Of a DNA stretch of 33,174 bases, positions 1-33,174 are shown piece by piece; position 1 is the stretch's first letter; every line of letters begins with the position of its first letter. A program made the position numbers and the translations under genes. This DNA comes from an uncultured Opitutaceae bacterium. GTDB taxonomy: Bacteria > Verrucomicrobiota > Verrucomicrobiia > Opitutales > Opitutaceae. The stretch is taken from positions 1-33,174 of the forward strand of contig CAISPT010000040.1 of NCBI GenBank assembly GCA_903887455.1, written 5' to 3'. The notes beneath the pieces are model-generated. The model was not told the origin of the DNA. It was given only the letters and a program-made list of their open reading frames with translations, and ran no database searches.

Positions 1-1
1 G

Positions 2-982
2 CCCCAGCAGGACGTTCTCTATATCAACAACGGCGACGGAACCTTCACCAACGCGAGCGAGGCGGCGGGTATCTGGGCCCTGCCCCCCCATCGGACCATG
101 TCGGTGCATGCATTGGACTACAACCGGGATGGCCACGAGGACCTCTACATCTGCAACGACGCTACACCGAACATGCTGCTCATCAATGACGGCCATGGTC
201 ATTTCCATGACGAGGCGGGAAAGCGCGGAGTCGCGTTCAACGCCCTGGGCGAGGCTGCGGGATCGATGACCGCCGCGATTGGCGACTGCACCGGGGACGG
301 GATCCAGGATATCCTGGTCTCTCGCCTGGGATACGGCTCGCTCTACGTTGGCTCGGCCCAGGGGGATTGTTCCGATCGGATGATGGCCTCTGGAATCGGG
401 CCCTTAACCGCGCAGTACGTTGGCTGGGGAACCAATTTCATCGATTTCGACAATGCCGGGAAGCTCGACGCCTTTATCGCAAACGGAGACCCCTTCCGAA
501 TGGTGGGCTGGCAGAGCCTGCTGCTGGAAAATGACGGCCAGGGCAATTTCCACAACGCCGTGGACAAGGGCGGCGCCTATTTCCGGACGCCCGTCCGAGC
601 CCGCCCGAGCGTCGTCCTCGATTACGACAACGACGGACGAATGGACCTGCTGGTTGGTCTTATGGGTGACCGGACCGTCCTTCTCCACAACCGCGATACG
701 TCCGGCAACCATTGGATCACGCTTTCGCTTCGCGGGACCAAGAGCAACCCGGCCGGTTGGGGTTCGTGGGTGGAGCTGACGGCGGAGGGAAAGAGCTACG
801 TTCAGGAATGCAGCTGCCCGTCAGGCTTTCTGAGCCAGGGGGATCCTCGGATCCATTTCGGGCTCGGCAAGGCGACCCTGATCCAGCGGATCCAGATCAA
901 GTGGCCGAGCGGCGCGATCCAGACCATGGTCGATGTGCCGGTCGACCAGATCCTGAAGGTGACCGAACCCCTGCCCCAGTGA
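2..982 (+). CDS. FG-GAP/VCBS repeat protein with C-terminal ASPIC/UnbV domain, 5' truncated (CRTAC1-like)
   Basis: The reading frame is open from the left edge of the window, so the true start lies upstream; 326 residues are visible. It shows several calcium-binding FG-GAP/VCBS-type repeats with Asp-rich loops (DYNRDGHEDLY, DCTGDGIQDIL, DFDNAGKLDAF, DYDNDGRMDLL), typical of an extracellular beta-propeller. The last ~80 residues, from GNHWITLSLRG to the end, match the ASPIC/UnbV module, including the IKWPSG-type motif. Such proteins are exported and common in Planctomycetes, Verrucomicrobia and Acidobacteria, where most have no defined role. An N-terminal signal peptide cannot be checked. The stop overlaps the next gene's GTG start in a GTGA arrangement, so the two are translationally coupled at the head of the visible operon. 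The family call is secure; the function is unknown. Confidence 0.88.
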   Translation, partial: PQQDVLYINNGDGTFTNASEAAGIWALPPHRTMSVHALDYNRDGHEDLYICNDATPNMLLINDGHGHFHDEAGKRGVAFNALGEAAGSMTAAIGDCTGDGIQDILVSRLGYGSLYVGSAQGDCSDRMMASGIGPLTAQYVGWGTNFIDFDNAGKLDAFIANGDPFRMVGWQSLLLENDGQGNFHNAVDKGGAYFRTPVRARPSVVLDYDNDGRMDLLVGLMGDRTVLLHNRDTSGNHWITLSLRGTKSNPAGWGSWVELTAEGKSYVQECSCPSGFLSQGDPRIHFGLGKATLIQRIQIKWPSGAIQTMVDVPVDQILKVTEPLPQ

Positions 983-2439
983 GCACGCGCACCTGCATCA
1001 TCCTCGGGGCGGTGGCCCTCGTGGCCGCCGGATGTCAGCCGAAGGCACCAGGCGGCTCCCTCGTCCTGACGCAAACACCCGTCCAGGCGGAGCCCCTGCA
1101 AAACACCACCTTGATGGATGTCAGGTATCCGCATGGAAGCCGGGTGCTGCTGTTGGCGCCGCCATTCGGGCGCGACTCGGTCCTTGAGCTCTCCCGCGGA
1201 CTTGTCGCCGCGGGCGACCCCTGCGTTTCATGGGACGGCCGCTGGGTCTATTTCGCCGGCAAGAGCTCGGACGAAGCCATCTGGCAGATTTACAGGGTAA
1301 ATTCGGGGGGAGGCCTGCCCGAGCTCGTTACCCGGATGCCGGGGGGGGCCATGGGCCCGGCAATCGCAGCCCACGGGCAGCTCGTTTTCAGCTCTCCGGT
1401 CCCAAAGGCGGGTCATTTGTCGGCCGCTCAAGAGCCAGCCGCCCTCTACGGCCAGATGCCGGGCCACGAACCCTACCGGCTCACATTCGGGCCGGACAAT
1501 GCCGTTGATGCCACGGTACTGCGCGACGGGCGGATACTCTACGTCAGCGCAAGGGCCCGCGACAACTACCGGACCCCGAAGAGCTTGGGCCTGTTCACAA
1601 TCAACAATGACGGGACCGAAGTGACCGCCTACGCTTGCCAGGGGGACGGGGCCGACTTTGTGCAACGCCCCCGAGAGTTGGATGACGGGAGGATTGCCTT
1701 CCTCACCGCGCATTCGGGCGAAGGGGGAAGCATGGCCTGGGCAGAGTCCGTCAAGTCAGCGGCCCCCTTCGCCACGCGAGGAAGCCTGTTTAAGTTTGGC
1801 GTCGTCGGCATCCGCTCGGTGGAGCCGACGGCGGGGGGTGAAGTCCTGGCCAGCGCTGAGACCCGCTCCGGGTTGGGCCGTTCGATGACCGGAAACGCGA
1901 AGATCTTCAGGGTAGCGGCTGGTGACGCTTCGCTCAGCACCCCACTCGTTGACGATCCACTGTGGAACAGTATCGAGGCCATGGGAGTCGCGGAACGGCC
2001 CGAACCCAGCGGGCACACGACTGCCATCATGCCGGCGTCGCACTACGGCACCGTCGTTTGCCTCAACGTAAACGACAGCAGCGAACCAGCCGCAGAGGGG
2101 AATCTGGCCCCCGCAGCCGAGCTCCGCGTCTTCGTTCCCGACGGCCCGGGGCTGGCGCGCACACTGGGAACGATACCGGTGGACGCCGACGGCTCCGTCA
2201 TCCTACGCCTGCCCGCCGACGTGCCTCTGGGCCTGGAAACCCTCGACGCCCAGGGGCACGTGCTCCGACACCAGCCGCCATCCCTTTGGCTCCGGCCCGG
2301 GGAGAACCGGGCGTGCATCGGCTGCCATGAGCCGCGCAACCACGCACCCCGAAACATCCGTCCTTTGGCCACGATGCACGGACCTGCTCACTTGGAGCTC
2401 ACCAGCCAGACATCCGCGGCCCACGCGGCCACACCATGA
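979..2439 (+). CDS. Exported beta-propeller lipoprotein with one c-type haem site, hydrazine-synthase-alpha-like (shortened)
   Basis: The 486-residue product starts at a GTG that overlaps the upstream stop. This start gives a clean lipoprotein signal (hydrophobic stretch, then VAAGC, Cys19); a longer upstream frame would run antisensically through the first gene's coding frame and lacks a signal. The body has WD40/TolB-like propeller blades (for example SWDGRWVYFAG and DGRILYVSA). Near the end is a single CxxCH (C446, C449, H450) followed by EPRNHAP. This layout, propeller then GCHE-R-AP, is what I recall of HzsA-related proteins of Planctomycetes and Verrucomicrobia. Those continue into a second domain with another CxxCH, while this one stops about 36 residues after the motif. 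It is presumably anchored in a membrane facing the periplasm or outside, carrying one covalent haem. Hydrazine synthesis itself is not implied. It overlaps the next gene by ATGA. Confidence 0.72.
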   Translation: MSTRTCIILGAVALVAAGCQPKAPGGSLVLTQTPVQAEPLQNTTLMDVRYPHGSRVLLLAPPFGRDSVLELSRGLVAAGDPCVSWDGRWVYFAGKSSDEAIWQIYRVNSGGGLPELVTRMPGGAMGPAIAAHGQLVFSSPVPKAGHLSAAQEPAALYGQMPGHEPYRLTFGPDNAVDATVLRDGRILYVSARARDNYRTPKSLGLFTINNDGTEVTAYACQGDGADFVQRPRELDDGRIAFLTAHSGEGGSMAWAESVKSAAPFATRGSLFKFGVVGIRSVEPTAGGEVLASAETRSGLGRSMTGNAKIFRVAAGDASLSTPLVDDPLWNSIEAMGVAERPEPSGHTTAIMPASHYGTVVCLNVNDSSEPAAEGNLAPAAELRVFVPDGPGLARTLGTIPVDADGSVILRLPADVPLGLETLDAQGHVLRHQPPSLWLRPGENRACIGCHEPRNHAPRNIRPLATMHGPAHLELTSQTSAAHAATP

Positions 2440-4409
2440 ATCTCAAAAGAATCATCGTGGTCACGTCGTCGCTCGCCCTGGCGGTCGCCGGGGCCACCGT
2501 GGGAGGACTCTCGGGCATGCGCGAGCACGAGCGCATCCGATCAGGCCTGCCCAACCTCGGATTGGTCTCCTGCATGAAATGTCACGAGCGGGGCCTGGAC
2601 TCGTTACCCTGGGCAAAGCCGCGCCCGCACCACGACTCCCCCGACGGTATCGCCGTATCACCTGACGGCAGGACGCTGTTCATTGCCCTGAGCGACAGGG
2701 ACGAGGTCGCCGAGGCCGACGTTGCCTCGCTCGCCGTCACCCGACGCTTGAAGGTGCCGGGTGGACCCTTCGGACTCGCCCTCGACACGGCGGGCAATCG
2801 CCTCTTTGTGGCGTGCCGCAATCAGGACAGGATTGCGGTGATTGGCACGCGCGACCTCAAAGAGCTGGACTCCGTTTCGGTGGGTATACGCCCGACCGCG
2901 GTCGCATACTGCCGGACGCCAAACGGGGAGCGGCTGATTGTCCCCAACTCGGGAAGCGATGACATCTCCGTACTATCGGTAGCGCCGCTCCTCGAGCTCA
3001 CGCGCACAGCCGCCGGTCGCGAGCCGTATTCAGTTGCGGTCTCAGACGGCGGGCGCCGCGTCTACATCGCGAACCGTATGTCTGTGCACGAGCGGCTTCT
3101 CAGCCAACCCGCCTCGGAGGTCACGGTGCTCGACCCGTCCGACGGACACGTCCTAAACCGGGTAGACCTCCAATCCGCCCACCTGGCGGAGGGCGTAACC
3201 GACGTGCCAGTGCGGGGGTGGGTCATCAACTCGATGGTCCGGGTACGCAACCTGATCCCAATCACACAAGTGAAGGATGGATGGGTCATGTCCTCAGGGA
3301 TCGCGATAACCCGCCATGATGGCTCCGTGACGCAGGTTCCGCTGGACGAGGCGAACGCATACTTCCCCGACCCGTCGGGCATTGCGGCAAGCCCCGACGG
3401 CAGGCGAGCGTACGTGGCCTCGGGCGGAGCCGATGTCGTGACCGTACTAGACCTCGACCGTCTAGGAGCGTGGCTGGACCACGCCGGAGAGGCGGAGAGA
3501 GGTGACGCCCCCGAAAACATGGCGCTGTCGTATCGTTATGTGGCCGCCCGGATTCCGACCGGCTGCAACCCCCAGCATCTTGCGCTGTCCCCCGACGGAA
3601 GCCGGCTTTTTATCGCCGAACGCCTCGATGACGGGATTCTTGTCGTGGACACGACAAGCCTCAAGCCTGCAGGGAGGATCATTCTTGGCGACCGCGGCCT
3701 CGACGACCCCATTCGCCTCGGCGAGAGGGTTTTCACGCGGGCCCGCTACTCGTTCCAGGGCCAGTTCTCCTGCCGCTCCTGCCACCCGGACGGCCACGTG
3801 GACGGGCTCTCCTATGACTTCGACGGCGCCGGCGTCGGCGACAACCTGCTTGCGAACCGAAGCCTGTGCGGCGTGGCGGGCACCGAGCCCTTCAAGTGGA
3901 ACGGAAAAAACCCAACGTTGCAGTACCAGGATGGACCGCGCTTCGCGCGAGTCCTGATGAGGACCGACGAGATCCCCCAGCCTCAGCTGGACCAGCTGGC
4001 GACATACATCAAGCACCTCCCTCCGACGCGCACCGTACCCTGGAGCCGGGTAGGCCAGCCGCTCACGCCCTCGGAAGAGCGCGGCCGAAAGCTTTTCTTT
4101 GCCACTCGGCGCCCCGACGGCACGCCAATCCCGTTCGCCCGCCAGTGCCAAACCTGCCACCGGCCACCGCTCTTCACCAACCGGCTCATGACCTCGGTCG
4201 GCACCCAAGGGGCGCAGGATTCGTCGGGCGTCTTTGACACGCCGCACCTGATCGGAGTCGGCGCCATGGCGCCGTACCTCCACGACGGGCGGGCAAGGAC
4301 CCTGGAAGAGATCTGGACCGTCTACCAGAAGGACGATCTTCACGGCGTTAGCAGCTACTGGTCTAAGGAGCAGCTAAACGACCTGGTTGAGTACCTTAAA
4401 ACCATTTAG
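2436..4409 (+). CDS. Tri-haem YVTN beta-propeller cytochrome with C-terminal cytochrome c peroxidase/MauG-like domain
   Basis: The 657-residue product begins with a membrane-spanning or signal segment (residues 5-25), then an early CxxCH (C46, C49, H50). Residues ~65-420 form a YVTN/YncE-type propeller, with repeats such as GIAVSPDGRTLFIALSD, PFGLALDTAGNRLFVAC and HLALSPDGSRLFIAER. The last third is a di-haem cytochrome module with CxxCH at C446/H450 and C571/H575, and a terminal APYLHDGRARTLEEI segment (M611, H616) typical of cytochrome c peroxidase/MauG relatives. It is expected to work in the periplasm as a redox or electron-transfer protein; a peroxidase activity is possible but not shown. 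The start overlaps the upstream stop (ATGA), and the next gene follows after 7 bp. YVTN propellers also occur in PQQ-alcohol-dehydrogenase-associated clusters, which is a useful precedent. Confidence 0.82.
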   Translation: MNLKRIIVVTSSLALAVAGATVGGLSGMREHERIRSGLPNLGLVSCMKCHERGLDSLPWAKPRPHHDSPDGIAVSPDGRTLFIALSDRDEVAEADVASLAVTRRLKVPGGPFGLALDTAGNRLFVACRNQDRIAVIGTRDLKELDSVSVGIRPTAVAYCRTPNGERLIVPNSGSDDISVLSVAPLLELTRTAAGREPYSVAVSDGGRRVYIANRMSVHERLLSQPASEVTVLDPSDGHVLNRVDLQSAHLAEGVTDVPVRGWVINSMVRVRNLIPITQVKDGWVMSSGIAITRHDGSVTQVPLDEANAYFPDPSGIAASPDGRRAYVASGGADVVTVLDLDRLGAWLDHAGEAERGDAPENMALSYRYVAARIPTGCNPQHLALSPDGSRLFIAERLDDGILVVDTTSLKPAGRIILGDRGLDDPIRLGERVFTRARYSFQGQFSCRSCHPDGHVDGLSYDFDGAGVGDNLLANRSLCGVAGTEPFKWNGKNPTLQYQDGPRFARVLMRTDEIPQPQLDQLATYIKHLPPTRTVPWSRVGQPLTPSEERGRKLFFATRRPDGTPIPFARQCQTCHRPPLFTNRLMTSVGTQGAQDSSGVFDTPHLIGVGAMAPYLHDGRARTLEEIWTVYQKDDLHGVSSYWSKEQLNDLVEYLKTI

Positions 4410-4416
4410 GCCACAC

Positions 4417-5577
4417 ATGAACATTCGACACATTTTCTCGTGCCGCGCATTCGCGAACAACGCCTTGCTCTGCACGCTAATCCTTTGGTCTCGCGGTTCC
4501 ACTGGGGCCGCGACGACGCCAACGGTGGCTGCCGTCCCGCCGCTCCCACGCATCAGCCGATTCGAGAACTTTGGAGAGAAGGACGGACTGCCATCACACA
4601 AGGTGCACAGCGTTCTGAAAGCCAGCGACGGCAGGCTGTGGCTTGGGACGACCAACGGGCTGTGCGTGCGTGAACCGAACGGGGCCTTCCGCCGCTATGG
4701 GCCCGAGGACGGGTTGAGCCACGCGGTCGTGCTAAGCATGGCGGAAGACACCGAATCCGGTGACTTGTGGCTCGCTACGATGCAGGGGCTCAGCCGTTTC
4801 AGCGGGGGCAAGTTCACCACCTTCACCCAAACTAACAGCGGACTGCCCAACAACGTGGTTTACGGCGTGGCCGTCATCGACGGGACGGTATGGGCGGCGA
4901 CCCCGGCGGGCGCGGGCGCCTACCACATCAGATCAAAGACCTGGAAAATCTTCGACCAGAACAACGCCGACATGGAGGAGCCTTGGTGCTACGCGATCGC
5001 TCCTGGCAGCGGAGTGGTGTACATCGGAGTGTGGGCTGGGGGGATCGTGGAATACGACCCGAAGACCGGCAGCTTCAAGGCCTACCGCGATCCCGATGGC
5101 GATTTCCAGTTCCAGCTCACGCCTAACAGCGGGCCGATCGCCGACATAACCTCGTGGGTCGCTTACCAGGACGGCATCCTTTGGCAGGCAACCTACTTCG
5201 GCCTTTCCCGCTACGACACAAAGGATGCGACATGGCGGACGTGGGTGCAGGACAAGACACCCCTAGTGTCCAATTTCATCAATACGGTCTTTGCCCACGG
5301 TCGCGTCGCCTGGATTGCGACAGACCGAGGCGTATCGGTCACCGACGGAATCAACTGGGACAACTATATCGTCGGCGAGAACGGCCAAGGCATGGTCCGC
5401 ACCTTTCGATCCGCCCAAGACCCGCAGACCCGCACGATGTCCACGGCTTTGGCAAACGGCTTCGTGCTGGCGATCTGGGCCGACGACCACGAGGCCTGGT
5501 TCGCAACCTCCAACGGTTTGAGCCACGCCCTCTTCGATGGGCCGCCTTCCCCAAAAGCCTCCGCTTCAAACCCCTAG
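4417..5577 (+). CDS. Exported stand-alone two-component-regulator-type (Reg_prop) beta-propeller protein
   Basis: The product has 386 residues when started at the ATG 7 bp after the previous stop; a TTG 30 bp further upstream is in frame but lies inside the preceding gene. The N terminus has a signal-like hydrophobic stretch (NALLCTLILW). The rest is repeats of the Reg_prop type, each with a VHSVL-like turn and a DGRLWLGTTNGL-like strand: SHKVHSVL...LWLGTTNGL, AVVLSMAED...LWLATMQGL, NVVYGVA...VWAATPAG, FINTVFA...AWIATDRGV, and EAWFATSNGL. In hybrid two-component systems these repeats form the periplasmic sensor half and are followed by a Y_Y_Y domain, a membrane helix and a kinase. Here all of those are missing. 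It may be a free ligand-binding or scaffolding propeller for the neighbouring cytochromes, but this is inference. Confidence 0.8.
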   Translation: MNIRHIFSCRAFANNALLCTLILWSRGSTGAATTPTVAAVPPLPRISRFENFGEKDGLPSHKVHSVLKASDGRLWLGTTNGLCVREPNGAFRRYGPEDGLSHAVVLSMAEDTESGDLWLATMQGLSRFSGGKFTTFTQTNSGLPNNVVYGVAVIDGTVWAATPAGAGAYHIRSKTWKIFDQNNADMEEPWCYAIAPGSGVVYIGVWAGGIVEYDPKTGSFKAYRDPDGDFQFQLTPNSGPIADITSWVAYQDGILWQATYFGLSRYDTKDATWRTWVQDKTPLVSNFINTVFAHGRVAWIATDRGVSVTDGINWDNYIVGENGQGMVRTFRSAQDPQTRTMSTALANGFVLAIWADDHEAWFATSNGLSHALFDGPPSPKASASNP

Positions 5578-5603
5578 GCCCACTTCAATACGAGCATGCG
5601 CCA

Positions 5604-6989
5604 ATGAAAACCTCTTGTCTGTGCCTCATAGCCCTTGCCTCCGCCACTGTCGGTGTCGGCCCCACCCTTTCCGCTGGGGAACCCAAAACGTCCGCCCCCG
5701 CGACAACGCCCACCTTTGTCCCTCCGACTGAGGCGGACTCGGCATCAGGTCATCGTTTCATTTACGGGAACCCAAACGAAACGTACCCCTACTACGCCGG
5801 GGTGCCCCGCGAACTCTGGCCGTTCCGAAGCGTCGAACCCTACACGAAATTCTTCATCACTCGAATGCCGTTCCGGGGACCTGGGAGGGACTATCCACCG
5901 CCGGCAAACCTGAAGACGCTCAAGGTCGGGCTGCTCGACTCCCCGAATTATGGCCCGAACTGGGACCGTAGCGTGCGCCAGCGGGAGGGAATTATCCTCG
6001 CCGTAGAAGAGGCGAACCGCGCCCGCCGTGAGGGACAACTTCCCTTCGAGCTGATCGAACGAGAGGGCATTGCCCAATGGGGTGGCGCAGCGAATCTTGC
6101 TGCGGAATTTGCCGACCAGGGCGTGCTCGGATACCTGGGCACGATCGACGGCGCCGAGGCCCATGTTGCGCTGCGCGTCACCCTAAAGACGGAGATTGTG
6201 ATGGTAAACACTTCCGACCCTGACCCGACTCTAACAGAGACTAGCATACCCTGGCTTCTACGTGTCTTGCCCGACCATAGGATAGAGGAGGCGAAGCTGG
6301 CCGAGCTGATCGTGAACAAGTACGGCTGCAAGCGAATCGCCATCCTTAGAGCGGGCGACCGATTTGGGCGCCTTGGGGTACACACGTTCATGAATTTCGC
6401 CCGCCGGCTAGGTTGTCCAACGGTGCAGGAACTGCTCTTCAAACCGGGAGGGAACGACATTCCCCACCAGATTGCCGCGATCAAGGAGGCCGAACCTGAC
6501 GCCATCTTCTTCATAGGTGAGCCGGACGACATCGGCCGCTTTGCGAAGCAATTCCGCCAGGCAGGGATCCAGGCACGATTTTTCGGCACGGACCTTCTGA
6601 TGGAGGACCGCTTCCTGCAGGAGGCTGGGGATTCCGCCGAGGGAACGATCATCACGTGCCTCTTTGATCCCTCGCGGAAGGACCCGCTCTGGGTAAGCTT
6701 CGTGGCCCAATTTCGGCAGCGCTGGGGTCACGACCCCGACGCCTATGCCGCCTATGCCTACGACGGGGCCCAGGTCCTCCTCCACGCCATCCGGAAGGCC
6801 GGCCCGAATCGTTGGCGCATCAGGGATGAGGTGTGTAACCTCGACTTCTACCAGGGCGTGACAGGTTGGATGCAGTTCGACGGCACCGTCAGCAACATCG
6901 CCCCTGCACGCCTCGTCCGGTTTGAGCATGGACACCGCGTATTCGAGCCCGAGCCTGAATTCCTGCCCGTGATTGCTCAGGGGCTCTAG
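5604..6989 (+). CDS. Periplasmic ABC-type substrate-binding protein, branched-chain amino acid (LivJ/Peripla_BP_6) fold
   Basis: The 461-residue product starts at the ATG 26 bp after the previous stop and carries a signal peptide (LCLIALASATVGVGPTLSAGE). Residues ~25-110 form an unusual Pro/Tyr/Phe-rich extension (YPYYAGVPRELWPF, MPFRGPGRDYPPP). The type I binding-protein fold follows from about residue 110, with recognisable elements: LKVGLLDSPNYGPNWD, GIILAVEEANR, VLGYLGTIDGAEAH, KRIAILRAGDRFGR, PDAIFFIGEPDDIGRFAKQ and AAYAYDGAQVLLHAI. It is longer than typical LivJ-type proteins (~370-400 residues) because of the extension. No permease or ATPase gene is nearby, so a sensing or ligand-presenting role with the haem proteins is as likely as transport. 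The ligand cannot be read from the sequence. Confidence 0.83.
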   Translation: MKTSCLCLIALASATVGVGPTLSAGEPKTSAPATTPTFVPPTEADSASGHRFIYGNPNETYPYYAGVPRELWPFRSVEPYTKFFITRMPFRGPGRDYPPPANLKTLKVGLLDSPNYGPNWDRSVRQREGIILAVEEANRARREGQLPFELIEREGIAQWGGAANLAAEFADQGVLGYLGTIDGAEAHVALRVTLKTEIVMVNTSDPDPTLTETSIPWLLRVLPDHRIEEAKLAELIVNKYGCKRIAILRAGDRFGRLGVHTFMNFARRLGCPTVQELLFKPGGNDIPHQIAAIKEAEPDAIFFIGEPDDIGRFAKQFRQAGIQARFFGTDLLMEDRFLQEAGDSAEGTIITCLFDPSRKDPLWVSFVAQFRQRWGHDPDAYAAYAYDGAQVLLHAIRKAGPNRWRIRDEVCNLDFYQGVTGWMQFDGTVSNIAPARLVRFEHGHRVFEPEPEFLPVIAQGL

Positions 6990-7001
6990 CCGGTACCGAC
7001 C

Positions 7002-8105
7002 ATGCCTGCCCGACTTTGCGGTTCAATCGTACTGCTGCTTATCGCGCCGCTTGCGGGAGGTGCCGCCACGCCCAACGTGACACTCGGGCTCGTGGTGCCC
7101 TCTTCCGAACCGGAAGCGGTGAGTTTGCTCCGGGGAGTGCAGCTTGCGGTTGGCGATGCAAACGAGGCCGGCAAGGGGCCGGTAGCACTCGAGGTGCAGG
7201 GAAGCGGAGGCCAATGGGGCACCGCTGGCAACGACGCGGTGCACCTGATTTCCCAGCTCCACGCCGACGCGGTCATCTCCCCCTCCGACGGGGCAACGAA
7301 CCACCTCATCCTACAGGTATCGGGCCGGACACAGGTACCGGTTGCCAGCCTTTGCTCAGATTCGTCGATCACGAATGCCGGTGTAATCTGGGCAGTGCGC
7401 GTTGTCCCGCGAACCGATCAGGAAGTGGAGACTCTATTGGCCTCGGCGCAGCAACCGGGCCGATCCCCGCTCAATTGGTGGGCAATAATTCCTTCGGGGC
7501 GACCTGCCCGTCCAGTCCGACGCGACATCGAAAGAGCTGCTCAACACACGGGAACCCATCTCGGGAAGGTTCTAGAGGCCGGGGGCCGGGAGATGGACCC
7601 TGCGGCGAAGGCTCGCCAGATCGTCGCTGCAGCACCCGACGGGGTGCTGATCTGGCTGGCGCCGCAGGAGGCAGGAAAGGTTGCCGCTGCATTGAGAGCC
7701 GCCGGCTACGGCGGCCGCTTGGCGGGCCCCAGCCCGCTCGATTCGCCGGGTTTCATTTCTGCAGCCGGCGCCGCGGCGAACGGAGTATGCATTGCGGGCT
7801 TCTTCGCTGATGAGAATGCTCGCGAGCGCGCCAGGGACTTTCAAAGGCGGTTTCTAGGGCGGTTCACAGAGGCGCCGGATTTCACCGCAGCCGCGGCGCA
7901 TGACGCGGCCGTGGTCCTGATTGAAGCTTTGCGCCACGGCAAAGGTGGCTCGGCCGGCAGCCCATTCCCACTAGCGCTTCCAATAACTGGGGTAACGGGG
8001 ATCCTCCATTTTGACAACCAGGGCAACAGGACTGACCCTCTGCAGGTGATGTTCTGCGAAAAGGGCTGTTTCATTCCCCTTGGACACGGAGGCACTAAAT
8101 CATGA
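7002..8105 (+). CDS. Second periplasmic binding protein of the branched-chain amino acid type
   Basis: The 367-residue product has a short signal peptide (GSIVLLLIAPLAGGAATP) and a compact type I periplasmic binding-protein fold: VTLGLVVPSSEPEAVSLL, GVQLAVGDANEAG, VPVASLCSDSSITNAG, and a late AAAAHDAAVVLIEALRHG helix. It follows the first binding protein by 12 bp and is clearly divergent from it, so it is not a recent tandem copy. The C terminus carries a Cys pair (MFCEKGC). Its stop overlaps the start of the Tll0287-like haem protein by 4 bp (ATGA), which implies coupled synthesis. Two different binding proteins without transporter genes suggest sensing, or delivery to a transporter encoded elsewhere. 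The family call is good; the ligand is unknown. Confidence 0.78.
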   Translation: MPARLCGSIVLLLIAPLAGGAATPNVTLGLVVPSSEPEAVSLLRGVQLAVGDANEAGKGPVALEVQGSGGQWGTAGNDAVHLISQLHADAVISPSDGATNHLILQVSGRTQVPVASLCSDSSITNAGVIWAVRVVPRTDQEVETLLASAQQPGRSPLNWWAIIPSGRPARPVRRDIERAAQHTGTHLGKVLEAGGREMDPAAKARQIVAAAPDGVLIWLAPQEAGKVAAALRAAGYGGRLAGPSPLDSPGFISAAGAAANGVCIAGFFADENARERARDFQRRFLGRFTEAPDFTAAAAHDAAVVLIEALRHGKGGSAGSPFPLALPITGVTGILHFDNQGNRTDPLQVMFCEKGCFIPLGHGGTKS

Positions 8106-8722
8106 AGTCACAACGCCTGCTAGCGCTGACAACGGCGCTCATTGCGGTCACGGTGCTGGCCGTGGTCGCGCTGCCTACCGAGGCAGCTGATTCAAACCCG
8201 GGTAGTAGCCCAGCCGACGCCTCCGCGCTACCGCCGCCGTCCAACGGAGCCATAAGCCCGCAGGACCAAGCCGACGCGCTGCACTTCGTCATCGCAGCAG
8301 ACCGGGAGGCGTTATGCGGGCTGTTTCTCTCCCATGTGCCGGCGGAATCAAGGAAGGCCGCGCCCGGAAATGAATGGGCGTGCCCGTCGGTCGCGCTCCG
8401 AAGAGCCTGTGAATCGATCCAGAGCCAGGGCGCCGAATTCAGCTATGCCCTGCGATCCCTCACGCCGATGGAACCCCGGAACAGCCCTCAAACGGAGTTG
8501 GAACAAACGGGGCTGGCGTTCATCGCCAGCCATCCAGGCCAGAACTACTATGGCAGGGAATTGCTCGGCGGCCGGCGCTACTTCACCGGCGTTTACCCCG
8601 ATCTTCCGGCCAAGGTGAGTTGCGTCGACTGTCACAACCGGAACATCGGTACCGCGACGCGCCTCCACAAGGCTGGCGATACTCTAGGCGGCGTGGTGGT
8701 GAGGGTTCCTCTGGAGTTTTGA
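8102..8722 (+). CDS. Tll0287-like (DUF3365) periplasmic mono-haem c protein
   Basis: The 206-residue product has an N-terminal signal or membrane segment (LLALTTALIAVTVLAVVALP). It ends in the signature of the Tll0287-like/DUF3365 family: a variable alpha/beta region, YYGRELLGGRRYFTGVYPDLPA, then KVSCVDCHN with a CxxCH haem site (C174, C177, H178), and a terminal GGVVVRVPL strand. The family folds like a PAS domain around a covalently bound haem c. It occurs as a free periplasmic protein and as the sensor region of kinases and chemoreceptors, where it is thought to sense redox state or small ligands. There is no signalling domain here. It is the last gene of the operon and overlaps the second binding protein, so the two products may act together. 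Confidence 0.78.
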   Translation: MKSQRLLALTTALIAVTVLAVVALPTEAADSNPGSSPADASALPPPSNGAISPQDQADALHFVIAADREALCGLFLSHVPAESRKAAPGNEWACPSVALRRACESIQSQGAEFSYALRSLTPMEPRNSPQTELEQTGLAFIASHPGQNYYGRELLGGRRYFTGVYPDLPAKVSCVDCHNRNIGTATRLHKAGDTLGGVVVRVPLEF

Positions 8723-8997
8723 GCCACCGCAGCCTCGGATGAGCGGATGCCATTGAAATGGGCGTGTTTGTGCATCCCAACACCCTGCTCCTCCGATGAC
8801 TTGGGCTCAACGCGGGGGGTCACGTGCCACCAACGTTTCATCACGAGTACCCAGATCCCCCCCGAAGGCCTGCTAGAACTGCAATCCCAAAGATAAGCGA
8901 CAGGGATCCGCTCCCACGCCATTAGGTCTATCTTCCTCCACCGCACGTTCTTCTGAACGGCGTGATCCTAAGTCGCACCAGCGACTGGTAGAGAAAA
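8723..8997. other. Intergenic gap between the exported-protein operon and tRNA-Pro
   Basis: I see no convincing gene in these 275 bases. Two weak hairpins are visible. One at 8749-8763 (GCCAT/ATGGGC with a bulge, followed by a GTGTTTG stretch) could serve as a poor terminator for the plus-strand operon. The other is an imperfect 5-bp stem at 8946-8959 (CGTTC/GAACG). A third, stronger one at 8971-8986 is listed separately. The composition is less GC-rich than the flanking genes on the right. Confidence 0.5.
8971..8986 (-). terminator. Hairpin downstream of tRNA-Pro, possible terminator
   Basis: A perfect 6-bp stem (AGTCGC/GCGACT) with a 4-base loop lies 11 bases beyond the CCA end of the minus-strand tRNA. 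A short T run (TTTTCT) precedes rather than follows it, so it is at best an atypical intrinsic terminator or a 3'-end processing structure. Confidence 0.3.
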
Positions 8998-9074
8998 TGG
9001 TCGGGCCGGAGAGATTCGAACTCTCGACCTCTTGCACCCCATGCAAGCGCGCTACCAGGCTACGCTACGGCCCG
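8998..9074 (-). tRNA. tRNA-Pro, anticodon GGG
   Basis: On the minus strand the sequence folds into a complete cloverleaf: acceptor CGGGCCG/CGGCCCG, D arm with AGCCTGGTA, anticodon stem CTTGC/GCAAG with loop ATGGGGT (anticodon GGG), and T arm GAGAG-TTCGAAT-CTCTC. The discriminator is A, and CCA is encoded at 9000-8998. It lies 13 bp downstream of nth on the same strand and may be co-transcribed with it. Confidence 0.96.
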
Positions 9075-9087
9075 AACAAGAGAAAGG

Positions 9088-9741
9088 TCAGCAAGACCCA
9101 CCCCTCGGATTGAAGCAAGAGCAAATCATGCACGTATGTCCATTGCATCCCCGGGCGGTGCAGTGTTCCCTGCCAAAATAGATCATCCTGAGGTGCAGCT
9201 TGTTCCACGCTGCCTCAGGGAAGAGGGCCTTAAGGTCCCGCTCGGTCTCCACCACATTTCGCGCCTTTGAGAGGCGCCAGCGCTTGGCGAGACGGTGGAT
9301 ATGGGTGTCGACCGGGAAGGCGGGTACGCCGAAGGCCTGGCACATGACGACGCTCGCGGTCTTGTGGCCGACGCCGGGCAGGGCCTCCAGCTCCTCGAAG
9401 GACTTGGGCACACTCCCACCGTGCCGCTCCACGATCAACCTGGATAGCCCTGAGATGGCACGCGCCTTCTGCGGCGACAGGCCGCACGGTCGGATGATTG
9501 CCTGGATTTCCGAGACGGGCACCCCCGTCATCTTCTCCGGGGTGTCCGCAAGGCGAAACAGCTCCGGGGTCACTAGGTTCACCCTCTTGTCGGTGCACTG
9601 CGCCGAAAGGACGACGGCCACGAGGAGCGTGTATGGGTCTTTGTGATCCAGGGGGATCGGCGTCTCGGGGTAGAGCCCGGCGAGCTTCTCCGCTACAAAG
9701 GCCCCCCGGGCCTCCCTTGTAGAGAACGTCTTCGGTCGCAT
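9088..9741 (-). CDS. nth: Endonuclease III (DNA glycosylase/AP lyase) with unusual iron-sulfur cysteine spacing
   Basis: A 217-residue base-excision-repair enzyme that removes oxidised pyrimidines and cleaves abasic sites. The helix-hairpin-helix [12 protein letters not shown] contains the expected catalytic lysine (K127), and [12 protein letters not shown] contains the catalytic aspartate (D145). [11 protein letters not shown] is also typical. I chose the ATG at 9741 because an AGGTG ribosome site sits 8 bases upstream and the protein then matches the family length (E. coli Nth is 211 residues); an upstream ATG at 9801 would add 20 residues. The C terminus is cysteine-rich (C194, C199, C204, C207, C209, C217) but does not fit the canonical C-x6-C-x2-C-x5-C cluster loop. 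It is divergent from gcvP and directly upstream of tRNA-Pro. Confidence 0.93.
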
Positions 9742-9845
9742 GGGGTACACCTGATAGGCGAATTCCGCGAAAACTACAAACACCCGGGACGGTTTGCCCA
9801 AATCACGGTTGCGCGGGCCGCGCCCCCGACTACCCTTTCACCCGC

Positions 9846-12719
9846 ATGCCCTCGCACGCCGATCCCGCGAATCCCAACGACACATTCGCCCGCCGCCATC
9901 TGGGTGACAATGCCGCCGACACGGCGTCGATGCTTGAGGAGCTGGGTTTCCCGAACCTGGACGCCCTCATCGAATCGGCCGTCCCCTCCCACATCCGGCG
10001 CGGACCCATGAACCTTCCCGAGGCCGCAGGCGAGAGCGCCGCGCTGGCGCAGCTGCGCTCGATCGCGGCCGACAACCGCGTGTTCCGCAACTTTATCGGC
10101 CAAGGCTACTACGACACCCTTGTCCCCGGGGTCATTCAGAGGACGATACTCGAGAACCCCGCGTGGTACACCGCCTACACCCCGTACCAGGCCGAAATAT
10201 CGCAGGGCCGACTCGAGGCCCTCCTCAATTTCCAGACGATGGTCTGCGACCTGACCGGTCTCGAGATCGCCAACGCCTCGATGCTCGACGAGGGCACGGC
10301 GGCCGCCGAGGCCATGATGATGTGCCACCGGCTTAAGGAGTCGGGCGGGGACGCGACACCCACCTTCTTTGTCTCCGACGCGTGCCATCCCCAGACGATC
10401 GACATCGTGCGCACCCGCGCGAAGCCCCTCGGGATAGAGGTCGTGACCGGGGACCCCCTGAGCCACGAGTTCAAGGCGGGCGCCTTCGGCGTCCTCGTCC
10501 AGTACCCCGACACCTACGGCTCGGCCCACGACTTCTCAGCCTTCTTTGATAAGGCCCACGCCGCCGGAGCTTACTGCATCGTCGCCACCGACCTCCTTGC
10601 CCTCACCCTGCTCAGGCCCCCCGGCGAGTTCGGGGCCGATGTGGCCGTGGGCTCCTCCCAGCGCTTCGGCGTGCCCATGGGATTTGGCGGACCGCACGCC
10701 GGATTCCTTTCCACGAAGGACGCGTTCAAGCGCCAGATGCCCGGGCGCCTGGTCGGGGTGTCGAGGGACGCGCAGGGCAACCCCGCCATGCGCCTGGCCC
10801 TTGGCACTCGGGAGCAGCACATCCGCCGGGACAAAGCCACCTCGAACATCTGCACGGCGCAGGTCCTCCTTGCGGTGATGGCATCCATGTACGCCGTCTA
10901 CCACGGGCCCGAGGGCCTCAGGCGCATCGCCCGCCGGACTAAGCTCCTCACTGAGCTCCTGGCCGCGGGCCTCCGTGCCGCGGGCGCCAAGCTGCCCGCG
11001 GAGCCCTTCTTCGACACCCTGACGGTCGGCAACGTCGCGCCCGACCGGGTCCTGGCGGCAGCCGAGGCCAAGGGCATGAACCTGCGACGGATCGACGCGG
11101 GCCGGATCGGGATTTCATTGGACGAGGCCACAACCCTCGAGGACGTGGCCCAGATCCTCGGGGTCTTCGGCTCGGTGCCGCTTCCGTCCCCGTCCTCCGT
11201 GAGCCCCGGTTTCCCGGGGGACTTCGCGCGAGCGAGCGCGTTCCTGGAGGCCAAGGTTTTCAACGCGTACCACACCGAGCACGAGATGCTTCGCTACATC
11301 AAGCGGCTCGAGGCCAAGGACCTCACCCTGTGCCAGTCGATGATCTCGCTCGGCTCCTGCACGATGAAGCTGAACGCCTCGAGCGAGATGTATCCGGTCT
11401 CCTGGCCGGAATTCTCCCGCCTCCACCCCTTCGCTCCAGCCGAGCAGACGCGCGGCTACCGCCGGCTCTTCAAGGACCTAGAGGCTTGGCTCTCCGAGAT
11501 CACGGGCTTCGCCGCAGTGTCGCTACAGCCCAACGCGGGCTCCCAGGGCGAATACGCGGGGCTTCTCGTCGTCCGCGCGTTCCACGAATCTCGCGGCGAG
11601 GGCCGGCGCAACGTGTGCCTGATTCCGACGAGCGCCCACGGCACGAATCCGGCGAGCGCGACAATGTGCGGCTACCACGTGGTGCCCGTCCTCTGCGACG
11701 CCCAGGGAAACATCGACATCGCGGACCTGAAGGCGAAGGCCGAGGCTCACTCGGCGGACCTCGCCGCGCTCATGGTCACCTACCCCTCCACGCACGGCGT
11801 CTTTGAGAGCGGCATCAAGGACATCTGCGCCATCGTCCACGCTCACGGCGGGCAGGTGTACATGGACGGCGCGAACATGAACGCCCAGGTTGGCCTCACC
11901 TCGCCGGGAGAGATCGGGGCGGATGTCTGCCATCTTAACCTGCACAAGACCTTCTGCATCCCTCACGGCGGCGGCGGCCCCGGCGTTGGCCCGATCGGGG
12001 TGGCGGCGCACCTTGCCCCGTTTCTTCCGGGTCACGCGGTCGTCCAGCCCTATGCCAGGGGACATGGGCACCTTGGCGCCGTGAGCGCCGCCCCTTGGGG
12101 AAGCGCCAGCATCCTTGTCATCTCCTGGATGTACATCCGGATGATGGGCCCCGACGGGCTCGCCCTGGCGACAAAGACCGCGATCCTGAATGCGAACTAT
12201 GTGGCCAAGCGCCTCGGGAAGTTCTTCCCCGTCCTCTACAGGGGCCAGTCGGGCCTCGTCGCCCACGAGTGCATCGTCGACCTGAGGGGATGGAAGAAGC
12301 ACGGGGTCGAGGCGGAGGACGCCGCGAAGCGGCTGATGGACTACGGCTACCACGCCCCCACGCTCTCGTTTCCCGTCCCGGGGACCTTCATGATCGAACC
12401 GACGGAGAGCGAGACCAAGGCCGAGCTCGACCGGTTCTGCGAGGCCATGATCGCGATACACGGGGAGATGCAGGCGGTCGCCAACGGCGAGTCCGACAAG
12501 GTGAATAACCCCCTGAAGAACGCCCCCCACACGGCCCTGGTCGTGTGCGGGGACGAATGGGACCACCCCTACTCCAGGGAATTGGCCGCCTTCCCAGCAC
12601 CCTGGACCCGGGCCTCGAAGTTCTGGCCCGCGGTCGGCCGGGTCGACAACGTCTATGGCGACCGGCACCTGATATGCTCCTGCATCGGGATGGACGCCTT
12701 TGCCGCCGCCGAGTCCTGA
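9846..12719 (+). CDS. gcvP: Glycine dehydrogenase (decarboxylating), P-protein of the glycine cleavage system
   Basis: The 957-residue product is the single-chain form of the pyridoxal-phosphate P-protein, which decarboxylates glycine and passes the aminomethyl group to the lipoyl H-protein. Both homologous halves are present. The N-terminal half begins FARRHLGDN and includes [17 protein letters not shown] and [19 protein letters not shown]. The C-terminal half includes [12 protein letters not shown] and the cofactor site [16 protein letters not shown], with the PLP lysine at K701. The length matches bacterial single-chain GcvP (~950-960). gcvT and gcvH are not in this window, so those partners are encoded elsewhere. 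A fumarylacetoacetate-hydrolase-family gene follows after 9 bp and is probably co-transcribed. No glycine-riboswitch-like structure is evident in the ~100 bases upstream. Confidence 0.97.
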
Positions 12720-12728
12720 GCCTGAGCC

Positions 12729-13532
12729 ATGAAGATAATCCGCCACCTCACCCCCGCAGGACCCGCCCACGCCGCGCTCCAGCCCGACGGTTCGGCGCTG
12801 GAGATCAAGGGCGACATCCTGGGTAGCTACGCCGTGACCTCGACGCTTGTCCACCCGGGCAAGATCCTGGCGCCCCTGGTTCCCGTTAACATCATGGGCA
12901 TTGGGCTCAACTACCGCAGGCACGCCGAGGAGGGGGGCAAGGGGCTTCCCCAGAAGCCGATGCTCTTCATGAAGGGCACCAATGCCCTCCAGAACCCGGG
13001 GGACCCGATCGAGATCCCCTCCCACCTGGCAAGCCACGAGGTCGACTACGAGGGCGAGCTGGCGGTCGTGATCGGGAGCGCGTGCAAGAACGCCACGAGG
13101 GCCAACGCGCTGGACTTTGTGCTCGGCTACACGGTTGCCAACGATGTCTCGTCCCGTGATTGGCAGTTCAAGCTCGGCGGCGGCCAGTTCTGCCAGGGCA
13201 AGAGCTTCGACACGTTCTGCCCGCTCGGGCCCGCGCTGGTCACCCGGGAGGACATCCCGAACCCGAACGCGCTCCGCCTGAAAACGGTCCTGAACGGACA
13301 GACGATGCAGGACTGGAGCACCGACGACATGGTCTTCGACGTCCCGGCGCTCATCGAGTTCCTAAGCGGCAGCAAGACGCTGCTGCCCGGCACAGTGATC
13401 CTTACGGGCACCCCCCATGGCGTGGGTTACGCGCGCAAGCCTCCGGTCTTCCTCAAGCCCGGCGACACCGTCACCGTCGAGATCGAGCGAATCGGCTCGA
13501 TCACCAACCCTGTCGTGCGGGAGCGGGATTAG
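12729..13532 (+). CDS. Fumarylacetoacetate hydrolase (FAH) family protein
   Basis: The 267-residue product has the FAH C-terminal fold: GIGLNYRRHAEE, PMLFMKGTNAL, then HEVDYEGELAVVIG, giving metal ligands E108 and E110, and YTVANDVSSRDWQ with the third acidic ligand D139. Substrate-pocket motifs GKSFDTFCPLGP and TGTPHGVGYARKP are also present. The family hydrolyses or decarboxylates beta-diketo acids (acylpyruvates, oxaloacetate, 2-hydroxyhepta-2,4-diene-1,7-dioate), and the exact substrate cannot be assigned. It lies 9 bp after gcvP in the same direction. Its stop codon overlaps the stop of the convergent lutC by 3-4 bases. Confidence 0.93.
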   Translation: MKIIRHLTPAGPAHAALQPDGSALEIKGDILGSYAVTSTLVHPGKILAPLVPVNIMGIGLNYRRHAEEGGKGLPQKPMLFMKGTNALQNPGDPIEIPSHLASHEVDYEGELAVVIGSACKNATRANALDFVLGYTVANDVSSRDWQFKLGGGQFCQGKSFDTFCPLGPALVTREDIPNPNALRLKTVLNGQTMQDWSTDDMVFDVPALIEFLSGSKTLLPGTVILTGTPHGVGYARKPPVFLKPGDTVTVEIERIGSITNPVVRERD

Positions 13533-14143
13533 TCGGTGAAGATCGCGGCCTGGAAGCCGGGGCCGTGGACGCCCTCGATCAGGATCCCCTCGACGTCGGC
13601 CGTCTTCGACGGTCCTGTGCACCAGACAATGTTCGGGTCCGCCCCCAGGGCGGCCACCGCAGACGGAAGGTCGGCGTAGAGGCGCGAACGCGGGATCACG
13701 GCGACGTGGGCCCAGGGCGCAAGGGCCGCCAGGCGCGACGAGGAGGTTGCGTCGTCCAGGATGATGGTTCCCGTCTCGGCAATGGCACCCACGCCGCGCG
13801 TGATGCCGAAGGAGTAGTCGTCGACCCGGGTCCGGTCAAAAGAGGTCTCCACCGTGAAGGGAGCCCCGAAGAACGGCGCGAACACCGGCCAGAGCGCCGG
13901 GTCGCAGTAGCCGTGGGTCCAGCCGCGGGCCCTTAGGCTCTCGACTAGCGCGGCCGGTCCAGCGAGCACCTCTCCATTCACCGCCCTGATGCGCTCGGTG
14001 AACTCCGCCAGCGGGTCCGCGAGCGGAGAGCGGTTGCGAGCCAAGTCCACGCCCTCCTCGAAGTCCGGGAGCGGGGCCCGCTCCCCGAGCGGCCTGAGCG
14101 CATCGCGGACCCTTGCGAGTATGGCCTCGCGATCGTTAGTCAC
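13529..14143 (-). CDS. lutC: L-lactate utilization protein LutC (LUD domain)
   Basis: The 204-residue product is a LUD-domain protein. It shows FGITRGVGAIAETGTIILDD, the usual ITxADAAIAETGT-type signature of the family, followed by HVAVIPRSRLYADLPSAV and the C-terminal TGPSKTADVEGILIEGVHGPG. In Bacillus subtilis LutABC is required for L-lactate oxidation to pyruvate. The start is a GTG that overlaps the stop of the OPT transporter gene (GTGA); the longer open frame upstream is a shadow of that gene. It is the last gene of the minus-strand operon and is convergent with, and slightly overlapping, the FAH-family gene. Its separation from lutB by a transporter gene is unusual. Confidence 0.92.
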   Translation of the reverse strand: MTNDREAILARVRDALRPLGERAPLPDFEEGVDLARNRSPLADPLAEFTERIRAVNGEVLAGPAALVESLRARGWTHGYCDPALWPVFAPFFGAPFTVETSFDRTRVDDYSFGITRGVGAIAETGTIILDDATSSSRLAALAPWAHVAVIPRSRLYADLPSAVAALGADPNIVWCTGPSKTADVEGILIEGVHGPGFQAAIFTD

Positions 14144-16485
14144 GGGACTCCCCCCTTCTGCGTCCGCCTTCGTGGCGCGAGAACGGCCTCGCGGCCGACA
14201 AGGTACAGGAAGGCGCAGAGCCCCAGGAAGAAAATCATCGAGAGCGCGTCGGCGTTGGGTCCGTTGAAGAGCGGGTTGCTCGACGTCGCCCAGTCGTTGA
14301 AGCGGTTGTCGACCGCCTCCAGACTCGGCACCCCCTGCAGGAGCGCGATCACGATGCCGGCGATCGCCCCTCCGGCGATGTAGCCCGAGGCCAGGAGCAC
14401 CCCCGGACTCTTGTCGCCCTCGGCAGCCAGCTGCTCCGGAGTGAGATTCTTGGCGCTGTGCTTGCGCCGGTTGTAGGCGTCGACCAGCCAACGCACGATG
14501 CCGCCCGCCCAAATGGGGCTCGACGACGACAGCGGAAGATAGATTCCCACCGCGAAAGCGAGCGACGGGATCCCGGACATCTCGAGGGTGAGCGAGATCA
14601 TGACGCCCAAGAGGACGAGCGACCACGGCAGCTTGTGCCCCAGGATGCCCTTGATGATGTAGGAAATCAGGGTCGCCTTCGGAGCAAAGAACTTCTTCAC
14701 TGTGGAGCCGTCGGGGCGCTTGAAGTGCGTGCCGTTGATCCCGGGGTCCACGAGCCAGACCGCGCGGCCCGAGGGGTCCACGAGGTACTTCTCGGCGGCG
14801 CCGCCCGCCGGGTCGCTCCGGTGCCAGACCAGGTAGGTCGCCCCATCGTCGCGAGCCTGCGGGCCCCTTATCCGGTCGTGCTCGGTGAGAGTCGACGGAT
14901 CCACATGGAGGCCCTCCGAGGATACTGACGGTACCGGAATGTAGGTCGAGGCCGAGTCGTTTAAGGCAAGAAGCATGGGCCCAAGGACGACCGCTGAGGC
15001 AAACGACCCGAAGAGGATCGCCACCTGGAGGTATTTTGGCGTGGCCCCGAGGATGTAGCCGGTCTTCAGGTCCTGGGAGGTGCTGCCCCCGTTGGACGAG
15101 GCGATGCAGACGATGGCGCCGATCGAGAGGGCCGTCACGTAGTAGGCGCTCCCAGTCCAGCCCACCAGAAGGAAGATCAGGCAGGTGAGGAGAAGGGTCG
15201 CAATCGTCATCCCCGATATCGGGTTTGAGGACGAGCCGATCTCGCCGGTGAGCCGTGAGGAGACGGTGACGAAAAGGAAACCGAAGAGAACGATGAGCGC
15301 GGCTCCGGCGAGCTTCGTCCCTATCCCCGCGTCCAGGAGCATCGGGGCCGAGACGATCGCCGCCATGAGGACAACAATCCCGATGCCGACGAACTTCATC
15401 GAAAGGTCCCGCTCCGTGCGCGGGACCTCGCCGACGGCGGACTCCCCCCGCCCCGGGTTGAGGAAACCGACGTCCCTGAGGCCTTCCCTCAGCCCGTGCC
15501 AGATGGTCGGGAGCGATCGCAGGAGGCTGATGATGCCCCCGGCCGCAACGGCTCCGGAGCCGATGTAGAGGATATAGGCGCCGCGGACGTCGTCCGGGGC
15601 CATGTCGGCGATCGGTATCTTCCCGGGGGCCACCGGGGCGCCGATGTGCTCGCCGAAGAACTTGATCATCGGGATCAGCACGAGGTAGGAGAGCACGCCT
15701 CCGCCGCACATGAGCGCCGCGATCCGCGGCCCGATGATGTAGCCGATCCCGAGAAGCTCGGGCGAAATCTCCGCGCTCACCGACGCCCCGTTGAACGGGG
15801 CGCCAAAGACCTTCTCGGGTGTGTCCTTCCAGAGGCGGGCCGCACGGTTGAGCACGTTGTAGACGATGCCGATCCCGAGCCCGGTGAAGATGGCCCTCGC
15901 ACCGGGAGCCTGGCCGAGGCCCGCGGCCTCGGCTTCCCGCATCTCGGTGGCGGCCCCGGGGGAGGCGTGGAGCCGGTCCTCAGCAGAGGCCCCGGCCTTC
16001 AGGACCGCCGCGCACGCCGTCCCCTCGGGGTATTTGAGGATCCCGTGCTCCTTCACAATTAGGGCCCGCCTCAAGGGGATCATCATCAGGATTCCGAGCA
16101 GGCCGCCGAGAACCGAGACCAGGAGCACCCGGGTAAGCTCGAGGTCGAAGCCGAGGATCATGATTGCGGGCATTGTCACGCCCACGCCAAAAGCCAGTGA
16201 CTCCCCCGCCGATCCCGCGGTTTGGGTCACGTTGTTCTCGAGGATCGTGGCGTCGCGGATGCCGAGCTTTGATAGCATCCTGAAGAGGGCGAGCGAGATG
16301 ACCGCTACGGGGATCGAGGCGCTCACCGTCAGGCCAACCTTCAGGACCAGGTAGAGCGACGAGGCGCCGAAGAGCGTCCCGAGAACAATCCCGGTGATGA
16401 TCGCCCTGGCCGTGAACTCGCGCATCCGAGTCTCAGGCAGGATGAAGGGCTCGTGCGCGGGCCTGGGCTCTTTGGTCTCTTCCAT
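14140..16485 (-). CDS. OPT-superfamily oligopeptide transporter
   Basis: The 781-residue polytopic membrane protein has many hydrophobic helices. The N-terminal EFTARAIITGIVLGTLFGASS segment and the conserved SNGGSTSQDLKTGYILGATP motif are hallmarks of bacterial OPT transporters, which import peptides (or, in the YSL branch, metal chelates) with protons. LVGREAVLAPRR lies at the C terminus. A hydrophilic stretch of about 90 residues (~514-606) between helices is probably an extracytoplasmic or cytoplasmic domain. It lies 10 bp after lutB and overlaps lutC by 4 bp, so it is embedded in the lut operon where a lactate permease would be expected. The substrate is uncertain; the upstream secreted M13 peptidase favours peptides, and lactate transport by an OPT protein would be new. 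Confidence 0.93.
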   Translation of the reverse strand: MEETKEPRPAHEPFILPETRMREFTARAIITGIVLGTLFGASSLYLVLKVGLTVSASIPVAVISLALFRMLSKLGIRDATILENNVTQTAGSAGESLAFGVGVTMPAIMILGFDLELTRVLLVSVLGGLLGILMMIPLRRALIVKEHGILKYPEGTACAAVLKAGASAEDRLHASPGAATEMREAEAAGLGQAPGARAIFTGLGIGIVYNVLNRAARLWKDTPEKVFGAPFNGASVSAEISPELLGIGYIIGPRIAALMCGGGVLSYLVLIPMIKFFGEHIGAPVAPGKIPIADMAPDDVRGAYILYIGSGAVAAGGIISLLRSLPTIWHGLREGLRDVGFLNPGRGESAVGEVPRTERDLSMKFVGIGIVVLMAAIVSAPMLLDAGIGTKLAGAALIVLFGFLFVTVSSRLTGEIGSSSNPISGMTIATLLLTCLIFLLVGWTGSAYYVTALSIGAIVCIASSNGGSTSQDLKTGYILGATPKYLQVAILFGSFASAVVLGPMLLALNDSASTYIPVPSVSSEGLHVDPSTLTEHDRIRGPQARDDGATYLVWHRSDPAGGAAEKYLVDPSGRAVWLVDPGINGTHFKRPDGSTVKKFFAPKATLISYIIKGILGHKLPWSLVLLGVMISLTLEMSGIPSLAFAVGIYLPLSSSSPIWAGGIVRWLVDAYNRRKHSAKNLTPEQLAAEGDKSPGVLLASGYIAGGAIAGIVIALLQGVPSLEAVDNRFNDWATSSNPLFNGPNADALSMIFFLGLCAFLYLVGREAVLAPRRRTQKGGVP

Positions 16486-16495
16486 TGGGGGTGGC

Positions 16496-17881
16496 CTACT
16501 TTCGGCGCGCCTTTAGCCACCTGCGGAACTCGCCGCCACGCCACGGGGGAAGCGTCCGCTTCGACTCCCAGGCCCTGAGGGCGGGAACGGGGACAAGCGC
16601 CGTCGGCAGGTAGTTGATCGCCCTGCCCGCCAATAGCGCGGATCTCCACGCCACGGGCTGCGTGGCGAGGATAGCCCAGGCCCCCATGGGCGGTGTTCCC
16701 GGTGACGGGACCCCCTCCCGGTGAGCGCGGTCCCGGAGCCTGAGCAGCAGGTCCGGGATAGGGATGTTCACCGGGCAGACCTCGTTGCACGCCCCGCACA
16801 GGCTTGAGGCCTTCGGGAGGTCGGCCTTCTCAGGGAAACGCTTTCCGAGCAGGAGCGGCGACAGCACGGCCCCCACGGGCCCGGGGTACACGCTACGGTA
16901 GGCGTGCCCGCCAGACTGGCGGTAGACGGGGCACACGTTCAGGCAGGCCCCGCAGCGGATGCAGCGCAGGATGTCGCGGCACTCGGTCGCCAGGACCTCG
17001 GTCCTGCCGTTGTCGACGAGGATCACGTGCATCTCCTCCGGACCGTCGGGCTGCCCTGCCCCCCTCGGACCGCTGATGAACTCGTTGTAGACCGTCAAGT
17101 GCTGGCCCGTGCCCGAGCGCGCCAGGAGGTTCAGGAAGAGACCGAGGTCCCTGTCCCTCGGCAGGATCTTCTCGATCCCGACCAGCACGATGTGGCAGCG
17201 CGTCGCCGCCAGGCAGAAACGGGAGTTCCCCTCGTTGGTGACCACGACGACTCGCCCGCTCTCCGCCACCACGAAGTTAGCCCCCGTGAGCCCCACGTCC
17301 GCCTCGAGGTACTTGTGCCTGAGGAAGCCTCGCGCGCGCCGCGTGATCTCCTCCGGCCGGTCATCGTAGGCGCCAAGACCGTTCTTCTCGAACGTCTCGG
17401 CGATCTGACGCCGGTTCTTGTGCATGATCGGCTTGATGATGTGCGAGGGGTGATCGTGATCGAGCTGCACGATGAACTCGCCGAGGTCCGTCTCGAGTGA
17501 CTCGATGCCCCGCTTGGTCAGGTAGTCCTCTAGCCCTATCTCCTCGCTCACCATGGTCTTGGCCTTGACGAGCTTGCGGGCGCCGCGCGCCTTCATGATC
17601 CCGTGGACCGCCTCGCAGGCGGCCTCGGCCGTGGACGCCCAATGCACCTTGGCGCCGTTTGCTAGGAGCCTCGCCTCGAGCGCCGGCAGGTAGGTGTCCA
17701 AGTTCTCGACCACGTGCTGCTTGACCTCGCCCGCCAGTTCTCGGAGCCGGTCCGGGTCGGCGTAGTGGTCGAAGAGGACCTTCGTGCGCTTGTCATAGCC
17801 CGACTTCGAGCCGTCGTACACGGAGGCCCGGGTCTCGGCCGGAAGTGCCGCCGCAGCGCGGTCTATGGGCTGGGTCCTCAT
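16496..17881 (-). CDS. lutB: L-lactate utilization iron-sulfur protein LutB
   Basis: The 461-residue product has an N-terminal LUD domain (roughly residues 60-290; VGLTGANFVVAESGRVVVVTN, ATRCHIVLVGIEKILP). A two-cluster ferredoxin-type domain follows with CIRCGACLNVCP (C307, C310, C313, C317) and SLCGACNEVCPVNIP (C362, C365, C369), as in LutB/YkgF. LutB is the iron-sulfur subunit of the three-protein LutABC L-lactate-oxidising system. The ATG at 17881 overlaps the lutA stop (ATGA); the open frame continuing upstream is a shadow. The C-terminal ~90 residues carry the usual LutB tail. It is followed 10 bp later by the OPT transporter gene rather than by lutC. Confidence 0.95.
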   Translation of the reverse strand: MRTQPIDRAAAALPAETRASVYDGSKSGYDKRTKVLFDHYADPDRLRELAGEVKQHVVENLDTYLPALEARLLANGAKVHWASTAEAACEAVHGIMKARGARKLVKAKTMVSEEIGLEDYLTKRGIESLETDLGEFIVQLDHDHPSHIIKPIMHKNRRQIAETFEKNGLGAYDDRPEEITRRARGFLRHKYLEADVGLTGANFVVAESGRVVVVTNEGNSRFCLAATRCHIVLVGIEKILPRDRDLGLFLNLLARSGTGQHLTVYNEFISGPRGAGQPDGPEEMHVILVDNGRTEVLATECRDILRCIRCGACLNVCPVYRQSGGHAYRSVYPGPVGAVLSPLLLGKRFPEKADLPKASSLCGACNEVCPVNIPIPDLLLRLRDRAHREGVPSPGTPPMGAWAILATQPVAWRSALLAGRAINYLPTALVPVPALRAWESKRTLPPWRGGEFRRWLKARRK

Positions 17882-18639
17882 GGCTTCGCCAGGACGGCGT
17901 CCCGCAGCACCTGTGCAACGTGCATCGTGCGGAGGGGCTTCCCCTCCTTCGTTGCAATGCCCCCCAGGTGCATGAGGCACCCCATGTCGCCCGAGACAAG
18001 CACATCGGGTGACGCCTGTCGGACGTGGTCCAGCTTCAGAGCTCCCATTGAACCGGAGACGTGGGGGAAGGAGACCGAGAAAGTTCCCCCAAACCCGCAG
18101 CACTGCTCGCCCTCGCCGAACTCGACCATCCTGACGCCCTCTATGGAGCCGAGAAGGAGCGCGACGGCGTCGCTGCTCCCGGTGCCGCGCGTGTGGCAGG
18201 AGCGGTGAAGGGCGAGCCTGGCGTCGAAACGCCCGGGCCACGAGCGTATCCCGAGGCCGTTGACGATGAAGTCCCCGAGCTCCCATGTCCGGTTTCCGAG
18301 GGCTGTGACCGCCCCCAGGTCCGGTTGCCCCTCAAACGCCAGCCTGGCGCCGTGAAAGAGCATCGCCGCGCAGGAACCGGAGGGCACCACGACCGGTTCC
18401 GGGGAGGCGAAGGTGGACACGGCATGGCGCACGACCTTGCGCGACGCCGACCAGTCGCCCCCGTTGAAGGCGGGCTGGCCGCAGCAGGTCTGTCCCTCCG
18501 GAAACAACACCTCGCAGCCAAGGCGCTCGAGCACCTCGACCGTGGCGGCGGCCACGTCGTCGTGGAACGCGTCGCAGAGGCAGGTGGCCATCAGCTGGAC
18601 CCGCCTGCCCTTTAAGGGTGCTCTTCCCTCGGTCAACAT
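17878..18639 (-). CDS. lutA: L-lactate utilization protein LutA (CCG-domain Fe-S oxidoreductase)
   Basis: The 253-residue product has two cysteine-rich CCG domains: TCCGQPAFNGG (C52, C53) and EQCCGFGGTFSV (C180, C181), as in LutA/YkgE and the HdrB/GlpC group, which bind unusual iron-sulfur clusters. It begins with MATCLCDAF-type motifs after a short lead. I place the start at the ATG whose first base is the last base of the M13 peptidase stop (TGATG). A GTG one codon upstream is also possible. This tight junction suggests translational coupling to the peptidase gene. Its own stop overlaps lutB. Confidence 0.94.
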   Translation of the reverse strand: MLTEGRAPLKGRRVQLMATCLCDAFHDDVAAATVEVLERLGCEVLFPEGQTCCGQPAFNGGDWSASRKVVRHAVSTFASPEPVVVPSGSCAAMLFHGARLAFEGQPDLGAVTALGNRTWELGDFIVNGLGIRSWPGRFDARLALHRSCHTRGTGSSDAVALLLGSIEGVRMVEFGEGEQCCGFGGTFSVSFPHVSGSMGALKLDHVRQASPDVLVSGDMGCLMHLGGIATKEGKPLRTMHVAQVLRDAVLAKP

Positions 18640-20648
18640 CACCAGATCGACACGCGATCCGCAGCCGGCCGGCGCATTGGGGCCCCCTCCGGAACCTCGA
18701 ACGCCGCCGCAAACTCGTCCAGGTTCGAAAGCGGACCGTTCACGCGGAAACGCGACGGCGAGTGGGGATCGGTGTTCACATACAGCCGCGTGAGCTCCGG
18801 GCGCATGTTCTCCCGCCAGAGCGAGGCAAAGCTAAGGAAGAAGCGCTGCTCGGGAGTGAAGCCGGCCACCTTGTCCTTTGGCTTTCCGGCGCTCGCCTTC
18901 TCGAACGCCGCGTAGGCGATCTTAAGGCCTCCCAGGTCGGCGATGTTCTCGCCCTGGGTCAGCTCGCCGTTCACCGCCAGGCCGTCCAGGGGCTTGTAGG
19001 CCGAGAACTGCTTAACGATTACGGCGGCCCGCTCCTTAAAGCGCTTGGCGGAGTCCGCGGACCACCACTCCGAAAGGTTGCCCTTCTCGTTGAACTGGCG
19101 TCCCTCGTCGTCAAACCCGTGGGTCATCTCGTGCCCGATGACCGTGCCGATCCCGCCGTAGTTGACGGCGTCGTCCTGGGCGGCGCTGAAGAACGGCGGC
19201 TGAAGGATGCCCGCCGCGAACACGATCTCGTTCTTGAGGAGGTCATCGTACGCGTTCACCGAGGGCGGGGTCATCCCCCACTCCCCCCGGTCCGCGGGCT
19301 TGCCGATCTTGGCAAGATCCCGGCGAACAGCGAACTCCTGGGCCCTGAGGATATTTGCGGCGTAGGGGCCCCGATCGATCACGAGCTTGGAGTAGTCGAT
19401 CCACTTGTCGGGGTACCCGATCTTAACCCCCATGGCATCGATTTTCTTCAGGGCTGCGGCGCGGGTGACGTCGTCCATCCAGGGCAGTCCCTCGATCCGC
19501 TCCCTGAGTGCCGCGCGGACGTTGGAAACAATGGCCAGCACCCTCGCCTTGGACTCCGGGGGAAAGGCCACGGCCACGTAGAGCTGGCCCAGGGCCTCGC
19601 CGGCGAACAAGTCGATGTGTGAGTTGATCCGCTTCCAGTGCTCACGCATCTGGGGCTGGCCCGTTAGCTCCTTCGCGAAGAAGGCGAAGTTCTCCGCGAC
19701 GAAGGTCTTGCTGAGGAACGGCGCGTACTCATGGATCACGTGCCACCGGAAATAGGCCTGCCAGTCCTGGAGAGGCACCTCGGCGATCGCCTTGTCGAGG
19801 GCCTGGACGAAATCGGGCTGGCCGACGTCGATCTTCGCGGGGGCCGGCGCAAGTCCCAGATTCGAGAGGTAAGCCGTCCAGTCGAAGTGAGCCGAGAGCT
19901 TCTGGAGCCCCTCAAGCGTCATCGGGTGGTAATTGGCGACCGGGTCTCGCAGCTCCTCGGCCTTCTTTGATCCTGCGGCAAGAGCGGTCTCGATCCTCAT
20001 GACCGCCTGGGCCTCATCCTTCGCGGCAGCCTCGGTGTCGCCGACGAGGACGAGCATCTTGGCGACATGAAGCAGGTATTTCTCACGGGTCTTCTTCGAG
20101 GCGTCGTCGTCCCTGAAGTAATAGTCCCGGTCCGGCAGGCCGAGGCCTCCCTGTCCCTGGCCCGCGATCACGTTGGCGGTGTCCTTCATGTCCTGCTCCG
20201 ATCCAAAGCTGAAGCACACCCCCACCCCCTTCAGGTGAAGGTCACCAACCAGGGACCCGAACTGACCCTTCGAGGTCACGGCGCCCACGCGGTCGAGCAG
20301 CGGCTTGAGCGGCAGGGACCCCGCCTTATCGATCGCGTCCTCGTCCATTCCGCTCGCGTAAAAGTCGCCGACCAGCTTCTCGATGAAGCCCGGGTTCTCT
20401 GCCTTCGAGGCCTTTTCAAGGATGCCGTGGAGCACCTTCTCGTTGTTGGCGTTGAGCTCGTCGAAGCTGCCCCACGAGCTCTTGTCGGCGGGGATCGGGT
20501 TGGCCTTCACCCAGCCGCCCTCGGCGTACTGGTAGAAGTCGGTTGCCGGGCTGGCCGACAGGTCCATGTCCTTCGGGTCGAGAGCGGCGGGGCAGGCGGT
20601 GCAGAACGCAAGGCCGGCCAGGGGGATTAGCAATTGCGGTAGCCTCAT
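18639..20648 (-). CDS. Secreted M13 (neprilysin/PepO family) zinc metallopeptidase
   Basis: The 669-residue product begins with a signal peptide (LLIPLAGLAFCTACPA). Mature features of the M13 family are an N-terminal DFYQYAEGGWVKANPIPADKSS region, VNAYDDLLKNEIVFAAGILQPPFF, the zinc site HEMTHGFDDEG (H506, E507, H510), and GENIADLGG (E567 as third zinc ligand). These enzymes cleave small peptides and act outside the cytoplasm in bacteria. The ATG at 20648 gives the signal peptide; the longer frame upstream has none. The C terminus ends SIW rather than the usual C-x-x-W. The stop touches lutA, so this gene reads into the lut/OPT operon. A gap of 136 bp separates it from panE. Confidence 0.95.
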   Translation of the reverse strand: MRLPQLLIPLAGLAFCTACPAALDPKDMDLSASPATDFYQYAEGGWVKANPIPADKSSWGSFDELNANNEKVLHGILEKASKAENPGFIEKLVGDFYASGMDEDAIDKAGSLPLKPLLDRVGAVTSKGQFGSLVGDLHLKGVGVCFSFGSEQDMKDTANVIAGQGQGGLGLPDRDYYFRDDDASKKTREKYLLHVAKMLVLVGDTEAAAKDEAQAVMRIETALAAGSKKAEELRDPVANYHPMTLEGLQKLSAHFDWTAYLSNLGLAPAPAKIDVGQPDFVQALDKAIAEVPLQDWQAYFRWHVIHEYAPFLSKTFVAENFAFFAKELTGQPQMREHWKRINSHIDLFAGEALGQLYVAVAFPPESKARVLAIVSNVRAALRERIEGLPWMDDVTRAAALKKIDAMGVKIGYPDKWIDYSKLVIDRGPYAANILRAQEFAVRRDLAKIGKPADRGEWGMTPPSVNAYDDLLKNEIVFAAGILQPPFFSAAQDDAVNYGGIGTVIGHEMTHGFDDEGRQFNEKGNLSEWWSADSAKRFKERAAVIVKQFSAYKPLDGLAVNGELTQGENIADLGGLKIAYAAFEKASAGKPKDKVAGFTPEQRFFLSFASLWRENMRPELTRLYVNTDPHSPSRFRVNGPLSNLDEFAAAFEVPEGAPMRRPAADRVSIW

Positions 20649-20784
20649 ACTTGGGAAAGGTTGCAGTTGGGTCGCCCGCGACCCCGGTTCAGCCGGGACG
20701 GGCGCTTGAAATCGCGTCGGCACATGATCCAGCGCGCGCGCGGAACGGCAAGCGAGATGATCGGGGCGCCCTGCCGAGGAAGGC
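20649..20784 (-). promoter_or_regulatory. panE-peptidase spacer with two small hairpins
   Basis: The only sizeable gap in the minus-strand gene run. Two perfect 5-bp stems occur side by side: GTCGC/GCGAC at 20671-20682 and CCCGG/CCGGG at 20683-20697. Neither is followed by a T run on the minus strand. They could form a weak terminator after panE or sit in the leader of the peptidase-lut operon. No clear -35/-10 pair is seen, so this is only a candidate site. Confidence 0.25.
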
Positions 20785-21711
20785 CTACTTGCTGCAGAGT
20801 TGCGAAAGCCTCGCGTAAAGCGCGGCAAGCCTCGGCGTCTCGACCCCCGCGGCGGCGGCCCGTCGCAGCGGCTCACCCCAGATCGCCTCGACCTCCACCT
20901 GCCGGCCCGCGAGGAAGTCGACGAGGCTCGAGGGCTGGTAGGCCCCCATGGGGGGCGTCACCTCGAACTGGCGCTCGATGAAACTCGCCGGGATTTCAAA
21001 CCCGAAGCGGGAGGCGGCCCGCTGGACCTCGAACATGAGCGCCCTGGCCTCCGCTGCGAGTGCCCCGCTGGCGCATATGCGGTCGGTTGTGATGCCGCCC
21101 TCTGCGATCGCTAGGCCGTTGAAGGGAATGTTCCAGACGAGCTTACGCCACCGGGCCTCGAGCAGGTTCTCGACCACCGGGGCCTTGACCCCCGACGCGG
21201 CGAAAAGGCCCGAGAGCGCCCGTGTCCGGGCCTCGGGCGGGCGCCCGAGCTCCCCGAGGGTAACGTTGCCCGTGTGGTAGCACATGATCTCGCCGGGGCC
21301 CGTCCGGGTGATTGCCATGAAAACCAGGCCGCCCATGATCCGCTCGGGCCCGAAGATTTTCCCCAGGTACTCGTCGGCCCCGAGGCCGTTCTGCAAAGTG
21401 AGGATCGGGGTCGAGGAGCCCAGGAGGGGTCCCACCAGGCGCTCGAGCTCCGCCTTCTGGGTGGTCTTCAGGGCCACGATCGCCAGATCCACCGGCCCGA
21501 CTTCGGCCGGGCTCCCGAAGACCGCGGCCGGCCTCACCTCCTCGAGCTGCCCTCCCTCGTGGACGCGCAGCGATCCCCGCTCCCGCACCGCCGCAAGGTC
21601 TCCCCGCATGAGAAACCGCACGTTCGATCCGCCAAGGGCGAGGCGAGCGCCGTAGTAGATCCCGACCGCGCCCGAGCCCACTATGCCAATCCTGGGAAAG
21701 GCCGAATGCAT
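20785..21711 (-). CDS. panE: 2-dehydropantoate 2-reductase (ketopantoate reductase)
   Basis: The 308-residue product reduces ketopantoate to pantoate with NADPH, a step in pantothenate and coenzyme A synthesis. The N-terminal Rossmann motif is IGIVGSGAVGIYYG (G12, G14, G17). The conserved active-site elements are LTLQNGLGADE (N108) and ARWRKLVWNIPFNGLA (K190, N194, N198). The length is typical of the family (~300). It lies 13 bp downstream of panC on the same strand, which strengthens the assignment, because both genes act in the same pathway. Related KPR-family reductases with other substrates exist, but the neighbour makes PanE most likely. Confidence 0.92.
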   Translation of the reverse strand: MHSAFPRIGIVGSGAVGIYYGARLALGGSNVRFLMRGDLAAVRERGSLRVHEGGQLEEVRPAAVFGSPAEVGPVDLAIVALKTTQKAELERLVGPLLGSSTPILTLQNGLGADEYLGKIFGPERIMGGLVFMAITRTGPGEIMCYHTGNVTLGELGRPPEARTRALSGLFAASGVKAPVVENLLEARWRKLVWNIPFNGLAIAEGGITTDRICASGALAAEARALMFEVQRAASRFGFEIPASFIERQFEVTPPMGAYQPSSLVDFLAGRQVEVEAIWGEPLRRAAAAGVETPRLAALYARLSQLCSK

Positions 21712-21724
21712 CTCAACGCGGGCG

Positions 21725-22567
21725 CTAGAGCACCACGTTGTCTGTCAGACGTATCTCATCGACCCAAGCCGCGATGCAAAGAAGGGCCTTGCCGGGCTCG
21801 ACCTCGCGGATCGCCTCCATCGTGCCGGGATCGACAACCGAGGCGTAGATCACGCGGACGCGGTTGTTCTTGCCGAGGATGTGGGTCACCTCGGCGACAA
21901 GGCGGTCGGTGCTGCGGACGCCCGAGTCGACCATCTCCTTGGCCTTGACCAAGGCGTGGTGGATCGCGAGAGCCTCCCTGCGCTGGGTCGAGGTCAGGTC
22001 CCTGTTGCGGACCGAGACGGCCATGCCATCGGTCTCGCGCACGGTGGGAACCACGGTAATCTCCACGTCGTAGTTCAGGTCGGCGATCACCTTGCGGACG
22101 ACCGCGACGTGCTGGACGTCCTTTTGGCCTAGGAAGATCCGGGCGGGTCCGACGATGTTGATCAGCTTGGTGATAAAGGTCGTCACACCACGGAAATGCG
22201 TCGGACGCGACACGCCGCAGAGGGGCTTGCTCACACCCTCCTCCGACACGTACGTCGAGTAGCCCTTAGGGTATATCTCCAGGGTCTGGGGGATGAAGAC
22301 GGCGTCCACCCCGAGGCGCTCGCAGAGCGCGATGTCGGCCTCGGCGCTCCTCGGGTATCCGGCGAAGTTCTCGTTCGAACCGAAGGAAAGCGGGTTCACG
22401 AAGACCGACACCACCACGGCCCCTCCCGCGGACTTTGCCGCGCCGATGAGCGCCTCGTGGCCCGGATGCAGCGCGCCCATGGTCGGGACGAGCGAAACCA
22501 CGCCCTTCTCAGACCTGAGCCGCGCGGCGGCGGTTCGCATCCGCGATACCGAATCGAATGTCTCCAT
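21725..22567 (-). CDS. panC: Pantothenate synthetase (pantoate--beta-alanine ligase)
   Basis: The 280-residue product has the complete set of PanC motifs: LVPTMGALHPGHEAL (the ATP-binding H34/H37 pair), VFVNPLSFGSNENFAGYPR, IYPKGYSTYV, KPLCGVSRPTHFRGVTT, IFLGQKDVQ and SVRNRDLT. It joins pantoate and beta-alanine using ATP. The ATG at 22567 gives the family's usual length (~280). The frame stays open far upstream, but that part is antisense to dapL and is not coding. It is the first gene of the minus-strand run and is divergent from dapL. panB is not present in the window. Confidence 0.96.
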   Translation of the reverse strand: METFDSVSRMRTAAARLRSEKGVVSLVPTMGALHPGHEALIGAAKSAGGAVVVSVFVNPLSFGSNENFAGYPRSAEADIALCERLGVDAVFIPQTLEIYPKGYSTYVSEEGVSKPLCGVSRPTHFRGVTTFITKLINIVGPARIFLGQKDVQHVAVVRKVIADLNYDVEITVVPTVRETDGMAVSVRNRDLTSTQRREALAIHHALVKAKEMVDSGVRSTDRLVAEVTHILGKNNRVRVIYASVVDPGTMEAIREVEPGKALLCIAAWVDEIRLTDNVVL

Positions 22568-22663
22568 GGGGCTAACGAGGGCTTGAACAAAGCCGCCCCG
22601 AAGGGTTTCTTCAAGGTTTTCGGCCGATACGGGCCCTCTTAACCATCCATTTACGACCATTCC
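22568..22663. promoter_or_regulatory. Divergent panC/dapL promoter region
   Basis: Ninety-six bases between two divergent starts must hold promoters for both. It contains AT-richer stretches (CTTAACCATCCATTTACG, TTTCTTCAAGGTTTTCGG) against the GC-rich background, but no clear -35/-10 pair. No strong Shine-Dalgarno sequence precedes either ATG. Confidence 0.35.
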
Positions 22664-23887
22664 ATGATCCGAATCAACGAGAACTACGCGAAGCTGAAGG
22701 CCTCTTACCTCTTCGCGGACATCGCCCGCCGCGTCGGGGCATACACCGCCGCCCACCCGGACAAGCCTGTGATCCGCCTGGGGATTGGCGACGTGACGGA
22801 GCCCCTTCCGCCCGCGTGCGTCGAGGCGCTCCACGCCGCAACCGACGAGATGTCGAAGAGGGCCACCTTCAAGGGCTACGGGCCTGAGCAGGGCTACGCT
22901 TTCCTGAGGGACCTGATCGCCAAGCACGACTACGCCGACCGAGGCTGCAAGATCGAGGCCGACGAGATCTTCGTGTCCGACGGCTCCAAGTGCGACTGCG
23001 GCAACATCCAGGAGATCTTCGCCTCGGATGTGCGCCTCGCCATTCCGGACCCTGTCTACCCGGTCTACGTCGACACCAACGTCATGGCAGGCCGCACCGG
23101 GGCCAACATCGACGGAAGGTACCAGGGAATCCTCTACCTGGACTCGACGGCCTCGAACGGCTACGTCCCCGCGGTTCCCCAGGCTCCGGCGGACCTGATC
23201 TACCTCTGCTTCCCGAACAACCCGACGGGCGCCGTGGCCACGAGGGCGCAGCTCGAGGCCTGGGTTGCCTACGCCAAGCTCAACAAGGCCGTTATCCTCT
23301 ACGACTCGGCCTACGAGGCCTACATCAGGGACCCGCGGATCCCCCACTCGATCTACGAGATCGAGGGCGCCCGCGACGTCGCGATCGAGTTCCGCAGCTT
23401 CTCAAAGACAGCCGGTTTCACCGGAACCCGGTGCGCCTACACGGTTGTCCCCAAGACGCTCATGGCCTTCGACGCGGCGGGAAAGCCCCAGGCCCTCCAC
23501 CCCCTCTGGAACCGCCGCCACACGACCAAGTTCAACGGGGTGTCCTACCCGGTCCAGAAGGCCGCGGCGGCCGTCTTCACCGAAGCCGGCAAGGCCCAGG
23601 TAAAGGGGCTCACCGATTTCTACCTGGCCAACGCTCACCTGATTCGCGAGTCGATGACCCGCCTTGGGTTCTCCTGCGTCGGGGGCGACAACGCCCCCTA
23701 CATCTGGATCAACGTCGGGCGCGACTCGTGGGATTTCTTCGATCTGCTCCTCGAGAAGGCCCAGGTTGTCTGCACGCCAGGCGCAGGGTTCGGTAAGTGC
23801 GGCGAGGGCCATGTCCGGATCAGCGCGTTCAACAGCCGCGAGAACGTCGAGATGGCGCTTAGCCGGATCGCCGACGCCCTGAAGTAG
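22664..23887 (+). CDS. dapL: LL-diaminopimelate aminotransferase
   Basis: The 407-residue class I/II aminotransferase converts tetrahydrodipicolinate directly to LL-diaminopimelate, bypassing the succinylase and acetylase routes to lysine and peptidoglycan. The N terminus [74 protein letters not shown] and the PLP site [12 protein letters not shown] (K248) are characteristic of DapL as in Chlamydia, plants and Verrucomicrobia. Length fits the family (~410). It stands alone on the plus strand between panC and the convergent lipid-transport cluster, whose last stop is 2 bases from the dapL stop. Confidence 0.97.
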
Positions 23888-23889
23888 CC

Positions 23890-24537
23890 TCAGTTCCTCT
23901 GCGGCAGGGCGCCGGCAATCTCCTGGCCCAATCCCGCGACATCCGCGCTCAGGAGCGCCGCCAGCCTGTCGAAGTCGCTCCCGTCCCAGGCCGCATCCGG
24001 GGCCGAGAAGGCCCTGCGGGCGATCACCCTGGGACTGGATCCCGTGGTCGACACCTCGATCGTGGCCTCGAAGCTCGCGGCATAGTGCCCGGACCGGGAC
24101 GCCAGTCCCTCACAGCGCCTGACCTCGACCGTGACGTCGTAGTCCCTGTCCAGATCCACCGGGAAGGGCTCCGTCACGACCTGGGCAACCCCCGGCAATG
24201 CCTGAAGCTTGGCCCTGAGGACCCGGGCTACCGCCGTATCCAGCGGCTCGGCCCACCTGCGGAAGTCCCTGAACTCAACCTCGTTTTCGCCCGTGCGCAC
24301 GACGATCTCGCGGCGCCTGAGATAGCTCTCGAGCCTGATCGACCTTAGTCCAATCCTCGCCCCAGCGGCTGAAGGGGAAAGGCCGGCCGGGACCGCGGGA
24401 TCCGACAGCACAAAATAGCGGGTCGGGTCGTCCTGGGCGGGCTGGGCGACGTTGCAGCCCGACTGGGCAAGGACCATTGCGGCGGCCGCAAGCGTCAGAA
24501 GAGGCCTCAGGCAGGTGGGCATTTGGAATTTGGTCAT
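23890..24537 (-). CDS. ABC-type transport auxiliary lipoprotein (PqiC-like)
   Basis: The 215-residue product begins at the ATG at 24537. Its signal segment (RPLLTLAAAAMVLAQSGC) has an imperfect lipobox before Cys28. The mature part is the ABC_trans_aux fold: TRYFVLSDP, then RIGLRSIRLESYLRRREIVVR, EFRDFRRWAEPLDTAVARVL and a late VIARRAFSAP strand. Such lipoproteins sit in the outer-membrane side of MCE transport systems (PqiC with PqiAB). It follows the MCE gene by 13 bp and is the last gene of the cluster. It is likely the outer-membrane partner that replaces a MlaC/MlaA-type carrier. Confidence 0.87.
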   Translation of the reverse strand: MTKFQMPTCLRPLLTLAAAAMVLAQSGCNVAQPAQDDPTRYFVLSDPAVPAGLSPSAAGARIGLRSIRLESYLRRREIVVRTGENEVEFRDFRRWAEPLDTAVARVLRAKLQALPGVAQVVTEPFPVDLDRDYDVTVEVRRCEGLASRSGHYAASFEATIEVSTTGSSPRVIARRAFSAPDAAWDGSDFDRLAALLSADVAGLGQEIAGALPQRN

Positions 24538-24550
24538 GGCAGGCGTGGAA

Positions 24551-25573
24551 TTATTTGGGCGCCTTGCGCCCGGAAAGGAGGGCGTTCGGGTTGCGTTCCA
24601 GGAAGTCGGCGAGCCTTTGAACGGACTCCGCGGCGTCGGCGACACGCTCTAGGGCCTTGCTCGTGTCGGCGCCGAAGCTCTGCTGCGCGTTGATGAACCC
24701 CTTTGCCGACTGCGCGGCCAGGTTGAACGATTCCAATGCCGCCTTCGCCTGGATCAGCGTCTCGCGGAGCTCCTTGCCGTTGGTGTCCACCTGGGTGTCC
24801 AGGCGACTGATCGAAGACCGCAGGGCCTCCATGGTCTTGTTGAGGTTCTCGATGGAATGGATGGTGTCGGGCGACCTCGCGAGCGCGTCGATCGACTCCC
24901 CCGTCTTCCTCCACTGCTCAGTGAGCCCCTTCACGTCCACGCCGTCCATGCGCATGCGCGCCTCGACCACGAGCTTCTTCAGCTCTTCAGAGAGTCCCTT
25001 GTAGTCGATCTCCTGCATCTTGGCCAGGAGGGTCGTGGCGGTGGCCATCATCGTCGACGCGCTCGCCCTGAACTCGGAGATCTCCGAGGGCGCCGGCGGT
25101 ACGACCACATACTTCACGTCGCTCGTCTTCGTCGTATCCGGGTACTTTGCCGGATCCATGAACTCGAGTTCGACAAAGAGGAGACCCGTGGCCAGCCCGG
25201 CGATCTCAAGCTGGGCCCTCAGGCCCTTGTCCACGAGCGCCTGAAGCGCGCTCCTGTCGGACACGTCGAGTATCGCCCCATGCTCGTCCGAGATCGAACC
25301 ACGGTTCAGCTCGCAGAGCACCGCGGCGACGGACTTGCCGGTCTCTCGGTCATAGCGGATCGAAGTATCGACCACATGGCCGACCCTGACTCCGCGCAGC
25401 TTAACCGGCGACCCCTGGTCGAGTCCGCTGATGGCCTCGTCGAAATACACGATGAAACGCTCGGGCTTGGAGAAGAGGGTGAGGCTGCCGATGGAGAGCA
25501 GCGCGATGATCCCGATGGCGAACGCCCCGAGGACGAATGCGCCGACGACTGCTGGGCTGATCTTTGTTTTCAT
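24551..25573 (-). CDS. MCE-domain lipid-transport protein (MlaD family)
   Basis: The 340-residue product has one N-terminal membrane helix (residues ~9-31, VVGAFVLGAFAIGIIALLSI). A single MCE domain (~40-115) follows, with GLDQGSPVKLRGVRVGHV and LRAQLEIAGLATGLLFVEL. A long, mostly helical, Ala/Leu/Lys/Glu-rich C-terminal part (~160-330) probably forms a coiled coil. MCE proteins form hexameric rings or tubes that guide lipids between membranes. It is longer than E. coli MlaD (183 residues) because of the helical tail, resembling the longer MlaD-like proteins of other phyla. It lies 25 bp after the ATPase gene and 13 bp before the auxiliary lipoprotein gene. Confidence 0.92.
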   Translation of the reverse strand: MKTKISPAVVGAFVLGAFAIGIIALLSIGSLTLFSKPERFIVYFDEAISGLDQGSPVKLRGVRVGHVVDTSIRYDRETGKSVAAVLCELNRGSISDEHGAILDVSDRSALQALVDKGLRAQLEIAGLATGLLFVELEFMDPAKYPDTTKTSDVKYVVVPPAPSEISEFRASASTMMATATTLLAKMQEIDYKGLSEELKKLVVEARMRMDGVDVKGLTEQWRKTGESIDALARSPDTIHSIENLNKTMEALRSSISRLDTQVDTNGKELRETLIQAKAALESFNLAAQSAKGFINAQQSFGADTSKALERVADAAESVQRLADFLERNPNALLSGRKAPK

Positions 25574-25598
25574 GTCTGCGTGGGTGCTCCGCCGTGGT

Positions 25599-26366
25599 CT
25601 ATCCTGCCTTTGCCGCCCTGCGTGTCAAAAATTCTACGACCTTTGGGTTGGGCGAATCCACCGCAACGCGGCTCGGCTTTCCCTCAGCGATGATCCCGTG
25701 CTTCTCCCGGTCGAGCATGATGATCCGGTCGGCAATGCCGAAAATCGAGTCCACGTCGTGGGAGACGACGACGATGGTAGTGCCGAAGGTGTCGCGGATC
25801 TGGACAATCAGGTCGTCCAGGTTGCGCGCCGTCACCGGGTCAAGGCCCGCGGAGGGCTCGTCGAAGAAGACGATTCCGGGGTCGAGCGCGAGCGCCCGCG
25901 CGAGCCCGGCGCGCTTCCTCATGCCTCCGGAAATCTCCGACGGGTAGTGCTCCTCGAATCCCGCGAGCCCGACCTGGGCCAGCTTGAAGGCCGCGATGTT
26001 GCGGATCTCGTCGCCCGGGAGCCTCGTGTACTCCTCGAGAGGCAGGGCGATATTCTGGCTCAGGGTGAGCGAAGTCCAGAGGGCGCCGCTCTGGAAGAGC
26101 ATCCCGAAGCTCTTAAGCATCTCCCTTCTCGCCGAGGGGTCCCCCTTGGTGAACGAGCGCCCGTGGAACAGGACTTCTCCCCGGGTCGGCTTGGCCAGGC
26201 CAACGAGGTTCCTGAGCAGGGTAGTCTTGCCGCAACCAGATCCGCCTATGATGAAGAAGATCTCGGCCGGGCGCACGGTGAACGAGACGCCATCCAAGAC
26301 GGACGCGTCCTCGTAGCCGAAGGCCAGGTCCCTCACCTCGATCGCCGGCGGTGTCTCCGTGGTCAT
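25599..26366 (-). CDS. ABC transporter ATPase of the MCE/lipid system (MlaF-like)
   Basis: The 255-residue ATPase has Walker A GGSGCGKTT (residues 41-49), a Q-loop FGMLFQSGALW, the signature SEISGGMRKRAGLARAL, Walker B IVFFDEPSAGLDP and a switch VVSHD. The FGMLFQSGALWTSLTL and GGMRKR forms are typical of MlaF-type ATPases. It energises lipid movement through the permease encoded just upstream. The ATG at 26366 overlaps the permease stop by 4 bases (ATGA). The frame continues open upstream but only as a shadow of the permease. Confidence 0.94.
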   Translation of the reverse strand: MTTETPPAIEVRDLAFGYEDASVLDGVSFTVRPAEIFFIIGGSGCGKTTLLRNLVGLAKPTRGEVLFHGRSFTKGDPSARREMLKSFGMLFQSGALWTSLTLSQNIALPLEEYTRLPGDEIRNIAAFKLAQVGLAGFEEHYPSEISGGMRKRAGLARALALDPGIVFFDEPSAGLDPVTARNLDDLIVQIRDTFGTTIVVVSHDVDSIFGIADRIIMLDREKHGIIAEGKPSRVAVDSPNPKVVEFLTRRAAKAG

Positions 26367-27490
26367 AGTCCGATGGCGTGGAAGAGGACGGCGAAGACCG
26401 CGTCCGCGACGATGATGAGCAGGATTGCGGTCACGACCGCGGACGTCGCGGCCTTGCCGACGCCAGAGGCGTTGCGCTCGGCCTGGAGGCCGCGCAGGCA
26501 GCCCGAGAGGCCGACGATAAGCCCGAACGCGATGGACTTGATGACTCCCACAAGAAAGTCCTGCGTGTCCACGATGGTGAGCATCTCGACCCAATAGGCG
26601 GTCGGCGGGATGTCGAGGGTGGCATAGGACACAGCCATGCCGCCGAGGACCCCGAGGCAGTTGGCGTACATCGCCAGGAGAGGCATCATCAGGCCGAGCG
26701 CAAGGACCCTAGGTAGGACGAGGAACCGGATTGGGGAGATTCCCAGCGTCGAGAGGGCGTCGATCTCCTCGTTCGCCTTCATGGTGCCTATCTCTGCAGC
26801 AAACGCTGCGCCGGTGCGCCCCGAAAGCGTGATCGCGGCCATGAGGGCGCCCATCTCCCGGGTCATCGCGACTCCGATCAGGTCCGCCACCCAGATCTCG
26901 CCGCCAAAGCGCTTGAGCACGATCGCGCCCGAGTAGGCAAGGGTCACGCCCACCAGGAAGCTGATGAGGCTCACGATCGGCAGCGCCATGGCGCCGCAGC
27001 GCTGCATCTCGTTAAGGCAGTCGTTCCACCTGAGGCCCGCCCTTCCCCGGACGACGCGGATCATGTCGATCCAGAACTCGCCGACGAAGTTGAGAAGGTC
27101 GCGAACGTTGTCCATGACGCTCCGGGTGGCCAGGCCCACCTCCACGACGAAGCTCCTGGAATGGTCCTCGTGTCCGCAGGTCTGCATCGCGGCCTCGAAC
27201 TGGGCCGACAGCGCGTGCATCTTCGGGGGGAGGGCCGTTGCGTCGCAGGGCACCCCAAGCGACGAGCACCAGCGCAGGGCCTCCCCCAAGAAGACGACGA
27301 GCGAGGTGTCCCACTGGGTCACGCCATCGGTCTCGAGCCGCACGGCCTTGGGCCGGCCACAGCCCGCCACCGAGTCCCAGCGCGGCGTGCGCCCCTCGAG
27401 GCTCCAGGCCCCACCGAGCGAGACGACGAGGAGGTCCCCCTCCGCGCGTGTCGAGGCGCGGGCTCCTGTTTGCTCTGGGCTCGCGGGCAT
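26363..27490 (-). CDS. MlaE-family permease with N-terminal STAS (MlaB-like) domain
   Basis: The 375-residue product combines an N-terminal soluble STAS-like domain (~15-105; LVVSLGGAWSLEGRTPRW, TDGVTQWDTSLVVFLGEAL) with an MlaE permease core (~135-375). The core carries VTLAYSGAIVLKRFGGEIWVADLIGVAMTRE, GRTGAAFAAEIGTMKANEEIDAL (the conserved permease motif) and terminal membrane helices. In E. coli the STAS protein MlaB is separate; here it is fused. I prefer the ATG at 27490 because a purine-rich AGGGAGAG lies 10 bases upstream and the extra 14 residues of a longer frame are not family-like. It is the first gene of the four-gene cluster; a DUF4440-like gene lies 43 bp upstream on the same strand. 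Confidence 0.92.
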   Translation of the reverse strand: MPASPEQTGARASTRAEGDLLVVSLGGAWSLEGRTPRWDSVAGCGRPKAVRLETDGVTQWDTSLVVFLGEALRWCSSLGVPCDATALPPKMHALSAQFEAAMQTCGHEDHSRSFVVEVGLATRSVMDNVRDLLNFVGEFWIDMIRVVRGRAGLRWNDCLNEMQRCGAMALPIVSLISFLVGVTLAYSGAIVLKRFGGEIWVADLIGVAMTREMGALMAAITLSGRTGAAFAAEIGTMKANEEIDALSTLGISPIRFLVLPRVLALGLMMPLLAMYANCLGVLGGMAVSYATLDIPPTAYWVEMLTIVDTQDFLVGVIKSIAFGLIVGLSGCLRGLQAERNASGVGKAATSAVVTAILLIIVADAVFAVLFHAIGL

Positions 27491-27533
27491 TCGGTGAAAT
27501 CTCTCCCTCTCGGGGTCCGTTCGCCAGATCAAT

Positions 27534-27971
27534 CTAGGCCCCCGCCACCCGGGTCCACTGCACGAAAACCACAGACCAGGAGCCCGACCTGCGGACGTAG
27601 AGGGTCGAGTAGCGGGTGGTCACGGGGGCGCCTGTCGAGCGGCTGTAGGTCACGAACCCGCCGACGAGAGCGGAGTCCCCATAGATCCGGATGACGACCT
27701 CGTGAAGCCGGAGGTCCCTGGCGTCCGGCCTTTCCTTCGCCTCGCGGAGGAACTCGGCCTTGTCGATCACCCTTCCGCTCGCCAGCACACCGGTGAAGTC
27801 GTCGGCCAGCAGTGTCTTGAAGCGGGCCACGTCGCTGGCGAGGAACGCCTTCACGTAGTCGTCGTTCATCTGCCGGAGAGCGACCTCGTCAGGAGATGCA
27901 ACCTCCGCCGCGCGCCCGCTCGCGGCGAACAGGGCGAACACGGCGACGAGGGACAATAGGGAGCGTGGCAT
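27534..27971 (-). CDS. Secreted DUF4440/NTF2-like small protein
   Basis: The 145-residue product has a signal peptide (LLSLVAVFALFAASGRAAE) and a SnoaL/NTF2-like fold of the DUF4440 type: LRQMNDDYVKAFLASDVARF, LLADDFTGVLASGRVIDKAEFL, VIRIYGDSALVGGFVTYS and a closing SWSVVFVQWTRV strand. These small cone-shaped domains bind or convert hydrophobic ligands, or have no known ligand; the role here is unknown. It is transcribed in the same direction as the lipid-transport cluster, 43 bp ahead of the permease, and may be part of that operon. It is divergent from recD2. Confidence 0.85.
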   Translation of the reverse strand: MPRSLLSLVAVFALFAASGRAAEVASPDEVALRQMNDDYVKAFLASDVARFKTLLADDFTGVLASGRVIDKAEFLREAKERPDARDLRLHEVVIRIYGDSALVGGFVTYSRSTGAPVTTRYSTLYVRRSGSWSVVFVQWTRVAGA

Positions 27972-28075
27972 CGGCGTAAAGGATGGAGCAAATTCCCGCG
28001 GGGGATCAACGCCTTAGCACCTGCGCCATTGATTTCCGGGGGAATCTAGACCATCGCTGCGGGGACCCAACCCAC

Positions 28076-30307
28076 GTGCCCGCATCCCCCGAACAAGCCT
28101 CCCTCACAGGAGTCCTCGAGCGCATCATCTTCCTGAACGAGGAGAACCACTACACGATCGCCGAATTCCGGCCGGATTCCGGGCCGGATCGCGCGAAGGC
28201 CGAGCCGGTGACGATCGTGGGGGCGCTGCCCGGGGTCGAGTGCGGGGAGACGCTCCACCTCGCCGGAGAATGGACGCGCCATTCCCAGCACGGGGCCCAG
28301 TTCAAGATCGCCTCCTTCAAGAGCGAGCTGCCGGCCAGCGTCTACGGGATCCGCAAGTACCTGGGAAGCGGGCTGGTCCCGGGAATCGGGCGGGTCTACG
28401 CCAACAAGATCGTGGACGCGTTCGGGACCGACACGTTCCGGGTGCTGAGCGAGGAGTCGGGAAGGCTCAGGGACGTCCCGGGCATCGGCAAGAAGCGCGC
28501 GGCCGCGATAAAGCTCGCGTGGGACGGCAAGCGAACCGAGCGGGAGCTCTACATTTTCCTGCAGACCTACGGCGTGAGCCCGGGCCAGTGCGTGAAGCTC
28601 GTCAAGCAGTACGGCGCCCAGGCTAAGAACGTGCTCACGCACGAGCCGTACCGCGTGGCCCGCGAGATCGAGGGCATCGGCTTCAAGACGGCCGACAAGA
28701 TCGCGATCAACCTCGGGTTCGCCAACGACGCCCCGCCGCGGCTCGACGCGGGCATCCTCTTCGCGCTGGAGGGGCTCCAGGAGGAAGGACACACGGCCTT
28801 CCAGGAGGAACGCCTTCGGGACTACTCGGCCGAGCTGTTGGAGACGTCGGCGGACTTGGTGGCCGCCAGGATAGAGGCGCTCGTCTCAGCGAAGCAGCTT
28901 GTGCGGCACCTTCCAAAGGGGGAGGCCGCGCCGCTGCCCGGATCGGGACTCGTGCAGCTGCCGCCGAACGACCGGGCAGAGCGCAAGATAGCCGAGGTGG
29001 TGGCGCGGCTCCGTAAGGTCGCCAGCGGCCTGCCACCCATCAAGATCGAGGCCGCTGTCCAGTGGGCAGAGACCAAGGCCGGTTTCGCCTTCCACGAGCT
29101 CCAGCAGCACGCCGTGAGAAACGCCCTTGCCAACAAGATATCGATCCTGACCGGCGGGCCCGGCACCGGGAAGACGTCGACCCTGAGGTCCCTCGTCGCG
29201 ATCCTGAAGGCGAAGGGAGTGCGGGTGCACCTTGCGGCGCCCACCGGGCGGGCCGCGCAGCGCCTAGCGGAGACGACGGGGGGCTACGCCTCGACGATCC
29301 ACCGCCTCCTCAAGTACGACCCCGGCGCAGGCTTCACCTCCAACGAGCAGCATCCGCTAGCGACCGACTTCCTGATCGTCGACGAGGTGTCGATGCTCGA
29401 CACCCGACTCGCCTCGGCGCTTCTCCAGGCGGTACCGAGCCGGGCCCACCTGCTTCTGGTGGGCGACACCGACCAGCTGCCGAGCGTCGGCGCCGGCAAC
29501 GTGCTCCAGGACATGATCGCCGCTTCCCGGGCCCCGGTGACTAGGCTCTCGGTCATCTTCCGGCAGAAGGGCCAGAGCGGGATCGTGGTGACCGCGCATT
29601 CCATCAACTCCGGCGACACCGCCCTTCCCCTCGTCGCGACCTCCGTCGCGGCCGTGCCGCCGTCCTCCGACATCACGTTCGTGGCGGCCGACTCCGCGGA
29701 GGACACGGTCCGCAAAGTGATCGAGCTGTGCACGGACTTCATCCCCAGGCATTACGAGCGCTGCGACCCCGTCGGGGACGTGCAGGTCATGGCGCCGATG
29801 CACAAGGGTCAGGCCGGGGTTGCGAACTTGAACCTCCAGCTCCAGGGCGCGCTCAACGGCCGCGCGAAGGGCATTCGCACCCTTGCGGGCGAGCTAAGGC
29901 CCGGCGATAAGGTGATCCAGCTCAGGAACAACTACGACAAGAACCTGTTCAACGGCGACATCGGCTTCGTCACCAAGGCCGATGCGGAGGCCGGCACCCT
30001 CGACGCGGATTTCGACGGGGATGTGCACACGTTCACGCGGGGCGAGATGGGGGACCTGGCGCTTGCCTATGCGATCAGCATCCACAAGTCGCAGGGGAGC
30101 GAATACCCGGTGGTCATCGTCCCGCTTCTGAAGGCCCACTTCATGATGCTGCAGAGGAACCTTCTGTACACCGCGATCACCCGCGGGCGCCGGAAGGTCT
30201 TTATCGTCGGCGAGCCCGCGGCGTACGCGATGGCGGTCCGCAACAGCGAGTCGAAGCAGAGGGTCACCCACCTCAGGGAGAAGCTGGAAACGGCAGCAGG
30301 CGCTTAG
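28076..30307 (+). CDS. recD2: RecD2-family 5'-3' DNA helicase
   Basis: The 743-residue SF1B helicase has an N-terminal domain (EENHYTIAEF) and helix-hairpin-helix repeats (DVPGIGKKRAAAIKLAW, REIEGIGFKTADKIA). The helicase core has Walker A TGGPGTGKTS (K366), LAAPTGRAAQRL, FLIVDEVSMLDTRL, LLVGDTDQLPSVGAGNVL and the terminal AYAISIHKSQGSEYPVVIVPL motif. RecD2 acts without RecBC in DNA repair and replication-fork processing. Start choice: the GTG at 28076 has GGGGA about 9 bases upstream and matches family N termini. An in-frame ATG at 27983 would add 31 residues without family features. Its stop is 4 bases from the stop of the convergent pRiA4b ORF-3-like gene. Confidence 0.95.
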   Translation: MPASPEQASLTGVLERIIFLNEENHYTIAEFRPDSGPDRAKAEPVTIVGALPGVECGETLHLAGEWTRHSQHGAQFKIASFKSELPASVYGIRKYLGSGLVPGIGRVYANKIVDAFGTDTFRVLSEESGRLRDVPGIGKKRAAAIKLAWDGKRTERELYIFLQTYGVSPGQCVKLVKQYGAQAKNVLTHEPYRVAREIEGIGFKTADKIAINLGFANDAPPRLDAGILFALEGLQEEGHTAFQEERLRDYSAELLETSADLVAARIEALVSAKQLVRHLPKGEAAPLPGSGLVQLPPNDRAERKIAEVVARLRKVASGLPPIKIEAAVQWAETKAGFAFHELQQHAVRNALANKISILTGGPGTGKTSTLRSLVAILKAKGVRVHLAAPTGRAAQRLAETTGGYASTIHRLLKYDPGAGFTSNEQHPLATDFLIVDEVSMLDTRLASALLQAVPSRAHLLLVGDTDQLPSVGAGNVLQDMIAASRAPVTRLSVIFRQKGQSGIVVTAHSINSGDTALPLVATSVAAVPPSSDITFVAADSAEDTVRKVIELCTDFIPRHYERCDPVGDVQVMAPMHKGQAGVANLNLQLQGALNGRAKGIRTLAGELRPGDKVIQLRNNYDKNLFNGDIGFVTKADAEAGTLDADFDGDVHTFTRGEMGDLALAYAISIHKSQGSEYPVVIVPLLKAHFMMLQRNLLYTAITRGRRKVFIVGEPAAYAMAVRNSESKQRVTHLREKLETAAGA

Positions 30308-30311
30308 TGCC

Positions 30312-30905
30312 CTACTTGCCGAGCTTTCGAAGGGCGGCGTTGACCTTGTCCAGGTCGCAGGCGACCGGGTCGTACAGCGGCCCTAGCCACGCCGCCCACT
30401 CCTTGCCCAGGTCGCTCGCGGGGTCCTTCAGGCACGCCAGCATGTCGTGGAAGGCCTCCATGCCGCCGCAGTCCTCCGGCGGGCCCGCGCGCTCCCCGGC
30501 GATGCAGACGGGGTAATGGGTGCCCTTGACCGGTGCCAGGGTCTTCTCAACCCGGATGTCGATCCGCCAGCCCTCCCCAAAGTGGTAGTCGTAGGCCATC
30601 TTGTCCCGATGGGCCAGGTTCAGGTCCGCAAGGGTCACATCCCGGTCGTCCTCGATGTTCGCCTCGTCCTTCTTCACCGGGTTGCCGAACTTGAGCTCGT
30701 CCAGCGAGAAGGAATGGGTCTGGTAATCGAACCAGTCGAAGGCGATCTGGATGGCATCGTGCAGGCGGGAAAGCCACATCGTCTCCCGGACAAGGAGCCT
30801 CCTCCAGACCTTGGGCTGGGTGCCGGCGACCACCATCCGGAGGCAGAGCACCCGCGCGGGGGACTTCTTAGCCTTGGAGCCCTTGCCCTCTTGAAGCGAT
30901 ATCAT
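30312..30905 (-). CDS. Plasmid pRiA4b ORF-3 family protein
   Basis: The 197-residue product matches the pRiA4b ORF-3 family: LRMVVAGTQPKVWRRLLVRETMWLSRLHDAIQIAF with the family's I-x-P-x-V-W-R-R pattern, then WFDYQTHSFSLDELKFG, KMAYDYHFGEGWRIDIRVE and CIAGERAGPPEDCGGMEAF. The family is common on plasmids and chromosomes and has no established biochemical role. A lysine-rich lead (GKGSKAKKS) precedes the domain. It is convergent with recD2, and 71 bp separates it from the next minus-strand gene upstream. Confidence 0.9.
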   Translation of the reverse strand: MISLQEGKGSKAKKSPARVLCLRMVVAGTQPKVWRRLLVRETMWLSRLHDAIQIAFDWFDYQTHSFSLDELKFGNPVKKDEANIEDDRDVTLADLNLAHRDKMAYDYHFGEGWRIDIRVEKTLAPVKGTHYPVCIAGERAGPPEDCGGMEAFHDMLACLKDPASDLGKEWAAWLGPLYDPVACDLDKVNAALRKLGK

Positions 30906-30920
30906 CGGCCCCGATTACAC

Positions 30921-30958
30921 CCCGGTCCGAAGGTCCGGGCAAAGGGAAACCGCTTCCC
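30921..30958 (-). terminator. Tandem hairpins, possible weak terminator
   Basis: Downstream of the minus-strand secreted-protein gene are two hairpins. One at 30944-30958 has the stem GGGAA/TTCCC with a 5-base loop and is followed on the minus strand by TTTG. The other at 30921-30939 has a CCCGG/CCGGG stem plus an inner CC/GG with one mismatch. The T run is short, so confidence is low. Confidence 0.3.
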
Positions 30959-30976
30959 GGGGACGCACCAGGGATC

Positions 30977-31705
30977 TCACTTGGCGGACTCGGGTTTGTC
31001 GGTCACGCGCTGGTCGCCGGTGGGCAGAGTGAAGACCCTTAGGCCCGGCACCGGCCTGGTGGCCGCGGCCGAGGCCGCGCCGACCTCGACCCCGGTGAAA
31101 ATAGCCGTCTCAAAGGCGGAATCGTCATGGGAGCAGACGGCAAGACCCACATAGAAGGGGTCCTTTAGGACCACGCAGACCGAGGCCCCCGAGGGATGGA
31201 GGATGCCGTCCGAGCCGGCCACTGAGAGGAAAACCGTGTCGCCGACCTTGTCGAGGCGCACGCGGGTCGGCGAAGCCATCATGCTCTGGATCTCCGCCGT
31301 CGGGCCATCCTGGCTTATGCGAAACTGGAGGGAGGTGAGCCCATCACCATGCTGGGCCACGTCCGCGTAGGCGGAACCGGGGCTCAGGTCCTGCCTGAGC
31401 ACAAGGCAGGCCTTGCGGTGGCCCTGCTTGCTCTGGCCCTGAAACGCGATTGAAGCCGCTATCGAGATGTCGCCGGAGGCCTTGCTCCACACGTAGTGCA
31501 TGGCGTCAGCCTTGAACCACATGTTGGCGCCGCTAGCACCGACCGCGTAGGCCCCGGTCGCGGCGTCGAAGGCGGCGGTGCCAGGCCGGCTCTGCGGGCC
31601 GACGTCGGTCTGGCCGGTGAAGAGGCCGATGTCGCCCGCGTTAGCGAACGGCAGGACCGCGGAGAGAACTAGGGCGCAAAGCGCCGCGCGTGGGGCGAAC
31701 ATCAT
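30977..31705 (-). CDS. Secreted beta-sandwich (DUF1349/concanavalin-like) protein of unknown function
   Basis: The 242-residue product has a signal peptide (RAALCALVLSAVLPFANAGD). The mature part has a pattern seen in DUF1349-like/laminin-G-like sandwich domains: DAATGAYAVGASGANMWFKADAMHYVWSK, GDISIAASIAFQGQSKQGHRKACLVLRQDL, and a late DPFYVGLAVCSHDDSAFETAIFTGVEV. In such proteins, strands of this type surround a carbohydrate- or ligand-binding face. In related secreted proteins the module often precedes a TolB propeller, but there is none here. Two ATGs in tandem (31705 and 31702) are possible starts, with GGGGA upstream of both. It is divergent from the GMC oxidoreductase gene. The fold call is tentative. 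Confidence 0.6.
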   Translation of the reverse strand: MMFAPRAALCALVLSAVLPFANAGDIGLFTGQTDVGPQSRPGTAAFDAATGAYAVGASGANMWFKADAMHYVWSKASGDISIAASIAFQGQSKQGHRKACLVLRQDLSPGSAYADVAQHGDGLTSLQFRISQDGPTAEIQSMMASPTRVRLDKVGDTVFLSVAGSDGILHPSGASVCVVLKDPFYVGLAVCSHDDSAFETAIFTGVEVGAASAAATRPVPGLRVFTLPTGDQRVTDKPESAK

Positions 31706-31862
31706 GGCGGGGTCCCCAATTAGACACCGGCGCCACCGCGAAGGAAGCCGAATTAACGTCAACAACAGCCGGCACGATTGCGGAAAGGAATACCTTGAAC
31801 CCGGGCTTGGGTCCGCCAAGCCTGCCCGCCCACCCCCCTACAGAGCCCTAAATGCAACTGCC
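31706..31862. promoter_or_regulatory. Divergent intergenic region upstream of GMC oxidoreductase
   Basis: These 157 bases separate two divergent starts. They hold an AT-richer stretch (GAATTAACGTCAACAACA) and a perfect 7-bp inverted repeat (listed separately). A four-codon reading frame, ATG CAA CTG CCA TGA at 31852-31866, overlaps the GMC start. No clear promoter pair can be named. Confidence 0.4.
31804..31822 (+). promoter_or_regulatory. Perfect inverted repeat upstream of the GMC oxidoreductase
   Basis: GGCTTGG and CCAAGCC form a perfect 7-bp stem around a 5-base loop (GTCCG), 40 bases before the GMC start. It could be an operator half-site pair or a leader hairpin. It is not followed by a T run on the plus strand. 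Confidence 0.35.
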
Positions 31863-33174
31863 ATGATTGGATACGATTACGACGCCATTGTTGTCGGTTC
31901 CGGGATCAGCGGCGGTTGGGCGGCAAAGGAGCTCACCGAGGCGGGCCTGAAGGTCCTGATGCTCGAGCGCGGCGAGAACATCGAGCACATCACCGGTTAC
32001 GTGAACGCGCTGAAGGCGCCGTGGGAGCTTCCGCACCGCGACCACCTGACCAACCACATCCGCGAGGAGCAGGCTGTGGCGACCCGGGACTACTTCATCG
32101 ATGAGGCCAACGCGAACTACTGGGTGAAGGACAAGGAGTCCCCCTACGTCGAGACCAAGCCCTTCGACTGGTTCCGGGGCTACCACGTCGGCGGCCGCTC
32201 GCTCATGTGGGGGCGCCAGAGCTACCGCTGGAGCACGTTCGATTTCGAGGCCAACAAGAAGGACGGGGTCGGCAATGACTGGCCCATCCGCTACGATGAC
32301 CTGGCCCCGTGGTATGACCACGTGGAATCCTTCGCCGGGATCAGCGGATCGCTCGAGGGCCTGCCCCAGCTGCCCGACGGCAAGTTCCTGCCCCCGATGG
32401 AGCTCAACTGCGTCGAGAAGGACCTGGCGGCCCGGATCCGCTCCCACTTCTCCGGCACGCGGCGCATGATCATTGGGCGGACGGCCAACCTTACGGTGCC
32501 CCACAACGGCCGGAACAACTGCCAGTACCGCAACAAGTGCTCGCTGGGGTGCCCTTTCGGCGCCTATTTCAGCACGCAGTCCTCTACCCTGCCGGCGGCG
32601 GTTGCCACCGGCAACCTGACCCTGCGGCCCTTCTCGATAGCGACAAGGGTGCTTTACGACCGCGACAGGAAGCGCGCGACCGGGGTCGAGGTCCTGGACG
32701 CGGAGACACGCCAGACCTATGCCTACCGCTCAAAGGTCGTGTTCCTGTGCGCCTCGACCTTCCCCACGGCCGGCATCCTCATGAATTCCGCAACCGATGT
32801 CTGGCCGGAGGGCCTCGGAAGCAGCAGCGGCGAACTCGGGCACAACGTGATGGACCACCACTTCAGGGTGGGCGCGTCGGGAGACGTGGAGGGCTTCGAG
32901 GACCGGTACCTCTTCGGCCGTCGGGCCAACGGTTTCTACATCCCGCGCTTCAGGAACCTTTTCGGCGAGAAGCGGGACTACCTGCGCGGCTTCGGCTACC
33001 AGGGGGCCGCGAGCAGGTCCGGATGGGACCGCGAGGTCGCCGAGGTCGGGATCGGCGCACCGCTCAAGGCCGCGCTCAGCGAGCCCGGCGGCTGGAAGGT
33101 CGGGATGACCGGCTTCGGGGAGATGCTCCCCAATCACGACAACCGCGTGACCCTCGACCGCTCCAGGACGGACA
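31863..33174 (+). CDS. GMC-family FAD-dependent oxidoreductase, 3' truncated
   Basis: The frame is open from the ATG at 31863 to the right edge of the window (437 residues visible). The N terminus has the FAD-binding Rossmann motif YDAIVVGSGISGGWAAKEL (G12, G14, G17) and a VLMLERGENIEHI segment. GYHVGGRSLMWGRQSYRWS is the second GMC signature, with NDWPIRYDDLAPWYDHVE after it. A Cys-containing NCQYRNKCSLGCPFGAY segment is found in glucose/gluconate dehydrogenase-type GMC proteins. The C-terminal catalytic His region is outside the window. Members oxidise sugars or alcohols. There is no signal peptide, unlike many bacterial periplasmic members. The substrate cannot be assigned; a cyanide- or alcohol-oxidase role is not suggested. 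Confidence 0.93.
   Translation, partial: MIGYDYDAIVVGSGISGGWAAKELTEAGLKVLMLERGENIEHITGYVNALKAPWELPHRDHLTNHIREEQAVATRDYFIDEANANYWVKDKESPYVETKPFDWFRGYHVGGRSLMWGRQSYRWSTFDFEANKKDGVGNDWPIRYDDLAPWYDHVESFAGISGSLEGLPQLPDGKFLPPMELNCVEKDLAARIRSHFSGTRRMIIGRTANLTVPHNGRNNCQYRNKCSLGCPFGAYFSTQSSTLPAAVATGNLTLRPFSIATRVLYDRDRKRATGVEVLDAETRQTYAYRSKVVFLCASTFPTAGILMNSATDVWPEGLGSSSGELGHNVMDHHFRVGASGDVEGFEDRYLFGRRANGFYIPRFRNLFGEKRDYLRGFGYQGAASRSGWDREVAEVGIGAPLKAALSEPGGWKVGMTGFGEMLPNHDNRVTLDRSRTD

Follow-up and report, generated by a model that had tools for sequence, protein, structure and literature searches.

In this study, we analysed a stretch of 33,174 nucleotides from an uncultured Opitutaceae bacterium (CAISPT010000040.1; hereafter the window), which is the entire contig C40 of genome G000. 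Seven co-directional genes, g1 to g7, were confirmed on the + strand, the first of them running into the contig end:

2-982, + strand: g1, FG-GAP/ASPIC (CRTAC1-type) propeller protein, 5'-truncated by the contig end (Pfam FG-GAP_3, 1e-21; UnbV_ASPIC, 1.7e-19)
979-2439, + strand: g2, HzsA-like lipoprotein with a propeller and an HZS_alpha middle domain (PF18582, 8.9e-16)
2436-4409, + strand: g3, HzsB-HzsC-like fusion (NCBIfam hydrazine_BC, 147.5 bits; cut-off 1250)
4417-5577, + strand: g4, Reg_prop propeller protein (PF07494, 3.8e-12)
5604-6989, + strand: g5, binding protein 1, Peripla_BP_6, LivJ-type (PF13458, 7.7e-38)
7002-8105, + strand: g6, binding protein 2, Peripla_BP_6 (PF13458, 2.4e-25)
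8102-8722, + strand: g7, accessory Tll0287-like mono-haem protein with one CxxCH (PF11845, 1.3e-11)

Overlaps of 4 bp join g1 to g2 (GTGA), g2 to g3 (ATGA) and g6 to g7 (ATGA), and the gaps g3-g4, g4-g5 and g5-g6 measure 7, 26 and 12 bp, so that the coordinates bear out the seven-gene operon with gaps of at most 26 bp and three 4-bp overlaps described in an earlier note on this DNA; its description of propeller, haem and binding proteins exported as one module agrees with the domain matches, signal peptides being assessed by eye. A full-length relative of g1 is found at 6679-8397 of locus L066. The g2 product (486 aa, GTG start) has a lipobox, LVAAGC, and a single CxxCH close to its C-terminal end at the alpha-I position, and the alpha-II domain is absent. 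In g3, an N-terminal haem (CMKCH) is followed by a YVTN propeller and a CCP/MauG-type di-haem domain, with CxxCH motifs at residues 46, 446 and 571. The start of g4 was taken as ATG, and a longer TTG ORF begins at 4387. The PDB matches of g5 are branched-chain-type binding proteins (top 3td9_A, 1.8e-22), and g5 also matches Pfam ANF_receptor; those of g6 are weak (top 3.6e-6), and a PDB sequence search at E<=0.1 gave no match for g7.

The earlier note missed that g2 and g3 are distant homologs of the alpha and the fused beta-gamma subunits of hydrazine synthase (HZS), an enzyme previously thought to have no homologs according to the text of PMC12758564. The homology is based on sequence and fold. 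Against the PDB, g2 matched 5c2v_A at 3.6e-10 as a single sequence and at 2.9e-42 as a profile, and its AlphaFold model (pLDDT 83.6) had 5c2v_A as the top Foldseek match (TMq 0.73). Similarly, g3 matched 5c2v_B (3.4e-30) and 5c2v_C (3.7e-14), with a Foldseek match to 5c2v_B (TMt 0.90) in which the fold support covers the beta part; the gamma part is poorly modelled, with pLDDT block means of about 26-40 near the haem sites, and because of this low confidence the active-site geometry of g3 is unreadable from the model. None of the NCBIfam HZS equivalog cut-offs was reached, the scores being 59.4 bits for g2 with the alpha model (cut-off 800), 124.4 and 58 bits for g3 with the beta and gamma models (cut-offs 560 and 625), and at most the 147.5 bits of the beta-gamma fusion model.

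Most HZS haem motifs are retained in g2 and g3, and g3 has one more than HZS beta-gamma. In the g3 alignment (n=78, comprising 77 loci and the window, with three of 80 loci dropped and L208 and L210 grouped under 'others'), the gamma part keeps its two CxxCH motifs and the gamma-II bis-His pair (His229, His332) in every sequence, window included. On the other hand, the column of HZS His144 holds Trp in all 78, again with the window, and that of Asp168 never holds Asp (F in the window); the Cys165 column is D in the window and Cys in 24 of 31 sequences of the nearest type. Among 64 aligned HzsA-like sequences, none has Tyr in the column of Tyr591, the ligand of haem alpha-I, where the window has N with a two-residue gap behind it; Tyr occurs one column ahead, beside an alignment gap, in five of them. 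The alpha haem motif is lost in L112.

Conservation was assessed in 80 loci, the best 80 of 242 relatives, which are not fully independent: L107 and L108 are the source contigs of the query sequences L048 and L046 (two of the four queries), and L102 shares its assembly with L114. The gene order was found again in most of the 80 loci, which means that the arrangement exceeds chance; the order is conserved in other genomes, as the earlier note's claim of a new system requires. Leaving out loci with short flanks for each gene, the HzsA-like gene is present in 51/53 loci, ASPIC in 51/53, Reg_prop just after g3 in 69/70, at least one periplasmic binding protein (PBP) in 54/56 and two PBPs in 46/49. 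Exceptions are L127, whose upstream side lacks both HzsA-like and ASPIC genes, L099 (no ASPIC), L102 (neither Reg_prop nor PBP) and L129 (no PBP). The g7-type Tll0287 gene is less constant, occurring in 15/49 loci with flank and in 14/21 of the nearest type. By record titles, nine phyla are represented, and one locus, L128, belongs to a named strain, Lutimonas saemankumensis DP2N0-7. Binding proteins occur in the other locus layout too, and fusions join HzsA to HzsBC (L209), Reg_prop to a PBP (L131, L208) and two PBPs to each other (L105). Pairwise divergences of g1-g5 were correlated (r 0.88-0.97; 50 sequences per gene, window included), a comparison made without a housekeeping-gene control and in which shared ancestry gives the same pattern. 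As for the plasmid question, all 182 records matched by g3 were below 60% identity.

On the upstream side, another large ASPIC-type protein precedes g1 in five of the six nearest loci whose upstream side is available (L066, L067, L068, L071 and L073, with a Pfam search of L066 only; L070 differs), and in these five the gene next to g1 gives no sign of an ordinary ABC or PQQ-dehydrogenase cluster. Transporter and kinase genes, already reported as absent from the module in the earlier note, are not conserved beside it among the 80 loci: ABC-ATPase-like ORFs were found by BLAST in five loci at scattered positions, and kinase-like ORFs, by a sequence motif, in two. Separately, the recurring ORF families of the flanks (clustered ORFs of at least 80 aa) mostly look antisense or out-of-frame over module genes and were left aside. 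A Rid gene is found in 30/80 loci and not in the window, and since the other 50 lack it, Rid was rejected as a core part. Genome-wide searches (E<=1e-15) for 23 loci without a local Rid gave a match elsewhere in eight genomes; in L119 the match shares a contig with the module, some 16 kb upstream of g3, and three of the matches lie within longer open frames. Rid-like matches in the window genome are limited to 30-34%.

We propose that the locus is a clade III HZS-like cluster in the sense of PMC12758564, encoding a multihaem redox enzyme that works outside the cytoplasm with binding proteins of its own, rather than a hydrazine synthase; we put the probability of this reading, with its putative chemistry, at about 40%. 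A different haem chemistry is probably carried out outside the cell membrane. The products of g2 and g3 would assemble into a core resembling HZS alpha-beta-gamma, located outside the inner membrane and anchored through the lipid of g2. The di-haem part of g3 may catalyse redox reactions of small molecules, peroxidase/MauG-like or otherwise, with electrons putatively carried by the bis-His haem and by the additional one at the N-terminus. A second sub-assembly might consist of Reg_prop and both binding proteins and capture a ligand, perhaps similar to an amino acid or an amide, for the enzyme rather than for a transporter; the ASPIC protein would be structural, and the Tll0287 protein could optionally act as an electron partner or as a redox sensor. 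More tentatively, the PBP pair and Reg_prop may be permanent subunits loading a small molecule into the HZS-like enzyme for a chemistry such as amine or N-N/N-O redox, the whole set having spread together across several phyla. A conserved module built around HZS homologs, which a named strain carries as well, offers a testable route to HZS-type function beyond anammox, and if the binding proteins do serve the enzyme, the periplasmic binding fold would, to our knowledge, be put to an uncommon use.

Alternatively, g5 and g6, which are clearly of the Peripla_BP_6/LivJ type, could be ordinary ABC substrate-binding proteins for a permease encoded elsewhere, lying beside the haem genes through co-regulation only. 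A PF02653 permease exists somewhere in 26 of the 28 module genomes searched, with two in the window's own, and in L091 such a permease, together with an ABC-ATPase-like ORF, is encoded on the opposite strand some 6 kb upstream of g3, so that feeding a transporter is possible there. However, Liv-type permease or ATPase genes linked to g5/g6 were not found within the module, the rarity and scatter of the ABC-ATPase-like ORFs speak against a partner, and PBPs are fused to Reg_prop at two loci and to a second PBP at one. Furthermore, PF02653 gave no match in G493 and G509, where both module PBPs are the sole Peripla_BP_6 matches (E<=1e-8), as they also are in G506 among the five genomes searched. 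These results argue against a Liv-type transport role, and we regard the ordinary binding-protein explanation as unlikely.

A periplasmic sensor, in which a ligand or redox state is detected by the PBPs and haem proteins and relayed to the cell interior, seems similarly improbable. The name Reg_prop comes from sensor propellers, Tll0287-like domains are similar to haem sensor domains, and PBP folds serve as receptor domains, in line with the ANF_receptor match of g5; against this stand the lack of a conserved kinase, with kinase-like ORFs by motif in 2/80 loci, and the retention of the di-haem ligands in 78/78. It is also rather doubtful that the di-haem part acts as a MauG/MbnH-like protein-modifying enzyme oxidising Trp/Tyr of a partner, for example a propeller or PBP. 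Sub-threshold scores of g3 with MbnH (34.2 of 362.85 bits) and MauG (21.7 of 443.85) and its match to PDB 6e1c (2.5e-6) point that way, as does the Trp at the His144 position, which is tied to CCP/MauG catalysis in the text of PMC12758564. However, no short substrate gene is conserved in the flanks among clustered ORFs of at least 80 aa. Moreover, we know of no HzsB-like propeller or HzsA-like partner in MauG or MbnH.

That these are true hydrazine synthases of unrecognised anammox or hydrazine-forming bacteria is very improbable: homology to all three subunits with co-located alpha and beta-gamma, an HAO-family (PF13447) match in 9/28 module genomes and the neighbouring Tyr in 5/64 favour it, but it is rejected because of the replaced Tyr591, His144 and Asp168, the scores far below cut-off and a window genome (93.5% complete) without HAO/HDH at E<=1e-5, as against 13 and 8 PF13447 matches in two above-cut-off HZS genomes, and the text of PMC12758564 likewise concludes against it for its homologs. 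An anti-phage role was rejected, none of the seven proteins having a PADLOC match at E<=1e-3.

Among known systems, clusters associated with PQQ dehydrogenases (TIGR03866 and kin), to which the earlier note had likened the locus, share the YVTN propeller and have a periplasmic binding protein nearby. Membership was rejected because g3 scores 85.7 bits against a TIGR03866 cut-off of 287.3. Visual inspection of the window ORFs, whose upstream side ends at the contig end in g1, revealed no PQQ dehydrogenase. With anammox HzsABC (5c2v) the window shares the alpha propeller and middle haem domain, the beta propeller with its blade-6 loop region and the gamma di-haem part with a bis-His gamma-II; it differs in the replaced Tyr591, His144 and Asp168, the absent alpha-II domain and the extra N-terminal haem, and ten above-cut-off HZS loci (spans of 6 to 11 kb) held no ORFs matching g1, g4, g5, g6 or g7 at E<=1e-3. 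In Phycisphaerae UBA1845, hzsA-like adjoins a fused hzsBC-like gene; the authors suggested a broader family of enzymes acting on other substrates and considered anammox potential, and the passages on hzsABC-like genes do not mention accessory genes (PMC10732223).

The closest counterpart is clade III of the HZS homologs, published without a function, so that the combination is not unrecognised as the earlier note had held (PMC12758564, Genome Biol Evol 2025). As in the window, the text describes a CRTAC1/FG-GAP gene upstream of the alpha-like gene, an alpha-like protein with the alpha-I motif and without the alpha-II haem and C-terminal domain, a beta-gamma fusion carrying one additional haem, two downstream ABC substrate-binding genes and the loss of both Tyr591 and His144. 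Our assignment to clade III rests on gene layout and domain features, not on a tree with that paper's own sequences; in a tree without them, the window groups with Opitutaceae and other same-layout loci, and Opitutus terrae is placed by PMC12758564 in clade I. Its main text does not contain the terms Verrucomicrob or Acidobacteri, nor Reg prop, ASPIC, Tll0287, permease, two-component or regulator, which may be drawn in figures or supplements. New here is that Reg_prop is as constant as the rest of the block, and the PBPs in the other layout, the gene fusions, the PBP and permease genome counts and the Rid counts are added to the published account.

The module to which g1-g6 belong is a real, widely conserved system. 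The genome carrying the window is 3.34 Mb long and 93.5% complete, and since the window is one entire contig, reading upstream of g1 is not possible. Seven genes, with three 4-bp overlaps, occupy bases 2-8722 of the + strand, and ORFs, overlaps and Pfam matches agreed with the anatomy described in the earlier note:

within 2-8722, + strand: g1, Pfam FG-GAP/ASPIC
within 2-8722, + strand: g2, Pfam HZS_alpha
within 2-8722, + strand: g3, Pfam Lactonase/CCP_MauG
within 2-8722, + strand: g4, Pfam Reg_prop
within 2-8722, + strand: g5 and g6, both Pfam Peripla_BP_6 (binding proteins, PBPs)
within 2-8722, + strand: g7, Pfam Tll0287
8998-9074, opposite strand (-): tRNA-Pro, next after g7

Export signals of the module proteins were assigned by eye, and the lipobox Cys of g2 is present in 27/28 sequences of the nearest type. 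Also by eye, an OPT-type transporter ORF flanked by LutC-like and LutB/LutA-like lactate-use genes was seen at 13529-18642.

Scanning the phylum with g3 at E ≤ 1e-40 gave matches in 47 of 387 genomes; in four, one being the window genome, the E-value fell below 1e-100. Scanning the order with g2 gave matches in 9/132 genomes, 8 of these 9 aligning around the middle domain only. A four-sequence profile recovered 242 relatives from public genomes; the same gene order was sought, and a conserved block was found, among the best 80 of these 242, to which all locus counts refer. Counting for each gene only loci with enough flank, an HzsA-like gene lies within 5 kb upstream of the g3-type gene in 51/53 loci (in locus L118 just outside this limit), ASPIC is present in 51/53, Reg_prop in 69/70, at least one PBP in 54/56, two PBPs in 46/49 and Tll0287 in 15/49. 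The window's own layout, ASPIC, HzsA-like, HzsBC-like, was found in 32/80 loci (Verrucomicrobia, some Acidobacteria and Bacteroidota and one Planctomycetota among them), and the layout HzsA-like, ASPIC, HzsBC-like in 31/80 (many Planctomycetota, some Verrucomicrobia and Acidobacteria); 17/80 were undeterminable, chiefly owing to short flank. Record titles name Verrucomicrobia, Acidobacteria, Planctomycetota, Bacteroidetes, Elusimicrobia, Neomarinimicrobiota, Gemmatimonadales, Latescibacterota and Poribacteria, the last with HzsBC-like and Reg_prop genes only; because most of the 80 loci are MAGs, a lone odd phylum title may reflect misbinning. The named strain Lutimonas saemankumensis DP2N0-7 (L128) carries ASPIC, HzsA-like, HzsBC-like, Reg_prop, Rid and two PBP genes.

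Rid proteins act in imine/enamine chemistry. A Rid/YjgF-family gene (PF01042), absent from the window, stands in the module of 30/80 loci (21/49 of those with flank counted), directly after Reg_prop in 25/30 and upstream of the HzsA-like gene in 5/30; it may be a hint of imine or enamine reactions. Three examples are:

L069, 5671-6243: Rid/YjgF gene
L091, 13014-13595: Rid/YjgF gene
L136, 13040-13615: Rid/YjgF gene

The HAO/HDH family PF13447 had no match in the window genome and matches in 9/28 module genomes; two genomes with above-cut-off hydrazine synthase (HZS) had 13 and 8. PF02653 permease matches were found in 26/28 module genomes. The two exceptions, with no match at E ≤ 1e-8, are the MAG chromosome CP070827.1 (G493) and L. 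saemankumensis (G509), so that no Liv-type permease was detected there that the PBPs could serve. Among five genomes searched for Peripla_BP_6, the module's own pair were the sole matches in G493, G506 and G509, with two extra in the window genome and three extra in a further genome, G483. In G506, the genome of L091, the other strand carries a PF02653 gene together with an ABC-ATPase-like ORF ~6 kb upstream of the g3-type gene.

The top NCBIfam matches of g2 and g3 were hydrazine synthase models, all far under cut-offs (59.4 bits for g2 against the alpha model, 147.5 bits for g3 against the beta-gamma fusion model). In PDB, g3 matched HzsB over residues 72-406 (3.4e-30) and also HzsC (3.7e-14), and HzsA was the sole match of g2 at E ≤ 1e-3 (3.6e-10). 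Profiles gave 2.9e-42 for HzsA with g2, and 1.3e-60 for HzsB and 3.6e-32 for HzsC with g3, where the surface-layer YVTN protein 1l0q scored above HzsB (2.5e-72). The predicted g2 fold (pLDDT 83.6) best matched 5c2v_A (TMq 0.73; runner-up TolB, 0.42), and the predicted g3 propeller matched 5c2v_B with TMt 0.90, the gamma part of this model being low-confidence.

Pfam-confirmed natural fusions suggest physical grouping of the HzsA-like with the HzsBC-like protein (joined in one 1730-aa protein at L209 4542-9734, from a Planctomycetota-draw genome), and of Reg_prop with both PBPs (Reg_prop-PBP in L131 and L208, PBP-PBP in L105). Genes g1 to g5 show correlated divergence, with r 0.88-0.97 (50 sequences per gene). 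In a FastTree of 110 sequences, the midpoint root divides the 80 module sequences from HZS and 22 others; the node of HZS and the 22 others had support 1.00, and the window's sister was L067 (0.96); module monophyly is not claimed, its node having support 0.31. Two HzsBC-like proteins of the window's family, L046 and L047, bear four N-terminal haem motifs. The more distant L204-L206 adjoin another two-haem protein matching part of the g3 propeller, and their stretches had no g1, g2, g4 or PBP match.

Residue roles in HZS follow PMC12758564 and PMC12607021. The g3 alignment comprised the window and 77 loci (78 module sequences), together with 8 HZS and 24 other sequences. Among the module sequences, 78/78 retain gamma-II His229/His332 and the two CxxCH motifs in the gamma part, the His144 position is Trp in 78/78, Asp168 is Asp in 0/78, and Cys165 is Cys in 62/78, the window having Asp. 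These residues give the picture of a gamma site that would be closer to CCP/MauG, plus an HZS-type relay haem. HzsA-like proteins retain CxxCH in 63/64, and the Tyr591 column holds Tyr in 0/64, with 5/64 having Tyr one column earlier, beside a gap. At L112 5259-7274, in a Neomarinimicrobiota MAG, the HzsA-like protein has FIGFP instead of CxxCH; ASPIC, HzsBC-like, Reg_prop and PBP genes are present there.

The mechanism of the module we can only infer, and its relationship to HZS, like the clade it falls in, has been published before. The ABC genes near L091, the HAO-family matches in 9/28 genomes and the neighbouring Tyr in 5/64 count as contrary results, too small to change how likely we judge the readings to be. 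The earlier note did not recognise the gene combination; PMC12758564 assigns clusters of this kind to clade III of the HZS homologs, and argues that the homologs make no hydrazine. PMC10732223 reported hzsABC-like genes and proposed a wider family. In open-licence literature, CRTAC1 with hydrazine synthase, or the propeller/SBP/CRTAC1 combination, was found only in PMC12758564, whose main text does not mention ASPIC, two-component, regulator, Reg prop or Tll0287; its figures or supplements may draw the Reg_prop gene. Beyond the text consulted, our results add two module genomes in which the permease is missing, an optional Rid gene, a constant Reg_prop gene, PBPs in the second layout, and gene fusions.
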